From the NCBI RefSeq assembly GCF_014333425.1, contig NZ_JACRYT010000014.1:1-64000 (forward strand): DNA of 64,000 nt, read 5' to 3'. The notes beneath the pieces are model-generated. The model was not told the origin of the DNA. It saw nothing but the letters and a program-made list of their open reading frames with translations, and did no database searches. Position numbers and translations under genes: made by a program. Position 1 is the first letter of the stretch; each line of letters opens with the position of its first letter. Positions 1 through 64,000 of the stretch are shown here, in pieces. This DNA comes from Zhenpiania hominis (GTDB taxonomy: Bacteria > Bacillota > Clostridia > Peptostreptococcales > Anaerovoracaceae).

Positions 1-31
1 ACCGGCACAAATCCATCCATAATTCTCTATT

Positions 32-94
32 TTTGTAAAAGTAAAATCCATCCTGTAGACTTAACTCTTACAACATGGATTTTACTCTTACAAA
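32..94. repeat. Long imperfect inverted repeat with 20-bp periodic TACAA motifs
   Basis: Bases 32-51 and 75-94 are inverted copies of each other with one mismatch in 20 pairs, around a 23-base loop. Overlapping this, the motif TACAA occurs at 69-73, 89-93 and 109-113, exactly 20 bases apart, and the longer ACTCTTACAA occurs twice (64-73, 84-93). The block lies in AT-rich non-coding DNA ahead of the thiamine diphosphokinase promoter. Helical phasing suggests a protein binding site or the control region of a gene left of the window; no regulator is identified. Confidence 0.6.
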
Positions 95-182
95 CTGGAC
101 GTTATTTTTACAAGTCACCTTATTTCAGGAAATTTTGTTTCGATTTTACAATTCATTTCCTTTTCTCTTAGAATTTTTATGC

Positions 183-188
183 TATAAT
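183..188 (+). promoter_or_regulatory. Probable -10 element for thiamine diphosphokinase
   Basis: A perfect TATAAT lies 66 bases before the chosen ATG at 254. No good -35 box is visible 16-18 bases upstream, so the promoter is only partly supported. The predicted transcript start near 195 fits either possible start codon. Confidence 0.4.
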
Positions 189-253
189 AACTTTTACCCG
201 CATAATTCGCTATTTCTTTGATTATCCAATTTAAGAATTCAGGTATCTCAATT

Positions 254-877
254 ATGAAAAAATGTTTAATTATTACATCTTATATAGAAGGTTCTCTTTC
301 AGAAATAATCGGAGATGAAGCTTTCGATTTTATCCTTTGCGCGGACGGTGGATGGGATCACGCGCTTCAAGCCGGTCTTACGCCGGATTTGCTTATTGGT
401 GATTTTGACTCCATGAAGGGATGCGCTCCCTCAGATATCGAAATCATTACTTTTCCCGCGGAAAAAGATGATACGGATACGGGCCTGTGTCTGAAAACCG
501 CTATCAGCCGCGGTTGCACGGACATCTTAATTGCCGGCGGTCTCGGCGGACGATTTGATCACTCGGTAGCGAATATTCAGTTGATGCTTGGAGTCGTTGA
601 CCTGGTGGATCATATTGCGATAAAGGACGGCCGAAATTACTGTACGGTACTCAAAAATGGGGAGATACATCTTCAGAAAAAGGAAGGATTTCATCTGTCC
701 GTCTTTTCGATGACTGAGCAAAGTCGTGGAGTCTGCCTCTCCGGTGTCAAATATCTTCTTTCAGATTACACCCTTACCGGAACCTTTCCTTTAGGTGTCA
801 GCAATGAATTCGCAGATGATTACGCGACAGTACGTGTTGGCGATGGCACGCTTCTGATTGTACTGTCCTCTGACTGA
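254..877 (+). CDS. thiN: Thiamine diphosphokinase (thiamine pyrophosphokinase)
   Basis: Transfers pyrophosphate from ATP to thiamine, giving the cofactor thiamine diphosphate in the cytosol. The 207-residue protein shows the family pattern: ADGG near residue 30, GDFDS near 50, the PAEKDDTD metal and phosphate segment near 68-75, and GGLGGRFDH near 94-102, followed by the beta-rich C-terminal thiamine-binding domain with a GVSNEF segment. A TTG at 218 would add 12 residues, but family members begin at the MKK of 254, so ATG 254 is preferred although its ribosome site is weak. The gene stands alone; the ECF S component 180 bases downstream has its own ribosome site. No TPP riboswitch is visible. 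Confidence 0.9.
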   Translation: MKKCLIITSYIEGSLSEIIGDEAFDFILCADGGWDHALQAGLTPDLLIGDFDSMKGCAPSDIEIITFPAEKDDTDTGLCLKTAISRGCTDILIAGGLGGRFDHSVANIQLMLGVVDLVDHIAIKDGRNYCTVLKNGEIHLQKKEGFHLSVFSMTEQSRGVCLSGVKYLLSDYTLTGTFPLGVSNEFADDYATVRVGDGTLLIVLSSD

Positions 878-1057
878 CGCCTCCGAGTTCTGTACCTTTT
901 TATTTTGTACAAAGTGTTCCCTGCTTTTTCTTTTAAATTGTATTTTAAGTTCTTTTTTATAAAGTGTTATTTTCTTTTTTATATTTTTTGTCTCTTTTAA
1001 AAGATACAGTTTCGTGCTATCCTGTTTCAGAAATCAAATTTCAGGAGGTCAGATTGA

Positions 1058-1603
1058 ATGAGACAGACACAGAAAGTAAAAAATTTGTGTGAAACCGCAC
1101 TATTTATCGCAATTGTATTTTTAGGAGTATTTATCATTAAATTCCCCGGTCCTTTTGGGTACGCCCACATTGGTGATTCTATGATTTTCCTTTCCGTTCT
1201 TATGCTGGGAGGGAAACGAGGCGCTGCCGCCGGGGGACTGGGGGCGGCTGTCGCGGATATTGTCAGCGGCTATACGATCTGGGCGCTGCCTACCTTTATT
1301 TGCAAAGCAATTATGGCTCTACTCATGGGCTTCATGATCAAACGCCACGCATTTGGACTGAAAGGACGCCCCCTCTGGATCGTAGCTGCCGCTGCCAGCG
1401 GAATCGCTCAGGGCATCTGCTACGTATTATTCTGGCTTCTGCTGTTCGGACGGGCGGCTGCCATTGCCGCGGTTCCAGGCCTGCTCTTCCAGACTGTATC
1501 CGGAATCATCATCGCTCTTGCGATTTCAGAAGCCCTGCAGAAGACAAGCTTAAAAAGACACTTCATTTACACAACTGATGGGAAAGGAGCACAGACATGT
1601 TAG
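1058..1603 (+). CDS. ECF-type transporter substrate-binding S component
   Basis: A 181-residue, almost wholly hydrophobic protein with about six membrane segments and many small residues (Gly/Ala-rich stretches around 50-70 and 110-150). This is the architecture of S components of energy-coupling-factor vitamin transporters (ECF-ribofla_trS/DUF1393-like). It would pair with a shared EcfA/A'/T module encoded elsewhere. An AGGAGGT site at 1043-1049 fixes the ATG. Its stop overlaps the start of the following amidohydrolase by 7 bases, so the two are probably translated together and work on related compounds. The substrate cannot be read from the sequence; thiamine or a related vitamin is suggested only by the neighbouring kinase. 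Confidence 0.8.
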   Translation: MRQTQKVKNLCETALFIAIVFLGVFIIKFPGPFGYAHIGDSMIFLSVLMLGGKRGAAAGGLGAAVADIVSGYTIWALPTFICKAIMALLMGFMIKRHAFGLKGRPLWIVAAAASGIAQGICYVLFWLLLFGRAAAIAAVPGLLFQTVSGIIIALAISEALQKTSLKRHFIYTTDGKGAQTC

Positions 1604-2334
1604 AAAAGATAAAACAGTTTAAAAAGATCGACGCCCATAGCCATGTAGGGCATTTCGGTGGCTGGTCCAATGTGAGCATTACACCGGAAGAGCTGATCCG
1701 CCAGATGGATGAGTACAATGTGGAAAAGGCAGTAATCTGCACATTCCCCATAGAAGAAAGCATTGCGGCAGTCGACCAATATCCGGATCGTTTTATCGGC
1801 GCCGCCTGGGTTAACCCCATGGAAAAGGACGCCGTTTCACAAATTCGCAGCGCAGTAGAGGATCACGGATTTAAGGCGGTCAAACTGCACCCCCTTTCCC
1901 AGAGTTATCTCCCCAATGACGAATGCGTCTTCCCCATCGCGCAACTGGCGCGGGATCTGGATATTCCTCTGATGATTCATACCGGCCATCCGCCCTTTTC
2001 CCTGCCATGGAGCGTAGCCCAACTGGCGGAGCGTTACCCCGATGTAAAGATGGTCATGATCCATATGGGACATGGGAACGGAATGTATGTACAGGCTGCC
2101 ATTGATATGGCAAAAAAATATTCGAACCTATATCTGGAAACATCCGGAATGCCGATGCATACGAAAATTAAGGAAGCTTATGAACAAGTAGGCAGCGACC
2201 GAATCATGTGGGGACTGGACGCGCCGTTTCACCATCCAACTGTGGAAATGCAGAAAGCCATTGTCAGCGGCCTTTCCGATAAACAGCTCGAAGATGTTTT
2301 TTACAATAACATCAAAAAACTGCTGAAGCTATAA
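1597..2334 (+). CDS. Amidohydrolase family metal-dependent hydrolase
   Basis: A 245-residue TIM-barrel hydrolase of the Amidohydro_2 type. The metal ligand pair HxH is H14 and H16 (in DAHSH). A KLHP segment follows near residue 90, then HTGHP near 127, HMGHG near 152, and a conserved Asp in GLDAPF near 206. These are the expected metal-site and catalytic positions. It overlaps the upstream ECF S component by 7 bases, implying coupled translation and perhaps hydrolysis of the imported compound or its precursor. The actual substrate is unknown. Confidence 0.8.
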   Translation: MLEKIKQFKKIDAHSHVGHFGGWSNVSITPEELIRQMDEYNVEKAVICTFPIEESIAAVDQYPDRFIGAAWVNPMEKDAVSQIRSAVEDHGFKAVKLHPLSQSYLPNDECVFPIAQLARDLDIPLMIHTGHPPFSLPWSVAQLAERYPDVKMVMIHMGHGNGMYVQAAIDMAKKYSNLYLETSGMPMHTKIKEAYEQVGSDRIMWGLDAPFHHPTVEMQKAIVSGLSDKQLEDVFYNNIKKLLKL

Positions 2335-2336
2335 CC

Positions 2337-2366
2337 TTGACAGTGGATACCGCTTTCTCCTATAAT
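2337..2366 (+). promoter_or_regulatory. Promoter for the AI-2E/AEC/SGNH operon
   Basis: TTGACA at 2337-2342 and TATAAT at 2361-2366 are separated by 18 bases, immediately after the amidohydrolase stop. An 8-bp perfect inverted repeat (2364-2371 with 2380-2387) overlaps the -10 box and the expected transcript start and could be an operator or a 5' RNA stem. Confidence 0.75.
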
Positions 2367-2433
2367 AATCCTGAGATTGGGATTATTCATATCTTTTCTG
2401 CATTTATGCGAAGAGTGATTGGGAGAGGGATCT

Positions 2434-3576
2434 ATGGAAATCGAAAAAAAGCGAAAATTTATTATTAACATACTGTATTTTGCGATTATCCTGGCTATTG
2501 TCTGGGTCATTTTGGAATGGGGCCTGTCCCTTATAATGCCGTTTATCATTGCTTTTTTAATTTCCTGGGCGCTGCAGAGGCCAATCCGCTTTTTATCGGA
2601 GAAACTGCGCGTTCACAAAAAAATCCTGGCAATCTTTTTGGTTCTGTTGTTTTACTGCACGATTGGACTTTTGATCGCCCTTCTGATTATTAAATCATTT
2701 TCCGCAGTAGGCGAACTGATTGCCAGCCTCCCTGCTCTTTATGAGGCCCATATAAATCCTCTGATCGGAAAAATTTACGACAGCCTGGAAAGCTCGTTCA
2801 TCCGCTTGGATCCGGAGCTTATGAATGCTCTGGATACCCTGATTCAAGACTCAGCGGCTTCTATTGGAGAGATTATTTCCGGGCTGTCCATGACGGTCGC
2901 CGGTGCTGTATCAGGCGCGGCATCCTCTCTTCCCGGTTTTTTGATCCGTCTGCTTCTGATGGTAATTTCTACATTTTTTATATCTATGGACTATGACAGA
3001 CTCATGGGCTTTATTCTTCGTCAGTTCAACGACCGTACACAAGAGCTTTTCTTCCAGATAAAAAAGTATATCATTGGCACCCTGTTCGTCTGCATCCGTT
3101 CTTATGCCCTGATTATGAGCATTACCTTTGTGGAGCTTTCGATTGGACTTCACATTCTTCGGGTTGAAAATGCGTTCCTAATCGCGCTCCTCATCGCGGT
3201 CTTTGATATTCTCCCTGTTCTGGGAACGGGCGGGATTATGATCCCCTGGGCAATCATCACATTCCTCTTAGGGAATTACTCTTTGGCTATTGGGCTGGCG
3301 GTGCTGTATGTAGTGATTACAATTATCCGTAATATTCTTGAGCCGAAAATTGTTGGAGGAAACATCGGTCTTCATCCAGTTGTAACACTCATCAGTCTTT
3401 TTGTAGGAGCTCAGCTTTTCGGCGTAGTCGGCTTGTTCGGTTTTCCGATTTTCCTGTCGCTTCTTGTAAACCTGAATAAAAACGGAACAATTCATCTGTT
3501 TAAAATGGATGAGTCCAAGGAATCAACGGAATCACCGAAAGCAAATCGGCGAATCATGAAAAGGAGAAGAAAGTGA
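2434..3576 (+). CDS. AI-2E family transporter
   Basis: A 380-residue polytopic inner-membrane protein with about eight membrane segments and the long amphipathic middle region (around residues 95-170) typical of the AI-2E/UPF0118 family. The C-terminal half has the family's glycine-rich segments (GTGGIMIPWA and IVGGNIGLHP). Family members export or move small signals or ions; the substrate here is unknown. ATG 2434 is chosen over an upstream TTG (2419) because GGGAGAGG at 2421-2428 sits at the right distance. The tail is strongly basic. The stop overlaps the GTG of the next transporter gene by 4 bases. Confidence 0.85.
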   Translation: MEIEKKRKFIINILYFAIILAIVWVILEWGLSLIMPFIIAFLISWALQRPIRFLSEKLRVHKKILAIFLVLLFYCTIGLLIALLIIKSFSAVGELIASLPALYEAHINPLIGKIYDSLESSFIRLDPELMNALDTLIQDSAASIGEIISGLSMTVAGAVSGAASSLPGFLIRLLLMVISTFFISMDYDRLMGFILRQFNDRTQELFFQIKKYIIGTLFVCIRSYALIMSITFVELSIGLHILRVENAFLIALLIAVFDILPVLGTGGIMIPWAIITFLLGNYSLAIGLAVLYVVITIIRNILEPKIVGGNIGLHPVVTLISLFVGAQLFGVVGLFGFPIFLSLLVNLNKNGTIHLFKMDESKESTESPKANRRIMKRRRK

Positions 3577-4499
3577 TAAACGGAATTATAAGTGTCCTGG
3601 TGGTCTTTCTTTTAATGGGCACCGGGTTTTACTTTACAAGGACAAAAAAGTGGGTTCAGGGCACAAGCCAGATTTTTTCTACGGTCGTGGTTCAAATCGC
3701 GGCGCCGGCCCTTGCCATAGTCAGCATCGAAAATCGATTCACACCGGCGCTTTTAAAGTCTTCTCTTTGGAATCTTCTGATCGTTGCCTGTGTCATGCTT
3801 CTTATGCACTTTCTCGGCAGACTGCTGGGGAACCTTATGAATCTGCCTAAAAAGAAAAAGGCAGTTTTTACAACAACCTTTACCTTTAACAACAGTATGT
3901 TCATCGGGCTTCCGATTATCAGCATCATCTTCGGCCATGATGGACTTCCGTACCTTTTCACCTTTTATTTGGTGACGATTACTCTGTTTTGGAGTCTGGG
4001 AGCATGGACGATTTCTCAGGCTTCCGATCAAGTCAGATTCCGAGCTTTTTCGGTGCGCCGCATTTTCAGTCCGGGGCTCATCGGTGTGCTGATCGGCTGT
4101 CTGTTGGCAGGATTCAGTCTCAAACTGCCCCTTGTGCTGGAAACCACCCTTACCTACCTGGGTGATCTATGTGTTCCTCTTTCCCTGCTTGGAATCGGTG
4201 CGAATCTTTCTTCCTCTCTTTCAAAGGGTATGATGAAAATCACCATCGACCAAATTGTGATCCTCTTTGGAAAATTTGTTTTAAACCCTCTGCTTATCTG
4301 GGGAGCTTTTTCTCTTATGGGGGTATCCGGACTTCCCCTGAAAGTGTTTATTATGGCCGCCTCCCTTCCCTGTCACGCCCAGACTGCCATTTTAGCTCAG
4401 TTTTATGATGTAGAGGGAGAGTACGCGTCTAATTTAGTCAGCCTTTCCACGTTGGTAAGTCTGATCACCATACCCGTATATGCGGGAATTTTACTTTAG
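3573..4499 (+). CDS. AEC family (auxin efflux carrier-like) permease
   Basis: A 308-residue membrane protein with about ten hydrophobic segments in two five-helix halves, each with a discontinuous helix. The NNSMFIGLP segment near residue 110 and the SLLGIGANL segment near residue 205 match the AEC/MleP transporter family, which moves organic acids such as malate or other carboxylates. GTG 3573 overlaps the preceding stop (GTGA), and AAGGAGA at 3561-3567 provides the ribosome site. It is co-transcribed with the AI-2E protein and the SGNH hydrolase. The substrate is not deducible. Confidence 0.85.
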   Translation: MINGIISVLVVFLLMGTGFYFTRTKKWVQGTSQIFSTVVVQIAAPALAIVSIENRFTPALLKSSLWNLLIVACVMLLMHFLGRLLGNLMNLPKKKKAVFTTTFTFNNSMFIGLPIISIIFGHDGLPYLFTFYLVTITLFWSLGAWTISQASDQVRFRAFSVRRIFSPGLIGVLIGCLLAGFSLKLPLVLETTLTYLGDLCVPLSLLGIGANLSSSLSKGMMKITIDQIVILFGKFVLNPLLIWGAFSLMGVSGLPLKVFIMAASLPCHAQTAILAQFYDVEGEYASNLVSLSTLVSLITIPVYAGILL

Positions 4500-4517
4500 T
4501 ATTAGGAGGAATCAATT

Positions 4518-5099
4518 ATGCGCAGCGTTTGTTTTGGTGACAGCTTTGTCCGCGGCTTTGGTGTAAAAGCGGACGAAAACTGGGTGTTTCTTCTCAATAC
4601 ACCTTGCAGCACTTTTATCAACCATGGCATCTGTGGAGATACAACAGGCGGAATGCTGGCCCGTTTCGGATGTGACGTCGTTCCAGAAAAGCCGAACTAT
4701 CTGTTTCTTCTGGGAGGACTCAATGACCTTCTGGCCGGTTCACCGGAAACCACAGTACAGGCCAACTATTTTGCAATGGTTCATCAGGCTCTTCATCACG
4801 GGATGATCCCTGTGATCTGTACCTGCCCTCCTTTTGATCCCAACGCGGCCAGACGATGCTGGCCGGAACTCACCAGCTTTGAACTTATCAAAAGGCGTTA
4901 CGAAACACTCCGGGACTGGCTTCTTTCCTTCTGCCGGAGCTACAAGCTGGCCTATGTGGATTTTTACGGAGAATTCGCAAAAGTCCTTTCCCGGAATCCG
5001 GAAAAGGACTGGTATCTTGATGGAATCCACCCTACAGCTGAAGGCCATCAGGTTATGCGTGATATTGCGGTAGACGCTCTGCGGCAGCTGTCCCTTTAA
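4518..5099 (+). CDS. SGNH/GDSL-family esterase or lipase
   Basis: A 193-residue hydrolase with the four SGNH blocks: the nucleophile serine in GDSF (residues 7-10), the oxyanion glycine in the GICGDTTGG segment, asparagine in GGLND near residue 69, and the Asp/His pair in DGIHPTAEGH near 170-180. There is no signal peptide, so it should be cytosolic. AGGAGGA precedes the ATG. It is the last gene of the transporter operon; its stop abuts the stop of the convergent membrane protein, and a terminator lies just inside that gene. The substrate is unknown; acyl or acetyl esters are usual for the family. Confidence 0.85.
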   Translation: MRSVCFGDSFVRGFGVKADENWVFLLNTPCSTFINHGICGDTTGGMLARFGCDVVPEKPNYLFLLGGLNDLLAGSPETTVQANYFAMVHQALHHGMIPVICTCPPFDPNAARRCWPELTSFELIKRRYETLRDWLLSFCRSYKLAYVDFYGEFAKVLSRNPEKDWYLDGIHPTAEGHQVMRDIAVDALRQLSL

Positions 5100-5576
5100 T
5101 CAGATTTTTTTCTCCGGCTCATCCTGGGCCGGAGATTTTTCTTCACTTTCAGCTTCAGCGGCTTTTTCACCGCCGTCCGCCCCGTCTTCTTCCGGGTCCC
5201 GTAATTCTTCCGCTAACGCCGGATCCAGTGACTCCATTGTCACTGTCCCCTGCGGAACCCCTGAACCCGAAGTTTCTCCGCGATTCTGCTTATCCAATCT
5301 ACTGAGCTTAGCCAGAATCAGACCTGCCGCCCAAAACAACACCGCGAATCCCAAATAAGTCCCACTGCCGGAAATTACATACTGTATTACCTCCGTAATT
5401 CCATCCGATATGGACATTCCGTAGCTCTCATAATAACTCTGTACATATGTGATAGAGTAATACAGCATAAAGCCCGCGCAAATCAGAGATGCTGCCGCAA
5501 GCACATATAAAATTACCGTACATGCGGGCAGCTTCTTTTTCACCGGTTCTTCCAGGATTTTCAGTTCTTCTTTCAT
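5100..5576 (-). CDS. Two-TM membrane protein with acidic C-terminal tail, unknown function
   Basis: 158 residues, no family recognised. Two hydrophobic segments lie near residues 18-42 and 72-92, joined by a tyrosine-rich loop. The last 60 residues are very rich in Glu, Asp, Ala and Ser and look disordered and cytosolic. The second of two in-frame ATGs is chosen because AGAGGT then lies 7 bases away; with the first it would touch the start. It sits 90-odd bases downstream of addA on the same strand and may be read through from it. Confidence 0.65.
   Translation of the reverse strand: MKEELKILEEPVKKKLPACTVILYVLAAASLICAGFMLYYSITYVQSYYESYGMSISDGITEVIQYVISGSGTYLGFAVLFWAAGLILAKLSRLDKQNRGETSGSGVPQGTVTMESLDPALAEELRDPEEDGADGGEKAAEAESEEKSPAQDEPEKKI
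5112..5140 (+). terminator. Terminator for the AI-2E/AEC/SGNH operon
   Basis: A 7-bp perfect stem (CTCCGGC at 5112-5118 with GCCGGAG at 5128-5134) is followed by ATTTTT on the + strand. It lies inside the 3' coding end of the opposing gene. On the - strand the stem is followed by A residues, so it works only for the + operon. Confidence 0.75.
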
Positions 5577-5671
5577 TCCCATACCTCTTTCTTTTACAAT
5601 ATTTATTCATTATGCAGGAAGATTCTGTTGTCTCTCTGAAGATTCTGTGTGTATGGGTTGTTGTTTTTTGA

Positions 5672-8600
5672 TCATTCCATTTCAAAAAAAGCGTTTTCAC
5701 TGAACAAATATAAGTAAGCGCCGGCTACAGGCTTTTTACGGATCGTCTCCAGAGCCTCCTTATAAATTTTAATCTGACCCGCATAAGTAGTTTTTAGCTG
5801 TTCCAACGCAGATTCTTTCTTAGTAGGATCGATATAACTGTTTTTATAATCGATCAGGATCAAATGTTCCGCTTCCTCAAAGTAGCAATCGATGATTCCC
5901 TGCACCATCACTTCCGATCCGTCAACTTCTTTTAGCAGATTAAATTCTGTCTCTTTAAAAAGCTTTTCCGCGCGGGCAGCCCTCGCTCCGATTTCACTTT
6001 TAAAAAAGGTTGCGATTTTTTCAGGTTCCACAGCTTCCGCTTCTTCCGGAAGCAGCAGCTCCTGCTGTATCATTTGCTCCACCTGACCTGACACATAAGC
6101 GGTACCTCCCCCCGCTTCCACCTGACGCAGCGCTTCTTTGAAATCCAGACATTCCATGACTTTATGCATGATCGTCCCTCTCTGAGCAGCGGAAAATTCA
6201 ACACTTCCCTGAAGAAAGGCCGGTGTCTTTAATATGATATCTTCCTGTGCCGCGGTCTGCCCCATGCGGCTCAGCTCGGTAACGGAGTATTTGGATTTTT
6301 GACGAAGAGCCTGCTGATTGGGGTATACGAAGGACAATCTCCGATTGATCTCATCTCTCAGCCCATTCTCCTTCTCATAACAGGTTTCTTTCGCCGCTCT
6401 GGCTTCTGCCTCAAAAAACAGGGAGCGCACTTTCTCCCGATTTTTACCCCTTGTTTTGTTTTCCGCGCTCATCTGACTACGGTCATGGAGATTCATCTCC
6501 ATTTCGCATTCTTGTGCCAACGGGAAAAGATAATCCAGAAAGCAATTTTTAGCCTGAGCTGAAGCAAATTCCCCGGTTTTCCCCGTTTTCGCCGTTCCAA
6601 GGAGAATCAACTGATCCATGGCTCGTGTAAAAGCTACATATAAAATTCGTATTTCCTCTTCCAGATCTTCCTGGCGCAGTTTCCGCTCGATTGCTGTCTG
6701 CATTAAAGTTTTTCTGTGCCAGTGCTCCCTGTAATTGACCCGTGTCAGTCCCAGCCCCAGGTCCTTATGGGCGAGAAATCCCTTGCCTGTCTTCCCTACA
6801 TTAAAACGTTTTCCAAGTCCGGCTACGATAACGATTGGGAATTCCAGCCCTTTACTCTTGTGAATGGTCATGATGCGAATGAGGTCTTCATTTTCATTGA
6901 TCAGTTTTACCTGTCCGGTGGGAATGCTCCGATTTTCCAACGCCTGTATATAGGTAAGAAATCCGTAAATCCCTCCATATCCGGTTTCCTGGAAATCTCT
7001 GGCCTTGTCTGCCAGCGCCCTCAGATTCGCTTGCCTCTGCTGTCCCGCGGGAAGAGCTCCGCAGTAAGTGTAATAGCCCGTCGACCACATCAGATCCCAG
7101 ATAAACTCTTCGAGGGGAAGGGCCTGCGCCTTTTTTCGATAGCGCTCCAGCCGTTCTAAAGCATTCCTGCACTTTTCGGTAAGCGCATCCGTTTCTTTCC
7201 GCATACTGTACCGGAAGAAGGCTTCGTAATAGGAAACTCTTTTATTGCTCAGACGGATCTGTATCAATTCTTCAATGGAAAAGCTGAATACCGCCGATCT
7301 AAGTACGCTGAGCAACGGCAAATCCTGCTGTTTATTATCAATCAGCCGCAGCAGATTAAGAAACACCTGGATTTCCACCGTATCGAAATACCCGGCGCTG
7401 TCATCCATATAAGAAGGCAGATCCAGCTCTGTGAACACTTCCTGAAAAACATCGGCGTAATTTTTGGTACCCCGCATCAGAATGACAATATCCCGCTTCT
7501 GAATCGGCCTCTCACATCCCCGTTTGCTGTCAAAAATGGGTTTTCCGAGAATTCCTTTTATGATTTCCGCCGCCTGATACGCTTCAAGCTGTGAATTTTT
7601 CATTTCCGCCACTTCCCCGTCCAGGTCCATATCCTCGCTGACCCGGCTGTCAATGACGTGAAGCTGGGTCCGGTAGTCGATAGGTCCGTCGTAAGAAATG
7701 CCCTGATGCAGAGCCGCCGCGTCGTCATATCCTGCCATAATCTGTGAGAAAACAGCGTTTACCGTCTCAATAACGCTCCGTTTGCTACGGAAATTGCGGT
7801 TCAAATCCAGTTTCATGCTGCATCCTTCTTCCTCGGAAGCATAAGTCCGGTAACGGTCCTGAAAAATTTCCGGCTCTGCCAGGCGGAATTTGTAGATGCT
7901 TTGCTTGATATCTCCTACCAGAAACAGATTATTTTCCCTGCGGATCCGTTCAATCAGCGTATCCTGCAGCACGTTGCTGTCCTGGTACTCGTCTACAAAA
8001 ATGCAGGTGAATTTTTCCCGGTATTCAGCCGCCGCCTCCTCATGCTCCAGAATCTCCAGCGCGTAATGCTCGATGTCGTTAAAGTCGATGATCTTTTTTT
8101 CCTTCTTTGCCCCGCAAAACTTTTCGTCAAACTCCCGAATAAGAGCTTCCAGATAGCGAGCTGCCGGATACACCTTCCTCAAATCCTCCAGGTATACCGA
8201 AATATCCTGGGCAAAATACCGTTCTTTCAAAGCATTCAACTGCTTTTTTCCGTAGTCTCTGGCATTTTTGACTGCTTCCTTGACTGGCTCGTAGTCTTCT
8301 TTTTCCTCCTTGGAAGCCCGCATGATATTCGCTTTAAACGAAGCAAGCAGTTTGCGGATCCCCTCAAAATCTCCCTTCTCCGCCAGGCTCTGCAGAGGCT
8401 GCAAATTTTCCAGATCCTCCTGATTTTTTCGATAGACGCTTTCCACTCCCGCGGTTTCCGCAATATCTCCCGCCTGTTCAAAGGCCCGCAGGATCTGGTT
8501 CACACTAAAATAGATATCCTCCTGGATAAAATGGAACAACCTGCTTTCTCTAAATTCCTCTGAATCCAGATTCAAATCCTGTACATGCTCCGAAAGCCAG

Positions 8601-9163
8601 GCAAGGGGATGAGGAATACTTTGAATCGTCGTATATAATCTGAGAATCGATTCCTTTAGCGCCCGTTCATTTCGATCCGAAGCATAAGCTCTGAGAAACT
8701 CCAGAAATTCCTCATCTCCGGATTCAAACCGCTCCGCGAAAATCTCATCCAGTACATCCCACTTGAGAATTTCCACGGTTCCTTCATCTCCAATTTTAAA
8801 ATCCGGTTCCACATCGATCAGATAAAAATATCTGCGGATCACCTCCAGGGCAAAGGAGTGGAAGGTGCTGATATTGGCGTTTGCCGCCAAGTCTAGCTGC
8901 CTTCTTAAAAAGGAGGCGTGGCCCGGATCCTCCTCGATGGCCTTTGTAATGGCGCTCACCAGTTTTTCTTTCATCTCTGCCGCCGCCGCGTTTGTAAAGG
9001 TAACGATGAGAAACTGATCCAGAGGGATTCGATCCCGCAGGATGAGCTGTTTGATCCGTTCTACGAGAACCGCGGTTTTTCCCGACCCTGCCGCCGCGGA
9101 TACCAGCATATTTTTACCGCGCAGCTCGATGGCCTGCTGCTGCTGCTTTGTCCATTTAACCAT
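5672..9163 (-). CDS. addA: ATP-dependent helicase/nuclease subunit A (AddA)
   Basis: A 1163-residue UvrD-like helicase fused to a C-terminal RecB-type nuclease. It unwinds and trims double-strand ends for RecA loading, normally as a heterodimer with AddB. Visible motifs: Walker A AAAGSGKT (residues 23-30), Walker B VDEYQDS near 390, motif III/IV segment NFRSKRS near 450, motif V HKSKGLEFP near 780, motif VI LYVAFTRA near 840, and the nuclease DYK triad near 1107 preceded by GIID. The length is close to the family norm of about 1200. The usual partner addB is not beside it: the flanks are gpmI and a small membrane gene. Confidence 0.95.
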   Translation of the reverse strand: MVKWTKQQQQAIELRGKNMLVSAAAGSGKTAVLVERIKQLILRDRIPLDQFLIVTFTNAAAAEMKEKLVSAITKAIEEDPGHASFLRRQLDLAANANISTFHSFALEVIRRYFYLIDVEPDFKIGDEGTVEILKWDVLDEIFAERFESGDEEFLEFLRAYASDRNERALKESILRLYTTIQSIPHPLAWLSEHVQDLNLDSEEFRESRLFHFIQEDIYFSVNQILRAFEQAGDIAETAGVESVYRKNQEDLENLQPLQSLAEKGDFEGIRKLLASFKANIMRASKEEKEDYEPVKEAVKNARDYGKKQLNALKERYFAQDISVYLEDLRKVYPAARYLEALIREFDEKFCGAKKEKKIIDFNDIEHYALEILEHEEAAAEYREKFTCIFVDEYQDSNVLQDTLIERIRRENNLFLVGDIKQSIYKFRLAEPEIFQDRYRTYASEEEGCSMKLDLNRNFRSKRSVIETVNAVFSQIMAGYDDAAALHQGISYDGPIDYRTQLHVIDSRVSEDMDLDGEVAEMKNSQLEAYQAAEIIKGILGKPIFDSKRGCERPIQKRDIVILMRGTKNYADVFQEVFTELDLPSYMDDSAGYFDTVEIQVFLNLLRLIDNKQQDLPLLSVLRSAVFSFSIEELIQIRLSNKRVSYYEAFFRYSMRKETDALTEKCRNALERLERYRKKAQALPLEEFIWDLMWSTGYYTYCGALPAGQQRQANLRALADKARDFQETGYGGIYGFLTYIQALENRSIPTGQVKLINENEDLIRIMTIHKSKGLEFPIVIVAGLGKRFNVGKTGKGFLAHKDLGLGLTRVNYREHWHRKTLMQTAIERKLRQEDLEEEIRILYVAFTRAMDQLILLGTAKTGKTGEFASAQAKNCFLDYLFPLAQECEMEMNLHDRSQMSAENKTRGKNREKVRSLFFEAEARAAKETCYEKENGLRDEINRRLSFVYPNQQALRQKSKYSVTELSRMGQTAAQEDIILKTPAFLQGSVEFSAAQRGTIMHKVMECLDFKEALRQVEAGGGTAYVSGQVEQMIQQELLLPEEAEAVEPEKIATFFKSEIGARAARAEKLFKETEFNLLKEVDGSEVMVQGIIDCYFEEAEHLILIDYKNSYIDPTKKESALEQLKTTYAGQIKIYKEALETIRKKPVAGAYLYLFSENAFFEME

Positions 9164-9225
9164 TTGCTTCTGTTTCCTTTCCTGCCCTTTATTATACGGA
9201 AAAATGCTGATTCCCGCAATGAAGA

Positions 9226-9236
9226 TGTGGTATAAT
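9226..9236 (+). promoter_or_regulatory. Extended -10 promoter of gpmI
   Basis: TATAAT at 9231-9236 is preceded by TG one base away (TGG-TATAAT), an extended -10 element. No strong -35 box is visible. It lies 23 bases before the gpmI ATG in the 96-base gap divergent from addA. Confidence 0.6.
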
Positions 9237-9259
9237 AACTTATACTGGAGGTTTCATTT

Positions 9260-10789
9260 ATGAAAAATTTTAAACGGCCGACCATGCTGATGATTCTGGA
9301 TGGATTCGGCATCAATAACGAATCTTATGGAAACGCCATTGCCCAGGCGAGTACTCCCGCTCTGGATCGTATTCTTTCCACCTACCCGAAGACTACGCTG
9401 AAAGCCTGCGGACTGGCCGTGGGGCTTCCGGAAGGTCAGATGGGAAATTCCGAAGTGGGACACCTGAATATCGGCGCCGGGAGAATTGTCTATCAGGAGC
9501 TGACTCGCATTACAAAGGCAATCGAGGACGGTTCTTTTGAAGAAAATTCGGTTTTAGACCGCGCTGTTTCTCATACGCTGAAAAACGACTCCGCCCTTCA
9601 TCTGCTGGGTCTGCTTTCCGATGGCGGCGTTCACAGCCATATCCGCCATCTGCTGGCTCTCATCGATCTGGCTGCGAAAAAAGGAGTAAAAGAGCTGTAT
9701 GTCCACTGCTTCCTCGACGGGCGGGACGTACCGCCCCGGTGCGCGGATAAGTACATCGCTCAGCTGGAAGAGCATATGAAAAGAATCGGTCTCGGAAAAA
9801 TCGCCACAGTATCAGGAAGGTATTACGCCATGGATCGGGACAAGCGCTGGGAGCGTGTTGTAAAGGCTTACGACGCCATGACCCTGCGGGAGGGATTTCA
9901 GACGGAAACGGCCTCAGAGGCGGTTTCCGCGGCTTACGAACGGGATGAAAACGACGAATTTGTTCAGCCGACCTGCGTCGCGGGAGGCCAGCCGGTAAAG
10001 GACGGGGACTCCATGATTATGTTCAACTTCCGTCCGGATCGGGCAAGAGAAATCACCCGCGCCTTTGTTGCCGATGATTTTGATGGATTTGAACGCGGGA
10101 AAAAAATTGACGATCTCTTTTATGTTTGCATGACCCAATACGATGCCCAGATGCCAAATGTAGAAATCGCCTATCCGCCGCAGACTCTCAAAGCGACTCT
10201 TGGAGAATATCTGGCGGATCTGGGACTGACGCAGCTGCGGATCGCGGAGACGGAAAAATACGCCCATGTCACTTTCTTTTTCAACGGCGGCGTGGAAGCG
10301 CCCAACCGGAACGAAGATAGGATTCTCATTCCATCGCCCAAGGTTGCCACTTACGACCTGCAGCCGGAAATGAGCGCTTACCTGGTTACGGATAAAGTTT
10401 TGGAGGAGATCGCTTCCGATAAATATGATGTGATTATCCTCAATTTCGCCAACGCGGATATGGTAGGACATACTGGAGTTATGGACGCGGCAGTCGCCGC
10501 CATTGAAGCTCTGGATAAATGCGTTCCCCAAATCGTGGACGCGGTTCTTACAAAAGGAGGACAGATCCTTCTGACCGCGGATCATGGTAACGCGGATCAG
10601 ATGCTGGATGAGCAAGGCGCGGTTGTCACCGCCCACTCCCTAAACGATGTTCCTCTCGTGCATATCGCAAAGGAGCCGGCGCAGCTGGCAGACGGCGGAA
10701 AGCTGGCGGATATCGCTCCTACTCTGCTGGATCTTATGGGGCTTGAAATTCCCGCGGAAATGACCGGACACAGCCTGGTGAAAAAATAG
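9260..10789 (+). CDS. gpmI: 2,3-bisphosphoglycerate-independent phosphoglycerate mutase
   Basis: Interconverts 3- and 2-phosphoglycerate in glycolysis using two Mn2+ ions and a phosphoserine intermediate. The 509-residue length is standard. The metal-binding LDGFG is at residues 13-17 and the catalytic Ser64 lies in MGNSEVGH. Substrate-loop DGRDVPPR, NFRPDRAREI, the metal Asp/His segment ANADMVGH and the ADHGNAD segment are all present. GGAGG precedes the ATG. It is monocistronic here, ended by a strong terminator, and stands apart from other glycolytic genes. Confidence 0.97.
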   Translation: MKNFKRPTMLMILDGFGINNESYGNAIAQASTPALDRILSTYPKTTLKACGLAVGLPEGQMGNSEVGHLNIGAGRIVYQELTRITKAIEDGSFEENSVLDRAVSHTLKNDSALHLLGLLSDGGVHSHIRHLLALIDLAAKKGVKELYVHCFLDGRDVPPRCADKYIAQLEEHMKRIGLGKIATVSGRYYAMDRDKRWERVVKAYDAMTLREGFQTETASEAVSAAYERDENDEFVQPTCVAGGQPVKDGDSMIMFNFRPDRAREITRAFVADDFDGFERGKKIDDLFYVCMTQYDAQMPNVEIAYPPQTLKATLGEYLADLGLTQLRIAETEKYAHVTFFFNGGVEAPNRNEDRILIPSPKVATYDLQPEMSAYLVTDKVLEEIASDKYDVIILNFANADMVGHTGVMDAAVAAIEALDKCVPQIVDAVLTKGGQILLTADHGNADQMLDEQGAVVTAHSLNDVPLVHIAKEPAQLADGGKLADIAPTLLDLMGLEIPAEMTGHSLVKK

Positions 10790-10804
10790 ACGACGGTTGA
10801 AAGT

Positions 10805-10842
10805 TTGGCGGTTTTATCAACAAACCGCCAATTTTCATTTTT
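10805..10842 (+). terminator. gpmI terminator with overlapping alternative stem
   Basis: A 10-bp perfect stem (10805-10814 with 10822-10831) is followed by TTTTCATTTTT. A second 12-bp perfect inverted repeat (10813-10824 with 10840-10851) overlaps it, so the transcript can fold in two mutually exclusive ways. Confidence 0.85.
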
Positions 10843-10854
10843 GTTGATAAATTT

Positions 10855-10941
10855 TCAACGGCTTCAAGCGGCGAATTGAAGGGTCGGGACGCAAGCTACC
10901 CGGAAGCTGCCCTTTCGCGGCCTGAAACCGTTGATTTTTTT
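10855..10941 (+). ncRNA. Structured RNA candidate ending in a T-run
   Basis: A 12-bp stem with one mismatch (10855-10866 with 10923-10934) encloses 56 bases that can form inner pairs (AAGGG 10879-10883 with CCCTT 10910-10914, and GGG/CCC within). It is followed directly by seven T residues on the + strand. It lies between the gpmI terminator and the convergent oxidoreductase, so it could be a second terminator, a processed 3' UTR RNA or a small RNA. No known family is assigned; the core GGGACGCAAGC resembles part of a GEMM riboswitch but the rest does not fit. Confidence 0.35.
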
Positions 10942-10997
10942 GTAACAATGAGATAAATTTAGGATTTGTTTCTAATATCCGCCGTCCCGCGCGGCTT

Positions 10998-12494
10998 TCA
11001 CCATCCCGGCTGTCCGCTCTTTATCACCGCTTCCGCGGCCCGAATTCCATCTACCGCGGCGGACATGATTCCTCCCGCATAGCCGGCGCCTTCCCCTGCC
11101 GGATAAATTCCCGCCACGGGAGATTCCTGTTCCGTTCCCCGCAGAATCCTTACAGGCGAGGAGCTGCGGCTTTCAACCGCGGTAAGCCGGGTATTCGGAT
11201 CATCAAATCCCTTTAATTTTCTCCCTAAATGAGGCATTGCTTCTTTCATGGCTTCCACAGCAAACTCCGGCAGAGACGCGGCCACCGGATTGCCGTCCGT
11301 TCCAAAATCTTTCCACCTGCCCTGGGGCGGGTTTCCGTTAGCAAAGGCCAATCGTTCATAGCGCTCCTGAAAGTCCACTCCCGCAAGGACGTCATCCGAA
11401 GGAAAATCTGAGGTCCGCACATCTACCAGCAGCGCGCTGTTGGCAAATTTTCCGTCTCTTGCGCTGTAGCTCATGCCGTTTGTTACCGTCTGTCCTTTTT
11501 TTGAGGCTGCCATAATGACTTCTCCTCCGGGACACATGCAAAACGTATAGACGCCCCTTCCGTTTTCGCAGTGCCAGCTCAGCTTGTAATCGGCGGGCCC
11601 CAAGATCTCCGCCAGTTTCGGGTCCCCATACTGGGCCCGGTCAATCCATTCCTGGGGATGCTCCACTCGTACGCCGATGGAAAAAGGCTTTTGCTCCATG
11701 GGGACACTCCGGTTTCGCAACATATGCAGTGTATCTCGTGAGCTGTGCCCGAGGGCCAAAATCAGATGTTCTGTGGAAAGACTTTCTCTCCCGTTTATCT
11801 CCACACCTTTCAGTCTCCCGTCTTCCAGGATCAGATCGGTCAACCGGCTTTCAAAGCGGATTTCCCCGCCTGCCGCGAGAATCCGTTTCCGGAGGGTTAC
11901 CACTACCTTCCGCAATACATCCGTACCAATGTGAGGCTTGTGTTTATAAAGGATCTCCTTTTGAGCCCCGGCGGAAACAAAGGTTTCTAATACTTTAAAA
12001 ATACGAGGATCCTTAATCCCTGTTGTCAGTTTGCCGTCAGAAAAAGTTCCCGCGCCTCCTTCTCCAAACTGCACGTTGGATTCCTCATTGAGAAGGCCGT
12101 TCTTCCAAAACTGCTCCACATCCCGCACCCGCTCTTCCATAGCGCGCCCCCGTTCCAGCACAATGGGGCAGTACCCCCGTTCCGCCAGAATCAACGCCGC
12201 GAAGATACCACAGGGACCAAACCCCGCAACCACCGGGCGGTGGTTTAAAATCGTATTCCCCGCCTGCGCTTCCTTGTATGAAAGGTCCGGAGCCGGATCC
12301 AGTTTCAGTTTTTTCCTGCAGGTAAAATCTACTGTATACACCAGCCGGATCTTCTGTTTGTCCCTGGCGTCAACGGATTCTCTGCGGATCACCCAGTCTT
12401 TTATCTCCGCTCCGATTTTCTTCTGAATCAACCTCGGAATCCGCTCTTTAGAGTCCCCCGGTCTGAGTTTAATCTGATGAATTCGATATCGCAT
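10998..12494 (-). CDS. FAD-dependent oxidoreductase (COG2509-like)
   Basis: A 498-residue flavoprotein. The first 80 residues form an extra alpha/beta domain, then comes a dinucleotide-binding GFGPCG (residues 91-96), a glutamate-ended strand (VLERG), a PFSIGVRVEHP segment near 290, and a C-terminal GEGAGYAGGI FAD-binding turn. This order is that of the FAD-dependent dehydrogenase family COG2509, whose reaction is not established. Internal ATG 12494 is chosen over the longer frame because the upstream part overlaps the preceding oxidoreductase gene and has no family counterpart. It overlaps that gene by 26 bases, so the two flavoproteins are translationally coupled. Confidence 0.8.
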   Translation of the reverse strand: MRYRIHQIKLRPGDSKERIPRLIQKKIGAEIKDWVIRRESVDARDKQKIRLVYTVDFTCRKKLKLDPAPDLSYKEAQAGNTILNHRPVVAGFGPCGIFAALILAERGYCPIVLERGRAMEERVRDVEQFWKNGLLNEESNVQFGEGGAGTFSDGKLTTGIKDPRIFKVLETFVSAGAQKEILYKHKPHIGTDVLRKVVVTLRKRILAAGGEIRFESRLTDLILEDGRLKGVEINGRESLSTEHLILALGHSSRDTLHMLRNRSVPMEQKPFSIGVRVEHPQEWIDRAQYGDPKLAEILGPADYKLSWHCENGRGVYTFCMCPGGEVIMAASKKGQTVTNGMSYSARDGKFANSALLVDVRTSDFPSDDVLAGVDFQERYERLAFANGNPPQGRWKDFGTDGNPVAASLPEFAVEAMKEAMPHLGRKLKGFDDPNTRLTAVESRSSSPVRILRGTEQESPVAGIYPAGEGAGYAGGIMSAAVDGIRAAEAVIKSGQPGW

Positions 12495-13674
12495 TTGCCA
12501 TCGCCTTTCCTGCTTTTCTTCCCGTTTCCCATGCGTGCTGCAGGTTAAAGCCGCCGCATGGGCCATCAAAATCCAGAATTTCTCCGGAGAAATAAAGCCC
12601 TGGAATCAGCTGTGATTCCATAGTATCTCCATTCACTTCTCCGAAAGGAATACCTCCTGATGTACACTGGGCATAATTCCAGCCCTTCACACCGCTGAGA
12701 GAAAGCGTCCATGATTTGAGAATCCGCGCCGCGGACTCCACTTCCCCCTCTGAAAGCAAGGCTGCCTGTGTTCCGCAGGCAAGACCGGATTTTTCCGCGA
12801 GAACCTGTTTCAATTTTGAGGGAACGATAGAAAGAAACAGATCCTCCACTGCCAGCTCCATAATGTTCTGCCGCCTGTGAAGAAGGACGATCGTTTCCTC
12901 CCAGTCCATTTCCGGCAAAAAATCAAAGCAGATCTGATAACGGGCGATCCCCTCAGCAAACGTTTCTCCTGGCTCCAGCTTAACTTGCCTGCTCAGGTTC
13001 ATAACACAGATTCCGGAAATCCCGTCTTCATTAAACTGCACTTCACCGGTTTCCTCTGCCATCAATTTGCCGTCTTTTCTCAGACCTACGCGGGCCATAG
13101 CCCGGACTCCTTTCAGCTGTTTTAAATTTTCCCGCGTTTCCAGTCCGGTCAGTATCGGGGCCAGACGTGTCACTTTGTGCCCCAGAGCTTTTGCCAACCC
13201 ATACCCATCCCCGGAAGTCCCAAGCTGCGGTCCCGCTTTTCCCCCGCAAGCCAGCAAAACCTTTTTTGCTTCCAGAGTTCCGCCCTTATACCGCACCTGA
13301 AAACCACCTCTTCCAGAAAGAGGCAGAATCTTTTCTACTGTGCATTCTGTCTTCAATTCCACCCCTAGCGACTTCGCTGCCCGCACTAAAGCGTAGACAA
13401 CATCTTTCGCCTGGTTGGAATTAGGATAAACTCTTCCTTCTCCATCTGTATATGTAAAAACCCCCAATGACGCGAAAAAATCTAGAGTTTCTAACGCTCC
13501 AGAACACTTTCGATTGGTCAGATTACACCTTCCATTCCCCGAAGCCGCGATCTTTTTCCCAGGCATTTGCTTCTTTTCTAAAATTAAAACGCGTCCCTGC
13601 TTCTGCTCTGCCGCGCTGACCGCTGCCGCAAGGCCGGACGCTCCCCCTCCAATGATGCAGATATCAATCATCAT
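12469..13674 (-). CDS. HI0933/BaiN-like FAD-dependent oxidoreductase
   Basis: A 401-residue flavoprotein of the HI0933 (aminoacetone oxidase-like) family. The N-terminal GGGASG (residues 8-13) binds FAD, GKKIAASGNGRCN near 38-50 is the family signature, and a GEILDFDGPCGG segment near 370 closes the FAD site. Some relatives in gut Clostridia (BaiN) reduce bile-acid intermediates; the substrate here cannot be deduced. Two adjacent ATGs occur, and the second, 6 bases from GAGGAG, may be the true start. It is first in a two-gene operon with another flavoprotein. Confidence 0.85.
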   Translation of the reverse strand: MMIDICIIGGGASGLAAAVSAAEQKQGRVLILEKKQMPGKKIAASGNGRCNLTNRKCSGALETLDFFASLGVFTYTDGEGRVYPNSNQAKDVVYALVRAAKSLGVELKTECTVEKILPLSGRGGFQVRYKGGTLEAKKVLLACGGKAGPQLGTSGDGYGLAKALGHKVTRLAPILTGLETRENLKQLKGVRAMARVGLRKDGKLMAEETGEVQFNEDGISGICVMNLSRQVKLEPGETFAEGIARYQICFDFLPEMDWEETIVLLHRRQNIMELAVEDLFLSIVPSKLKQVLAEKSGLACGTQAALLSEGEVESAARILKSWTLSLSGVKGWNYAQCTSGGIPFGEVNGDTMESQLIPGLYFSGEILDFDGPCGGFNLQHAWETGRKAGKAMANAISNSSD

Positions 13675-13704
13675 CTCTCCTCTTATTCATAAATTATTAA
13701 GGAA

Positions 13705-13710
13705 ATTATA
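13705..13710 (-). promoter_or_regulatory. Extended -10 promoter for the flavoprotein operon
   Basis: On the - strand TATAAT is preceded by TGC, an extended -10, about 30 bases before the ATG of the HI0933-like gene. No clear -35 box is seen. It is back to back with the promoter of the metallophosphoesterase. Confidence 0.5.
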
Positions 13711-13744
13711 GCACACATTTTAAGGAATCTCCACCCGCCCCGCA

Positions 13745-13773
13745 TTGAAACAAAATCAAATCAGTGGTATGAT
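13745..13773 (+). promoter_or_regulatory. Promoter of the metallophosphoesterase gene
   Basis: TTGAAA (13745-13750) and TATGAT (13768-13773) are spaced by 17 bases, with TG one base before the -10. The TTG here belongs to the -35 box, so it cannot be the start codon of the downstream gene. Confidence 0.7.
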
Positions 13774-13813
13774 AAGAAAGCGGCTTAAGTTCAGACAGAA
13801 AAGAGGTACGAAT

Positions 13814-14665
13814 GTGTTAAAAGCCATTGGAAAGCTTTTTAAAATGATTATTTCTGTAATTCTGATTCTTATTTTCCTGGCTCTTGCTCTTATCGGGTAT
13901 GCCCACTTTATCGAACCAAATCGGCTTACAGTAACCCATATTGAAGATACCAGCGGTTCCATGAAAGAGTCTCTTACGGTGGCCCTTTTCGCGGACACCC
14001 ATTTTGGATTTCAATACGATCTGGAACAGTTTGAGAAGGCTGTCAATGAAATTAACGAAAACCCGCCGGATCTCTTACTTTTTGCCGGTGATCTGATCGA
14101 TAATTTAAATGAATACTCCGGTGATCCTGTGGAAATTTCCAATGCCTTATCACGAATGAAAGCGAATTTTGGAAAATACGCGGTATTTGGAAATCACGAT
14201 TATGGCGGTGGCGCGGAACATCAGTACGAAGATATTATGAACGCCGGAGGTTTTCAGGTATTGGTAAACGAAACCGTTACCTTTAAAGATTACAACTTCC
14301 GTCTTATCGGAATTGATGATCTGCTCATCGGCTATGGAGATCCATCCGTTGTTAACCGTGCGGGCTCTGACATGTATAACTTAGTTCTCTGCCATGAACC
14401 GGATATTGTGGAGAAGGTGCTTGCTTCCAATACTGACTGTATGCTTGCGGGCCACACCCACGGGGGACAGATCCGGATTCCTTTTTACACGGAAGACTTT
14501 CTGCCTTCTTACGGAGAAAAATATGTAAAAGGCGAATACCGGCTGGACAATGGAAACCAGACGCTCCTCTATGTCAATTCCGGTCTCGGGACTACGAAGC
14601 TTCCCGCCAGGCTGGGCGCGGTTCCGGAGCTGACCTATCTTACCATACAGCCAGATGCATCATAA
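13814..14665 (+). CDS. Membrane-anchored metallophosphoesterase
   Basis: 283 residues. One uncleaved N-terminal membrane segment (residues about 10-32) is followed by a calcineurin-like domain facing outwards. Metal motifs: D61-x-H63 in FADTHFG, GDLID 92-96, GNHD 126-129, a CHEPD segment, and GHTHGG from 213. This fits the YaeI/YkuE group, some of which act on lipid A precursors or phospho-lipids; the substrate is unknown. GTG 13814 is chosen because AGAGGT lies 6 bases upstream and the promoter occupies the region of earlier start candidates. Confidence 0.85.
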   Translation: MLKAIGKLFKMIISVILILIFLALALIGYAHFIEPNRLTVTHIEDTSGSMKESLTVALFADTHFGFQYDLEQFEKAVNEINENPPDLLLFAGDLIDNLNEYSGDPVEISNALSRMKANFGKYAVFGNHDYGGGAEHQYEDIMNAGGFQVLVNETVTFKDYNFRLIGIDDLLIGYGDPSVVNRAGSDMYNLVLCHEPDIVEKVLASNTDCMLAGHTHGGQIRIPFYTEDFLPSYGEKYVKGEYRLDNGNQTLLYVNSGLGTTKLPARLGAVPELTYLTIQPDAS

Positions 14666-14682
14666 AAGAGCCCTTTTAGCTA

Positions 14683-14719
14683 AAAAACAGCCTTGAAGGC
14701 TATCTTCAAGGCTGTTTTT
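14683..14719. terminator. Bidirectional terminator
   Basis: A 16-bp perfect inverted repeat (14683-14698 with 14704-14719, loop of 5) has A-runs on its left and T-runs on its right, so it can end transcripts from both the metallophosphoesterase (+) and the DUF308 operon (-). Confidence 0.92.
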
Positions 14720-14740
14720 ATCACTTTTTCACAAGCAGAA

Positions 14741-15496
14741 TTAATTCTGCCAAAAAATATCTTCCACACGTTCTAACGCGCGTTCCACATCATTTTTCGA
14801 CGTCTGTTTTTTGTTCGCTTCCGGCTGCGCAGCTGCTGAATTTACTTCCCGCGGCTGTCCTTCCTGTGTTTTCTGAACTGTATTTTCTCGCTGCATCTGA
14901 GCTGCTGGCGACTTTTGGGACTTTTCTGTTTTCCGTTTCTTTCCTGTTTTCGGTTTTTTTACTTTCTTCTCATGGGGCATATGAATGCCCAGTTCCAAGG
15001 TACTGATTCCCTGCAGCAGGAACATAATACCCAGGAGAACAGCAATCGCAAGCCCCGCGATAATCGGGTTCAGAAAAGCGTAAAGCCCTCCGAGTATACA
15101 GAGTACTCCTGTTATGAGGGTCCATGCGAAATTCGTCCTTTTATTGGATCGATCGATCAGCGTCGCTGTTACGACCCGCAGAACTCCGGAAAACATAACC
15201 CACATGCCGAAGACCATCGGAATCGCCACATCCGCCGCAATCTGACTGGTAAGAACAAGAATCCCCAGAATTAATGTAATAATGGCTTCTGTAAGAATCC
15301 ATCCGTTGTTATCCTTCTGACTGTTCTGCATACCTGCCCTGCCCCAGCAGTAAGCGACCCCCTGTATGACACTGCTGGCTACCATAATCATTCCCAGTAT
15401 AAAGGCCAGCGACAAAAATGTTTCACCAGGATTCGCAAAGCAGAACAACCCGGTCAAAACCAGCAACACGCCGCTGATAATCGTAAAAACTCTCAA
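14741..15496 (-). CDS. DUF308 (HdeD-like) membrane protein
   Basis: 251 residues with six membrane segments in the first 170 residues, arranged as paired hairpins with Gly-rich turns as in HdeD/DUF308 proteins. The last 80 residues form a hydrophilic tail, first strongly basic (runs of Lys) and then rich in Gln/Asn. E. coli HdeD is an acid-stress membrane protein; the role of this family in Firmicutes is not known. The start is TTG, supported by AAGGAGGT 7 bases upstream. It is third in an operon with a Usp-domain protein and a small membrane protein. Confidence 0.8.
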   Translation of the reverse strand: MRVFTIISGVLLVLTGLFCFANPGETFLSLAFILGMIMVASSVIQGVAYCWGRAGMQNSQKDNNGWILTEAIITLILGILVLTSQIAADVAIPMVFGMWVMFSGVLRVVTATLIDRSNKRTNFAWTLITGVLCILGGLYAFLNPIIAGLAIAVLLGIMFLLQGISTLELGIHMPHEKKVKKPKTGKKRKTEKSQKSPAAQMQRENTVQKTQEGQPREVNSAAAQPEANKKQTSKNDVERALERVEDIFWQN

Positions 15497-15521
15497 AATC
15501 TTACCTCCTTATCACCTTTCC

Positions 15522-15896
15522 TCACGGAACCACAGTCAGTTCCGCCTGCTGACAAATCTTTTCTCTGAATCTGTTAATAAGGTTGTCTTCATTTTTTACC
15601 TGACCCGACTGCCCCAGGATCACATGGGTGATCTGGTTTTTATCCACCAAATCCACCAGTGTCTCCAGAATATTATTAGAGCGAACCACCGTAAGGTTCG
15701 CGCCGTACTCGATGGCTTTTCCGTACAGGTAATCCAGGGCCTCCCCTTCTTCGGAACTTCCCAGGATTTTAAAATCCTTTGGCGCAACATGAATAATAAA
15801 CAGCTCCCCCTCCTGTCCATCCAGGACTTCATGCCCGTAGCGGATCAGGCGATCGCACGTTTTCTGCTGCGTCACACACACCATTACATTTTTCAT
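15522..15896 (-). CDS. Small universal-stress-like protein (KdpD-type Usp domain)
   Basis: 124 residues with one alpha/beta fold. The N-terminal strand VMVCVTQQKTCDRLIRYG and later VDKNQITHVILGQSG resemble the Usp domain inside KdpD sensor kinases rather than classical UspA. No membrane or kinase part is present, so it is a free-standing domain. Whether it binds a nucleotide is uncertain. It lies 25 bases upstream of the DUF308 gene and 20 bases after a one-TM protein, so it may serve as the cytosolic partner of these membrane proteins. Confidence 0.65.
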   Translation of the reverse strand: MKNVMVCVTQQKTCDRLIRYGHEVLDGQEGELFIIHVAPKDFKILGSSEEGEALDYLYGKAIEYGANLTVVRSNNILETLVDLVDKNQITHVILGQSGQVKNEDNLINRFREKICQQAELTVVP

Positions 15897-15916
15897 AATA
15901 AAACAAACCCCTGTCT

Positions 15917-16084
15917 TTACCAGATTTCGTCAAACTCGCTGGCTGCCTCGTCAACACTTCCCTTCGCGCTCTCTTTTTTGTTCTTTGGCACAATGTCAAA
16001 TATTTTAACGAGTCCGTAGATTACAATGAATCCGATAAAGAGTACTCTCAGAATTCTATTCAGTTTTTTGATCGCTTTTATCAT
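15917..16084 (-). CDS. Small single-TM membrane protein
   Basis: 55 residues, no family recognised. A basic N-terminus is followed by one membrane segment (about residues 12-30) and a mixed-charge tail rich in Lys, Ser and Glu. ATG 16084 is preferred, with AAGGGA 7 bases upstream. An earlier ATG at 16117 lies only about 10 bases from the -10 box, which would put its ribosome site outside the transcript. First gene of the Usp/DUF308 operon. Confidence 0.55.
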   Translation of the reverse strand: MIKAIKKLNRILRVLFIGFIVIYGLVKIFDIVPKNKKESAKGSVDEAASEFDEIW

Positions 16085-16127
16085 TTTGATATCCCTTCTC
16101 TTTCTTTTGTAATTCATGTTATCCTCT

Positions 16128-16156
16128 ATTATAACATAATTTTTTCGCTGTCCGAA
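16128..16156 (-). promoter_or_regulatory. Promoter of the small membrane protein/Usp/DUF308 operon
   Basis: On the - strand TTCGGA and TATAAT are spaced by 17 bases. The -10 is perfect and the -35 is weak. Confidence 0.55.
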
Positions 16157-16195
16157 CCCCTATCTTCGATCTTTCACAAATCTTTGACAATTCAT

Positions 16196-16981
16196 TCAGC
16201 CTTCTTTTTTCTTATCTTCCCTGAGCCTTGGAATGAACCGAGCCGCAAAGCCCCTGCCTCTGTTTTTTATATAAATCAGCCCAAAGACGGAAAAAACAAC
16301 CGCTCCCACAAAGTTTACAAACAGATCTTTCATCGTATCATACAGACCGATATCCAGATACTGCTCCCAACGCTGTCCGTTCACCGTTACACTTTCAACA
16401 TTCATATCAACAGGGACATTGGCCCCTTCCGGATTGAGGGCAACAGAATGAAAGGAAGATATCCATGTATCCTTCTGCATGTCCTTTCCAAAGAAATAAT
16501 CCATAGAGAATTCAAAGAATTCCCATAAAACTCCAATCGTCATGGAAAAGCAGAAGGCTACAACCGCCACAAAAGCAGGAGAAAGGGTCATGGAAACCCG
16601 TTCGTGCTCATTCAGAACATCAATCATAGCGAAGCCAACGGCTGCTGCCAGAAAGCCGTTTATCGTATGAAGCATATCGTCCCATCCTTCAAATATTACA
16701 TAATATTCCTGTACCTCTCCCAGAATTTCCGCCGCAAAAATAAAGCAGACAATAATGATTTCCAGCGTATTGGGAAGGACAATCTTAAGTTGATAAGACA
16801 AAAGCGATGGAAGCAGCAGCAAAATCAACGTCAGTCCGCAGATAAACACATTGTCCCAGTTTTTATTTAAAATCTGAGCAATCATTACTCCAATAACCAG
16901 GGCGCGTATGATGATATAGACAATCATCTTCGACTTGCTTCCGTATTCTATCGACAGAATCTTTTTTTTATCCCCTTTCAA
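16196..16981 (-). CDS. Multi-pass membrane protein, DUF2238/YjdF-like
   Basis: 261 residues with about seven hydrophobic segments. The central WDDMLHTINGFLAAA segment (near residue 100), the GVLWEFFEFSMD segment (near 150) and a following soluble loop resemble YjdF/DUF2238 membrane proteins, whose function is unknown. The start is TTG with GAGGAGG 5-6 bases upstream. The C-terminus is basic. It is the last gene of the long minus-strand run, 12 bases after the TPR gene. Confidence 0.6.
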   Translation of the reverse strand: MKGDKKKILSIEYGSKSKMIVYIIIRALVIGVMIAQILNKNWDNVFICGLTLILLLLPSLLSYQLKIVLPNTLEIIIVCFIFAAEILGEVQEYYVIFEGWDDMLHTINGFLAAAVGFAMIDVLNEHERVSMTLSPAFVAVVAFCFSMTIGVLWEFFEFSMDYFFGKDMQKDTWISSFHSVALNPEGANVPVDMNVESVTVNGQRWEQYLDIGLYDTMKDLFVNFVGAVVFSVFGLIYIKNRGRGFAARFIPRLREDKKKEG

Positions 16982-16992
16982 TGGTTCCTCCT

Positions 16993-18231
16993 CTATTTCT
17001 TCTTATCCAACCTCTTAATCCGGTGTTTTCCCACTGTTTTTTCTTCCGGATCCTCGCTTTTTATTTCTTCGATAAACTCCGGCTTTTGGTTTTCCGGCTC
17101 CCTTTCCCGCAGCTTTTTATCTTCCTCAAGAATTTCTTTCTTCAAAGCCTTCTGATCCTCTTGGGTATTTTTTCGGATCAGTTCAATTTTCTGTTCGTAT
17201 TTACGCCTGTTTTCCCGATCGCCTTCCTGCCTGTAAATGGCCGCCAATTCCTCCATCGTTTCAATATGGCTGGCGTTCATCGTAAGAACCCGCTTAAAAC
17301 TGGCCACTGCCTGGCCTCTCCGCCCTGTCATTTCATAAGCGACTCCCAGATAATAGTGCAATGGCCACCAGGATTCAAAGCGGCTTTTGAGGAAAGGCTC
17401 CAGCCGCGCAAGACCTTCTTCATACCGTCCGGACATCACATCATTGTAACCTTGCTCAATCTGAACAGGTTCTGCCAGCTGTTCAAGGCGTTTGCGTATT
17501 TCTTTTTTATCTTTTCCGTTTCGGCTGAACCGGAGAAATTCCTTCCACGTCAGATCCGCTTTTATGTACAGCCCCATATTAAGGTATGCGTATCCCAAAT
17601 AATAATAGGCCTGCGCGAAGCGAGGGTGTGTCTCTGTCGTCAGTTCAAAATAATCCAGGGCTTCCGCTTTAAATCGCCCTACATATTCTTCGTTGCCGCT
17701 GTCCAGATACATGGCCCTGCATGCCCTGGCATAGCTGTACATAGCGTGAAGGTAGTCCGGTTTCATGCACAGCGCCGCCCGGAAATGAATGCAGGCGTCA
17801 TCCATAGCGCCTCGTTCCGCCGCGTCTCTCCCTTCTTTCAGCATACCTTCATACAACTTATAGTTGTACAGTTTGCTGAGAATTGCCACATAATCTTTCG
17901 TATGCTTAAAATGAGGATCGCAGCCCATAACCCAGGCCATATTTTCGGCGATCACCAGCATCGGCAGTCCCTCTCCTCCGGCAAAGGCTTTCAGGTCTTT
18001 TTTCCTTAAAGGAATCGGAACGCCCTTCATCAGGTCCCCGGCCTTTGATTTTTCCATAAATTCCGGAGAAAATTCGTCGAAAACAAACTTATTCAAGTAC
18101 TTTCTGAAATATCGGCCGATCCGATCCTCTCTCAGCTGAATATCCGATTCTGACGGATCCCGTATCACGGTCCTGGTAATTCCCATTTTCTGAGCCAGTG
18201 TTCTTTTATCTTCTCCTGCCATTTCCTTCAC
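16993..18231 (-). CDS. Tetratricopeptide-repeat protein
   Basis: 412 residues, soluble. Several 34-residue TPR-like helix pairs lie between about residues 120 and 340 (for example the YYYLGYAYLNMG and YYLGVAYEMTG helices). The final 70 residues are highly charged (Lys/Glu) and likely coiled or disordered. TPRs mediate protein contacts; the partner is unknown. The start may be GTG 18231, directly after the preceding stop, or ATG three codons later, which has AGGTGAAGG upstream. The position beside two radical SAM genes is the only context. Confidence 0.75.
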   Translation of the reverse strand: MKEMAGEDKRTLAQKMGITRTVIRDPSESDIQLREDRIGRYFRKYLNKFVFDEFSPEFMEKSKAGDLMKGVPIPLRKKDLKAFAGGEGLPMLVIAENMAWVMGCDPHFKHTKDYVAILSKLYNYKLYEGMLKEGRDAAERGAMDDACIHFRAALCMKPDYLHAMYSYARACRAMYLDSGNEEYVGRFKAEALDYFELTTETHPRFAQAYYYLGYAYLNMGLYIKADLTWKEFLRFSRNGKDKKEIRKRLEQLAEPVQIEQGYNDVMSGRYEEGLARLEPFLKSRFESWWPLHYYLGVAYEMTGRRGQAVASFKRVLTMNASHIETMEELAAIYRQEGDRENRRKYEQKIELIRKNTQEDQKALKKEILEEDKKLREREPENQKPEFIEEIKSEDPEEKTVGKHRIKRLDKKK

Positions 18232-19728
18232 CTACCGGATGTTCCATCCCTTTCTTTTAAATTTTTTCACCGCGTCAAAATTCATAGTCTGCTCCAGATC
18301 CTGCAAAAGCAACTCTGTAAAGACCTGTCCCAGATTTTTTTCCTGCCCGAAAGCATAAAAAATCCGGTATAAATCCTCCTTTTTATGAGAACGATGCTGG
18401 AATCCTCTGTCATAGTAATACTCGGAAAAGTTTTCGTAAAAGACAAAGGGACCTTCGTTCATCTGCCGGATCGCCCATGGAAGCGAACGGGAAAATCCTC
18501 CCCGGTTGTAATACAGATCCAGAATTTCCTCAATTCTCTGCAGACGGCAAAGCTCTTCGGCACAGATAAACCGATTGGAAATTACCTGCCAGGGCGGACG
18601 ATCCATCCATACATAAGAAAAGGAAGCCGCGTCCTGCCAGATCGGCGTACCCTTCAAAAGTTTAAGAAAACCTAACTGAAAATGATCGGCGCCCAGCTGG
18701 TAAACCGCGTCAAAAGAACGGCCGAAAGAAGCATAGTCCTCAAAGGGAAGACCAGCGATTAAATCTACGTGTACATGGATGTTTCCCAGATCAATCAACA
18801 TTTTTGTCTTCTGCAGCACAGCCTTGCTGTCGCTTCTCCGATTTACGGCCTGCAGCGTCTGCCTGTTTACGGACTGGATTCCGATTTCAAATTGGAACAA
18901 TCCCTTTCTCGCGTCCTTTAGAAGTTCCAGACATGCCTCGTCCAGAAGATCCGCGCAAATTTCAAAATGAAAATTCGTGATTCCGTTGTCATGCTTCATC
19001 AGATAAGCAAAGAGCTCCCGGCTGCGATCCGGCTGCCAGTTAAAGGTTCGATCCAGGAATTTTACTTGTTTTACTTCCTGCTTCAGAAAAAAGGAAAGCT
19101 CCTCTTTTACCCGCTCCACCGGAAGTTCCCGCAAGCTGCGATCGATCGAGGACATACAATAGCTGCAGGAAAAAGGACAGCCTCTCGCGGATTCATAGTA
19201 AATGACTTTATCCGCTTTGCATGGAAAACTGCTGTAGGGAAACGGAATGGACGCAAAAGCAGCCGCTTCCTGCGCGGGTCCCGCGAAGATACCGGCCGCG
19301 TCCCGGAAAAAAAGTCCCGGCACCTGGCTGTAGGAACCATCTCCATTAAATGCCCGGCACCATTTTTCGAAAGCCGTTTCGCCTTCCCCCGCGATCAAAA
19401 AGTCTACATAGGGGTGCTCCTCTAAAAAGGCCTCCGCGTCATAACTGACTTCCGGCCCGCCAAAAAGAATTCGGCACCGGGGCGCCGCTTTTTTCAGATC
19501 GGAAGCCAGCTCCGCAGTCTGCCGAATATTCCAGATATAGCAGGAAAAGCAGACTGCGTCATAATGTCCGGACACCAGCTCGTTAAAGATGTAATCTCTG
19601 CTGTTGTTGATGGTAAACTCCTTTACCTCCAGTTCCTGGCAGCAATTTTGGGCCGCCATATACAGGTATTTGAGCGCCAGGCTGGAGTGGACATATTTAG
19701 AATTAAGTGTAGTCAGCAAGATCCTCAT
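18232..19728 (-). CDS. B12-binding-domain radical SAM protein (DUF4080-type)
   Basis: 498 residues. The N-terminal third has the Rossmann-like cobalamin-binding fold seen in many radical SAM enzymes. The [4Fe-4S] motif CPFSCSYC, in ARGCPFSCSYCMSS, follows near residue 185. The barrel is next, and the C-terminal part resembles DUF4080. Such proteins perform SAM-dependent radical chemistry, often methylation, but the substrate of this group is not known. The start lies one base after the stop of the next radical SAM gene upstream, so both are co-translated. Confidence 0.85.
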   Translation of the reverse strand: MRILLTTLNSKYVHSSLALKYLYMAAQNCCQELEVKEFTINNSRDYIFNELVSGHYDAVCFSCYIWNIRQTAELASDLKKAAPRCRILFGGPEVSYDAEAFLEEHPYVDFLIAGEGETAFEKWCRAFNGDGSYSQVPGLFFRDAAGIFAGPAQEAAAFASIPFPYSSFPCKADKVIYYESARGCPFSCSYCMSSIDRSLRELPVERVKEELSFFLKQEVKQVKFLDRTFNWQPDRSRELFAYLMKHDNGITNFHFEICADLLDEACLELLKDARKGLFQFEIGIQSVNRQTLQAVNRRSDSKAVLQKTKMLIDLGNIHVHVDLIAGLPFEDYASFGRSFDAVYQLGADHFQLGFLKLLKGTPIWQDAASFSYVWMDRPPWQVISNRFICAEELCRLQRIEEILDLYYNRGGFSRSLPWAIRQMNEGPFVFYENFSEYYYDRGFQHRSHKKEDLYRIFYAFGQEKNLGQVFTELLLQDLEQTMNFDAVKKFKRKGWNIR

Positions 19729-19729
19729 G

Positions 19730-20602
19730 TTACAGCATCCGGAACCGTTCGTCTTTGAGCATATTATGATCCTCCATTGCCCGCCGCAGCATAGCGATCA
19801 TCTTATCCTTATCCTGAGGCAGATCCCCCCGCAGAGAAACGTAATTGGACGCGTGATTGCTGCGAAACACGCATTTGCGCTTCACATCTACATTCTTCAG
19901 CATCAGCAGGGTTTCCGCAACCACCTCTTCTGCTGTAAGAACCTGAAATTTTCCGGTTCGGATATCTTTTTCCAGTGGAACTCCCGGTTCCACCATCAAA
20001 GTCAGAAGCCCCATATAAGATGGCTCCATCTCACTGATCATGGTACCCGTCTGGATGGCGTGATCCTCCCATCCGTCTCTTCCTCCCATACCGGAAATAA
20101 AGGTAACCGAAGCTTTGATTCCCGAGTCTTCAATTTTACGGACCGCTTCGATGATTTCCGCTCTTGTGGCCCCCTTATGAATATCCGCGAGGACTTTATC
20201 GCTTCCGGACTCGGCTCCGATGTAAATAATTTTCACCCCGTTTTCATACAGCTCTTTCAGTTCTTCCGGAGTTTTACGGAGTACATCCTGGGGAGAGCCG
20301 TAAACATTGACTCTCTCACATTCCGGAAACACCTTCTGAATATGAGTCAGAATCCGCATCAGTTTATCGTTGGAAAGCACCAGCGCATCTCCGTCTGCCA
20401 GAAAAATCCGCTCTACCCTGCGGTAATGTCCCCTGGCTGTATCCAAATCCTCCAGTACTTCATCCAAATTGCGTACCCGGAAGGTCTTATCCTTGAACAT
20501 GCTGCAGAACGTACATTCGTTATGAGCGCAGCCGATCGTCACCTGTACAATCAGGCTGTAAGCTTCGCTGGGCGGTCTGAAAATATTTCCTTCATATCTC
20601 AT
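19730..20602 (-). CDS. Radical SAM protein with CX4CX2C cluster motif
   Basis: 290 residues. The cluster motif is C-AHNE-C-TF-C in GCAHNECTFCSM (residues about 25-34), with four rather than three residues between the first two cysteines. A GAESGSD segment near 130 and an MVEPGVPL segment fit the Elp3/B12-like radical SAM barrel (COG1032-like). Function unknown. It is tightly linked to the B12-type enzyme downstream and lies 11 bases after argS. Confidence 0.8.
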   Translation of the reverse strand: MRYEGNIFRPPSEAYSLIVQVTIGCAHNECTFCSMFKDKTFRVRNLDEVLEDLDTARGHYRRVERIFLADGDALVLSNDKLMRILTHIQKVFPECERVNVYGSPQDVLRKTPEELKELYENGVKIIYIGAESGSDKVLADIHKGATRAEIIEAVRKIEDSGIKASVTFISGMGGRDGWEDHAIQTGTMISEMEPSYMGLLTLMVEPGVPLEKDIRTGKFQVLTAEEVVAETLLMLKNVDVKRKCVFRSNHASNYVSLRGDLPQDKDKMIAMLRRAMEDHNMLKDERFRML

Positions 20603-20613
20603 TTTGACTCTCC

Positions 20614-22329
20614 TTACATTTTTTCCGGAGCTTTGATTCCTAAAAGCCCCAGTCCATTTTTAATCGTGTCCTTCGCCGCTATAACGAGGGCAAGTTTTGC
20701 TGTTTTCTCGTCCTCATTGTCTACCAGAACGTGTTCGTCATGATAGAAACGGTTAAAGGCCTGCGCAATATCTACAATATGTCTTGTAACAATAGAAGGT
20801 TCGTATTTTACCCCGGCTTCCGCAATCACTTCCGGAAAAGCGTACAGCAGCTTCACCAGTTCATAGGCGTTATCCGAAGAAATATAAGACGCGTCAAATT
20901 CTCCTGTCTGGGCTTTTTTCACTGCCTCTTCCCCGGCCTTTCTTAAGACGCTGGCCGCACGGGCGTGAGTATACTGGACATAAGGACCCGTCTCTCCTTC
21001 AAAGTTAAGGACCTTATCCCAGGAAAAAACATAATCCTTGATCCGATTATTGGAAAGCTCCTGGAAAATAACCGCTCCGATCCCGACCATTTTTGCCGTC
21101 TCGTCAATATTATCCGTATTTACATTCTTTTCCCGGATAATATCCCTTGTCTGTTCCACAGCTCGATTCAGCACATCCTCCAGGAATACAACCCTGCCTT
21201 CTCTTGTGGACATGGTGCCGTCCTCCAGGCTGACAAGTCCAAAAGGAATGTGTACGCAGTCTTTCGCCCAGTCATATCCGAGCAGTTCCACAATTTTGAT
21301 CCACTGCTGGAAATGAAGGTTTTGCTGGGACGCGACCACATAAAGGTTCTTGTAAAAATCGTAATGTTCTTTTCTGTAAACAGCCGCCGCAATATCTCTT
21401 GTAATATAGAGTGTGGAGCCGTCTGATTTTGTAATCAGAGCCGGAGAGAGACCATATTCCTCCAGATTAACAATCTGGGCTCCCTGGGATTCTTCCAGAA
21501 GGCCCTTATCTTTCAACTCCTGCACAATGCGCGGCATCTTATCCGAATAGAAGCTCTCTCCCGCATAAGAATCGAACTCGATTCCCAGCATCGCGTAAAC
21601 CCGGTTAAATTCTTTCAGGCTTTCATCCCGGAACCACTGCCACAGTTCCACTTCCTCCGGTTCCCCTTTTTCCAGTCTGGTAAAAATGTCTCTTGCTTCC
21701 TGATCCAGACTCGGATCCTTTTCCGCTTCCACATGGAATTTTGTATAATAGGACAGAAGCGTCTTAATCGGCTCCTTCATGACGTCTTCCTTATTTCCCC
21801 ACCTTCTATAGGCGCAGATCATCTTGCCGAACTGGGTTCCATAGTCGCCCAGATGATTGATCCGCACGGTGTCATAGCCCAGGAAATCATAGATCTTGTA
21901 GATCGAATTTCCGATTACCGTGCTCCGGATATGTCCGATATGGAACGGCTTTGCGATATTCGGGGAAGAATACTCCACAATTACCGTTTTTCCTTCTCCC
22001 ATATCGCTGCGGCCGTAAGAGTCTCCCTTATCGATAATTTCTCCTACGGTATCCTTCACGTATACGTCTCTTGCCAGGAACATGTTCACATAGGCGTTAA
22101 CCGGTTCAACTTTGGCAAAAATAGGATCCCCTCCGATTTTTTCCGCAATATCCTTCGCAATCATTGGAGGCGCCTTGCGCAGCACCTTTGCCAGCTTAAA
22201 ACAAGGGAACGCGTAATCCCCCATCTTGTTGTCCGCAGGAATTTCTATCAGATTCTGCAGGTCTTCCCGTTCCATACCTTCAACCGCCTCATTCAGAATC
22301 CGGGCAATTTTTTCCTTATAATTCACCAT
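20614..22329 (-). CDS. argS: Arginyl-tRNA synthetase
   Basis: 571-residue class I synthetase charging tRNA-Arg. Order: N-terminal Add-1 domain (about 1-100), HIGH motif as FHIGH in PNIAKPFHIGH (about residue 130), and a KMSKS-equivalent MSTREG, which is normal for ArgRS. A C-terminal DALR anticodon domain carries YVQYTHARAASVLRK at its start. The gene overlaps the upstream DUF523 gene by 14 bases. Confidence 0.97.
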   Translation of the reverse strand: MVNYKEKIARILNEAVEGMEREDLQNLIEIPADNKMGDYAFPCFKLAKVLRKAPPMIAKDIAEKIGGDPIFAKVEPVNAYVNMFLARDVYVKDTVGEIIDKGDSYGRSDMGEGKTVIVEYSSPNIAKPFHIGHIRSTVIGNSIYKIYDFLGYDTVRINHLGDYGTQFGKMICAYRRWGNKEDVMKEPIKTLLSYYTKFHVEAEKDPSLDQEARDIFTRLEKGEPEEVELWQWFRDESLKEFNRVYAMLGIEFDSYAGESFYSDKMPRIVQELKDKGLLEESQGAQIVNLEEYGLSPALITKSDGSTLYITRDIAAAVYRKEHYDFYKNLYVVASQQNLHFQQWIKIVELLGYDWAKDCVHIPFGLVSLEDGTMSTREGRVVFLEDVLNRAVEQTRDIIREKNVNTDNIDETAKMVGIGAVIFQELSNNRIKDYVFSWDKVLNFEGETGPYVQYTHARAASVLRKAGEEAVKKAQTGEFDASYISSDNAYELVKLLYAFPEVIAEAGVKYEPSIVTRHIVDIAQAFNRFYHDEHVLVDNEDEKTAKLALVIAAKDTIKNGLGLLGIKAPEKM

Positions 22330-22765
22330 TGACTTTATTCTCCTTTTCCGTAATCACATCTATGTTTTCTTTTTTCAGCAAACGCACGAAGTATCCGTCT
22401 CCGTCCGTCAAAGTTCCTGAAAAAGTTCCGTCATATACTCTGTCCTTTCCACAGGAAGGACTGTTTGCTTTCAGAATCGCTCCCTCCACAGGTTCTTTCC
22501 GGCTGCGGGCAGCCTGCTGCGCCAGTTCCCAGCACTCTTTCGCGCCGCGGACAAACCCTTCCGTTACGTCTTCTCCCTTGCTGTTGATTACCCGTTCCCC
22601 GGAAATTTCCGCCGGAGGCCTCGGTGTCGGCATTCCAGCCTGAACTTCCGGGCAGACCGCAAGAAAGCTGTGACTTTTCGCGAATTCCTCCACCCACGCG
22701 CAAAAATTATTCCCGCCCTTATATTTACAGTTCTCACCCAGAAGGCAGGCGCTTATAATATACAT
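22316..22765 (-). CDS. DUF523 family protein
   Basis: 149 residues. Conserved features of DUF523: the N-terminal CLLG-x-x-CKYKGG-x-N pattern, CPEV with the following PRPPAEI segment, and the SPSCG motif near residue 105. Four conserved cysteines suggest a metal or cluster site; the function is not established. It lies between mutS2 (10 bases) and argS (14-base overlap) within the same transcript. Confidence 0.85.
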   Translation of the reverse strand: MYIISACLLGENCKYKGGNNFCAWVEEFAKSHSFLAVCPEVQAGMPTPRPPAEISGERVINSKGEDVTEGFVRGAKECWELAQQAARSRKEPVEGAILKANSPSCGKDRVYDGTFSGTLTDGDGYFVRLLKKENIDVITEKENKVNGEL

Positions 22766-22775
22766 GGCATCACCT

Positions 22776-25154
22776 CTATTTCAGTGTAACGACTGTCACA
22801 CCATCTCCGCCTTCATCAAAATTTCCTTTGCGAAAGCGTTTTACATGTTTATGAGAACGCATCATCTCCTGCAGACCTTTTCTGAGAATTCCTTCTCCCC
22901 TTCCGTGTATAATCGTCACTTCTTTCAAACCCGCCATGGTCGCGTCATCCAGATATTTATCTACATCCATGACAGCGTCATCCAGGCTTTTCCCTCTTAC
23001 GTCAATGGAGATAGACACGTTCTGAGTCTTTGTCTTGTACATAGAACCATAATTTTTGCGGACTTTTCTCGGACGGTTGACATCCAGCGCGCCCCCTTCG
23101 ATCAGCATAATGTCATCCAGATTCACCTTTGCTTTCAGGATCCCAACCTGCACGGTCAATTCGCCCTTTTCATCCGGCAGAGTCACAATCTCCCCATTCT
23201 GTCCAAGGCTCAGCACTTTGACCCTGTCGCCCAGTCGAAGCTCTTCCGCAGACACCGGATTGTCGTTCACTTCCCGGATTACTTTTTCCCGATATTTTCC
23301 GGCCGCGTCTCTCAGCTTTTTTCTGTTTTCATCAAAGATCCGATTTCTTTGTCCAAGGCTTTCGATTTTTTTCAGTTCCCGCAGTTCTTCCTGAACCTCT
23401 TTCGAAACATCTTTCGCCTCCTGCAGGATTTGCCGCGCCTCCTCTTTCGCTTTATTTAAAATTTCCGTTTTCTTTTCTTCCAGCTTTTTCGCCTGCTGCT
23501 CAAGCTCTTCCTTCCGGATCTTCATTTCCTGATTCAGGCGCACCGCTTCGTCTCGCTCTTCTTCCGCAGCTTTTTTGTCCGCTTCGAGCGCGGAAATGAC
23601 TTCTTCGAACTGAATATCCCCTCCATCCAGCAGCCGCCTGGATGTTTCGATAATTTCTCCCGGCAGCCCTAATTTTTGCGAGATTTCAAAAGCGTTCGAT
23701 TTTCCTGGAACGCCGATAGCCAGCCTATAGGTGGGACTCAAAGTCTCCACATTAAATTCCATGGAAGCATTTTCAACTCCCTCCGTGGAGATGGCATATT
23801 TTTTTAGTTCGGTATAATGAGTCGTAGCAATCGTGGCCGCTCCCTTTTTCTCCAAGTCCTCTAAAATAGCAATCGCCAAGGCCGCTCCTTCGGTCGGATC
23901 GGTTCCGGCTCCCAGCTCGTCCACAAGCACCAAACATCCTTCCCCCGCGTGTTTTACAATATCCACGATATTCGTCATATGGGAGGAAAAAGTGGACAGA
24001 CTCTGTTCGATGCTCTGTTCATCTCCAATATCCGCGAAAATATCCTTCCACACCGGAATCCGGCTGCCTCCTGCCGCCGGGATATGAAGTCCTGTCTGCG
24101 CCATCATAGATAAAAGCCCTGCTGTCTTCAGGGTCACAGTCTTTCCGCCTGTGTTAGGACCTGTGATTACCAGCGTATTGTAGCTTCCCCCTATGGAAAG
24201 GTCAATCGGCACTACTTTTTTCGGATCCAACAGAGGATGTCTTGCCTCTTTCAGCACCAGTTCTCCATCTTCACTAATCTGCGGTTCTTCACCATGTTGG
24301 AGCATAGACAGCTTTCCTTTTGCCATAATCACATCCAACTGCACCAGCAGCTTCTGATTGTTCAGAAGATCGTGATAATGCTCCGCGACTCTGGCGGTCA
24401 GCTCCGCGAGGATGCGTTCAATCTCCGCCTTTTCCTGAAGCTCCAGCTGACGCAGCTCATTGTTGAGATTAACGATAACCTGGGGTTCAATGAATACGGT
24501 CGCGCCGGTCGAACTCTGATCGTGAACAATACCCGGAAATTTTCCCCGATGCTCCTGCTTGACTGGAATCACATACCGTCCGTCTCTGACGGTTACAATC
24601 GCGTCCTGGAGCATGGTCCGGTTTTCCGCTGAATTGATAATGTGGTTGATCTTCGATTTCAGAGCGTCATTCTGACGCAGGATCGCCCTTCGAATCTGTT
24701 TCAGCTCCGGACTTGCGTTATCTGCCATTTCATCTTCCGAAAGGATGCACCGGTCAATTTCGTCTTCCAAATTTTTATGCACCGCGATGACTTCTCCGAT
24801 GCTCTGAATCACAGGCAGAGGCGGCAAATCGCTTTTCAGAAAAGTCGTCACGCGCCGGGCAAGACTCAGGTTGAAATGGATCTGCAGAAGCTGTTTCATA
24901 GTGAGGCTTCCGCCTTTTCTCGCCCGGTGAAGGCTGTCCTCAATATCATAAAAACCACCGAGCGGAAGAGGTCCTTTATGAAGGATCAGACGCACCGCTT
25001 CTGTGGTTTCCATCAGCATATCCCGGATTACCGGAATTTCGTGAAAAGGTCTGAGCCCTGAGACCACCTTTTTGGCCATCTCAGAGCCCGCCTGTTCTTC
25101 TAGTTTTGTCAGGATCTTATTGTATTCTAAAATACGAATTGTTTTTTCTCTCAT
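22776..25154 (-). CDS. mutS2: Endonuclease MutS2
   Basis: 792 residues. The core and clamp regions of MutS come first, then an ABC-type ATPase with Walker A GPNTGGKT near residue 330 and LVDELGAGTDP near 405. A long coiled coil follows (about 510-640), and a C-terminal Smr nuclease domain (about 715-792) contains DVRGKSLDDA and the HGRGEGIL motif. There is no N-terminal mismatch-reading domain, as expected for MutS2. It acts on recombination intermediates and, in Bacillus, on collided ribosomes. Confidence 0.96.
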   Translation of the reverse strand: MREKTIRILEYNKILTKLEEQAGSEMAKKVVSGLRPFHEIPVIRDMLMETTEAVRLILHKGPLPLGGFYDIEDSLHRARKGGSLTMKQLLQIHFNLSLARRVTTFLKSDLPPLPVIQSIGEVIAVHKNLEDEIDRCILSEDEMADNASPELKQIRRAILRQNDALKSKINHIINSAENRTMLQDAIVTVRDGRYVIPVKQEHRGKFPGIVHDQSSTGATVFIEPQVIVNLNNELRQLELQEKAEIERILAELTARVAEHYHDLLNNQKLLVQLDVIMAKGKLSMLQHGEEPQISEDGELVLKEARHPLLDPKKVVPIDLSIGGSYNTLVITGPNTGGKTVTLKTAGLLSMMAQTGLHIPAAGGSRIPVWKDIFADIGDEQSIEQSLSTFSSHMTNIVDIVKHAGEGCLVLVDELGAGTDPTEGAALAIAILEDLEKKGAATIATTHYTELKKYAISTEGVENASMEFNVETLSPTYRLAIGVPGKSNAFEISQKLGLPGEIIETSRRLLDGGDIQFEEVISALEADKKAAEEERDEAVRLNQEMKIRKEELEQQAKKLEEKKTEILNKAKEEARQILQEAKDVSKEVQEELRELKKIESLGQRNRIFDENRKKLRDAAGKYREKVIREVNDNPVSAEELRLGDRVKVLSLGQNGEIVTLPDEKGELTVQVGILKAKVNLDDIMLIEGGALDVNRPRKVRKNYGSMYKTKTQNVSISIDVRGKSLDDAVMDVDKYLDDATMAGLKEVTIIHGRGEGILRKGLQEMMRSHKHVKRFRKGNFDEGGDGVTVVTLK

Positions 25155-25162
25155 TGATTTCC

Positions 25163-25717
25163 TTATTCCATTTTTCGTCTATAAGTCTCCAGTTCCTTTT
25201 TCAGCTGAAGATTTTCCATCTGAAGGTCGAAGAAACTGTTCTCAAGCTCCTTACATTTCGCTTCAGACTCGGCAAGTTCCGCTTTGGCGCTTTCCTGCAT
25301 TTTCTCCGCCGCGGACTGGCTTGCCAGTTTAATATTCTGAATTTCCTGTTCCTTTTCCATCAAAGTTTTACGCAGAGTATCTCTTTCCTGAACGATCCCC
25401 TGTGTTTCTTCTTTATACTGAATCAGATTCTTCTTCGCTTCATCCCACAGCTGCACGTAATGCTGCGCGTCCTTTTCAAGCTGAACGTTAAGCTTTTTCA
25501 GTTCCTCTACCTCATCTTTGCTGTCGAAGCTTTCATCCGCAATATTGACAGCCGACAGCACTGCCAGATCGGAAACCGAACAGGAAGGCGCCGCGTTGGC
25601 AATTTCATGCATCCGGCCGTCCACGTAAGCAGCGACTTTTACAATCTGCTCTCTGGGTTTCTCTCCGGATATCACATATTCCTGCCCATAAATTTTAACA
25701 TTTACTTTGCTATCCAT
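25163..25717 (-). CDS. zapA: Cell division protein ZapA with long coiled coil
   Basis: 184 residues. The first 90 form the ZapA globular domain (VNVKIYGQEYVISG, followed by a YVDGRMHEI helix). About 90 residues of coiled coil rich in Glu/Lys/Gln follow, longer than in classic 85-residue ZapA. ZapA cross-links FtsZ filaments at the division site. It lies 11 bases downstream of pheT and 8 bases upstream of mutS2, a common Firmicute arrangement. Confidence 0.85.
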   Translation of the reverse strand: MDSKVNVKIYGQEYVISGEKPREQIVKVAAYVDGRMHEIANAAPSCSVSDLAVLSAVNIADESFDSKDEVEELKKLNVQLEKDAQHYVQLWDEAKKNLIQYKEETQGIVQERDTLRKTLMEKEQEIQNIKLASQSAAEKMQESAKAELAESEAKCKELENSFFDLQMENLQLKKELETYRRKME

Positions 25718-25728
25718 CGTGATTCTCC

Positions 25729-28161
25729 TTACATCTCCCTTAAAGTTGCATTGACTTCATTTTTTAGTGCTTCTAAAACGCTTTCGTGGACTTTTGCCAC
25801 TTCCTCATCTGTAAGTGTCTTATTTTTATCTCGATAGGTCAGTGCAAACGCCGCGCTCTTCTTTCCTTCAGCCACCTGTTTTCCCCTGTACACGTCAAAC
25901 AGCTTCACACTTTCCAGAATTGGCCTTCCTTTTTCCCGAATTACTTTTTCAATATCGCCTACCTGTACGTCCTCATCTACCAGTAAAGCGATATCTCTTG
26001 AAGTGGATGGATATTTCGGCAGAGGTTCATAATGTTTTTCCACATTCGCATGACGGATAATCGCGTCGAAGAACAGTTCGCACACATAGGCTCTGGTCCC
26101 GATTCCGAATTCTTCCGCTACATCCGGATAAACCTCTCCCATAATTCCCAGTTCTTCTTCACCAACTCGGATTCTCGCGCAGCGGCCCGGATGGTAGACG
26201 CCGTATTCGCTTTCCGAAACAAAGGTTATATCGCGGATTCCCAGTATCTTTAACAGTTCCGTCAAAATACCCTTCAAAGTAAAGAAGGTCGTTCCCTCAC
26301 CGTAAAGTCCGATACACAACCCCGTCATTTCATCGGGAAGCTGCTCCGGATCCATAAGATTCGCCATAAAAGTGTTTCCAATTTCAAAGGCTTTTACATT
26401 CTCGATTTTTCTTGAATAATTCCGCCCCATTACTTCCAGCATATTAGGAGTCAAAATTGTCCGCATTACGGAATTTTCTTCTCCCAGGGGGTTAAGAATC
26501 TTCACAAAGGCCCGCTCCCAGGAATCTTCATCAATCCGCACCTGGTCCACGCCCTTCGGACTTACAAAGGAGTAGGTCTGCACTTCGTTCAGTCCCAGCG
26601 CGCACAGCGTATCCCTCGCCAGATCCATCAGCGCCCGTTCTCTGGATTTTCCAGACTCCTGGTTTCCTTTCGGTAAAGTTACCGGCAGATTATCGTAGCC
26701 GTACATCCTGGCAACTTCCTCTATAAAATCCACTTCCGAGATCATATCCTGCCTAACGGTTGGCGGAGTCACCTTCAGGATCGGTCCATCTCCTTCCACT
26801 TTCATCTCCAGGCTTTCAAAGATGCGAATCATCTCACTGGCAGGAAGTTCAATTCCCAGGACTTTATTAACCCGATCCACTCTTACGTCAATCGGCTTTG
26901 CCTCGAATTCTTTCGGATAGACATCTACAGTACCGGTGGCGACTTTTCCGCATCCAAGAATTTCAATCAGGCGGCATACCCGATCCGCAGCTGCCTGACA
27001 CAAATTTGGATCAATCCCCTTTTCAAACCTGGATGAAGCTTCTGTACGAAGTCCCAGCTTTTTCGATGTGGCGCGCACACTATCTCCGTTGAAGTTCGCC
27101 GATTCCACCAAAATCGTTGTCGTATCCGCCTCAATCTCGGAATTCAGTCCGCCCATAACGCCGGCAATGGCGACGCCTCTTTTTCCATCTTTAATCAGCA
27201 GCATGTCGTCGGTCAGGGTCCGCTCTGTGTTATCTAAAGTTGTAAACTTCTCGCCTTCCGCGGCCCGCTCTACAATAATTTTGCTGTCCGCGATCTGACG
27301 GATATCAAAAGCATGAATCGGCTGACCGAACTCCAGCATAACAAAGTTGGTAATATCTACGATATTATTAATTGGGCGCATTCCCGCGTACATCAGCCGC
27401 TTCTGGAGCCACCACGGGGACTGCCCGATTTTTACATCTGTTACAATTCGCGCCGCGTAGCGCCTGCACAGCTCCGGCTCCCGGATTTCCACCTGGATAA
27501 AGTCCGCCGCTTTTTTCTCTGTTTCCTCCTGGCAAGCCGTATCCGGATAATTCAGACGCTCCCCAAAGGTAGCTGCCGCTTCCCTGGCCATGCCCACCAT
27601 GGACAGACAATCCGGTCGATTCGGCGTAATTTCAAAATCCACTACCGCCTGTCTGAGACCCAGGGCCTCGGCGAAATCTTGCCCCAGAGGATATTCTTCC
27701 TCCAAAATCCAAATTCCGTCTTTATGGGCAATAGGCACGACTTTATCCTCGAATCCCAGTTCTCCTGCGGAACACAGCATTCCCGCGGATTCTACTCCAC
27801 GCAGTTTTCCCTTTTTTATGACTGTTCCGCCATCCTGCTTTTCCTGTCCGTGAAGGGGTCCCGGGATCCTGCTCCCATCCAGAGCAACCGGTACATATGC
27901 TCCCTCAAACACATTGGGAGCTCCCGTTACAATCTGCAGCAGATCGTCTTTTCCCACATTAATCTGACATATCACCAGCTTATCCGCGTCCGGATGCTTT
28001 TCAATTTTCTCGATTTTTCCTACGACTACGTTCTCCATTTCTTCACAGAAGTATTCACAGGTTTCCAGATTGGAGCCCGACATAATCATTCTGTCGCAGA
28101 ATTCCTTTGTATCTACATTTATATCTGTATAATCTTTCAGCCACTCGATTGGAACTAACAT
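25729..28161 (-). CDS. pheT: Phenylalanyl-tRNA synthetase beta subunit
   Basis: 810 residues, full length. Domains in order: EMAP/tRNA-binding fold (about 40-150), B3/4 editing domain (about 210-370), B5 DNA-binding-like domain (about 405-475), catalytic-like core (about 490-690) and C-terminal FDX-ACB anticodon domain (about 715-810, starting YPSTSRDIALLV). It forms an alpha2-beta2 enzyme with PheS. AGGAGGT lies ahead of the ATG, 12 bases after pheS. Confidence 0.97.
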   Translation of the reverse strand: MLVPIEWLKDYTDINVDTKEFCDRMIMSGSNLETCEYFCEEMENVVVGKIEKIEKHPDADKLVICQINVGKDDLLQIVTGAPNVFEGAYVPVALDGSRIPGPLHGQEKQDGGTVIKKGKLRGVESAGMLCSAGELGFEDKVVPIAHKDGIWILEEEYPLGQDFAEALGLRQAVVDFEITPNRPDCLSMVGMAREAAATFGERLNYPDTACQEETEKKAADFIQVEIREPELCRRYAARIVTDVKIGQSPWWLQKRLMYAGMRPINNIVDITNFVMLEFGQPIHAFDIRQIADSKIIVERAAEGEKFTTLDNTERTLTDDMLLIKDGKRGVAIAGVMGGLNSEIEADTTTILVESANFNGDSVRATSKKLGLRTEASSRFEKGIDPNLCQAAADRVCRLIEILGCGKVATGTVDVYPKEFEAKPIDVRVDRVNKVLGIELPASEMIRIFESLEMKVEGDGPILKVTPPTVRQDMISEVDFIEEVARMYGYDNLPVTLPKGNQESGKSRERALMDLARDTLCALGLNEVQTYSFVSPKGVDQVRIDEDSWERAFVKILNPLGEENSVMRTILTPNMLEVMGRNYSRKIENVKAFEIGNTFMANLMDPEQLPDEMTGLCIGLYGEGTTFFTLKGILTELLKILGIRDITFVSESEYGVYHPGRCARIRVGEEELGIMGEVYPDVAEEFGIGTRAYVCELFFDAIIRHANVEKHYEPLPKYPSTSRDIALLVDEDVQVGDIEKVIREKGRPILESVKLFDVYRGKQVAEGKKSAAFALTYRDKNKTLTDEEVAKVHESVLEALKNEVNATLREM

Positions 28162-28173
28162 CTACGGCACCTC

Positions 28174-29196
28174 CTATTTGAACTGGTTGATGAAACGCAT
28201 GTCGTTTTCATAGAAAAGACGAATATCATCAACACCATATTTTAACATCGCCAGCCGTTCGACGCCGACGCCAAAAGCAAACCCGGTATATTTTTCCGTA
28301 TCAATGCCGCCGACTTCGAGAACTTTTGGATGAACAATTCCACAACCAAGGATTTCAATCCATCCGCTGCCCTTGCAGATGCTGCATCCTTTTCCGCCGC
28401 ATTTAAAGCAGGAAACGTCCATTTCCGCACTCGGTTCTGTAAATGGGAAATGATGGGGACGGAACTTGGTCTTTGTAGAAGAACCAAAGAGCTGTTTTGC
28501 CATGCTGTCCAGCGTTCCTTTCAGATCCGCCATGGTAATTCCCTCGTCCACAATCAGGCCTTCCACCTGGTGGAACATTGGGGAGTGGGTAGCGTCCGGC
28601 GTATCGCAGCGGAAGCATCTGCCCGGCGCGATGACTTTAATCGGAGGTTCCTGACTTACCAGCGTCCGAATCTGCACAGACGATGTATGAGGTCTCAGAA
28701 CCGTATCTTTTGCGATATAAAAGGTATCCGTCATGTCTCTGGACGGGTGGTTCGGAGGGGAATTTAACGCATCAAAGGCATTGAACACGCTTTCCACCTG
28801 AGGACCCTCCGCGATGGAATATCCCATGGACATAAAAATTCGGCAGAGTTCTTCTATCGTAATGGTGATGGGATGCTTTACTCCCAGGCTCACATCTTCG
28901 CCCGGCTCGGTCACATCGATCTTTTCTTCCCGAAACCGCGCTTCTTTTTCCGCAGCCTTCACCTGCTCCTTTTTTTCTTCCAGCAGTGTTTCGATTTCAG
29001 CTCTCACCGCGTTGGCTGCCTTGCCCAGCTCTTTTTTCTCTTCTGGCGCAAGCTTTCCCATTCCTCTCAGAATCTGAGTAAGCTGTCCCTTTTTTCCCAG
29101 TACCCGGACTCTGACTTCCTCTGTTTCCGCCATGGTCTGCGCTTTTTCTAATTGTTCTTTTGCCTCCTGCAAAATTTGATTCAGTTGAGTTTGCAT
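28174..29196 (-). CDS. pheS: Phenylalanyl-tRNA synthetase alpha subunit
   Basis: 340 residues, the usual length. An N-terminal coiled-coil arm (about 1-85) binds tRNA. The class II catalytic core contains motif 2 (GRCFRCDTPDATHSP, near residue 200) and motif 3 (GFAFGVGVERL, near 310). ATG 29196 is chosen because GGAGAGGT lies 7 bases upstream; a longer frame upstream would overlap the methyltransferase gene. No T-box leader is visible, because the gene is internal to an operon. Confidence 0.96.
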   Translation of the reverse strand: MQTQLNQILQEAKEQLEKAQTMAETEEVRVRVLGKKGQLTQILRGMGKLAPEEKKELGKAANAVRAEIETLLEEKKEQVKAAEKEARFREEKIDVTEPGEDVSLGVKHPITITIEELCRIFMSMGYSIAEGPQVESVFNAFDALNSPPNHPSRDMTDTFYIAKDTVLRPHTSSVQIRTLVSQEPPIKVIAPGRCFRCDTPDATHSPMFHQVEGLIVDEGITMADLKGTLDSMAKQLFGSSTKTKFRPHHFPFTEPSAEMDVSCFKCGGKGCSICKGSGWIEILGCGIVHPKVLEVGGIDTEKYTGFAFGVGVERLAMLKYGVDDIRLFYENDMRFINQFK

Positions 29197-29215
29197 ATAC
29201 GTTACCTCTCCAAAT

Positions 29216-30007
29216 TTATAGTCTGTTTTCCCGTATGGATTCATACATCAGGATCCCTGCCGCGACTGCCGCGTTCAAAGAATCGATCTCGCCGCTCATG
29301 GGAATCTTTACAATTTTATGGGCCATCTGCATCAATTCCGCGGAAATACCGTTTCCTTCGTTTCCGATAATCAGTCCCACATTTTCGGTAAGCTCCGCAT
29401 CATAATAAAAGATCTCTGTCTCAAAACCGGTTGCGATAATCGTTTTGCCTTCCGCCTCCAGAATGCGAACCGCCTCTTCGGAAGAGTCTGCGGAAAACAC
29501 CGGCATTCGGAAAAGCGATCCGGCCGCGGCTCTTACAATCTTAGGGGAGTAAAGATCAGCCGTTCCCTTAATCGTCATCACACCGCTGTATCCCGCCGCG
29601 TCCGCGGTTCGGATAATCGTTCCGATGTTTCCCGGATCCTGCAGCCGGTCCAAAAGAATCACGTTACCCTGCTTTTCCCGGATCTTCTTCCGAAACACGG
29701 ACTCATCAATTTCTTCTTTTTGTACCACTGCCAGAATTCCCTGACTGTTTTCTGTCTGCGTCATCTGTGCAAAAAGAGAATCCGCTGCTTTCACAGTTTC
29801 ACAGGAAATTTGTTCAAGAACCGTGTCGGCATTTTTATTGCTTTCCGCCGCCACCACGATTTTTAAGCATTGTCCCGTCTTTACAGCCTCCCGTACCATC
29901 TTTTCCCCTTCGATCAGGTATTCTCCGTATTTCTGACGGTACTTGCGGGCTGAAAGTCGAACGCAGAGTCGGTATATTTGGTTTTCTTTTGATGTAATCA
30001 GCCTCAT
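29216..30007 (-). CDS. TrmH/SpoU-family RNA 2'-O-methyltransferase
   Basis: 263 residues. An N-terminal substrate-binding domain (about 1-100) precedes a SPOUT knot with the three family motifs: NIGTIIRTADAAG near 135, IIGNEGNGI near 215 and IPMSGEIDSLNAAVA near 235. It methylates ribose in rRNA or tRNA using SAM; the exact nucleotide is unknown. This is the ysgA-type gene often found directly upstream of pheST in Firmicutes. The start ATG has only a weak AAGAG site, and a terminator-like hairpin separates it from ftsZ. Confidence 0.88.
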   Translation of the reverse strand: MRLITSKENQIYRLCVRLSARKYRQKYGEYLIEGEKMVREAVKTGQCLKIVVAAESNKNADTVLEQISCETVKAADSLFAQMTQTENSQGILAVVQKEEIDESVFRKKIREKQGNVILLDRLQDPGNIGTIIRTADAAGYSGVMTIKGTADLYSPKIVRAAAGSLFRMPVFSADSSEEAVRILEAEGKTIIATGFETEIFYYDAELTENVGLIIGNEGNGISAELMQMAHKIVKIPMSGEIDSLNAAVAAGILMYESIRENRL

Positions 30008-30017
30008 ATTCTCTTAC

Positions 30018-30044
30018 GAAGAAAAGCCGGTCAACCGCCGGCTT
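30018..30044 (-). terminator. Terminator-like hairpin after ftsZ
   Basis: A 7-bp perfect stem (30024-30030 with 30038-30044) is followed on the - strand by TTCTTCG. The T tract is interrupted, so partial read-through into the methyltransferase operon is possible. Confidence 0.55.
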
Positions 30045-30063
30045 CATTCTACCACTATGAATT

Positions 30064-31188
30064 CTACTTTGTTAAGAAGGGCGGGATTTTAAAATCATCT
30101 CCTAACAGGCTTCCGCTGTTTTCCTTGTCGCTGTCCTCTTTGCGGATCGAATCCGTAGAAGCTCCGCCTTTATCCGCCTGTTTGTCAGCATCGTTTTCCG
30201 GAATGGAAACCTCACCCAGAACATCTTCATTCGGCCGTTTCTCAAAGCCTGTGGCAATCACGGTAATGAATATTTCATCCTTGATATCTTCTTTAATCGC
30301 AGCACCAAAGATAATAATCGCATTGCTGTCCGCCGCTTTCTCAATTTCACTGGCTGCTTCATTCGCCTCCAGCATTCCCAGATCATAACCGCCCGTAACA
30401 TTGATAAGTACTGCTTTCGCCCCATCGATACTAGTCTCCAGAAGCGGGCTTTCTATCGCGTCTTTTACGGCCTGTGCCACACGGTCTTCTCCGGATCCCT
30501 TTCCTACCCCCATATGGGCGATGCCTCTGTCTTTCATAACCGTTGTCACGTCCGCAAAGTCCAGATTAATCAGCGCATCGTTAATGATCAGTTCGGAAAT
30601 GCCCTGAATTCCCTGTTTCAGCACTTCATCCGCCATTTCAAAGGCTTCCAGAAGGGATGTATTTTCTTCTACGGTCTCAAGGAGCTTATCATTGGGAACA
30701 ATCACCAGAGAATCTACATATTTTTTCAAAAATTTGATTCCCAGTTCCGCATGTTCTCCCCGTTTTTTTCCTTCAAAGGTAAACGGTCTTGTTACAACTC
30801 CGACGGTCAGGATGCCCAAATCTTTTGCTACCTTGGCGACAATCGGCGCCGCTCCGGTTCCCGTACCGCCGCCCATACCGGCTGTAATGAAAACCATATC
30901 CGCTCCGGTAATAAATTTGGAAAGGTCCTCCAGATTTTCTTCCGCGGATTTCTGTCCGATTTCCGGATTGCCGCCCGCGCCCAGACCTTTCGTCAGTTTT
31001 TCACCAATCTGAAGCTTTGTCTCCGCCTTGCATTTAGCCAAAGCCTGCTTGTCTGTATTTATAGCAATGTAGGCCACGCCCTGCAGCCCTGCATCTATCA
31101 TTCTGTTAACTGCGTTACACCCGCCGCCTCCGACACCGACTACTTTGATTTTCGCCGGAGTTGACTCGTTCATCTCAAATTGTAACAT
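30064..31188 (-). CDS. ftsZ: Cell division protein FtsZ
   Basis: 374-residue tubulin homologue that polymerises into the Z ring. The GTP-binding signature GGGTGTG is at residues 106-112. The T7 catalytic loop NLDFADV follows near 213. A flexible linker of about 50 residues precedes the conserved C-terminal peptide DDFKIPPFL, the docking site for partners such as SepF or ZapA. GGAGGT lies 8 bases before the ATG. No ftsA lies beside it, as in many Clostridia. It has its own promoter in addition to read-through from the dcw cluster. Confidence 0.98.
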
Positions 31189-31230
31189 CAGAAATTACCT
31201 CCCCTGTTTTTTTCTATACAACTACAGTCC

Positions 31231-31259
31231 ATTATAGCATAAAGAATCGCCCGTTGCAC
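31231..31259 (-). promoter_or_regulatory. Promoter of ftsZ inside the dcw cluster
   Basis: On the - strand GTGCAA and TATAAT are spaced by 17 bases, and TG precedes the -10 by one base (extended -10). It lies in the 134-base gap between ftsQ and ftsZ. Confidence 0.65.
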
Positions 31260-31322
31260 CTGTTTTTCCAATTAAAATACCATTTTTTTACCGGAAAAAA
31301 ACTACGACTTCCGCCTTTTTCC

Positions 31323-32168
31323 TCATTTTATTTTCTTACTGAAAGCATAATACTGATCATCACCAATGGTAATAATTCCCTTTGTAATCTTCTTTTTATA
31401 CAGATCATAGAGTACTGTTTTCAGATTTCCTTCTTTCATTCCGGTCAGCAGATTAGACGCGGTCCCAGTGCACCAAAGTTTGTCGGTCGCATAGGCGGAC
31501 ACGGTATTTCCGGAAATCGAAATTCTCTTAAAAAACAAATCCGCTTCCTGCATTGCTTTCACGAGCCGCAACATCTGCTGAAAAGTCGCTTTTTCTTCTA
31601 CGCTTACTACTTCCCCTTCTTTCGCGTCTGTAATCGTAATGTCTGTCAAAAGGGTAAACCGCGGAGCCTTTTCCGCAATCTGAAGGACAAATCCTCCCTC
31701 GTCAATCACGACATACTCCTGATCCATCTGAATGACCGCAGCCTCCTGCCGCTCTTTTACATGAATCTCTATGGACGAGGGGAGTTTTCGGCTCACCTGC
31801 GCTTCCTGGATATACGGATTTTCTTCCAGTCTGTCCTCGCAGTCACCCGCGCTAAAATCAAAGAGATTTTCTCCTGTCTTCAGGCCTGCCGTTTTCTGAA
31901 TCTGCTCCGCAGTAAAATGCGTGCTGCCCGAAACTTTGATTGACTTTACGTTAAAAAGGCTGGAATGAAGGAAAAAATAGAGGGCCACACAGAAAGCAAT
32001 CAAAATCAGCAGTTTCAGAAAATAGTGTTTTTTCTTCCGCTTTTTCTTTTTTTGGGCGGAAGGTTGAGGCGCCTCCTCTGTATTTATCTCATTCCCCTGT
32101 TCGACATCTTCTTCCTGCACTTCCCCATTCTCATATTCAATTGTCTGTTTTTCGTAATCGTTATTCAT
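31323..32168 (-). CDS. ftsQ: Cell division protein FtsQ/DivIB
   Basis: 281 residues. A charged cytosolic N-terminus of about 50 residues ends in a Lys-rich stop, followed by one membrane segment (about 50-70). A POTRA domain then starts at VKSIKVSGSTHFTAEQI, and a beta domain follows. It links FtsL and the division transpeptidase at the septum. The ATG overlaps the murA stop (ATGA). The cytosolic tail is very acidic and then very basic. Confidence 0.88.
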   Translation of the reverse strand: MNNDYEKQTIEYENGEVQEEDVEQGNEINTEEAPQPSAQKKKKRKKKHYFLKLLILIAFCVALYFFLHSSLFNVKSIKVSGSTHFTAEQIQKTAGLKTGENLFDFSAGDCEDRLEENPYIQEAQVSRKLPSSIEIHVKERQEAAVIQMDQEYVVIDEGGFVLQIAEKAPRFTLLTDITITDAKEGEVVSVEEKATFQQMLRLVKAMQEADLFFKRISISGNTVSAYATDKLWCTGTASNLLTGMKEGNLKTVLYDLYKKKITKGIITIGDDQYYAFSKKIK

Positions 32169-33424
32169 AAATCTCGTTTAATATCTGCTCCCAGTTGTTC
32201 CAATTCTTTATGAAATCCGGAGTATCCGCGTTCTATAAATTCGATATTTTCTACAATCGTCTCTCCAGAGGCCGAAAGGCCTGCCAGGACGAGCGCCGCT
32301 CCGCCCCGAAGATCTTCCGCTTCCACTCGTGTTCCAACAAGCTGTTTTACTCCCTTTATTATAGCGGTTCGCTGCAAAATTTCAATATCTGCTCCTAGTT
32401 TTGCAAGCTGCGCAGTGTATCGGAAACGATTTTCAAAGATCGTTTCTTCCACTTTTGTCTGCCCTTCCGCGCCGGCCATAACCGCGCAAAGCTGGGGCTG
32501 TAAATCGGTAGGGAATCCCGGATAAGGTTCTGTCTTTATTTTGCCAATACCGTAAAGTCGTTTCGGCGCCCGCAGCCAGATTTCCCGTGGATACCGCTTT
32601 ATCTTGCATCCAGCAAAACGGAGATATTTGATTAAGCTCCGCAGAGTGTCGCTTTCGACCTCTCGCAGGAGTAATTCTCCCCCTGTAGCCGCTGCCGCCA
32701 TAAGAAATGTCCCTGCCTCGATCCGATCTCCCATAATCGGATAGTAGGCTCCATGCAGCGGGACCTGCCCTTTTATAACGATCCTCGATGTCCCCGCGCC
32801 TTTTATCTGCGCTCCGCAGCAATTGAGATAATTCTGAAGATCGACAATTTCCGGTTCTCTGGCGCTGTTATGAATTACCGTTTCCCCCTTTGCTCCCAGA
32901 GCTGCCAGCATAATATTTTCCGTGGCTCCCACACTGGGGAAATCCAGGATCAGATTTGTCCCATACAGCCGATTCCCGGTAACAATCAGCTGTTGATCCT
33001 TTTCTTCAATATCCGCTCCCATCTGACTAAGGGCTTTCATATGTAAATCGATCGGACGTCTGCCGATGGCGCATCCTCCCGGCTGGCTGATCACCGCTCT
33101 TCCGCATCTTGTCAGCAGAGGGCCGATTAAAAAGATAGAAGATCGCATTTTCTCCATCAGTACGCGCGGCACCTCACAGCAGCTTACTCCCGACGTATCG
33201 ATCCAGACTCGTTCATCACTGCGCACCGCTTTGCAGCCAAGGCTTTCCAAAATCTCCTGCATAATCTGAACATCCGAAATGTCCGGGCACCTGGAAAAAA
33301 GGTTTTCCTCGCCCGTCACAATGGACGCGGCAAGAATCGGCAGAACCGCGTTTTTCGCGCCCTTGACTGTATACTCGCCTTCAATCGGGCGACCGCCCTG
33401 TATCTGATAGCTCCCCAAATTCAA
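32165..33424 (-). CDS. murA: UDP-N-acetylglucosamine 1-carboxyvinyltransferase
   Basis: 419 residues, full length. Transfers enolpyruvate from PEP to UDP-GlcNAc, the first committed step of peptidoglycan synthesis. Lys24-Asn25 (KNAV) match the substrate-binding pair, and the fosfomycin-target cysteine is Cys118 in PGGCAIG, so the enzyme should be fosfomycin-sensitive in principle. The start is TTG. Its GGAGG ribosome site is buried in a stem-loop (33429-33460), pointing to reduced or controlled translation. Confidence 0.95.
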   Translation of the reverse strand: MNLGSYQIQGGRPIEGEYTVKGAKNAVLPILAASIVTGEENLFSRCPDISDVQIMQEILESLGCKAVRSDERVWIDTSGVSCCEVPRVLMEKMRSSIFLIGPLLTRCGRAVISQPGGCAIGRRPIDLHMKALSQMGADIEEKDQQLIVTGNRLYGTNLILDFPSVGATENIMLAALGAKGETVIHNSAREPEIVDLQNYLNCCGAQIKGAGTSRIVIKGQVPLHGAYYPIMGDRIEAGTFLMAAAATGGELLLREVESDTLRSLIKYLRFAGCKIKRYPREIWLRAPKRLYGIGKIKTEPYPGFPTDLQPQLCAVMAGAEGQTKVEETIFENRFRYTAQLAKLGADIEILQRTAIIKGVKQLVGTRVEAEDLRGGAALVLAGLSASGETIVENIEFIERGYSGFHKELEQLGADIKRDL

Positions 33425-33428
33425 AACA

Positions 33429-33460
33429 CCTCCGAAACATACTCCATAGTATGCCGGAGG
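33429..33460 (-). promoter_or_regulatory. Stem-loop covering the murA ribosome-binding site
   Basis: Outer pairs 33429-33434 with 33455-33460 and inner pairs 33438-33443 with 33448-33453 form a 12-bp hairpin with a 3/1 internal bulge and a 4-base loop. On the - strand the 3' arm contains the GGAGG that serves murA. No T-run follows, so it does not look like a terminator. Confidence 0.6.
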
Positions 33461-33471
33461 CGCCGTTTAAG

Positions 33472-34575
33472 TTACTGCTTTAGTTCCAGGTTATTGCAGA
33501 TAATCTCCACCGCGTCCAGAGGCGCGCACGCTCTGCTGCCGGCAGACATTTTTTCCGTCAGCTCCGGATCATTTTTAAATTTGAGGATCTGCGCGATCAG
33601 TTTTTCATCATCCAGCTCTTTTTCTTCCATAATAATCGCGCCGCCGCGATCCGCTACCGCTTTCGCGTTGTAATACTGGTGGTTGCCGGTTACAATGGGA
33701 GACGGAATGAAGATCGCCGGTTTCCCACATACGGTCACCTCCGCCACAGTCAGCGCGCCGCTTCTGCTGATAACCAGATCCGCCGCGGACAAATATTCGT
33801 CCATATTGCTGATATACTCCATAATGTGAATATTCTCGGAAAGTTCAAGCTTTTTTTCATCCTGAAGCGTATGAAGGATCGCGTCGTAATACCGGCTTCC
33901 CGTGGCCATGCATACCTGAACTCCCGGCATGCCATTCAAAGCTTCGATCACCCGGAGCATTGCCTTGTTAATACGGCCCGCTCCCTGGCTTCCGCCGAAA
34001 ACCAGCAAAATAAAATCTTTTTGCGAAAATCCAAGTTTTTCCCGGGATTTCTTTTTATCTGCTTCGAAAAAAGCTTTTCGCACCGGATTTCCGGTCACCA
34101 CATGCTTTTCTCTGTGTTTAAAATATTTCTGCGCCTCCTCAAACCCCAGGAACACTTTTTCCACATATTTTTCCAGAAGCTTATTTGTCATTCCCGGAAA
34201 AGCATTCTGTTCATGGGTATAAGTTTTGATCCCTGCTTTATGGGCTGCCCGCACGACAGGTCCGCACACATATCCGCCGGTTCCTATCACAAGGTCCGGC
34301 CGGAAAGCTTTCATTAGTCTTTTTGCTTGTTTGCTTCCCTCCCTGAGTTTTTTCATCACTTCGATGTTTTTCAGCGGGTTTTTACGGTTAAACCCCGCGA
34401 CTGTCACAAACTCAATGGGATATCCGTTTTCCGGTACGATCTTTTTCTCCAGTCCATGCTTTGTCCCTACAAACAAAATTTGGCTTTCCGGATAGCGTTC
34501 TTTGATCTTATCTGCGATGGCAATAGCCGGGTAGATATGTCCTCCCGTACCGCCGCCTGTCATAATTACTTTCAT
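33472..34575 (-). CDS. murG: UDP-GlcNAc:undecaprenyl-PP-MurNAc-pentapeptide GlcNAc transferase
   Basis: 367 residues. Converts lipid I to lipid II at the inner membrane face. The N-terminal glycine-rich GGGTGGH (residues 7-13) and the C-terminal FGGSQGA loop near 190 are the two G-loops of MurG. ISRSGALTVAE near 268 holds the UDP-GlcNAc-binding residues. It lies between ftsW and murA in the dcw cluster, with 13 bases to ftsW. Confidence 0.96.
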   Translation of the reverse strand: MKVIMTGGGTGGHIYPAIAIADKIKERYPESQILFVGTKHGLEKKIVPENGYPIEFVTVAGFNRKNPLKNIEVMKKLREGSKQAKRLMKAFRPDLVIGTGGYVCGPVVRAAHKAGIKTYTHEQNAFPGMTNKLLEKYVEKVFLGFEEAQKYFKHREKHVVTGNPVRKAFFEADKKKSREKLGFSQKDFILLVFGGSQGAGRINKAMLRVIEALNGMPGVQVCMATGSRYYDAILHTLQDEKKLELSENIHIMEYISNMDEYLSAADLVISRSGALTVAEVTVCGKPAIFIPSPIVTGNHQYYNAKAVADRGGAIIMEEKELDDEKLIAQILKFKNDPELTEKMSAGSRACAPLDAVEIICNNLELKQ

Positions 34576-34588
34576 GATTGTCTGCTCC

Positions 34589-35716
34589 CTATTTTACCTG
34601 CACTGTATGCCGCGAAATGTTCAAAAGGATCCCCATGCTCCCCATAAACAGCATCAGCGCGTTTCCGCCATAGCTTACAAACGGCAGAGTCACGCCAGTC
34701 GGCGGCATAGATGATGTAACAACTGCAATGTTCAGCACTACCTGAATCGCGATCATGGAAATAATTCCGGAAGCCAGCAACATACCGAACTGGTCTGGCG
34801 CGTTAACCGCGACATGAATCCCTCTCCAGATCAGGACCACATAAACCAACATCAGAATAAGAAGTCCAATATATCCCAGTTCCTCTCCAATAATCGCAAG
34901 AATAAAGTCATTCTGAGGCTCAGGGAGATAAAGATTTTTCTGTATGCTTTTTCCCAGACCCACGCCGAAAAGGCCGCCGGATCCCAGCGCCATCAGAGAC
35001 TGCACCACCTGGTATCCATCCCCAAGAGGGTTCGCGAAAGGATCCAGAAAGCTGGTGATTCGATCCGCCCAGTGGCTGTCCGGGTTAGCGATGAGAATAC
35101 CTGCGATTCCGACCGCTCCCAGCCCCACCAGTCCAAAACAGTAGCGAAGCTTCAGGCCCGCCACAAACATCATTACAACAATAATCGCAACAACCGTGAT
35201 CGCTGTGGACATATTGGGCTGCAGCAAAATCAATCCCCCGAAAACACCGCAAAGTCCGAAAAGTGGAAGGATTCCTCTGGTGACGGACTGAATGCGTTTT
35301 GGTTTTTCACTGAGAAACCAAGCGACAAAAATGATCACCGCGATTTTGGCAATTTCACCGGGCATAATCGTAAGTCCCCCGACTCCCAGCCACCGGACCG
35401 CGCCGTTGCTCTCATGTCCAACCCCCGGAATCAATAAAAGTACCAGAAGTATAAAACTGATGATCAGCGCCGGCAGGGCAATTTTTTTGTAGATCCGATA
35501 GTCCAGCGCCGTTGTAACCAGCATCAGGATAAAGCCCAGCGCCGCCCATATAATATCACGAATCAGATAGTTATAAGGTGATCCGTTCTCACTCTCATTG
35601 ATAGACTGATAATAACTCGCGGAAAACACCATAATGATTCCAAAAATCACCAGCCCGATTGTAAGGATCACCAGCAGGAAATCCCCTGATTTTAAATTGA
35701 TTTTCGTTCCTCTCAT
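34589..35716 (-). CDS. ftsW: SEDS-family lipid II polymerase FtsW
   Basis: 375 residues with ten membrane segments. SEDS signatures: an LTIGLVIFGIIMVFSAS first helix, GDGYQVVQSLMALGSGG near residue 250, QNDFILAIIGEELG near 280 and PFVSYGGNALM near 350. It polymerises glycan strands together with the division transpeptidase of the same cluster. ATG 35716 is chosen, with GGAGGGAT directly upstream; a longer reading would run into murD. Confidence 0.94.
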   Translation of the reverse strand: MRGTKINLKSGDFLLVILTIGLVIFGIIMVFSASYYQSINESENGSPYNYLIRDIIWAALGFILMLVTTALDYRIYKKIALPALIISFILLVLLLIPGVGHESNGAVRWLGVGGLTIMPGEIAKIAVIIFVAWFLSEKPKRIQSVTRGILPLFGLCGVFGGLILLQPNMSTAITVVAIIVVMMFVAGLKLRYCFGLVGLGAVGIAGILIANPDSHWADRITSFLDPFANPLGDGYQVVQSLMALGSGGLFGVGLGKSIQKNLYLPEPQNDFILAIIGEELGYIGLLILMLVYVVLIWRGIHVAVNAPDQFGMLLASGIISMIAIQVVLNIAVVTSSMPPTGVTLPFVSYGGNALMLFMGSMGILLNISRHTVQVK

Positions 35717-35738
35717 TGATCCCTCCAGCCTGCGCGTT

Positions 35739-37115
35739 TTATTTTCCCAACCGTTCCACGCAGTTTTTAAAATGTTTGCCTCTCTGCTCAAAGCTGGTAT
35801 ACATATCCCAGCTGGCACAGGCAGGGGATAAAAGCACCGTATCTCCCGGCTCTGCCAGCCGGAACCCCTCTTTCACGCACTCTTCCATATCCTTTACAAT
35901 GACAGAGTTTCTGAACCCCAGCTTCTCCGCCGCTTCCTTAATCTTTGGAGCTGTCTTTCCAAGAAGCACCATGTGTTTTACCTTTCCATCAAAGGACCGA
36001 ATCAGTTCCTCATAGGAAGATCCCTTATCATAACCTCCCGCGATGAGAACAATTCCCCCTTTAATCGCTTCCACCGCTTTTATGGACGCATCCGGATTTG
36101 TTCCTTTTGAGTCATTGACAAACCGTACGCCGTCTACCTCTCCACAGTATTCGATTCGGTGCTCCACCCCCTGAAACTCTTTCAATCCTTCCCGAATCGC
36201 TTCTGGTTCAATACCCGCAAAATAGGCGGTCGCCGCTGCAGCCAGAGCGTTTTCCAGATTGTGGGTACCTGGAATCTGCAGCTCTTCCGCACGGCAAAGG
36301 GGAATCTTCTCTCCCTGCTCGTTTTTTATCACCAATATCCCGTCTTCAACAAAAGCGCCAAAGTCCAGAATTTCCCTGCGGCTGAAAGGCACCACTTTAG
36401 CCCGGCATCCCTCTGAAAGCGCAAAGCAGGTCTTGTCATCGTAATTAATGATAAGATGCTGGCTTTCATCCTGATTTTCAAAAATCTTTGCTTTTGCCTT
36501 TCCATAGTTTTCCATAGTTTTGTGCCGATCCATGTGATCCGGAGTCAGATTTAGAATCGCGGAAACCACCGGTTTAAAATAGCGGGTGGTTTCCAGCTGA
36601 AAGCTGCTGGTTTCCGTGATCATCCAGGAATCCTCCTCTGCTGAAAGAGCCTTGGAGATAACAGCCACGCCAATATTGCCCACTACATACGTCTTCTTTT
36701 TGGCTTTTTTAAAAATTTCCCCTACCAGGGTTGTCGTGGTCGTCTTCCCATTGGTCCCGGTAATCGCTACAAAATTGCCCCTGCTGATCCGGTAAGCGAT
36801 CTCCAGCTCTCCAATAATTTCCGCTCCCTTTTTCTGTGCCTCCTGGATAAAGTCCAGATCCGGTGATACCCCTGGGCTGAGAATCAATATATCAAATACA
36901 CTCATATCCTCCGGATTTTTTCCAAAATAGCACGTTACGCTGCGTCCCTCCAGGAAAGCCAGAAGCTGTGGATCGATTTCCTCCGCAGGCTTAGAATCCT
37001 GCACAGACACAACGGCTCCCAGCTTGAGCATAGCCTGCAGCGCGGCGATTCCCGACTTGCCAAGTCCGATCACTAATACGTTCTTATTTTTCATATTATC
37101 TAAATTCGTTCGCAT
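35739..37115 (-). CDS. murD: UDP-N-acetylmuramoyl-L-alanine:D-glutamate ligase
   Basis: 458 residues with all three Mur ligase domains. N-terminal Rossmann domain starting VLVIGLGKSG; ATPase Walker A GTNGKTTTT near residue 115; a DHMDRH metal segment near 190; and the C-terminal NDSKGTNPDASIKA motif near 325. Adds D-Glu to UDP-MurNAc-L-Ala. ATG 37115 is chosen from the AGAGGT 7 bases upstream. Confidence 0.95.
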   Translation of the reverse strand: MRTNLDNMKNKNVLVIGLGKSGIAALQAMLKLGAVVSVQDSKPAEEIDPQLLAFLEGRSVTCYFGKNPEDMSVFDILILSPGVSPDLDFIQEAQKKGAEIIGELEIAYRISRGNFVAITGTNGKTTTTTLVGEIFKKAKKKTYVVGNIGVAVISKALSAEEDSWMITETSSFQLETTRYFKPVVSAILNLTPDHMDRHKTMENYGKAKAKIFENQDESQHLIINYDDKTCFALSEGCRAKVVPFSRREILDFGAFVEDGILVIKNEQGEKIPLCRAEELQIPGTHNLENALAAAATAYFAGIEPEAIREGLKEFQGVEHRIEYCGEVDGVRFVNDSKGTNPDASIKAVEAIKGGIVLIAGGYDKGSSYEELIRSFDGKVKHMVLLGKTAPKIKEAAEKLGFRNSVIVKDMEECVKEGFRLAEPGDTVLLSPACASWDMYTSFEQRGKHFKNCVERLGK

Positions 37116-37125
37116 TTTTCTACCT

Positions 37126-38085
37126 CTACAAAATTCCGAGTCCAATGACGCAGCAAATCAGCGCCAGCCCCCAGAACAGTCCTACAACCTGTTTTTCTTT
37201 CAATCCGCTCAGCTCAAAATGATGATGGATTGGGGCCATTTTAAATACCCGCTTTCCAGTCAGCTTAAAGCTGACGACCTGAATGATCACAGACAATGCT
37301 TCCAGTACATAAACAAAACCCGCAATCGGAAGCAGCAGCTCAAAATGCATTACAATGGCCGCTGCCGCCAAGCCGCCGCCCAACGACAAAGAACCGGTGT
37401 CCCCCATAAAAACCTTTGCCGGGTTCTTATTATACACCAAAAATCCAAGGCACGCTCCCGCCATAGCAGAACAAAAAATCCCCCCGCCTTCTCCCGCTCC
37501 GTAGGTTACCGCCGCAACCGCGAAGAAGAGTGATACAAGAGCCGTCGTCCCTGAGGCCAGGCCGTCCAACCCATCTGTCAGATTAACCGCGTTCGTCATA
37601 GCCAGAAGGACGAACGCGATAAATGGAACATACCAGATTCCAAAGTCCACATTAATATTCGCAAACGGAATCCAAACAGATGTGCCGTCTCCGGAATAAT
37701 AGGCCATATACACGGCAAAGGCCACCGATATGATAATCTGCAAGCCGAATTTCTGATAAGCTCTAAGACCCAGGTTATTCTTTTTAACCACTTTCAGATA
37801 ATCGTCAAAAAAGCCAATTGCTCCAAACAAAAGAAAAACCAGAATCACGGCTGCAAGGTTCACAGAGTAATACCGGCCAATTGCGCAGGCTGCAATAACT
37901 GCGCCGATCATGGCGATTCCCCCCATGCTCGGCGTTCCTGCTTTTGCATAATGCGATTTCGGCCCTTCTTCCCGGATATTCTGTCCCGCCTGTTTCTTCC
38001 TGAGGATCGGAATTTCCACTGATGTAAGCAGGACGGAAGCCAAAAATGCCACTACTACAATGAATCCAATGGTAAAATAACTCAT
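37126..38085 (-). CDS. mraY: Phospho-N-acetylmuramoyl-pentapeptide transferase
   Basis: 319 residues, ten membrane segments. Makes lipid I from undecaprenyl phosphate and UDP-MurNAc-pentapeptide. Mg2+-binding Asp pair in GFFDDYLK near residue 90, NLTDGLDGLASG near 165, VFMGDTGSLSLGG near 215 and the HHH loop in PIHHHFELSG near 280 are all present. It lies 2-3 bases after murF and 10 before murD. Confidence 0.97.
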   Translation of the reverse strand: MSYFTIGFIVVVAFLASVLLTSVEIPILRKKQAGQNIREEGPKSHYAKAGTPSMGGIAMIGAVIAACAIGRYYSVNLAAVILVFLLFGAIGFFDDYLKVVKKNNLGLRAYQKFGLQIIISVAFAVYMAYYSGDGTSVWIPFANINVDFGIWYVPFIAFVLLAMTNAVNLTDGLDGLASGTTALVSLFFAVAAVTYGAGEGGGIFCSAMAGACLGFLVYNKNPAKVFMGDTGSLSLGGGLAAAAIVMHFELLLPIAGFVYVLEALSVIIQVVSFKLTGKRVFKMAPIHHHFELSGLKEKQVVGLFWGLALICCVIGLGIL

Positions 38086-38087
38086 AA

Positions 38088-39488
38088 CTACTCCTGTTGC
38101 TCCATAATCTTCTTAACAATTTTCTCCATTTCCATTCCCCTTGAACCCTTTACCAGAATCACGTCGCCCCTTTCGATAATGGAATCCATATGTTCCAGAA
38201 ATTCTTCTTTCCTCTCAAAGTAGAAGCTCTTCTCCAAGCCTTCCTTTTCGGCGCCCCGGGCAATTTGCTCCGCGTCCCGCCCGATAGCTACAAGAAGCTG
38301 TACTCCCTGCTGCGCGGCGTACCGCCCAATTAACTCATGCTGCGTGAGGCTGGTTTCACCTAATTCAAACATATCTCCCAAAACAGCGATATTGCGGATT
38401 CCCCTGGTTTTCATCAGCACATCGATCGCGGCGCGCATAGAGTCCGGACTGGCGTTATAAGTGTCGTCAATAATTTTAATGCCGTTTTTCCCTCTGACTG
38501 TCAGCCGTTTGTCCGTCAATTGCGCTTTTGCGAGCCCTCTGGCCGCCTCTTCCATGGTAATCCCAAGCTCTAATCCCGCGGCCACAGCCAACGCCGCGTT
38601 AAAGGCATTGTGTCTGCCTGGAATCGGAAGACGAAAGCGATGCATTTCTCCCAGATGTTCCAGACAAAATTGAATCCCATCCGCGCCGAAATCTTCAATA
38701 TGCGAGATAATAAAATCACTTTTGCCGTCTGTTCCCGCAAGGACCAGGCGATACGGTCCCTGTATCCTCTCCCGATTCAGGAATTCCTCATCCCGCGCCG
38801 CAATCAGAACATTCGTTTCATCAAAATATCCGGTCAATTCCATCTTCGCCTGAAAGATACCTTCCTGACTTCCCAGGTTTTCAATGTGTGCCAGGCCAAT
38901 GTTGGTAATGATTCCAATATCGGGTTTTACAATCCGCGCGAGCAAATCGATTTCTCCCTGCTTATCCATTCCCATTTCTAAAACGCCGACCTGGGTATCC
39001 TCTTCAAACGACAGAATTGTAAGAGGAACTCCAATATGATTATTTAGATTTCCGGTATTTTTCTGTGTCTTATATTTTTCCCTACAGACATACGCGGTCA
39101 GATCTCTCGTGGAGGTTTTTCCCGTGCTTCCGGTTACCGCAATTTTTTTTAGATTCAAAAGCCCCAGATAAAAAGCTGCCAGTTCCTGAAGGGCCCTGGT
39201 TGTATCCTCCACCAGGATTGCACTGACATTTCCCGCCTCGCCGCTTTGTTCCGCGGCCTGTTTCCACGCGTTTTCATCCGAGATTACGACACAGCGGCAT
39301 CCTGATTCCAAAACCTGCGGCAGGTACTGATGCGCGTCGTGAAGCTCTCCAATCAACGCAAAAAATACATCTCCAGCCTGTGCGATTCTGGAATCGGTAC
39401 AAATATTCTCCGCTGTATCAAACGCATTTCCATTCAGGAGCCTGCCGCCGGTTCCCTCTTTAATCTGATTCACCGTAAGTTTTTTCAT
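38088..39488 (-). CDS. murF: UDP-MurNAc-tripeptide:D-Ala-D-Ala ligase
   Basis: 466 residues with all three Mur ligase domains: N-terminal MurF domain (about 1-100), ATPase with Walker A GSTGKTSTRD near residue 112 and NIGLAHIENLGS near 210, and C-terminal DDTYNASPDSMRAA near 325. Adds D-Ala-D-Ala to complete the pentapeptide precursor. It overlaps murE by 29 bases. Confidence 0.95.
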   Translation of the reverse strand: MKKLTVNQIKEGTGGRLLNGNAFDTAENICTDSRIAQAGDVFFALIGELHDAHQYLPQVLESGCRCVVISDENAWKQAAEQSGEAGNVSAILVEDTTRALQELAAFYLGLLNLKKIAVTGSTGKTSTRDLTAYVCREKYKTQKNTGNLNNHIGVPLTILSFEEDTQVGVLEMGMDKQGEIDLLARIVKPDIGIITNIGLAHIENLGSQEGIFQAKMELTGYFDETNVLIAARDEEFLNRERIQGPYRLVLAGTDGKSDFIISHIEDFGADGIQFCLEHLGEMHRFRLPIPGRHNAFNAALAVAAGLELGITMEEAARGLAKAQLTDKRLTVRGKNGIKIIDDTYNASPDSMRAAIDVLMKTRGIRNIAVLGDMFELGETSLTQHELIGRYAAQQGVQLLVAIGRDAEQIARGAEKEGLEKSFYFERKEEFLEHMDSIIERGDVILVKGSRGMEMEKIVKKIMEQQE

Positions 39489-40662
39489 ATTTTTTCTCCA
39501 ACAGTTCTCTTAACGTCTTTCTGTCATCAAATGGCAGTTTCTGATCTCCTGATAACTGATAAGTCTCATGTCCTTTTCCCGCTACTACTATTATATCCCA
39601 TTTATCCGCCAGAGAAACCGCCCTTTTTATTGCCTGGTAACGATCCAAAACAATACAGTAGGGACAGCCGGTTGGACGAAGACCTTCTTCAATTGCCTGC
39701 GCAATATTCTCCGGTGGTTCTCCTCTTGGGTTATCATTTGTTATAATACAGTAATCGCTATAAAATCCTGCGATTCTTCCCATCATCTCCCGCTTTCCCT
39801 TGTCGCGGAAACCGCCGCAGCCGAATACACACAGCATGCGCCCCCGCTTCAAATCCGAAAGAGTTGCCAGCAGTTTTTCCAGTCCATCCGGAGTATGGGC
39901 GTAGTCCACAACCCCCAGCGTATCTTCCTCACTTCCAATCTGCTGCATTCTGCCGGGTACATGAAGCTCGAGAAGGCCTGCGCGCAGATGGGAAAACTCA
40001 ATTCCGGCCTGCCTGGCCATAGAAGCTGCCAGCATTGCGTTATAGACAAAATGTTCTCCCGGAATGGAAACTTCTAGTTCCCCTAAAAGATTTCCACTCT
40101 CAAAAAACTGAAACCGGCTGCGCAAAAGGGACTTCTCAAGAATTTTTCCATAGTAATCGGCAGCTGTATCTTTAAGAGAATATCTCTTTATGGAAGAATT
40201 GTCAACCGTTTCCCGCAGTTCTGCGTAAAGTCTTTTCCCATATGGATCATCCCAGTTGATAACCGCTCCTTCCGTACACCGAAGGAACAGCTGCTTTTTT
40301 ACTTGGTAATAATTTTCCATAGTTTTATGATAATCCAGGTGATCCTGGCTCAGATTCGTAAAGCCTGCGTAATCAATCCGGATATCATCAATTCTGCCCT
40401 GGTCAATACCGTGAGAGGACACTTCCATGACACACTGCTCAACCCCTTCTTCTTTCATTTCCGCAAAAAGGTCGCGCAGCAGGTCTCTTCCCGGCGTCGT
40501 ATTAACAGGAATGTGCCGTTTCCCCCCTATCTGGTATTCAATTGTCCCAATCAACCCGCATGGGTTCCCTGCCTGTTCTAAAATTTCTTTCAGCATACAG
40601 GCGGTTGTCGTCTTGCCGTTGGTTCCTGTAATCCCAAAAACCCTTGTCATTATTTTCATCAC
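39460..40662 (-). CDS. murE: MurE-type ligase lacking the N-terminal UDP-MurNAc domain
   Basis: Only 400 residues, against about 480-500 for MurE. The ATPase Walker A GTNGKTTT lies at residues 13-20, where the family has it near 110, so the whole first (UDP-MurNAc-binding) domain is absent. The remaining parts are well kept: TTP loop, MEVSSHGIDQGR, FTNLSQDHLDYH, the carbamoyl-lysine region YQVKKQLF, and the meso-DAP-type DNPR motif followed by GEPP. The frame opens at GTG 40662 overlapping the stop of the upstream PBP, whose PASTA domain is intact, so there is no room for the missing 90-100 residues and no sign of a frameshift. Activity as a UMAG-tripeptide ligase is uncertain. Confidence 0.85.
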   Translation of the reverse strand: MMKIMTRVFGITGTNGKTTTACMLKEILEQAGNPCGLIGTIEYQIGGKRHIPVNTTPGRDLLRDLFAEMKEEGVEQCVMEVSSHGIDQGRIDDIRIDYAGFTNLSQDHLDYHKTMENYYQVKKQLFLRCTEGAVINWDDPYGKRLYAELRETVDNSSIKRYSLKDTAADYYGKILEKSLLRSRFQFFESGNLLGELEVSIPGEHFVYNAMLAASMARQAGIEFSHLRAGLLELHVPGRMQQIGSEEDTLGVVDYAHTPDGLEKLLATLSDLKRGRMLCVFGCGGFRDKGKREMMGRIAGFYSDYCIITNDNPRGEPPENIAQAIEEGLRPTGCPYCIVLDRYQAIKRAVSLADKWDIIVVAGKGHETYQLSGDQKLPFDDRKTLRELLEKKYEKTYGESD

Positions 40663-42659
40663 TTCCTATACAGATAAACGGTTCCACCCTTTTCAATCTT
40701 TTCTCCTGCTTTCGGGTACTGATCGTTGATGATGAAATTCTCATCCTGTGTACCACCGGAAGCTTCGTATTCCAAAGACAGTCCTCCGAGGATGCCGACA
40801 GCCTCTTCCAGGCCTTCGCCTCTCAGGTCAGGAACCGTAACCTGATCCTCGTTTAACGCTTCCTTTTCTTCTTTCGTTAACTGTGGCTGTAGATCCATAT
40901 ACCGCAGAGTATCTTCCAAAATCATTTTCGCGCCTGGAGCCGCAGTCTGGCTTCCATATTTCACGCCTTTTGGATTATCAACGATTACCAGGATCGCTAC
41001 CTGAGGATCATCCATCGGGGCCATCCCCAGGAAGGATGAATAGGTTTCCTCACTATAACCCCCGCCATTTTCCTTTGGTTTGTTGGCAGTTCCCGTCTTA
41101 CCTCCGACTTTATAGCCTTCCACTTTCGCTGTTCCTGCGCCGCCTTTATCTACCACGTATTCCATGATTTCGCACATCTCTTCGGCGGTCTTTTTAGAGA
41201 CTGTCTGTTTTACGATTTTGGTGCTGAACTCTTTTACCGTGTCTCCATTTTCATCTACCAGTGCTTTTACCAGACGGGGCTGCATCAGTTTCCCTTCGTT
41301 TCCAAGAGAAGATATCGCTGTAATCAGCTGAATCGGAGTTACAGCCACCCCCTGCCCGTATCCCATCGTTGCAAGGCCTACCGGGCCGGCCGTATCCTTA
41401 TCCTGAAGGATCGAATTTCCTTCTCCCGGAAAATCAATTCCTGTTTTTTCCGTAATGCCAAACGTTTCCAGATAGTTGTAGAATTTGTTGATCCCCAGTC
41501 TCTGCGCCAGCCTTACGAAAACCGGGTTGCAGGAATTTCCGACCGCTTCTTCCAGGGTCTGCGTTCCATGCGGATTGCCTCTTCTCCAACAGTGAAGGGT
41601 TGTTCCCGATACGTCAATGGCTCCTGTACAGGTAAAGTGTTCGTTGATGGTGGTCTCTCCTTCTTCCAGGGCCATCGCAGTCGTCAGCAGCTTGAATGTG
41701 GAGCCCGGCTCGTAAACGTCACTGATCAGGGAGTTTCTCCACATATTATTCCAGTATTCCGTTTTTTCGCTGTTTGACATGTTGTTTACTTTTTCCTGTT
41801 CGCTCTTCGACAGCGGAGTTTTCGCGTCGTTGGGATCAAATTCCGGCGTCTGGGCCAGAGCCAGAATATCACCGGTCTTCGGCTCCATCATAATGCACAT
41901 GACTCCATCCGCCTTCGTATTTTTCTGAACCGTTTTCAGGGATTTTTCCACATAATGCTGAATGGTTTCATCAATGGTCAGAACCAGTCCCAGGCCGTCT
42001 TCCGCCTGATAGTATTTTTCATCTCCATACGCGAGATCGTTTCCTGCTACGTCTGTATTTTTAATCCAGCGGCCGGAAATACCGGAAAGATACTGATTAT
42101 ACTGAAGCTCCAGGCCGGAAAGACCGGTGTTGTCATCTGTAACGCTACCCAGTGTATGAGACAAAAAAGCCCCCATAGGATAATACCGCTTCACATCCTC
42201 GGCGATCTCTATGCCCGGAAGTTCCGCATCTCTGATTTTATCGGCAGTTTCTTTGTTCAGGTATTTATCCACCTTTACCAGCGCCTGGTTTTGGGTAATC
42301 AGTTCTTTGATCTCATCTTCCTCTTTTCCCAGGATCTCAGCCAGCTTGCGGGCAGTTTTTTCAACGTTGGCTTCTTTTTTGGCCTCCGTTTTTCCTGTCC
42401 GGACATTGGCAGGTCTGGCCCATACCGAATAGCATGTGGCGCTGACTGCCAACTCATTACCGTTGGTATCATAAATAACGCCTCGCTTTGCCGCAATCGG
42501 CGTGTCTCTGGTCTGTTGTTCGGTGGCCATTGTTGAATATTCTTCCCCTTTGACAATCTGAATCCACCCCAGGCGGAAGCACAAAAGAATGCACATGCCA
42601 TATAAAATCGCTGCCGCCGCGATGATTCTCTTTTTACTTTTATTCAGTGGCTTTGTCAT
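40659..42659 (-). CDS. ftsI: Division/sporulation transpeptidase PBP (FtsI/SpoVD class) with one PASTA domain
   Basis: 666 residues, class B PBP. One N-terminal membrane anchor (about 11-31); a dimerisation/pedestal domain starting RGVIYDTNGNELA; a transpeptidase domain with active-site STFK near residue 320, SCN near 371 and KTGTA near 523; and a single PASTA domain (about 603-666) opening VTVPDLRGEGLEE. It cross-links septal peptidoglycan with FtsW. The internal ATG 42659 fits the anchor and has GGGGGAG upstream. A hairpin followed by a T-run lies between ftsL and this gene. Confidence 0.9.
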   Translation of the reverse strand: MTKPLNKSKKRIIAAAAILYGMCILLCFRLGWIQIVKGEEYSTMATEQQTRDTPIAAKRGVIYDTNGNELAVSATCYSVWARPANVRTGKTEAKKEANVEKTARKLAEILGKEEDEIKELITQNQALVKVDKYLNKETADKIRDAELPGIEIAEDVKRYYPMGAFLSHTLGSVTDDNTGLSGLELQYNQYLSGISGRWIKNTDVAGNDLAYGDEKYYQAEDGLGLVLTIDETIQHYVEKSLKTVQKNTKADGVMCIMMEPKTGDILALAQTPEFDPNDAKTPLSKSEQEKVNNMSNSEKTEYWNNMWRNSLISDVYEPGSTFKLLTTAMALEEGETTINEHFTCTGAIDVSGTTLHCWRRGNPHGTQTLEEAVGNSCNPVFVRLAQRLGINKFYNYLETFGITEKTGIDFPGEGNSILQDKDTAGPVGLATMGYGQGVAVTPIQLITAISSLGNEGKLMQPRLVKALVDENGDTVKEFSTKIVKQTVSKKTAEEMCEIMEYVVDKGGAGTAKVEGYKVGGKTGTANKPKENGGGYSEETYSSFLGMAPMDDPQVAILVIVDNPKGVKYGSQTAAPGAKMILEDTLRYMDLQPQLTKEEKEALNEDQVTVPDLRGEGLEEAVGILGGLSLEYEASGGTQDENFIINDQYPKAGEKIEKGGTVYLYRK

Positions 42660-42676
42660 ACGCTCCCCCATACTAC

Positions 42677-42728
42677 AAAAAAGTCCAGATATCTTTTCCG
42701 CATCCTGCTGCCTCATCAAAATATCTGG
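42677..42728 (-). terminator. Hairpin with T-run between ftsL and the PBP gene
   Basis: An 8-bp perfect stem (42685-42692 with 42721-42728) encloses a 28-base loop. On the - strand it is followed within two bases by TTTTTT. This looks like an intra-operon attenuator or a partial terminator. The right side also carries T residues for the + strand. Confidence 0.5.
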
Positions 42729-42777
42729 TATCTTTTTTTCTTATTTTAGTTTCTTCCTAAATTATACTTTTGCAGGG

Positions 42778-43212
42778 TCAATTATATGCCTGCTTCCTCA
42801 TGATGTCCGCAAACCCATCTTTCGGCAAGTCTTCCTCTGTCAGATATACAACCTGCTTAGACGACGGATATACCATTCCCTGTTTGTCCATGGCTTTTTC
42901 TTCGAGAGCTTCAATATTGCTCTCGCTGTAAACCGCTACATTCAGGTTTTCGATCTCCGCTTCCAGTTCATGGTTCTGCTGGATAATCTGATTTGTTTCG
43001 TATTTGATGGACGCAGCGAAGGCAGTCGTAATAATTAAACCAATACAAAGAATTCCTGCCACAACGGTAAGAAGCAGCAGACGCGTTTTGTCCTTTGCTG
43101 TAATGCCGCTTTTCTGGGGCTTTGGTTTTTTTCTAGGTGCCTTGGGCTTCATATCCAGCCCGTATTTTTGATAATTCTCCTGGTATTCATACCATTTTTC
43201 TGCTGCTATCAT
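42778..43212 (-). CDS. ftsL: Cell division protein FtsL
   Basis: 144 residues with low sequence conservation but typical shape: a basic cytosolic N-terminus (about 1-43), one membrane segment (about 45-68), then a leucine-zipper-like coiled coil (about 70-108) and a short tail. It bridges FtsQ to the transpeptidase. Position directly after rsmH supports the call. Confidence 0.8.
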   Translation of the reverse strand: MIAAEKWYEYQENYQKYGLDMKPKAPRKKPKPQKSGITAKDKTRLLLLTVVAGILCIGLIITTAFAASIKYETNQIIQQNHELEAEIENLNVAVYSESNIEALEEKAMDKQGMVYPSSKQVVYLTEEDLPKDGFADIMRKQAYN

Positions 43213-43215
43213 CTC

Positions 43216-44154
43216 TTACCTCTTTTTTTCAATTACCCTGAGTTTCGCGCTCCTCGCTCTGGGATTTTCTTCAATTTCCCCTTCTGTAGGGAGTATTGGT
43301 TTTCCTGTCACTTTCTTAACATCCGCTTTTTTCCCACAGACGCATACTGGAAATTCTTTCGGACATGTGCATGGATTCGCCCTTTTATTGAAAGCTTCCT
43401 TTACAATCCGATCCTCCAGCGAATGGAAGGTAATGATACAAAGCCTTCCTTTATCAGCAAGCACGTCGCAGAATTCTTCGACAGCCCGCTTCAGCTGGCC
43501 CAGCTCATCGTTAACTTCAATGCGGATCGCCTGGAACGTGCGTTTCGCCGGATGCGGCCCGCTGCGTCTGGCTGATGCGGGAATTGCCGCTTTTATGATT
43601 TCTACCAGCTCTCCGGTTGTTTCCAGAGGCTTGTCCTTTCTTTTTTGTACAATGAATTTACTGATTCTGGAGGCCCATCGTTCTTCCCCGTAATTCCGAA
43701 TGACCTCTGTCAGCTCCTGTTCGCTGTATGTATTAACAACTTGTGCTGCCGTAAAGGAATCATCCTGACTCATTCTCATGTCCAGCGGCGCGTCTTTCAT
43801 ATAGGAGAATCCTCTTGCCTCGTTATCCAACTGAAAGGAGGATACTCCCAGATCCAAAAGTGCGCCATTTATCTCGTAAACCCCTAATTGATCCAGCACC
43901 CTTCGGATATCCGCGTAATTGCTCTGGATAAAAAACTTTCTGCAAGGATAAGGCTTCAATCGTTCTTCCGCTGCAGAAAGAGCGTCTTTATCCCGATCGA
44001 TTCCGATCAGCGTCCCCTTTTCGCCGAGTCTTTCACAGATGCCGCGGGCATGTCCGCCTCCTCCCAGGGTGCCGTCTACATAGATCCCCTCTGGCTCAAT
44101 ATTCAAATTTTCCATGCACGCATCGTACAAAACAGAAGTATGTTTAAAAATCAT
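43216..44154 (-). CDS. rsmH: 16S rRNA (cytosine1402-N4)-methyltransferase
   Basis: 312 residues. SAM motif GTLGGGGH at residues 28-35, the acidic [10 protein letters not shown] near 52, [11 protein letters not shown] near 98, and the C-terminal [13 protein letters not shown] segment near 240. Methylates C1402 of 16S rRNA in the decoding site. It overlaps mraZ by 11 bases. Confidence 0.97.
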
Positions 44155-44575
44155 AGTTCATCATGCTTTCCGCAAGCTGGCTCGGATCCAATTCCGCAGC
44201 ATTTTCATTGCTGTTCCACTCTTCTTTGCTCCACACTTCGATTTTTTCGTAGGCTCCTACGGTTACCAGTTCTTTTTCAATCCCCGCGTACTCCCGAAGT
44301 TCCTGTGGAAGAGTCATTCTCCCCTGTTTATCAATCTCACATTCCACCGCGCTGGCAAAGAAGTGTCTCGCAAGCTGCCTGGCCTTTGGATCAGCAGAAG
44401 GCAGTTTGCTGAGCTTTTCCATGAATCGTTCCCACTCGCTCATAGGGTGAATTTCCAGACATTTGTCAATGGCTTTACTGAGGATGCATTTATGTCCCAA
44501 CTCATCGCGGAACTTGGCAGGCACAATCATTCTGCATTTTGCATCTATGGAATTTTGGTACTTGCCTACCAGCAT
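44144..44575 (-). CDS. mraZ: Transcriptional regulator MraZ
   Basis: 143 residues made of two AbrB/SpoVT-like half domains, each with the DxxGR-like core ([17 protein letters not shown] and [16 protein letters not shown]). MraZ forms rings and represses its own dcw operon. It is the first gene of the cluster; GGGGGAGT precedes the ATG, and an array of TGG repeats lies over its promoter. Confidence 0.95.
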
Positions 44576-44603
44576 ATGCCACTCCCCCTATGTTAGGATA
44601 GAA

Positions 44604-44668
44604 CCATTTTACTCCACATTCCTCCACTTTACAACCACTTCTCACCAATTCCCATCTTTTTTACCCCA
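44604..44668 (-). promoter_or_regulatory. MraZ-box array
   Basis: On the - strand TGG occurs at + positions 44604-06, 44614-16, 44624-26, 44635-37, 44645-47, 44652-54 and 44666-68. The steps are 10, 10, 11, 10, 7 and 14 bases. Several have the form AAGTGG or TGGG. Helically phased TGG(G) repeats upstream of mraZ are the known MraZ operator type. Confidence 0.65.
44606..44634 (-). promoter_or_regulatory. Promoter of the dcw cluster
   Basis: On the - strand TTGTAA and TAAAAT are spaced by 17 bases, about 30-60 bases before the mraZ ATG. It is covered by the TGG repeat array. Confidence 0.6.
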
Positions 44669-44841
44669 CTTTTTCTCATTTTTCTTTTCTATTTTTGGGC
44701 ACTCGAAAATCGGATACACCATATATGGGCCCTTTCACGTTCCCTTCACCCAAATATGGAAAATATCCGCAAATTGAACAACCTCGTCCACACAGACGCA
44801 AGTTGTCTCCTAAGTGAGTTTACATGTCAGATCAAAAATAA

Positions 44842-45387
44842 AGGAAGCGAGTAATTGATTCATTATGGATAGATTGGAATTGTCTTGCGTTTATTCTGCT
44901 GCAGATTCTGATTTTGAGAAAAAATTACAAATGGATACAGCTCCTGCGGCTGCCAGTGGCAATTGTTTTCGGCTACCTGACAGACTTTGGGAGCTGGGCG
45001 ATCCAGGGGATAACCGTATCCTCTTACCGGCAGCAGTGGCTGCTTTGTTTCCTTGGTATTCTTTTAGTAGGAATTGGTGTCAGTTTTGAAGTAACGGCGA
45101 ACGTGGTAACCCTGGCAGGAGAAGGTTTGATTCTCGCAATCTGCCAGGTAACGCCTGTAAAGTTCGGAACGATGAAGATCATCTTTGATGTGAGTCTTGT
45201 TATCATTGCCGCTTCGCTTTCTTTCCTCTTTCTTGGAGGTCTTATGGGAATCCGGGAGGGAACCATTGCCGCGGCGCTTCTGGTCGGTCTAATTTCTCGC
45301 CAGATAAACAGGCCCCTCCATATGTTCGAGCAGCGATTTCTTACGGCGAAAAAAGATAAGCTTTCCGCTGTACATTCCTGCCATTAA
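44842..45387 (+). pseudogene. 5'-truncated YczE-like membrane protein gene
   Basis: The frame opens after a stop at 44839-44841 and encodes about 180 residues with no convincing start; the first usable start codon is TTG 44914. Residues such as LWIDWNCLAFILLQILIL followed by RKNYKWIQLL match the middle of YczE/YitT-like five-helix membrane proteins, which normally have another 50-60 residues before this point. Those residues are not encoded upstream. The C-terminal part, with TANVVTLAGEGL and GTIAAALLVGLI, looks intact. It lies next to the dcw promoter and overlaps a second broken gene at its 3' end, so it is probably a relic. Confidence 0.65.
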
Positions 45388-45552
45388 ACGTTCTGATAAA
45401 ACAGACCGTGCTTGCTGCAGTACCATAGCAGCTTCCCATGCCCGAAGGCCGGAATCCGCACCTGCAGATCCCATTCCGGATATTGTTTCCGTATCATCAT
45501 GCCGTCGCCGGTAAGCAGCGCGACAAAGGTAATAGAATTTCGTATGTTTCAT
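45384..45552 (-). pseudogene. Small gene with an apparent +1 frameshift, unknown family
   Basis: ATG 45552 has AGGAGG 4 bases upstream and codes for MKHTKFYY, then runs into an arginine-rich, unlikely frame. Removing one C near 45528 would continue it as FVALLTGDGMMIRK, with a protein-like remainder containing PAFGHGKLLWYC and ending at TAA 45384-45386: about 56 residues. No family is recognised. Either a decayed gene or a sequencing error. Confidence 0.4.
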
Positions 45553-45628
45553 ATTTCCTCCTAATCTATCATTTTCGTCCAGGTCACCGGAAAGGAGAAC
45601 CCCTCGACGCTCCGTAGAGTTGTTTCCA

Positions 45629-46168
45629 TCACCGAAGGAATTCCGCCCACTGCAATGGAGCCTGCTCCTCATGAGTACTCCAGAACCGAAGCTTTTCCCA
45701 GTACTCCTCTACCCTTTTTTCCACCGGTTCCCTGCACGCTTCAATCCCGTAGCCTCTGACAAGAGCCGTCAGTTCGTAAATAGGAAATCCGATAGCATGG
45801 CGCCCTGTATGCACAACGCTGCAGGCCTGCCCCACCGCGTGATACAAGGCGATGTCCTCCTCTGAATCTCTTACTTTTGCCGCTCTGTGGCAGTCTAAAA
45901 TCGCCCGCCTTGCTTCCGGCATTTTCACCTTCCCCTGCGCCCACAGCCCGCAGACCTCCAAAGCCCGCATTGGCCGCGTATCAAAGGGATATCGTTCTTC
46001 CAGCACTCCCGCTGTCTGCTGCGCCAGATCAAAAGCCCACAAAATCAGCACCCGCCGGTTTTCCCCGGCTAAAGCTTCCGCCAAATCCGTTAAAAGGATA
46101 CTGCGGTCAGAAAACAAAATTTTATTTTTCTTTTTTAATTTCAGTTTCGTCTCTTCTATCCAGTCCAT
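45629..46168 (-). CDS. Putative immunity protein (Imm-5-like)
   Basis: 179 residues, soluble, mostly helical. The RVLILWAFDLAQ helix near residue 38, ERYPFDTRPMRALE near 57, a WAQGKVKMPEARRAI segment near 75, and a GQACSVVHTGRHAIG helix near 110 match the bacterial 'putative immunity protein' family linked to polymorphic toxins. No toxin gene is next to it in the window. ATG 46168 is chosen with AAGGAA upstream. It lies in a patch of broken genes. Confidence 0.65.
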   Translation of the reverse strand: MDWIEETKLKLKKKNKILFSDRSILLTDLAEALAGENRRVLILWAFDLAQQTAGVLEERYPFDTRPMRALEVCGLWAQGKVKMPEARRAILDCHRAAKVRDSEEDIALYHAVGQACSVVHTGRHAIGFPIYELTALVRGYGIEACREPVEKRVEEYWEKLRFWSTHEEQAPLQWAEFLR

Positions 46169-46211
46169 AGTTCCTTCTTTCTTCTGCCAAATATACGTTC
46201 TTTGTCTCTTT

Positions 46212-46240
46212 ATTATAGTTGGCGGAAAAGAGAAATGCAA
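46212..46240 (-). promoter_or_regulatory. Promoter of the immunity-like gene
   Basis: On the - strand TTGCAT and TATAAT are spaced by 17 bases, about 45 bases before the ATG. The stretch 46241-46513 beyond it holds no gene, repeat or terminator that I can recognise. Confidence 0.7.
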
Positions 46241-46513
46241 TGAAGCTAAAAATTATGAAGATTTCCTCTGCTGGAACTGTGGGACATGGTCATCTTCCAT
46301 CATAGGTGGGCTCCATTTAGAAACAACTGACAAAAAATAAGAAATGTTACTAAAAAAGACTGGATTCCAGCGGTTAAAAAAGCTCCTCCTGCCTAAAACA
46401 GAATATTTCTTGGCAAACAGAGCCTTTAAACGTTGAAATGATAGAAACAATTTGGCGAAAATGGAATTAGTTGATAAAGTTGGGAGCGCCTCCTTTGCGG
46501 AACCCCCAGCCTT

Positions 46514-47752
46514 TCACACCTCTGGCGCCACCATATACTGAAAATCCGCCAGGCTCTGCCCCATACTCATCCGAACCCGCGGCAGCAGCAGCGGATCCAT
46601 CCCCGGCTTCGCTTTTCCACCCTCGGTTGTTACCGCGCAGAGGAATCCCGCCTCCTCCACAATATCCCGGCACTGCTGGGTATAGTCCCCGTAAGGATAG
46701 GCAAAGGCGTCGCTGTTTCCACATTTCTCAATGGAAGTTTTCAGATCCGCCAGCGCTTCTTCTTCCGGCATGGCTGTAAAAATCCCGCCGTGTCCGATAA
46801 AGCCTCCCGCCCGGTGCATATTGTCGGAATGGGACTGGTACGACACATATTTACTGGGATAATTCTTTACCTTTTCCTCGCCCGCTCCCTTTGTGATCAT
46901 AAAACAGGTCGCCGGGACCTCATATTTCTCCAGCGCCGGGATTCCCACTTCCAGAAAGCTTTTCGCCCCGTCGTCAAAGCAGAGTACGATACTCTTTTCC
47001 GGCAGCAGCAGCTTTCCGTCCACATAATCCCGCACTTCCTTCCATGTCGGGAAATAATAATCCTCAGAAACCAGCCACTGCAGCTCTTCCTCCAGGTCAT
47101 GCACCTCGATGTAGTTGCCGTAGCGGCTGTACAGATCCTCCGGCGGGTCCGCTTCATCGTACACATAATGATACATGCAGATGGGGAGCCCCGGAGTCTC
47201 ATAATACGTATTAGGCAGCACTTCCACCGCGCGCTCTACCGTTGTGCTGTTGCCCTCATGATCTTCCACAGTATAGGTAATCGCTGATTTTCCCGCGCGC
47301 TTCAATTCCGGTCTCTCCACCTTCACCTCATCGGTCAGATCCCTTCCGTTACTATCCTCGGCAGAAAATCCGGGTTCCTCAAACTCTACTCCCAGCGGAA
47401 CCTGGAGGGGATCTTCTCCTTCCAGTTCCAACACCGGATCCATCTTCGTTCCCACCGTAATCCGTCGCTCTACAGACAAATCTCCTATGGAATATACCAG
47501 CGTATAGGTCCCCGGCGTCTGCAGATCAAGCGTCCCCCTCACTTCAATCTGATCGCTGACATCCTCGCCGCCTTTTTTCGCGGAAGCCCCCGGATCTTCA
47601 TAAGTCTGGCAGAGGTTTAGTTCCACCTCTTTTTCTCCGTTAAGCACCAGATAGTATTGAGTCTGATAGTAGAAAAAAATACCGGCCCCCACCAGCACAA
47701 TCACCGCGGCCAGAATCACGATCCCCGCCCGCTTTTTCTTTCCTCGTTTCAT
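46514..47752 (-). CDS. Membrane-anchored polysaccharide deacetylase with Ig-like domains
   Basis: 412 residues. Basic N-terminus, membrane anchor or signal segment (about 10-28), two Ig-like beta domains (about 33-105 and 105-185; the repeated VELNLCQTYEDPG and QVPLGVEFEEPG starts are typical of DUF5011), then a NodB deacetylase barrel. The catalytic/metal pair is in CFDDG near residue 260. The usual H-x3-H metal site is less clear. It probably removes acetyl groups from peptidoglycan or another wall polymer. GGAGGAAAG precedes the ATG. Confidence 0.82.
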   Translation of the reverse strand: MKRGKKKRAGIVILAAVIVLVGAGIFFYYQTQYYLVLNGEKEVELNLCQTYEDPGASAKKGGEDVSDQIEVRGTLDLQTPGTYTLVYSIGDLSVERRITVGTKMDPVLELEGEDPLQVPLGVEFEEPGFSAEDSNGRDLTDEVKVERPELKRAGKSAITYTVEDHEGNSTTVERAVEVLPNTYYETPGLPICMYHYVYDEADPPEDLYSRYGNYIEVHDLEEELQWLVSEDYYFPTWKEVRDYVDGKLLLPEKSIVLCFDDGAKSFLEVGIPALEKYEVPATCFMITKGAGEEKVKNYPSKYVSYQSHSDNMHRAGGFIGHGGIFTAMPEEEALADLKTSIEKCGNSDAFAYPYGDYTQQCRDIVEEAGFLCAVTTEGGKAKPGMDPLLLPRVRMSMGQSLADFQYMVAPEV

Positions 47753-47797
47753 CCTCGCTTTCCTCCTTCACAGATTCTAAATTTCTGTCGCTCCGCC

Positions 47798-47803
47798 ATT
47801 ATA
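47798..47803 (-). promoter_or_regulatory. Extended -10 promoter of the deacetylase gene
   Basis: On the - strand TATAAT is preceded by TGT. It is back to back with the promoter of the radical SAM gene in the 93-base divergent gap. Confidence 0.6.
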
Positions 47804-47833
47804 ACATATTTTTCTTTTTCCTAAAATTTATGT

Positions 47834-47839
47834 TACAAT
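47834..47839 (+). promoter_or_regulatory. Extended -10 promoter for a probably leaderless radical SAM mRNA
   Basis: TACAAT preceded by TGT (TG-T-TACAAT) ends 6 bases before the ATG at 47846, so transcription should begin at or within a base of the start codon. There is no ribosome site between them. Confidence 0.55.
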
Positions 47840-47845
47840 AAGCCC

Positions 47846-48901
47846 ATGAAAAAACATGCGATTATCCCCATATTCATCCCCCATCAGGGCTGTCCCAACG
47901 ACTGTGTGTTCTGCAATCAAAAGACAATCACCGCCCGGCAGCCGGATGTGACGGACGATGAAATAAAAAACACAATTGAAACCTGGCTGTCTACTCTGAC
48001 CGGCCGTCCGGGAATCGAAACCATTGAAATCGCTTTCTTTGGAGGAAGCTTTACCGGGATTCCCTTAAAACAGCAGTCCCGCTATCTGTCCCTCGCTTCG
48101 TCTTATAAACAGCAGGGATTGGTTCAGAAAATCCACCTTTCCACCAGACCGGACTATATTAATGAAGAAATTCTGGATAACCTGAAATTCTGGAGTGTGG
48201 ATGTAATTGAACTGGGAGTGCAGTCCTTCGACGACCGTGTGCTGAAAGCTTCCGGAAGAGGACACGACAGCCAGACGGTCTACCGGGCCTGCTCTCTGAT
48301 TCAGGACTACGGGTTCGAGCTTGGTATTCAGCTGATGATCGGCCTTCCGGAAGACAGCCTGCGTTCCTGCCTTTATTCCGCGAGAGAAACGGTCAAAATC
48401 GGACCTTCTTCCGCCAGACTGTATCCGACCATTGTCATCGAAGATACCCGCTTGATGGATATGTATCGGCAGGGGATTTACACTCCCCTTTCTTTGGAAG
48501 ACGCGGTGGAAACGACAAAAGAAATGTATAAAATTTTAACGGACGCCGGAATCAAGATCCTCCGCGTGGGTCTGAAAAGCTCGGATCTGATTCAGGAAAA
48601 CGGAAAAATTCAGGGCCATACCTTTCACCCCGCTTTCCGCCAGCTGGTAGAAGGCGCCATTTCCCGGGAAAAAATGCGGACGCTTTTGACGGACGCTCTG
48701 CCTTCACCGGACTGCTCCGAAACAGTCACCTTTGTCAGCAATGATCGCTGGTTTTCCAATTTAATCGGACATAAGGGATGTAATAAGGCCTATTTCGCCT
48801 CTGCCTATCCGCGTCTGAACATCCTCTGGCGAACCGGCCCGCTGCCGGACGGACAAATCGGTATTTCGGTTGCAGGGAAGCCTGGTCTTATGGTAAAATA
48901 A
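47846..48901 (+). CDS. Radical SAM protein, Elp3-like
   Basis: 351 residues. Cluster cysteines C16, C20 and C23 in GCPNDCVFCN form the canonical CX3CX2C. IAFFGGSFTGI near 69, STRPDYI near 100, ELGVQSFDDRVL near 123 and IQLMIGLPED near 160 are features of the Elp3/HemN-like radical SAM barrel. The acetyltransferase domain of Elp3 itself is absent. Its substrate is not known; tRNA or a metabolite are possible. No Shine-Dalgarno site precedes the ATG. Confidence 0.85.
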   Translation: MKKHAIIPIFIPHQGCPNDCVFCNQKTITARQPDVTDDEIKNTIETWLSTLTGRPGIETIEIAFFGGSFTGIPLKQQSRYLSLASSYKQQGLVQKIHLSTRPDYINEEILDNLKFWSVDVIELGVQSFDDRVLKASGRGHDSQTVYRACSLIQDYGFELGIQLMIGLPEDSLRSCLYSARETVKIGPSSARLYPTIVIEDTRLMDMYRQGIYTPLSLEDAVETTKEMYKILTDAGIKILRVGLKSSDLIQENGKIQGHTFHPAFRQLVEGAISREKMRTLLTDALPSPDCSETVTFVSNDRWFSNLIGHKGCNKAYFASAYPRLNILWRTGPLPDGQIGISVAGKPGLMVK

Positions 48902-48965
48902 TTTAGTTATGGAAAAAATGAAACATCCGTAAAAACAGCGGAATATATAAATCTTAGGAGGAGTT

Positions 48966-49229
48966 ATGAAAGCAGTAATTACAGTGATCGGAAAAGACAT
49001 GGTAGGGATTCTCGCCAAAGTAAGCGGAACCTGTGCCGAAGTAAACGCCAACGTGGCGGAAGTCACTCAGTCGGTCCTGCAGGATTATTTCGCCATGATT
49101 ATGATCGTGGATATCCAGAAGATGACCTGCAGCCTGGAGGAACTGAAAGCAAAGCTGGAGGAAAATGTTCCGAGCATGCAAATCCATGTTATGCACGAAG
49201 ACATTTTTAATTCCATGCACAGAATTTAA
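48966..49229 (+). CDS. ACT domain protein (UPF0237)
   Basis: 87 residues forming one ACT domain (AVITVIGKDMVGILAKVSG, then ANVAEVTQSVLQDYFAM). These small regulators bind amino acids or similar ligands. AGGAGG precedes the ATG. It lies 20 bases before the DUF711 gene, the standard gene pair, which suggests it controls that enzyme. Confidence 0.9.
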   Translation: MKAVITVIGKDMVGILAKVSGTCAEVNANVAEVTQSVLQDYFAMIMIVDIQKMTCSLEELKAKLEENVPSMQIHVMHEDIFNSMHRI

Positions 49230-49249
49230 TTTAGCGGAGGACTGATACT

Positions 49250-50608
49250 TTGATCAATATGAATGACATCATGGAAACGATTACCATGATACAGGAAGAA
49301 AATCTGGATATCCGGACCATCACGATGGGGATTTCCCTTCTGGACTGCTGCGACAGCGATATTGACCGCTCCTGCCAGAAGGTCTATGATAAAATTTACC
49401 GGTGCGCCAAAGATCTGGTAAAAACCGGTGAGGACATTGAAAAAAAATACGGGATTCCCATTGTAAACAAACGGATTTCCGTCACCCCCATCGCCATGCT
49501 GGCCGGAGCCTCCGGCGGCGATCCGGTGAAATACGCGAAGACGCTGGATAAAGTCGCCAAAGAAGTGGGCGTCAACTTTATCGGCGGTTATTCGGCTCTG
49601 GTACAGAAAGGCTTTTCACCCGGAGATAAGGCTCTCATCGAATCCATTCCCCGGGCTCTGGCGGAAACGGATTTTGTCTGCTCGTCGGTCAATGTTGGTT
49701 CCACCAAAACCGGAATCAATATGGACGCGGTAAAGCTGATGGGAAAAGCGGTGAAAGAAGCGGCGGAACTGACAAAGGACCGCCAGTGCATCGGCGCCGC
49801 CAAGCTGGTCGTATTCTGCAACGCGCCGGAAGACAACCCGTTTATGGCCGGCGCCTTTCATGGGCCCGGCGAACCGGACTGTGTCATTAACGTAGGAGTT
49901 TCCGGCCCCGGTGTAGTCCGTTCGGCCCTGTCTAAAATGCCCGATGACGCGGATCTGACGGAAGTTGCGGATAAAATTAAAAAGACTGCCTTCAAAATTA
50001 CCCGTGTGGGACAGCTGGTCGGAACAGAGGCTTCCCATCGTCTGGGCGTTCCTTTTGGAATTATTGACCTGTCTCTGGCCCCGACTCCCGCGGTTGGAGA
50101 TTCAGTCGCCCATATTCTGGAGGAAATCGGTCTGGAACAGTGCGGCGCCCATGGAACGACAGCCGCCCTCGCCATGTTAAACGACGCGGTGAAAAAAGGC
50201 GGCGTTATGGCGTCCTCCAATGTCGGTGGGCTTTCCGGAGCCTTTATTCCGGTCAGTGAGGACGCGGGCATGATTCAGGCTGCCAGAGACAACACTCTGT
50301 CCATTGAAAAGCTGGAAGCCATGACCGCTGTCTGCTCGGTCGGCCTTGATATGATCATTATTCCGGGCGAGACGGAGCCGGAAGTCATTTCAGCGGTTAT
50401 CGCCGATGAAGCGGCCATCGGAATGGTAAACTCCAAGACAACCGCGGTTCGAGTGATCCCCGCGGTCGGCCTGGCGGAAGGCGAGGAACTGGATTTCGGC
50501 GGACTGCTTGGGAACGGTCCGGTTATGAAGCTCAACACAAAGTCCCCCGCGAAAATGATCAACCGCGGAGGCCGGATTCCCGCGCCGCTGCAGAGTCTGA
50601 AGAACTAA
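49250..50608 (+). CDS. PFL-like family protein DUF711 (UPF0210)
   Basis: 452 residues, the full family length. Recognised by the N-terminal [12 protein letters not shown] segment, [13 protein letters not shown] near 83, [14 protein letters not shown] near 150 and the glycine-rich C-terminal half. The fold resembles pyruvate formate-lyase, but no glycyl-radical site is evident and the reaction is unknown. TTG 49250 is 9 bases from GGAGG; ATG three codons later is possible. It is paired with the ACT gene upstream and followed 16 bases later by a PLP enzyme. Confidence 0.9.
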
Positions 50609-50624
50609 AAAGAGGTGTTTTGAT

Positions 50625-51653
50625 ATGTCACTTGGATGTAAAAAGGTTCCTTTCCTGGATTTGCCTACTCCAATCGAATATCTCCCCAATATTTCCCGCG
50701 AGCTGGGGATCAATTTATACTTAAAAAGAGATGATCTGACTGGTCTTGGCATGGGAGGGAACAAGCTGAGAAAGCTGGAATATTTTCTCTATGACGCGCA
50801 GCAGCAGGGCGCCACTATGCTGCTGACAACCGGCGGCGTCCAGACCAACCACGGCAGGCTGACAGCTGCCGTCGCCGCGAAATACGGATTAAAGTGCGCG
50901 ATTGTCGCCATTGACGAGTATCCCGGCGAAATCTCCGCCAACATTCTCCTGGATCGCATGATGGGCGCGGACGTAATTTTAAAGGAAGACGATCATCTGC
51001 GTTCTCTGCAGGTGCAGACCCATGAGACCGCGATGGCGGTAAAAGAGCGATATGAAGCGCAGGGCGAGACGGTTTACTACATTCCTACAGGCGGTTCCAA
51101 CGAACTGGGTATCCTCGGCTATTACGACTGCGCCGAAGAGCTGACCGTGCAGGCTGCGGAACTGGGAATTTCCGACAGCCGTATTATCGTTCCTGTCGGC
51201 AGCATGGGAACGTACATGGGGCTGTTCTGCGGATTAAAAGATCTGGAATCCCCCCTTACTCTGAGCGGGGTTCTGATCGCGCCTTACGAGGAAAGCGTCC
51301 GCGCCTTTGCCAAATCCTATTTTGATAAGGTAAAGGAGTGCTATGGACTGGAATTCGACGCGGAAAAATCCGATTTCCACATTGATGAAGATTATACTTG
51401 CGGAGGCTACAACAATCCGGTTCCGGAAGTGCGCGAAGCCATCTATAACATGGCAAGAAAAGAAGCCATTATTCTGGACCCCTGCTACACAGGCAAGGCC
51501 TTCAACGGCATCTGCCAGATGATCCGCGACCGGAAAATTGAACAGGGAGAGACCATCATCTTTGTCCATACCGGCGGACAGCCCGGCATTAATACGCCCC
51601 ACCACCGTCTGGAAATGGAACAGGAACTGATGGACGGAATTAAAATCTTATAA
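50625..51653 (+). CDS. PLP-dependent D-cysteine desulfhydrase/ACC deaminase family enzyme
   Basis: 342 residues, fold type II PLP enzyme. The cofactor lysine should be K47 in GGNKLRKLE. The next loop reads GGVQTNHGR where relatives usually have QSNHAR, a change beside the substrate carboxylate site. A phosphate-binding TGGSNELG segment lies near 155 and HTGGQPG near 315. The likely reaction is removal of sulfide and ammonia from D-cysteine or a related amino acid, but the altered loop leaves the substrate open. It is the last gene of the + group, closed by a strong terminator. Confidence 0.82.
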   Translation: MSLGCKKVPFLDLPTPIEYLPNISRELGINLYLKRDDLTGLGMGGNKLRKLEYFLYDAQQQGATMLLTTGGVQTNHGRLTAAVAAKYGLKCAIVAIDEYPGEISANILLDRMMGADVILKEDDHLRSLQVQTHETAMAVKERYEAQGETVYYIPTGGSNELGILGYYDCAEELTVQAAELGISDSRIIVPVGSMGTYMGLFCGLKDLESPLTLSGVLIAPYEESVRAFAKSYFDKVKECYGLEFDAEKSDFHIDEDYTCGGYNNPVPEVREAIYNMARKEAIILDPCYTGKAFNGICQMIRDRKIEQGETIIFVHTGGQPGINTPHHRLEMEQELMDGIKIL

Positions 51654-51656
51654 ACG

Positions 51657-51703
51657 AAAAAACGCTTCTGAATTCGGAACAAACCGAAACAGAAGCGTTT
51701 TTT
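51657..51703. terminator. Bidirectional terminator between the PLP enzyme and mntP
   Basis: 14-bp perfect arms (51657-51670 with 51690-51703) with A-run on the left and T-run on the right, plus a small inner TTCGG/CCGAA stem. It serves both convergent genes. Confidence 0.92.
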
Positions 51704-52266
51704 TATCCTAAAATACCCAGATGCTCCAGCAGGATTTTCAGACCCATGAGAATCAGAACGATCCCGCCGAAGAGTTCCGCTTTCGCCTTGTACTTCATTC
51801 CAAAAACGTTTCCGATTTTCACACCCGCGGCGGAAAGGAGAAAGGTCGTTACTCCGATAAAGGAAACGGCAGGCGCGATCTGCACCTGCAGGAACGCGAA
51901 AGTGATACCCACAGCCAGAGCGTCAATACTGGTAGCCACAGCCAGAGGAAGCATGGCTTTTACCCCCATAGAATCATTGAGGTTCTCTTCGTCTCCATTT
52001 CTGGCTTCCCGAATCATATTAAAGCCGATCAGCCCCAGAAGAATAAAGGCGATCCAGTGATCCGCGCTGGTAATCAGCGACTGGAACTGCTTGCCCAGAA
52101 AATAACCCAAAAGCGGCATCAGCGCCTGAAATCCTCCAAAATACAGTCCTGCGATTAAAACATGTTTCGGCTTCAGCCGCCGTACAGAAAGACCCTTGCA
52201 GATGGATACCGCAAAAGCGTCCATGGACAGCCCTACCGCAATTACAAACAACTCCCATAAACTCAT
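51703..52266 (-). CDS. mntP: Manganese efflux pump MntP
   Basis: 187 residues with six membrane segments in two homologous halves. Each half carries the metal-binding DA-x-AV motif ([10 protein letters not shown] near residue 14 and [10 protein letters not shown] near 115). Exports excess Mn2+. ATG 52266 is chosen over the longer frame, which would start inside the riboswitch leader; AAAGGAGA lies upstream. Expression is controlled by the yybP-ykoY riboswitch in its leader. Confidence 0.93.
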
Positions 52267-52300
52267 AATATGTATGTCTCCTTTTGCTTCAGAAAGAGAG

Positions 52301-52348
52301 CAAACAAAAACGAGACTCCTCTGCATTCAAAACACAGATAAGTCTCGT
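52301..52348 (-). terminator. Riboswitch-controlled terminator of mntP
   Basis: An 8-bp stem (ACGAGACT at 52310-52317 with its complement at 52341-52348) with further inner pairs is followed on the - strand by TTTTTG. Its first arm is the ACGAGAC of the aptamer, so folding of aptamer and terminator is mutually exclusive. Confidence 0.82.
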
Positions 52349-52436
52349 CATTTCATACAAAGCCAGGAATTCTTAATTCTTCCAGTGTGTTGACTTTATC
52401 ACGCACAAGGCGCTGACTACTCCCTTACTCTTTCAT
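52341..52436 (-). promoter_or_regulatory. yybP-ykoY manganese riboswitch
   Basis: The - strand leader contains the two conserved parts of the class: GGGAGTAG near the 5' end (about 52419-52426) and ACGAGAC at the 3' end (52342-52348), closed by pairing of the ends. The position ahead of an Mn2+ exporter is the expected context. Mn2+ binding should hold ACGAGAC in the aptamer and prevent the terminator. Confidence 0.82.
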
Positions 52437-52440
52437 TAGT

Positions 52441-52469
52441 AGTCTAAAGGATTTTCTGAGAATATGCAA
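52441..52469 (-). promoter_or_regulatory. Promoter of mntP
   Basis: On the - strand TTGCAT and TAGACT are spaced by 17 bases. The predicted start near 52434 is at the first base of the riboswitch. Confidence 0.7.
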
Positions 52470-52496
52470 GCAGTTTTTGAGAAAATCCGCCCGCGC

Positions 52497-54458
52497 TTAT
52501 TTTACCAGTTTGTAATATTCCCTCGCTGTCAGGCTGTATACGGCTATATAGATAACCGCGAAGGCCAGGATGGTAGCGGCCGTAGCCCCCACAAAGAGCC
52601 ATACATTTGTAATCTGAATGGCAATCAGGAGCCGGCTCATCATATTAAAGGCAGCCGCCACATGGAAGATGGCCGCGATCAGCGGCAGGAAGAACACGAT
52701 CAGAATCTGGCTGCGGATAGACCGCTTCACCTCGGCAAGACTCATGCCCACCTTCTGCATAATGTGATAGTTTTCACTGTCCTCATAGCCTTCGGTAATC
52801 TGCTTGTAATAAATCATCAGAACCGTAGCGATGGTAAACAGAAGGCCCAGGAAAATCCCTACAAACAGCAGCCCTCCGTAAACGGAATGCAGCTCCATAG
52901 CGCTGGTCTCCCGGTTTTCAATATAAATCGATCTTCCGGTTTCTTCTGAAAGTGTGTCCGCAATCGCCCGGGTTTTGCTGTTGCTCTGAATATCCAGATC
53001 CACACCGGTAAAATAGGTTTCCTCAGAAAACGCTTCTTTGGCCGTGTTCCGAATCTCATCGACCACCTGCTGGTCTTTCACCAGGATATAATAAGGAATG
53101 GCAATGGTTCCCAGCTCAGCGGCGGTCTTAAAATCCGAAGACCCATCCTTTACCCGAAATTCCATGGAACCGATGCCGAAGGTCTCCGAATTCACTTCCC
53201 GCTCGCCTCCGATGATAATTTCATCTTCCTCAAGAGGCCCGTAGTCCTTTTCCAGACGGCTCCCTTCCATAGGCACCAGATAAATCTGCACCAGTTCCTT
53301 ATCCACGGAGAAGGTGTCAATCGGAATCACGCGGTTTCCCTGTTCTTCCCCATAAGCGGCAACACAGGGGTAGGACACCACCTTTCCATGCTCCGCTCCA
53401 TATCGGCTGAGAATCGTCTCAAACTGGTTTTCCAGCTCCGCCGCCTTATTTTCTGTCAGTGGCTTCTGACTTCTGGCCTGAATATCATAGGGAACCTGCC
53501 GATCCAGAATATCGCTGATTCCCACCTGCATGGAAACCGTCGTGGAAATAGTTACCAGAACCATGGTGCTGAGAATGCAGATGCTGGCAAGTCCCGCCGC
53601 GTTGCGTTTCATCCGGTAGAGCATGCCAGAAACAGCGGTAAAATGCTCGGTCTTATAATAAAAAGACTTTTTCTTTTTCAGCATTTTCAGAAGGGCGATG
53701 CTCCCGGCGGTAAATAGAAGATAGGTTCCCCCGATTACAAGAATGGTGGCCGCGAAAAACACACCCAGAGCCTGAATCGGAGAAACAACGGTAATCGCCA
53801 TATAATACCCGGCTCCCGTCATTCCCAGACCCAGCAAAACCAACAACCATTTTGTCTTAGGCTCTTTTTCTCCCTGACGGCTTCCCGCCATAAGCTGAAT
53901 CGGGTTTGCCAGGCTGATTCTTCCCAGATTGCACAGCAGTACTACCAGGAAAATCGCTCCGAACAGCACCGTTGTCAGCAACGCCCCGTCCGCGGAAATC
54001 TGATATCCCATGGGAAGCTCCACAACCAGAATCCGCAGCAGCAGCAGAAAAAACAGCTTTCCAAATACCATGCCCGCGATCAACCCGATGATCAGCGAGA
54101 CAGCGGAAACGAAGAGCGTTTCCAGCAGCATGACTTTTCCGATATGGCGTTTCGCCATGCCCAGAATGTTGTAAAGGGCCAGTTCTTTTTTCCGCTGTTT
54201 AATCAGAAAGCTGTTTGTATAGAACAGAAAAATAGCGGAAAAAATACCTACCACCCACATTCCGAACTGCAGCAGGCTCCGCAGAGTCGTACCCCCGAAC
54301 ATCTTCGTTACATCCGGATTGTAGACAATCGCGGCCATAATATAGAAGATCATAATGCTGATGATACAGGTCAGCATATAAGGCACATAGCCTTTAGCGT
54401 TTTTCTTCACATTGTTCAGCGCCAGGCTTCCGTAAAAGGATTTACGCACGGTTTCCAC
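52497..54458 (-). CDS. Bce-type ABC transporter permease (FtsX-like)
   Basis: 653 residues with ten membrane segments. Two FtsX-like domains, and between TM7 and TM8 a large extracytoplasmic domain (about residues 310-525), the hallmark of BceB-type peptide-antibiotic sensing and resistance permeases. These remove or shield lipid-linked targets from bacitracin-like or lantibiotic compounds and signal to their kinase. It overlaps the ATPase gene by 17 bases. Confidence 0.88.
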   Translation of the reverse strand: METVRKSFYGSLALNNVKKNAKGYVPYMLTCIISIMIFYIMAAIVYNPDVTKMFGGTTLRSLLQFGMWVVGIFSAIFLFYTNSFLIKQRKKELALYNILGMAKRHIGKVMLLETLFVSAVSLIIGLIAGMVFGKLFFLLLLRILVVELPMGYQISADGALLTTVLFGAIFLVVLLCNLGRISLANPIQLMAGSRQGEKEPKTKWLLVLLGLGMTGAGYYMAITVVSPIQALGVFFAATILVIGGTYLLFTAGSIALLKMLKKKKSFYYKTEHFTAVSGMLYRMKRNAAGLASICILSTMVLVTISTTVSMQVGISDILDRQVPYDIQARSQKPLTENKAAELENQFETILSRYGAEHGKVVSYPCVAAYGEEQGNRVIPIDTFSVDKELVQIYLVPMEGSRLEKDYGPLEEDEIIIGGEREVNSETFGIGSMEFRVKDGSSDFKTAAELGTIAIPYYILVKDQQVVDEIRNTAKEAFSEETYFTGVDLDIQSNSKTRAIADTLSEETGRSIYIENRETSAMELHSVYGGLLFVGIFLGLLFTIATVLMIYYKQITEGYEDSENYHIMQKVGMSLAEVKRSIRSQILIVFFLPLIAAIFHVAAAFNMMSRLLIAIQITNVWLFVGATAATILAFAVIYIAVYSLTAREYYKLVK

Positions 54459-55209
54459 CTCCTGTAGCCAGCGCCGTCAGAGCGGTGGAGATCTTCTGGT
54501 ACATCTGGTCATTGCTCATATCCCCTCTGTAAATCTGATGGAATACCTGCCCGTCTTTGATGAACAAAACCCGTCCCGCTTTGCTGGCAGCCTGAATACT
54601 GTGGGTTACCATGAGTATGGTCTGCCCTTCTCCGTTTACCTTTGAAAACAGGCTCAGAAGCTGTTCGGAAGCGCGGGAATCCAGGGCTCCTGTCGGTTCG
54701 TCAGCCAGAATCAGCTTAGGATCGGTAATCAGGGCTCTGGCAATGGCAACCCGCTGTTTCTGCCCGCCGGAAAGCTCGTAGGGATATTTTTTCAGGATCC
54801 CGGAAATCCCCAGTTTTTCCGCAATGGGAGTGAGCTTGCGGCTCATTTCCTGATAATTCTTTCTTGCCAGCACCAGAGGCAGATAGATATTGTCTTCCGC
54901 GGAAAAGGTATCCAAAAGGTTAAAATCCTGAAATACGAATCCCAGATTGTTTCTCCGGAATTCCGCGATATTTTTCTCTTTAATGGATACAATGCTCTGC
55001 CCCTCCAGCAGCACCTCCCCTTTCGTCGGCTTGTCCAGGGCGGCCAGGATATTGAGCAGCGTGGTCTTTCCGGACCCGGATTCCCCCATAATGGAAATGT
55101 ACTCTCCTTCGTCCACCGTAAAGCTGACATCCTTCAGAGCCCGGACTTTCTGGCCTCCGAACCGGGTGGTATAAATTTTTTCAACGTTTTTAACGTCCAG
55201 TAATGGCAT
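54442..55209 (-). CDS. Bce-type ABC transporter ATP-binding protein
   Basis: 255 residues of the MacB/LolD/BceA group. Walker A GESGSGKTT near residue 43, signature LSGGQKQRVA near 147, Walker B LILADEPTGALDS near 165 and the switch histidine in MVTHSIQ near 203. ATG 55209 is chosen over a longer frame that covers the promoter; GGAG lies 8-9 bases upstream. Energises the permease encoded next. Confidence 0.93.
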   Translation of the reverse strand: MPLLDVKNVEKIYTTRFGGQKVRALKDVSFTVDEGEYISIMGESGSGKTTLLNILAALDKPTKGEVLLEGQSIVSIKEKNIAEFRRNNLGFVFQDFNLLDTFSAEDNIYLPLVLARKNYQEMSRKLTPIAEKLGISGILKKYPYELSGGQKQRVAIARALITDPKLILADEPTGALDSRASEQLLSLFSKVNGEGQTILMVTHSIQAASKAGRVLFIKDGQVFHQIYRGDMSNDQMYQKISTALTALATGGGNRA

Positions 55210-55248
55210 TTTGTTTTTCTCCTTTCCCTCTTCATTGAATCTGTCTAC

Positions 55249-55304
55249 ATTATAGAAAAAAGGCGGATGCTCTGCCATCGATCCGGCTTACATCCACCTT
55301 ACAT
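55249..55304 (-). promoter_or_regulatory. Promoter and probable response-regulator box for the Bce ABC genes
   Basis: On the - strand TATAAT lies at 55249-55254 with a poor -35 (TGGCAG). Upstream, ATGTAAG occurs twice (55298-55304 and 55287-55293), 11 bases apart, centred about 50 bases before the expected start. Direct repeats one helical turn apart in this position, with a weak -35, are typical for activation by an OmpR-type regulator. Confidence 0.55.
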
Positions 55305-55323
55305 TTTCGTAACCTTGCCCCCT

Positions 55324-56316
55324 TCAGGAAAAGTTTTCCCGCCTCAGATCCAGAATCACCACGGTTCCCTTACCTTCTTCCGACTCAGCGCGAATTCCGT
55401 AGGAAAGCTTTTCCATAATGAGCCTGCACAGGTACAGCCCCTGACCTGTGGATTTGCTGTACTGCCGTCCGTTTTCCCCGGTAAAGCCCTTTTCAAATAC
55501 ACGGGGCAGATCTTCTGCCCGGATGCCGATTCCCGTATCCCGGATAAAAAGCTGTTCTTCTTCCATCCAGATGAAAATGCTCCCGCCCGGCGGCGTGTAT
55601 TTTAAAGAATTGGAAAGGATCTGCCCCAATACGATAAACAGCCATTTTTCATCGGTGGCGGCGGTATAGCCGGTTTTCTGAAAATCCACGCGGATCTTCC
55701 TGCCGATAAACAGGGCCGCGTATTTTTTCAGCACTCTGGCAATCAGGGCGTCCAGCTCCACCTGTTCAAACATCAGATCCGAAGAAATATCCCGCGCCCG
55801 CACCCAGGACATGGCGGTATCCACGTATTCCTCAATATTAAAAAGCTCCATGGACATCTGCCTGCCGTCCTCACCTGCCTGGGCGCCTTTTTTCTGAAGG
55901 AGCAGTCCCATCGCCGAAATGGGAGTTTTGATCTGGTGGGCCCACAGCGTAAAATAGTCGATCAGTTCTTTCTTTTCCACATAGGCGCGGGATTCCGACA
56001 TCCGTTTTTGCCGGTGAAGTTCTTTGATAATTTCGGTATAATCCTCATCGATCTGGTTTCCAGGTTCCGGCAGATCTTCGATCTGCGCGTCAATGACTTC
56101 CGTTAAGCGCTGCAGCTGCCTGTGCTGGACGGCATATTTGCGGAAATCATAGGCCGCTATAACCCCTGCCGCAATCAGACATAAAAGCCCTCCGTACAGC
56201 ACCGCGTCCAGAGGGATCCTGCTCAGAAAAAATACGGTGGAGAAAATACACACACATACAAAGAACAGGAGGATCGCTTTTTTATGATATCTCAAATAAT
56301 CTCCCAGTATCCTCAT
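55324..56316 (-). CDS. BceS-like sensor histidine kinase
   Basis: 330 residues. Two membrane helices (about 14-33 and 38-56) are joined by only a few residues outside, the intramembrane-sensing layout of BceS kinases that take their signal from the partner transporter. Phospho-acceptor histidine in AHQIKTPIS near 130; N box NSLKYT near 232; G1 DTGIGIRAEDLPRVF near 255; G2 GQGLYL near 285. It overlaps the regulator gene by 4 bases. Confidence 0.9.
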   Translation of the reverse strand: MRILGDYLRYHKKAILLFFVCVCIFSTVFFLSRIPLDAVLYGGLLCLIAAGVIAAYDFRKYAVQHRQLQRLTEVIDAQIEDLPEPGNQIDEDYTEIIKELHRQKRMSESRAYVEKKELIDYFTLWAHQIKTPISAMGLLLQKKGAQAGEDGRQMSMELFNIEEYVDTAMSWVRARDISSDLMFEQVELDALIARVLKKYAALFIGRKIRVDFQKTGYTAATDEKWLFIVLGQILSNSLKYTPPGGSIFIWMEEEQLFIRDTGIGIRAEDLPRVFEKGFTGENGRQYSKSTGQGLYLCRLIMEKLSYGIRAESEEGKGTVVILDLRRENFS

Positions 56317-56987
56317 GCTCCCACCATATAGCCAATACCTTTCTTTGTCCGTATAAAGTCCGAAAGACCGGCGTCAGAAAGCTTCCTGCGAAGACGCGTT
56401 ACGTTGACGGTCAGAGTGTTGTCATCCACGAAGCTGTCATCCTCCCACAGCGCTTTCATAATCGCGTCTCTGGAAACGATTTCCCCGACGCGGGACATCA
56501 GACACTGAAGAATCCGGTACTCGTTTTTCGTCAGTTCAACGCGCTTTCCCTCATAAGTGAGCGTCGCGTCACTCAGATTCAGTACCGCGCCCTGATATTC
56601 CAGCGCGGCGGATGGCTCCTGAAAGGAATAGTTTCTCCGTAGCAGCGCCTGAATCTTCGCCGTCAGCACATTCAGATCAAAGGGCTTTGTAATGAAATCA
56701 TCTCCGCCCATGTTAAGCGCCATAACGATGTTCATATTATCATCCGCCGAGGAAAGAAACACAATAGGCACCCTGGAAACAGCCCGAATTTCGCCGCACC
56801 AATGATAGCCGTTGAAAAAAGGCAGACCGATGTCCAGCAAAACAAGGTGGGGCTGAAAGGCGCCGAATTCCTCCATCACCTTCTCAAAGTCGCTGACCTT
56901 CTTTGTCTCATATCCCCATTTTCCCAGATGTTCCGCCACAATTCCCGCTATGGTCGGATCATCCTCCACAATCAACACTTTGTACAA
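56313..56987 (-). CDS. BceR-like OmpR-family response regulator
   Basis: 224 residues. Receiver domain with the acidic pair in VEDD (8-10), phospho-acceptor Asp in LLDIGLP near residue 53 and Lys in ITKPFD near 101. C-terminal winged-helix DNA-binding domain (about 130-224). The start is TTG, with GGGGGAA about 8 bases upstream. It probably activates the Bce ABC promoter beside the kinase gene. Confidence 0.92.
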   Translation of the reverse strand: MYKVLIVEDDPTIAGIVAEHLGKWGYETKKVSDFEKVMEEFGAFQPHLVLLDIGLPFFNGYHWCGEIRAVSRVPIVFLSSADDNMNIVMALNMGGDDFITKPFDLNVLTAKIQALLRRNYSFQEPSAALEYQGAVLNLSDATLTYEGKRVELTKNEYRILQCLMSRVGEIVSRDAIMKALWEDDSFVDDNTLTVNVTRLRRKLSDAGLSDFIRTKKGIGYMVGA

Positions 56988-57103
56988 ATCACGTTCCCCC
57001 TTTTTCTATCATTCCCTCCTGATTTATTTTCAGTTTATCAAAAATAAGCAGTTGATACAATCCTGACTTTTAAGAATACTTCTCCTCTTTTCAAGTGCTT
57101 TAA

Positions 57104-57109
57104 ATTATA
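57104..57109 (-). promoter_or_regulatory. Probable -10 of the two-component operon
   Basis: TATAAT on the - strand, about 115 bases before the regulator start. No strong -35 is seen. The long leader (56988-57100) holds no clear riboswitch. Confidence 0.4.
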
Positions 57110-57179
57110 GTACAATGACTCCAGACAAAATAGAAAATGTCAAAATCAGCAAGAAAAAAGCGACCTTAATAAAAGGAGA

Positions 57180-57209
57180 GGATATGTATCGGGCACTTGA
57201 TACATATCC
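57180..57209. terminator. Terminator after the second ABC operon
   Basis: An 11-bp perfect inverted repeat (57180-57190 with 57199-57209, loop of 8). On the - strand it is followed by TCTCCTTTT; on the + strand by TTTTCCCTTT. Confidence 0.7.
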
Positions 57210-57246
57210 TTTTCCCTTTACTCTCCACTCCAATACAATTCAGGCT

Positions 57247-58086
57247 TTACTGCAGGTTCAGCTTTAAGCTGAGAATCCGTTCCGTTATCACATGGAACCC
57301 CACAAGCTGGACCGCGGTTAGGAGAAACAGAATTCCCGCGCCAATCTGCCCGGCCCGGAAGACGTTATCCGCTCCTCCGGAAATAACCGTATTGAGCCAT
57401 TGGCTGATCCCCAGGTTTTCCGCCGCCACCATGACAATCGCGGAGAGGATTGTAATCACAAGATTCAGCCCGATATAAGCGCCAAGGGCCAGTAGCACTC
57501 TGTGCTTATTGGCAAGCTGCCCGATAGCCAGCGACGCGTAGATCTGGTAAATGCTTTTCAGCAGGGATAGGAGGATCAGAATCACTCCTTCCACGAAAAA
57601 CAGAATGTACCAAGGGTCCTTGTCCAGAAAAGCGCCCACGGCTCGGAACATCTCCGGAACGGCTTTAAATCCATTTGCCCCCGCCAGCGCCAGTATGGAT
57701 AAAAATGCCACAATCATGCTGACCAGAACAACTCCCGCCGCTACAACGCCTTTCGATGTGATCAGCTGCCATGGTTTAACCGGAAGTGTATGCATCAGGT
57801 AGCCTTCGTCCCCCAGCAGGCCCCTGTAAAATCGCATGACGACAATTACCAGGGTTGTTACAACCAGTACGGCAAAAACCGCCGCGTACATGAGTCCGGT
57901 CACCAGTTCCACAATACCTACCAGAACATTCAGCTTCTGCTCTCCATCATCGAAAAACATATCCCCCAGAACATGGATGCTCAGGCTGAAAAGCAGACTT
58001 GCCGCGATCAGCGCGGCCCAGATAACTGCCATAAGTTTAATACTGGATCGCATCTCATATTTGATCAATTTACCTGTCATTTCCAT
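57247..58086 (-). CDS. ABC-2-like transporter permease
   Basis: 279 residues with six membrane segments arranged as in ABC-2/YtrC-type permeases; substrate unknown. It overlaps the ATPase gene by 17 bases and is the last gene of a GntR-ATPase-permease operon of the YtrA type, which in Bacillus responds to lipid II-binding antibiotics. Confidence 0.8.
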   Translation of the reverse strand: MEMTGKLIKYEMRSSIKLMAVIWAALIAASLLFSLSIHVLGDMFFDDGEQKLNVLVGIVELVTGLMYAAVFAVLVVTTLVIVVMRFYRGLLGDEGYLMHTLPVKPWQLITSKGVVAAGVVLVSMIVAFLSILALAGANGFKAVPEMFRAVGAFLDKDPWYILFFVEGVILILLSLLKSIYQIYASLAIGQLANKHRVLLALGAYIGLNLVITILSAIVMVAAENLGISQWLNTVISGGADNVFRAGQIGAGILFLLTAVQLVGFHVITERILSLKLNLQ

Positions 58087-58810
58087 TCACCCCTCTCGCA
58101 AACGGCACCATGCGAAATGTATCTCTGAAAACATCGTCGATGGATTTTCCTTCCTTCTCCTTAATCGCATCCACAGTCTCGTGCCTTACGACCTTTCCTT
58201 CTTTTATAAACACAACTTCGTCCAGCACCCTTTCAATATCTGAAATCAGATGGGTAGAAAGGATGACGGTCCCCTCCTCATTATAATTGTTGATGATCGT
58301 CGTCAGAATGTAATCTCTGGCTGCCGGATCTACGCCGGCAATGGGCTCGTCGAGAAGATAAAGCTGCGCGTTTCTGCTCATTACCAGAATCAGCTGTACC
58401 TTTTCCCTCGTCCCTTTGGACATAGTCTTAATCCGATCCTCTTTGTCGATATTCAGGGCCGCGCACATTTTTTCCGCCTTGCTCCTGTCAAAATCCTCAT
58501 AGAATTCGTCGAACATGCTCAGAATGTCTTTTACATTCATCCAGTCCGCGAAATAGGTCCGATCCGGCAGGTAACTTACAATGGATTTGGTGTAGACTCC
58601 CGGCGTCTTTCCATCGATGAAAAGCTCCCCCTTTGTCGGCTGGATCAGCCCGTTCATCAGTTTGATCATGGTGGTTTTTCCGCTCCCGTTCGGTCCCAGA
58701 AGTCCGATGACTTTTCCCCTGCCTATGGTTAACGTTACATTGTCGAGAGCAAGTTTTTTGCCGAATCCTTTGCTGACACCCCGAAATTCGGCCAGTGGCG
58801 CTTTTTTCAT
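58070..58810 (-). CDS. ABC transporter ATP-binding protein (YtrB-like)
   Basis: 246 residues. Walker A GPNGSGKTT near residue 38, Walker B LYLLDEPIAGVDP near 157 and a switch His in STHLISD near 192. The signature reads MSKGTREKVQ instead of LSGGQ, a variant seen in this family. Overlaps the GntR gene by 4 bases (ATGA), so regulator and transporter are made together. Confidence 0.9.
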   Translation of the reverse strand: MKKAPLAEFRGVSKGFGKKLALDNVTLTIGRGKVIGLLGPNGSGKTTMIKLMNGLIQPTKGELFIDGKTPGVYTKSIVSYLPDRTYFADWMNVKDILSMFDEFYEDFDRSKAEKMCAALNIDKEDRIKTMSKGTREKVQLILVMSRNAQLYLLDEPIAGVDPAARDYILTTIINNYNEEGTVILSTHLISDIERVLDEVVFIKEGKVVRHETVDAIKEKEGKSIDDVFRDTFRMVPFARGVNGNDR

Positions 58811-59175
58811 TTTTCTTCTTCCTCTCTTTCTTTTATCATCTTCACAATATCATCCGCGTTGTAGCCGATAGCGGCCATTTCTTTGATAAACCGCTCGATA
58901 CTTTCCTTGGCAATCATCTCTTTCATCCGTTTCACCAACCCTTCATCCCTTGTAACGGTTCTGCCTGCCGTCCGGTTTGTTGTTACGAATCCATCGTTTT
59001 CCAGCTCACTCAGAGCCCGCTGCATCGTATTGCGGTTGACTCCCGCGTCTTCCGCCAGTTCTCTCACCGTTGGAAACGCGCCGCCCATAGCGAACTTTCC
59101 CGCGACGATAGCGACAATCAGCTGCTGCTTCAGCTGCGGCCAGATCGGCCTGCTGTCATCAAGTTTCCATTCCAC
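58807..59175 (-). CDS. YtrA-subfamily GntR transcriptional regulator
   Basis: 122 residues: a GntR winged helix (about 8-75, with FPTVRELAEDAGVNRNT as recognition unit) and a short helical tail (about 78-122) instead of a large ligand domain, as in the YtrA subfamily. It presumably represses its own operon from the palindrome at 59227-59250. Confidence 0.92.
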   Translation of the reverse strand: MEWKLDDSRPIWPQLKQQLIVAIVAGKFAMGGAFPTVRELAEDAGVNRNTMQRALSELENDGFVTTNRTAGRTVTRDEGLVKRMKEMIAKESIERFIKEMAAIGYNADDIVKMIKEREEEEK

Positions 59176-59226
59176 ACCTTACCCCTCCTTCTTGATTTCT
59201 GGTTTGCCGTTTTGTCTTATTGTTTT

Positions 59227-59250
59227 ATTGTCCTATGCGCTTAAGACAAT
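59227..59250 (-). promoter_or_regulatory. Operator of the YtrA-like GntR regulator
   Basis: A 24-bp near-perfect palindrome: ATTGTCCTA, six bases, TAAGACAAT. It begins 4 bases after the -10 box in the direction of transcription. A further half site TTGTCTTAT lies at 59212-59220. The symmetry and position suit autorepression. Confidence 0.7.
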
Positions 59251-59253
59251 ATT

Positions 59254-59282
59254 AATATATACCAGCCTGTCGGATTTTGCAA
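59254..59282 (-). promoter_or_regulatory. Promoter of the GntR/ABC operon
   Basis: On the - strand TTGCAA and TATATT are spaced by 17 bases. The palindromic operator covers the expected transcript start. The rest of the gap to the blaI promoter (59283-59381) shows nothing recognisable. Confidence 0.65.
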
Positions 59283-59381
59283 CCCTTTTTTCGGATTTTA
59301 GTTAATTTTTTTGACGAGACGCGGGACAGCCCCCGGATTTGAACACAGAACGCTTTTCACAAATCGCCGGATTTACAACTC

Positions 59382-59410
59382 TTGACCTTGGACCGGTTTC
59401 CCTCTATAAT
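59382..59410 (+). promoter_or_regulatory. Promoter of the blaI-blaR1 operon
   Basis: TTGACC (59382-59387) and TATAAT (59405-59410) are spaced by exactly 17 bases, 65 bases before the blaI start. Confidence 0.85.
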
Positions 59411-59411
59411 A

Positions 59412-59423
59412 TTACATATGTAA
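59412..59423 (+). promoter_or_regulatory. BlaI operator at the blaI promoter
   Basis: TTACATATGTAA is a perfect 12-bp palindrome starting two bases after the -10 box, over the expected transcript start. It shares the TTACA-NN-TGTAA form with two sites at the facing PBP promoter and with the known BlaI/MecI operator core TACA-NN-TGTA. Confidence 0.85.
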
Positions 59424-59475
59424 GTCTTACAGGCCCACGGGCCGCGGATGAAAGCGGATAAGGAGGACAGGGAAT

Positions 59476-59862
59476 ATGAAACAGGTTCCGCAGATTTCCC
59501 AGGCGGAATATGAAGTGATGAAAATAATCTGGAAGTACGCGCCCATCGCGACTTCGCAGGTCGTAGAAAGGCTGTCGGACAGCAAATGGAGTCCTAAGAC
59601 CATTCAGACCATGCTGCTGCGGTTGGTGAAAAAAGGCGCGCTTGCCAATGAAAAGCAAGGGCGTTCCTTTGTATACACGCCTCTTGTAGGCGCGGAGGAG
59701 TACCGGCTTCAGGCCAGCCACCGTTTTCTCGATCGGCTGTACGACGGCGCTCTCGGCTCTATGGTTCTGAATTTCATTGAGCAGGATCAGCTCTCTGAGG
59801 AAGAAATCCAGTCTCTAAAGGCTCTTCTGGACGGAATGGATAAAGGAGAGAAAGATGACTGA
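59476..59862 (+). CDS. blaI: BlaI/MecI-family transcriptional repressor
   Basis: 128 residues. N-terminal winged helix (about 1-80: PQISQAEYEVMKIIWKYAP, with KWSPKTIQTMLLRLVKKG as recognition region) and a C-terminal dimer helix pair (about 85-128). BlaI is cleaved or released when its partner BlaR1 senses a beta-lactam. AGGAGGA lies upstream; the gene overlaps blaR1 by 8 bases. Confidence 0.95.
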   Translation: MKQVPQISQAEYEVMKIIWKYAPIATSQVVERLSDSKWSPKTIQTMLLRLVKKGALANEKQGRSFVYTPLVGAEEYRLQASHRFLDRLYDGALGSMVLNFIEQDQLSEEEIQSLKALLDGMDKGEKDD

Positions 59863-61600
59863 TTTTGTTTTTTACGGCTTCCTCTATTCCGGGTTTCTTA
59901 TCTGCTTGATTCTATCCATTTTCCTGGTAAAAAAACTGTTTTCCCAAAGGCTTACAATCCGCTTTCATTATTACATATGGCTTGCCCTTCCCGTCAGCGC
60001 AATCGCCCTGTTTTTTCCGGATTCAGGGACTTACGGGCAAGCTCACATCGCCCAGACGGCCAGCTCCGCCGGCAGCGCTTCCGGAAGTCCTCTCTGGGGA
60101 AGCGCCGCCGGCACGCTGCAGGATTTCGCGGTAAACAGCCGCAGCGGTTTTGGAGAAACGCTGTGCATCGTGCTGTCTGCCATCTGGCTGGCAGGAATTC
60201 TGATAATGCTAACCCGACTGGGAATCGCGCTGCGCCATACTGCAGGACTCTGCCGGAGAGCCGCATCCCTGAAAGCAGAACAACAGACTTTCGCGGTCTG
60301 TGAGTCCGCGGCGGATCTTTTAAATCTGAGACAGCCTTATCCAGTAGCCATTTCCGCGGAAATTCAGAGCCCCGCTACGGTTCGCGTGCTGCGGCCTCAG
60401 GTGCTGCTGCCCGTTTCTTGCGTCCACGGGCAGGAGAAGGATCTCCGCTATATCCTGCTCCATGAATTCACGCACTGCAAATATCGCGATCCCCTGTTCA
60501 ACCTTCTGATGCAGCTATTTCTCTGCCTCAACTGGATGAACCCCGCAGTCTGGTATGTGGTGCGCCAGATGGAAGCAGACCGTGAAGCCTGCTGTGATCA
60601 CCTTGTTCTGGAAGCGCTGTGCGGCCGCGAACGAATCGAATACGGACACGTCCTTCTTTCCTGGGCCGGCCGCGACAAAGCAGTCGCCGCTGTCGGAATG
60701 GGCAGCGGCAGGACAATGCTGCACCGACGCATCCTGCGAATCGCTTCTTATAAACCCGATTCGTCCCTCCGCCAAAAAGGCAGCGCCCTGCTTCTTTTAG
60801 CGGCAATGCTGCTTACCTTTGTGCTGGCGCCATCGGTTCATGGTCTGTCTGGCAGCCGTTTCCAACCTTCCGAAGACTTAAACATCTCTTATGAAAACTT
60901 GGAATCGTATTTTGACGGACAGGAGGGCAGCTTTGTTCTGTATAGCCAGAATCAGGACCATTACACCATCTACAACAAATCTGCCAGTACAGCCAGAGTG
61001 TCGCCCAACTCCACCTACAAAATTTACAGCGCTCTGGCGGCTTTGGAGGCAGGAGTCATTGAAAGCTCAAATTCCTCACGCCAGTGGGATGGAACGAAAT
61101 ACGCTTTTCCCCAGTGGAACCGCAGGCAAACACTCCGATCTGCCATGCAAAATTCGGTTAACTGGTATTTCCAGGGACTGGATCAGCAAATGGGACAAGA
61201 CGCGCTTCAGGACTTTTATCATAAAATCGGCTATGGGAATGAAAATTTAAACGGCGGGATTTCCAGCTACTGGATGGAATCTTCGCTGAAAATCTCGCCG
61301 CTGGAACAGACCATGCTGCTTACGGACTTTTATGAAAATCAGTGGCATTTGAAAGAAAGCTCTGTAAGCGCCGTGAAAGACGCACTGCTGATTTCCCAAA
61401 ATAAAGGCGTCCGCCTTTCCGGCAAAACAGGAACCGGTATGAAAGACGGACGCGAAATGAGCGGATGGTTTATCGGATACGTAGAGTCTTCCCAAGGGCT
61501 TTTCGTTTTTGCCCTCAATCTCCAGGGAGAGTCCGGCGCTTCGGGAAGCCGCGCCGCCCAGATCGCCCTCCGCATTTTAGAAGACCGTCAGATTCTCTGA
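59855..61600 (+). CDS. blaR1: BlaR1/MecR1-type beta-lactam sensor-transducer
   Basis: 581 residues. Four membrane helices frame an M56 metalloprotease domain whose zinc motif HEFTH is at residues 203-207, with the third ligand region MEADREACCDH near 240. The C-terminal extracellular sensor is a class D beta-lactamase-like domain with S386-T-Y-K389, SVN near 435 and KTGTG near 524. All catalytic elements for both sensing and proteolysis are kept, so it should be functional. A beta-lactam acylating S386 would switch on proteolysis and relieve BlaI. Confidence 0.95.
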   Translation: MTDFVFYGFLYSGFLICLILSIFLVKKLFSQRLTIRFHYYIWLALPVSAIALFFPDSGTYGQAHIAQTASSAGSASGSPLWGSAAGTLQDFAVNSRSGFGETLCIVLSAIWLAGILIMLTRLGIALRHTAGLCRRAASLKAEQQTFAVCESAADLLNLRQPYPVAISAEIQSPATVRVLRPQVLLPVSCVHGQEKDLRYILLHEFTHCKYRDPLFNLLMQLFLCLNWMNPAVWYVVRQMEADREACCDHLVLEALCGRERIEYGHVLLSWAGRDKAVAAVGMGSGRTMLHRRILRIASYKPDSSLRQKGSALLLLAAMLLTFVLAPSVHGLSGSRFQPSEDLNISYENLESYFDGQEGSFVLYSQNQDHYTIYNKSASTARVSPNSTYKIYSALAALEAGVIESSNSSRQWDGTKYAFPQWNRRQTLRSAMQNSVNWYFQGLDQQMGQDALQDFYHKIGYGNENLNGGISSYWMESSLKISPLEQTMLLTDFYENQWHLKESSVSAVKDALLISQNKGVRLSGKTGTGMKDGREMSGWFIGYVESSQGLFVFALNLQGESGASGSRAAQIALRILEDRQIL

Positions 61601-61606
61601 CAGCCA

Positions 61607-61636
61607 GCCGGCGGCTTTTAATCCGCCGGCATATAT
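61607..61636 (+). terminator. Terminator after blaR1
   Basis: An 8-bp GC-rich perfect stem (61607-61614 with 61623-61630) is followed by ATATATTTTT on the + strand. Its right half lies inside the last codons of the convergent PBP gene. Confidence 0.65.
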
Positions 61637-63678
61637 TTTTGAAGGATTTTTTTACTCTTATTCACCACATAGGCGCTGCCGCCCCTGTCCTTCACATCTT
61701 CCACCATAGTCACCAGAAGCAGGGAATTCTCTTTGTTTCCTTTTTCATTGTATACACAGAACCATCCCAACTCCGTACCGGAAGTATCATCTTGGGAAGT
61801 CTTGATCTCCGCGGTTCCTGTTTTTCCTGCCAGGAGGGTGTCGGAAAGCTGCGCCCCGTGTCCGGTACCGTTTTCGTTTTGAATCACTTCAATCAGATCC
61901 GAGCGAATCTGAGATACAGCGCTTTTGCTGAACACATCTTCCAACCAGGTTTCGGTCTTGCCGCTGGTTTCCAAATACGGCTTTATCATGTCTCCTTCAT
62001 TAAAAAACGCCGAGTACATACTAGCCAGATGCAGGGGATTCACAAGGATCTCCCCCTGTCCGTACCCGCTGTCCGCCAGTTGAATTTCTGTGGACATCGG
62101 CTTTCCATCATTGGTATACTGAGACGGGTTCATCTCCACCGCAAAGGGAATCTCCTGTCCGAATCCCGCTTTCTGAAGAGACTGGGCCAGGGTATCCGCC
62201 CCAATCTGCAGAGCCGCCTTGGCGAAATAAATATTGTCCGAATAAATCAGAGCGTTTTTCAGGTTGGCTGCTCCGCTGTATTCATGAAGGGTTGTCACAC
62301 TATATCCGCCCCAGCTGCTGTCTTTCTGCCAGCTGAGACCGCTGTGCCCCATATCCTGATCGGCCTCCAGCTTTCCCGAAGTGATACCGACAGCTCCTAC
62401 AATGGGCTTCAAAGAAGATCCCGGACACCATGTTTGTTTAAAGCGGTTATACATGGGACTGTCTTTATCATTATTCAGTTCCTTCCAGCGGTTTTCCGAC
62501 ATACCCACTACAAAGTCATTGCTGTCATAGGAAGGCGTGCTGACTAGCGCCAGGACCTCGCCGGTCTTTGGATTCATGGCTACGGTACAGCTTTTGTCCT
62601 CTTTATAGGTATCATACAGGGCGCTCTGAAGCTGAGCGTTGATTGTAAGATGAATATCCTCTCCATCCTTCTGCTTCGTCTCCGCCAGCACCGCTTTTTC
62701 GTTTCCGTCTTCATTGTAAATCACAATTTTTTCGCCGTCGATACCGTGCAGCCGCTGCTCATACAGCTTTTCCAGGCCGCTCTTTCCGATGACACTGTAT
62801 TCATCGTATCCCTTGTCTTTTCGTGATTCCAGCTCTTCAGCGCTGATTCCCTGTACATATCCCACCAGGTGCGCTGTATCTTCAGCCAAAGGGTAAACCC
62901 GGCTTTCTTCATCGCCGATGATCACTCCCGGAATCTCCAGCAGCTGTTTCTGCACTTCCGCGTTTTCCAGATCCACGGTACTGGAAGAATTTTCATTGAC
63001 CTTTTTCAGCTTTTTAATAGGTACCAGCAGATCATCCTTAACCCATTCCGCGTCCAGCTTATTCTCAATATCGGAAACCGACATATCCAGAAGCTCCGCC
63101 ATTCTTTTCAGATCCGCGGAAGGCTCTTCGCTCATTTTTCCGGGAATCAAACCGACAGAAGCCACAGCTCCCTTTCCTGCCAAAAGCTTTCCGTTCCGAT
63201 CGTAGATATTTCCCCTTTCCGCTTCTAAAGTTACGACTTTTACGGTATCCTCGCTGCCAAGCTGGGGAAAAATCAGTCCATCGGTCCAGGCAATCCGGTA
63301 TCTCCCGTCTTCTTTATGTATATTCATTTCATTTGGAAAACGGATTTCCCCTGCCGAAGAATCCAGGATCGTCCGATAAGAAACGGCCCCTTCTTTTTCC
63401 TTAAAAACCCGGATCGTAATATTCTTCGCTCCGATGCCTTCATATATATTTTGATTGCGGGTGACAAATTCCTTTTTACTCACCTGGTTTCTGCTTTCCT
63501 CGTCCAACATTTCGTACATGGAATCATACTCCTGCCGCTCAATACAGGCCATATACTGTTTCAAAACCGCTTCCGGCGATTTGAGGATCGCAAACCTGTA
63601 AATCAGCAGAGCCGCGGCGATCAGGATCAACACCCCCGCCACAATAACCAAAATCTTATGTTTTTTCAAAAGCTCCAT
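61618..63678 (-). CDS. MecA/PBP2a-type class B penicillin-binding protein
   Basis: 686 residues. Membrane anchor (about 9-28), then an NTF2-like MecA N-domain (about 30-145: SPEAVLKQYMACIERQEYD start), a dimerisation/pedestal domain (RGNIYDRNGKLLA near 160), and a transpeptidase domain with S421-S-L-K424, SDN near 480 and KTGTAE near 618. This domain order is that of low-affinity PBPs such as PBP2a. GGAGGA precedes the ATG. Its promoter carries two BlaI-type operators, so it should be induced by beta-lactams through the facing blaI-blaR1 pair. Low affinity itself cannot be proved from sequence. Confidence 0.9.
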   Translation of the reverse strand: MELLKKHKILVIVAGVLILIAAALLIYRFAILKSPEAVLKQYMACIERQEYDSMYEMLDEESRNQVSKKEFVTRNQNIYEGIGAKNITIRVFKEKEGAVSYRTILDSSAGEIRFPNEMNIHKEDGRYRIAWTDGLIFPQLGSEDTVKVVTLEAERGNIYDRNGKLLAGKGAVASVGLIPGKMSEEPSADLKRMAELLDMSVSDIENKLDAEWVKDDLLVPIKKLKKVNENSSSTVDLENAEVQKQLLEIPGVIIGDEESRVYPLAEDTAHLVGYVQGISAEELESRKDKGYDEYSVIGKSGLEKLYEQRLHGIDGEKIVIYNEDGNEKAVLAETKQKDGEDIHLTINAQLQSALYDTYKEDKSCTVAMNPKTGEVLALVSTPSYDSNDFVVGMSENRWKELNNDKDSPMYNRFKQTWCPGSSLKPIVGAVGITSGKLEADQDMGHSGLSWQKDSSWGGYSVTTLHEYSGAANLKNALIYSDNIYFAKAALQIGADTLAQSLQKAGFGQEIPFAVEMNPSQYTNDGKPMSTEIQLADSGYGQGEILVNPLHLASMYSAFFNEGDMIKPYLETSGKTETWLEDVFSKSAVSQIRSDLIEVIQNENGTGHGAQLSDTLLAGKTGTAEIKTSQDDTSGTELGWFCVYNEKGNKENSLLLVTMVEDVKDRGGSAYVVNKSKKILQKYMPAD

Positions 63679-63699
63679 CTCTATCTTCCTCCATTACAC

Positions 63700-63711
63700 T
63701 TACATTTGTAA
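63700..63711 (-). promoter_or_regulatory. BlaI operator 1 at the PBP promoter
   Basis: TTACATTTGTAA, a TTACA-NN-TGTAA palindrome, lies downstream of the -10 box between promoter and ribosome site. Its centre is 24 bases from that of operator 2. Confidence 0.85.
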
Positions 63712-63720
63712 TCTTTTTAA

Positions 63721-63749
63721 ATCTTACACCTGTAAGCGATAAAAGTCAA
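63721..63749 (-). promoter_or_regulatory. Promoter of the MecA-type PBP gene
   Basis: On the - strand TTGACT (63744-63749) and TAAGAT (63721-63726) are spaced by 17 bases. Operator 2 overlaps the spacer and -10. Confidence 0.85.
63724..63735 (-). promoter_or_regulatory. BlaI operator 2 at the PBP promoter
   Basis: TTACACCTGTAA overlaps the -10 box and spacer, a position that would block polymerase directly. Confidence 0.85.
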
Positions 63750-63751
63750 TC

Positions 63752-63801
63752 TTTTAAAAAGAAAAAGAGACATACCGCGATTTTTATTGACGCAATATGT
63801 C
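63752..63801 (-). terminator. Terminator of the nitroreductase gene
   Basis: An 11-bp stem with two G-T pairs (63769-63779 with 63791-63801) is followed on the - strand by TCTTTTTCTTTTT. It ends just before the -35 of the PBP promoter and insulates it. Confidence 0.85.
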
Positions 63802-63823
63802 CCCTTTCCTTTTTATTTTCGTT

Positions 63824-64000
63824 CTAGTCCAGATAAGTCACTAAATCTTCCACACTTTTGCGTCTCGGCGCTTTGGGCTCTTCATCCGGATACCCCATAG
63901 CAATCAGCGCCGCCACTTTTTGACCTTCCGGAACCGGGATAACCTCGCTTACTTTCGATTCATCAAAAATTCCCATAATAACGGTGCCTACCCCTTTGTC
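63824..64000 (-). CDS. Nitroreductase family protein (3' part, runs off the window)
   Basis: The last 58 codons are present, ending TAG at 63824-63826. The encoded C-terminus has the nitroreductase pattern: GVGTVIMGIFDE, then PVPEGQKVAALIAMGYP followed by DEEPKAPRRKSVEDLV. These FMN enzymes use NAD(P)H to reduce nitroaromatics or related compounds. The start lies beyond the window. Confidence 0.85.
   Translation of the reverse strand, partial: DKGVGTVIMGIFDESKVSEVIPVPEGQKVAALIAMGYPDEEPKAPRRKSVEDLVTYLD

Follow-up and report, generated by a model that had tools for sequence, protein, structure and literature searches.

A BlaI-BlaR1 regulatory pair with candidate operators shared by a MecA_N-type penicillin-binding protein gene in Zhenpiania hominis

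In the window, by which we mean the whole stretch of 64,000 nucleotides of Zhenpiania hominis DNA analysed here, a blaI repressor gene and a blaR1 sensor-protease gene face a gene for a class B penicillin-binding protein (PBP), and exact copies of one palindrome lie at the promoters on both sides. We consider it very likely that this module is a chromosomal, beta-lactam-inducible cell-wall bypass that is mec-like in its logic. Without drug, dimers of BlaI would occupy one operator at blaI-blaR1 and two at the PBP gene, repressing both promoters. A beta-lactam would acylate the BlaR1 sensor at Ser386, upon which the zinc protease of BlaR1 (HEFTH) would cleave BlaI, probably at Asn99-Phe100. Both promoters would then open, replenishing the sensor and yielding a transpeptidase of class B, from the PBP3/PBP4(5)/PBP2a group, with which cross-linking could continue while the other PBPs are blocked.

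Genes of the module and their surroundings

The blaI gene (59476..59862, + strand) encodes a protein of 128 residues that passes the curated cut-off of Penicillinase_R (PF03965; 125.4 bits against 22.6) but scores below the cut-offs of two narrower models of NCBIfam, BlaI and MecI. In an alignment to the MecI and BlaI structures, its LNF element (residues 98-100) lines up with that of staphylococcal BlaI and MecI, which we take to be the cut site. The start of blaR1 (59855..61600, + strand) overlaps the end of blaI by 8 nt. Its product of 581 residues passes the NCBIfam blaR1_generic model (517 bits, cut-off 400), matches PF05569 and PF00905, and aligns with BlaR1 structures over nearly its full length; it combines an M56 protease (HEFTH, 203-207) with a class D-like sensor bearing SxxK, SxN and KTG (STYK, 386-389; SVN, 434-436; KTG, 524-526). 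Between them, BlaR1 and BlaI thus retain the catalytic, sensor and cut-site motifs. The PBP gene (61618..63678, - strand; 686 residues) matches PF05223, PF03717 and PF00905. The earlier note had described these three genes, with the PBP on the opposite strand, and the protease and sensor motifs of BlaR1, all as we located them. It had also placed a convergent PBP 4 kb away; the genes do converge and their promoters are 4.3 kb apart, but their 3' ends are separated by 17 bp.

Between these ends, and overlapping the last part of the PBP gene, a terminator scan and folding placed an 8-bp all-GC hairpin with a T tract on the + strand (61607..61630; -18 kcal/mol, z -2.6), which is likely the blaR1 terminator; the scan returned 7 terminators in the window compared with 4.9 +/- 2.4 in shuffles. 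Outside the module lies the end of a nitroreductase-like gene (63824..64000, - strand), whose Pfam matches are weak and below cut-offs; it is a conserved neighbour, an 84% identical fragment adjoining the PBP in two relatives, G550 and G612. A scan of 33 window proteins showed no mobile-element gene, and no Rfam element reached its gathering score within the window; from the housekeeping neighbours, we infer that the module sits on the chromosome.

The same 33 proteins, scanned with Pfam, include no beta-lactamase, as had been claimed for the locus. G612 has a class A-like beta-lactamase match of 198 bits, with TACANNTGTA absent from its 3.6-kb locus, and across G612 and G550 the 11 remaining class A matches score at most 53 bits. 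No class D beta-lactamase scored above cut-off in either genome, the top two matches being their own BlaR1 sensors.

Candidate operators and their conservation

Exact TTACANNTGTAA occurs three times in the 64 kb, once at the blaI promoter and twice at the PBP promoter, just as first reported. Base composition predicts 0.07 exact copies per 64 kb and 0.00035 in both promoter intergenic regions together, and in 300 first-order Markov simulations the count averaged 0.03 and never exceeded 1; with up to one mismatch, 7 sites were found in the window against 0.92 in shuffles. We scored the three candidates over 18 positions against the mec/bla operator consensus as given in PMC5341023. Operator 1, TTACATATGTAA (59412..59423), matches at 17/18 and lies downstream of the blaI-blaR1 promoter (TTGACC-17 nt-TATAAT, 59382..59410, + strand; 11/12 in a consensus scan). 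Operators 2 and 3 lie at the PBP promoter (TTGACT-17 nt-TAAGAT, 63721..63749, - strand; 9/12). The proximal operator 2, TTACATTTGTAA on the + strand (63700..63711; 17/18), is near the transcription start and is kept in G612 and G550, and the distal operator 3, TTACACCTGTAA on the + strand (63724..63735), covers part of the spacer and three bases of the -10 and occupies the same promoter place in 3/3 genomes. At 15/18, operator 3 is the poorest consensus match of the three, which we count against the bypass reading. That the sites fall on -10 and start regions needs qualification: a single base separates the blaI site from the blaI -10, and the proximal PBP site starts 10 bp beyond the PBP -10. 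With operators of the shared consensus at the regulator promoter and at the output promoter alike, the module has the pattern of an inducible mec/bla regulon.

Since a promoter scan of the window gave 8 promoter-like sites against 4.4 +/- 2.1 in shuffles, the blaI and PBP promoters draw their weight from conservation. In G550 and G612, whose PBPs are 70-71% identical to the window PBP, the two promoters persist along with the operator of blaI and the operator pair of the PBP, all at near-identical spacing. The PBP promoter footprint common to the three genomes comprises TTGAC (invariant in 3/3), 17 nt of spacer and the -10 region, together with a pair of operators separated by 23-24 bp, between diverged flanks. 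Across eight aligned blaI promoters, chosen from loci having a site, the TTGAC and TATA columns are invariant and one operator follows each -10. The convergent plan also recurs in a more distant group of five genomes (G304, G394, G395, G396 and G399).

To gauge the link with blaI-blaR1, we surveyed 27 PBP loci; a class sample (391 genomes) contributed 24 of them and a family sample (296 genomes) three. At 3/27 loci, TACANNTGTA was present no further than about 350-500 bp upstream of the PBP, and all three are beside blaI-blaR1; a PBP operator was found at three of the four loci with blaI-blaR1 nearby and at 0/23 where the genome has no BlaR1 match (Fisher p 0.0014, one-sided, uncorrected for kinship). 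PBP homologues without operators are widespread in the class sample (22 of 23 positive genomes), where PBP and BlaR1 co-occur only slightly more often than expected by chance (2 genomes, p 0.04), which counts against the bypass reading. The family sample has the PBP in three genomes, BlaR1 in five and both in two. A protein scan of genome contigs added three Blautia loci, again without operators.

The earlier note had proposed that a motif search would define a whole regulon, an expectation not borne out in G550 and G612. Exact sites numbered 7 in G612 against 6 for its backward-pattern control, and 12 in G550 against 8, with three of the 7 and three of the 12 at the module. Without clear genome-wide enrichment of the exact motif, position and conservation alone pick out the module sites. 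For four of the 13 non-module sites, L087-L090 of G550, the flanking letters were inspected; the other nine were placed on mechanical reading frames: six fall inside a frame of at least 100 aa (L067, L069, L074, L076, L078, L081) and three outside such frames (L071, L073, L080). In G612, L071 lies about 30 bp ahead of a methyltransferase-like gene, and L067 lies 22 bp ahead of a 170-aa frame, though within another. With the controls reaching 6 and 8 sites, we propose no wider BlaI regulon.

The penicillin-binding protein and its probable role

The PBP has the MecA_N, PBP_dimer and transpeptidase domains, each above its Pfam cut-off, the motifs SSLK (421-424), SDN (480-482) and KTGT (619-622), and the fold of MecA_N-type class B enzymes, the group of PBP2a, PBP5 and PBP3. 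The description of the locus as mec-like suits its regulatory logic better than its product, which scores under the cut-off of the NCBIfam PBP2a equivalog (463.5 of 750 bits). Its best model is the PBP4_5_Efaec equivalog, again below cut-off (584.2 of 700 bits); phmmer gives 526 bits to B. subtilis PBP3 and 393 to PBP2a, and identity is 41% to PBP3 and about 32-36% to PBP2a and MecB. By sequence, then, it is closer to PBP3 of B. subtilis and to the PBP4/5 model of enterococci than to MecA. The structural comparison with PBP2a that had been suggested gave a divided answer. For an AlphaFold model with a mean pLDDT of 82.8, Foldseek against the PDB ranks B. subtilis PBP3 first by E-value, but the query-normalised TM-score favours PBP2a (up to 0.79, against 0.63 for PBP3). 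The rmsd among the 50 matches listed is 4.4-9.8, which perhaps reflects inter-domain angles. A close relationship to MecA finds no support in the NCBIfam cut-off, phmmer score or identity, with the TM-score pointing the opposite way.

As a replacement PBP, the enzyme would have low drug affinity by analogy with its family. Enterococcal PBP5 and PBP2a are low-affinity enzymes of the same domain plan, which argues against another reading, rather unlikely in our view, that BlaI controls the PBP but that the latter is a backup enzyme for division or wall repair with ordinary or selectively reduced drug affinity, serving homeostasis or tolerance and not MRSA-like resistance. Wiring to a beta-lactam sensor is also easiest to understand if the product functions in the presence of the drug. 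The backup reading draws on the operator-free homologues across the class sample and on B. subtilis PBP3, among solved structures the relative nearest in sequence, which is described as a constitutively expressed backup of a division PBP (PMC5656894), whereas the window PBP has candidate BlaI operators. According to the same source, PBP3 is a poor binder of oxacillin and cephalexin and confers protection from both, but its loss has a limited effect, lowering these MICs about 3-4 fold; it does bind cefoxitin, and the MIC of penicillin G stays the same without it (PMC5656894).

It seems to us very improbable that a different repressor of the BlaI family, for example a copper regulator of the CopY type, uses the palindromes and that the PBP stands outside the beta-lactam response. 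CopY boxes have the TACANNTGTA core in common, and the CopY_TcrY model matches the window BlaI below its cut-off (95.1 of 122 bits). CopY repressors, however, carry a C-terminal cysteine metal motif and the window BlaI has no cysteine in its 128 residues, hence no such motif, on which ground we reject a CopY copper regulator; the overlap of its gene with blaR1 also speaks against another repressor. Another BlaI-family gene of G612, whose locus contains two TACANNTGTA sites, is also in favour of this explanation, but the outer bases of these sites are CTACA..TGTAG where the module has TTACA..TGTAA, an argument weakened by the Enterococcus raffinosus module discussed below, which carries CTACA..TGTAG too. 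Equally hard to credit is that BlaI-BlaR1 is left over from a beta-lactamase system and adjoins the PBP by chance: in three other family-sample members, class D-like or metallo-beta-lactamase genes are indeed the neighbours of blaI-blaR1, and in G246 blaI-blaR1 lies about 4.6 kb from a PBP of the same family with no operator upstream, but the window PBP promoter has two operators whose position is kept in two relatives about 70% identical in PBP, and the five more distant genomes share the plan.

Relation to known systems and possible origin

The inducible bypass that we favour is a variant of a known system. It shares with the mec divergons of staphylococci and Macrococcus (mecA, mecB and mecD with mecR1-mecI) a repressor, a sensor-protease and a class B PBP of the PBP2a superfamily, together with a promoter-region operator of the same consensus as reported in PMC5341023; mecD strains, in that account, likewise lack blaZ. 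In mec divergons, PBP and regulators diverge from one intergenic region with a shared operator region and the sensor gene precedes the repressor gene, whereas in the window the genes converge, the operators are separate and blaI precedes blaR1. mecB is plasmid-borne and followed by a class A beta-lactamase gene, features unlike those of the scanned window proteins. The earlier note had set control in trans by shared operators against the staphylococcal arrangement; one operator class does occur, conserved, at both promoters, but trans control is known in staphylococci, where BlaR1-BlaI can control mecA (PMC9834060).

Other systems share the regulators but differ in output. The bla operons of Bacillus and S. 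aureus have the same regulatory pair and operator class, with a beta-lactamase as output in place of the PBP, and that of B. licheniformis has blaI before blaR1, as in the window. BlaR-BlaI of C. difficile, of the same kind and class, also governs a beta-lactamase (PMC9834060), and is resembled by two family-sample genomes, G734 and G684, with CDD-like class D matches below cut-offs, unlike the window. The C. thermocellum BlaI_1845 operon joins BlaI and BlaR1 to a putative peptidoglycan-synthesis gene in a clostridium, but its binding motif, GACTAT, and its output gene both differ from those of the window (PMC8457756). Among the open-licence literature matches listed, none concerned a BlaI-controlled MecA-type PBP in Clostridia, a weak negative as subscription papers fell outside that scope.

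Related modules occur on plasmids. E. raffinosus pHG52 has blaI-blaR1-PBP on one strand with IS6 transposases flanking both sides; a Priestia plasmid has PBP-bla-PBP2 facing blaR1-blaI, convergent as in the window with a class A beta-lactamase added, so that the convergent order itself was already known; and Niallia pMEGANia has PBP, blaI and blaR1 on one strand (tblastn only). All three, like the window, combine BlaI-BlaR1 and a PBP of the same superfamily with TACANNTGTA upstream of the PBP, but their PBPs are about 34-36% identical to the window PBP and gene order differs in two of the three. Unlike the Priestia module, those of other plasmids run divergently or along a single strand. B. 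subtilis PBP3, E. faecium PBP5 and E. faecalis PBP4 have the domain plan of the window PBP; BlaI control is not known for the two enterococcal enzymes.

In PBP trees of 38 and 37 sequences, operator-free rows separate two operator-bearing clades, one of the window, G550 and G612 and the other of the five more distant genomes, and well-supported branches force at least four operator-label changes over the whole set. We tentatively suggest, as a plausible reading, that BlaI-BlaR1 is a plug-in controller whose output has been swapped among lineages and that in Clostridia it took over a widespread, elsewhere operator-free PBP3/PBP4(5)-type enzyme at least twice, independently of staphylococcal mec; losses by an operator-bearing ancestor, or transfer, may also have produced this distribution. 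If the controller did spread in this way, anaerobes would possess inducible PBP replacement in the MRSA style as an old and modular trait encoded on the chromosome.

Should the module work as proposed, some anaerobes hold a beta-lactam-inducible PBP bypass, one that mecA searches with the PBP2a model would miss, since the PBP lies below the curated cut-off. Its operator pair, set at a fixed distance, allows the module to be found and tested with ease. As a second, distant case of operator-controlled PBP replacement, it would help in asking how a housekeeping PBP turns into an inducible resistance factor.

The module and its candidate operators

The final 5 kb of the window are occupied by three genes: blaI (59476-59862, + strand), encoding a Penicillinase_R domain (125.4 bits); blaR1 (59855-61600, + strand), which overlaps blaI by 8 nt and encodes M56 peptidase and transpeptidase-like sensor domains; and a class B PBP gene (61618-63678, - strand), convergent with blaR1 with 17 bp between their ends, which encodes MecA_N, dimerisation and transpeptidase domains. 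BlaR1 lies above the NCBIfam blaR1_generic cut-off (517 vs 400 bits), and VLNF in BlaI, which we take to be the cut site position, lines up with staphylococcal MecI and BlaI. Between the blaR1 and PBP gene ends is an 8-bp GC hairpin (61607-61630), which has its T tract on the + strand and overlaps the 3' end of the PBP gene.

The 64-kb window contains exactly three copies of TTACANNTGTAA: one directly follows the -10 of the blaI promoter, and the other two are at the PBP promoter. From base composition, 0.07 exact sites would be expected in the window and 0.00035 in both intergenic regions together, and none of 300 simulated sequences contained more than one. Scored against the mec/bla consensus, as quoted in PMC5341023, the three sites match at 17, 17 and 15 of 18. 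The three operators are therefore real as sequence elements, and binding of BlaI to them is putative. The earlier note had proposed blaI, blaR1 and a facing PBP with three matching operators, and the gene coordinates, domains and exact sites bear this out; the BlaR1 protease site (HEFTH) and sensor motifs (STYK, SVN, KTG) are intact, as it had stated, and so are SSLK, SDN and KTGT of the PBP.

Two other gene sets were seen in the window. A cell-division and wall cluster (FtsZ, MurG, FtsW, Mur ligases, a PASTA-domain PBP, MraW; 30064-44154) lies 15 kb from the module. At 52497-59175, ABC and FtsX-like transporter genes adjoin frames resembling histidine kinase and response regulator genes, followed by a GntR and ABC gene adjoining the module. 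Transporter sets with such kinase/regulator pairs often answer cell-wall antibiotics.

Kinship of the PBP

The earlier note had called the module mec-like. Its logic holds, but the family name needs correction, since the PBP falls below the NCBIfam cut-off for PBP2a, the MecA product (463.5 vs 750 bits), and B. subtilis PBP3 (PbpC) ranks first by phmmer against solved structures including 7bn9 (526 bits, with E. faecium PBP5 at 394 and PBP2a at 393). The enterococcal PBP4(5) cut-off is likewise not reached (584 vs 700 bits). The structural comparison with PBP2a that the note had suggested gave a divided answer: an AlphaFold model (mean pLDDT 82.8, 30 sequences) has PBP3 as its best match by E-value (41% identity), whereas the TM-score favours PBP2a (up to 0.79 vs 0.63 for PBP3). 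According to PMC5656894, PBP3 is expressed constitutively, binds oxacillin and cephalexin poorly and protects B. subtilis from both; cefoxitin does bind it, and its loss leaves the penicillin G MIC unchanged. Given this kinship and the described properties of PBP3, the window enzyme is best regarded as a PBP of the PBP3/PBP4(5) type under putative beta-lactam control, for which we infer low drug affinity.

Distribution and the operator-regulator link

In a sample of 245 genomes from the class to which Blautia sp. An81 (G003) belongs, presumably Clostridia, the nearest to the window by arginyl-tRNA synthetase were G100 (76%) and G044 (75%), and we infer membership of the G100 family for the window. 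A sample of 296 genomes from this family yielded the PBP (E <= 1e-120) in three genomes and BlaR1 (E <= 1e-40) in five; G550 and G612 have both, and each carries the module. The genes are directly convergent in G550, with about 20 bp between their ends, and convergent around three intervening genes in G612 (a BCCT transporter gene, a gene lacking any Pfam match and the gene for a sigma-54 activator). The PBP promoters of the window and these two genomes align in their -35 core (TTGAC), their 17-nt spacer and a pair of operators set 23-24 bp apart, within diverged flanks. A nitroreductase-like fragment, 84% identical, adjoins the PBP in both G550 and G612, and the locus is therefore conserved on that side.

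A genome-wide operator search, also proposed in the earlier note, recovered the module sites and yielded no firm further BlaI target among the non-module sites placed in these two genomes. The exact motif occurs 7 times in G612 and 12 times in G550 (backward-pattern controls, 6 and 8), three sites in each belonging to the module; six of nine other sites placed lie inside frames, and two in G612 precede a frame by 22 and about 30 bp. Elsewhere in G612, a 198-bit match is likely a class A beta-lactamase, and no module-type operator site was found at its locus. The same genome carries another gene of the BlaI family, whose locus contains two CTACANNTGTAG-type sites (stretch L119, 1909-1940) and which is perhaps a CopY-like regulator with other outer operator bases.

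Of 391 genomes in a class sample, 23 contained the PBP (E <= 1e-150; 24 loci) and six contained BlaR1 (E <= 1e-60), with both in G246 and G304. When upstream stretches of 351-498 bp were surveyed at these 24 loci and the three of the family sample, TACANNTGTA preceded the PBP in 3 of 27, exactly G304, G550 and G612. The operator thus accompanies three of four loci with blaI-blaR1 nearby, vs 0 of 23 in genomes without a BlaR1 match (one-sided Fisher p 0.0014, kinship uncorrected); one of the 23, G003, has a BlaI-like gene (42%) elsewhere. The exception is G246, whose blaI-blaR1 has its own operator while the PBP upstream region has none; the pair lies about 4.6 kb from this same-family PBP (stretch L066, 5045-13789). 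Co-occurrence of PBP and BlaR1 is weakly above chance in the class sample (p 0.04), with p 0.0007 in the family sample.

BlaR1 (E <= 1e-60) was found in 8 of 119 relatives of G304. In five of these 8 (G304, G394, G395, G396, G399), blaI-blaR1 and the PBP gene point towards each other and each has TACANNTGTA upstream; a gap of about 300-450 bp separates the gene ends in four of the five, and one of about 6 kb does so in G395. The PBP match of G400 is short (residues 582-634) and about 1 kb from the contig start, blaR1 of G398 stops at a contig edge, and no PBP match was found in the 12 kb examined of G489. A maximum-likelihood tree was built from the window PBP and those of 37 loci (38 PBPs in all), an uneven sample picked from sequences at hand, with MecB on a long branch. 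In this tree the window groups with G550 and G612 (100/100), and the five G304-group PBPs fall elsewhere (100/100), separated by operator-free rows. Counting plasmid rows, the operator label changes at least four times on well-supported branches; a repeat with 37 rows had the same outcome. Plasmid rows L096 and L098 were labelled operator-free, no site being found in 450 bp upstream. The tree fits several operator gains, with gains, losses and transfer indistinguishable in it.

Outputs and gene order of the controller

The remaining three blaI-blaR1 pairs of the family sample adjoin differing genes, each with two same-core palindromes close by. The neighbour in G734 is a class D-like (CDD-like) frame that is truncated at the contig edge and scores below the curated cut-off. 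In G684 (stretch L092, 5078-10091) the palindromes separate blaI-blaR1 from a divergently placed pair, first a class D-like gene and then a SpoVD-like PBP, both below curated cut-offs, and the putative output is perhaps a combined hydrolase and PBP. In G578 (stretch L093, 5062-8371) blaI-blaR1 is followed by a subclass B1 metallo-beta-lactamase (203.7 vs cut-off 200), and the stretch between them holds two TACANNTGTA palindromes at a distance of 26 bp, an arrangement which makes BlaI control of this enzyme likely.

Gene order varies among plasmid modules: blaI-blaR1-PBP all on one strand in E. raffinosus plasmid pHG52, PBP, blaI and blaR1 on one strand in a Niallia plasmid (tblastn matches), PBP-bla-PBP2 facing blaR1-blaI in a Priestia plasmid, and a divergent order in Macrococcus mecB. 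On pHG52 (stretch L099, 3644-7878), a palindrome precedes blaI and another the PBP, and IS6 transposase genes lie on both sides. With such varied outputs and orders, the controller is modular and not bound to one gene order; the convergent layout highlighted in the earlier note is present but not special. The window module would follow the BlaR1-BlaI pathway of S. aureus, as described in PMC9834060. What it shares with known systems is the controller and operator; what differs is the PBP superfamily branch, the gene order and the bacterial class.
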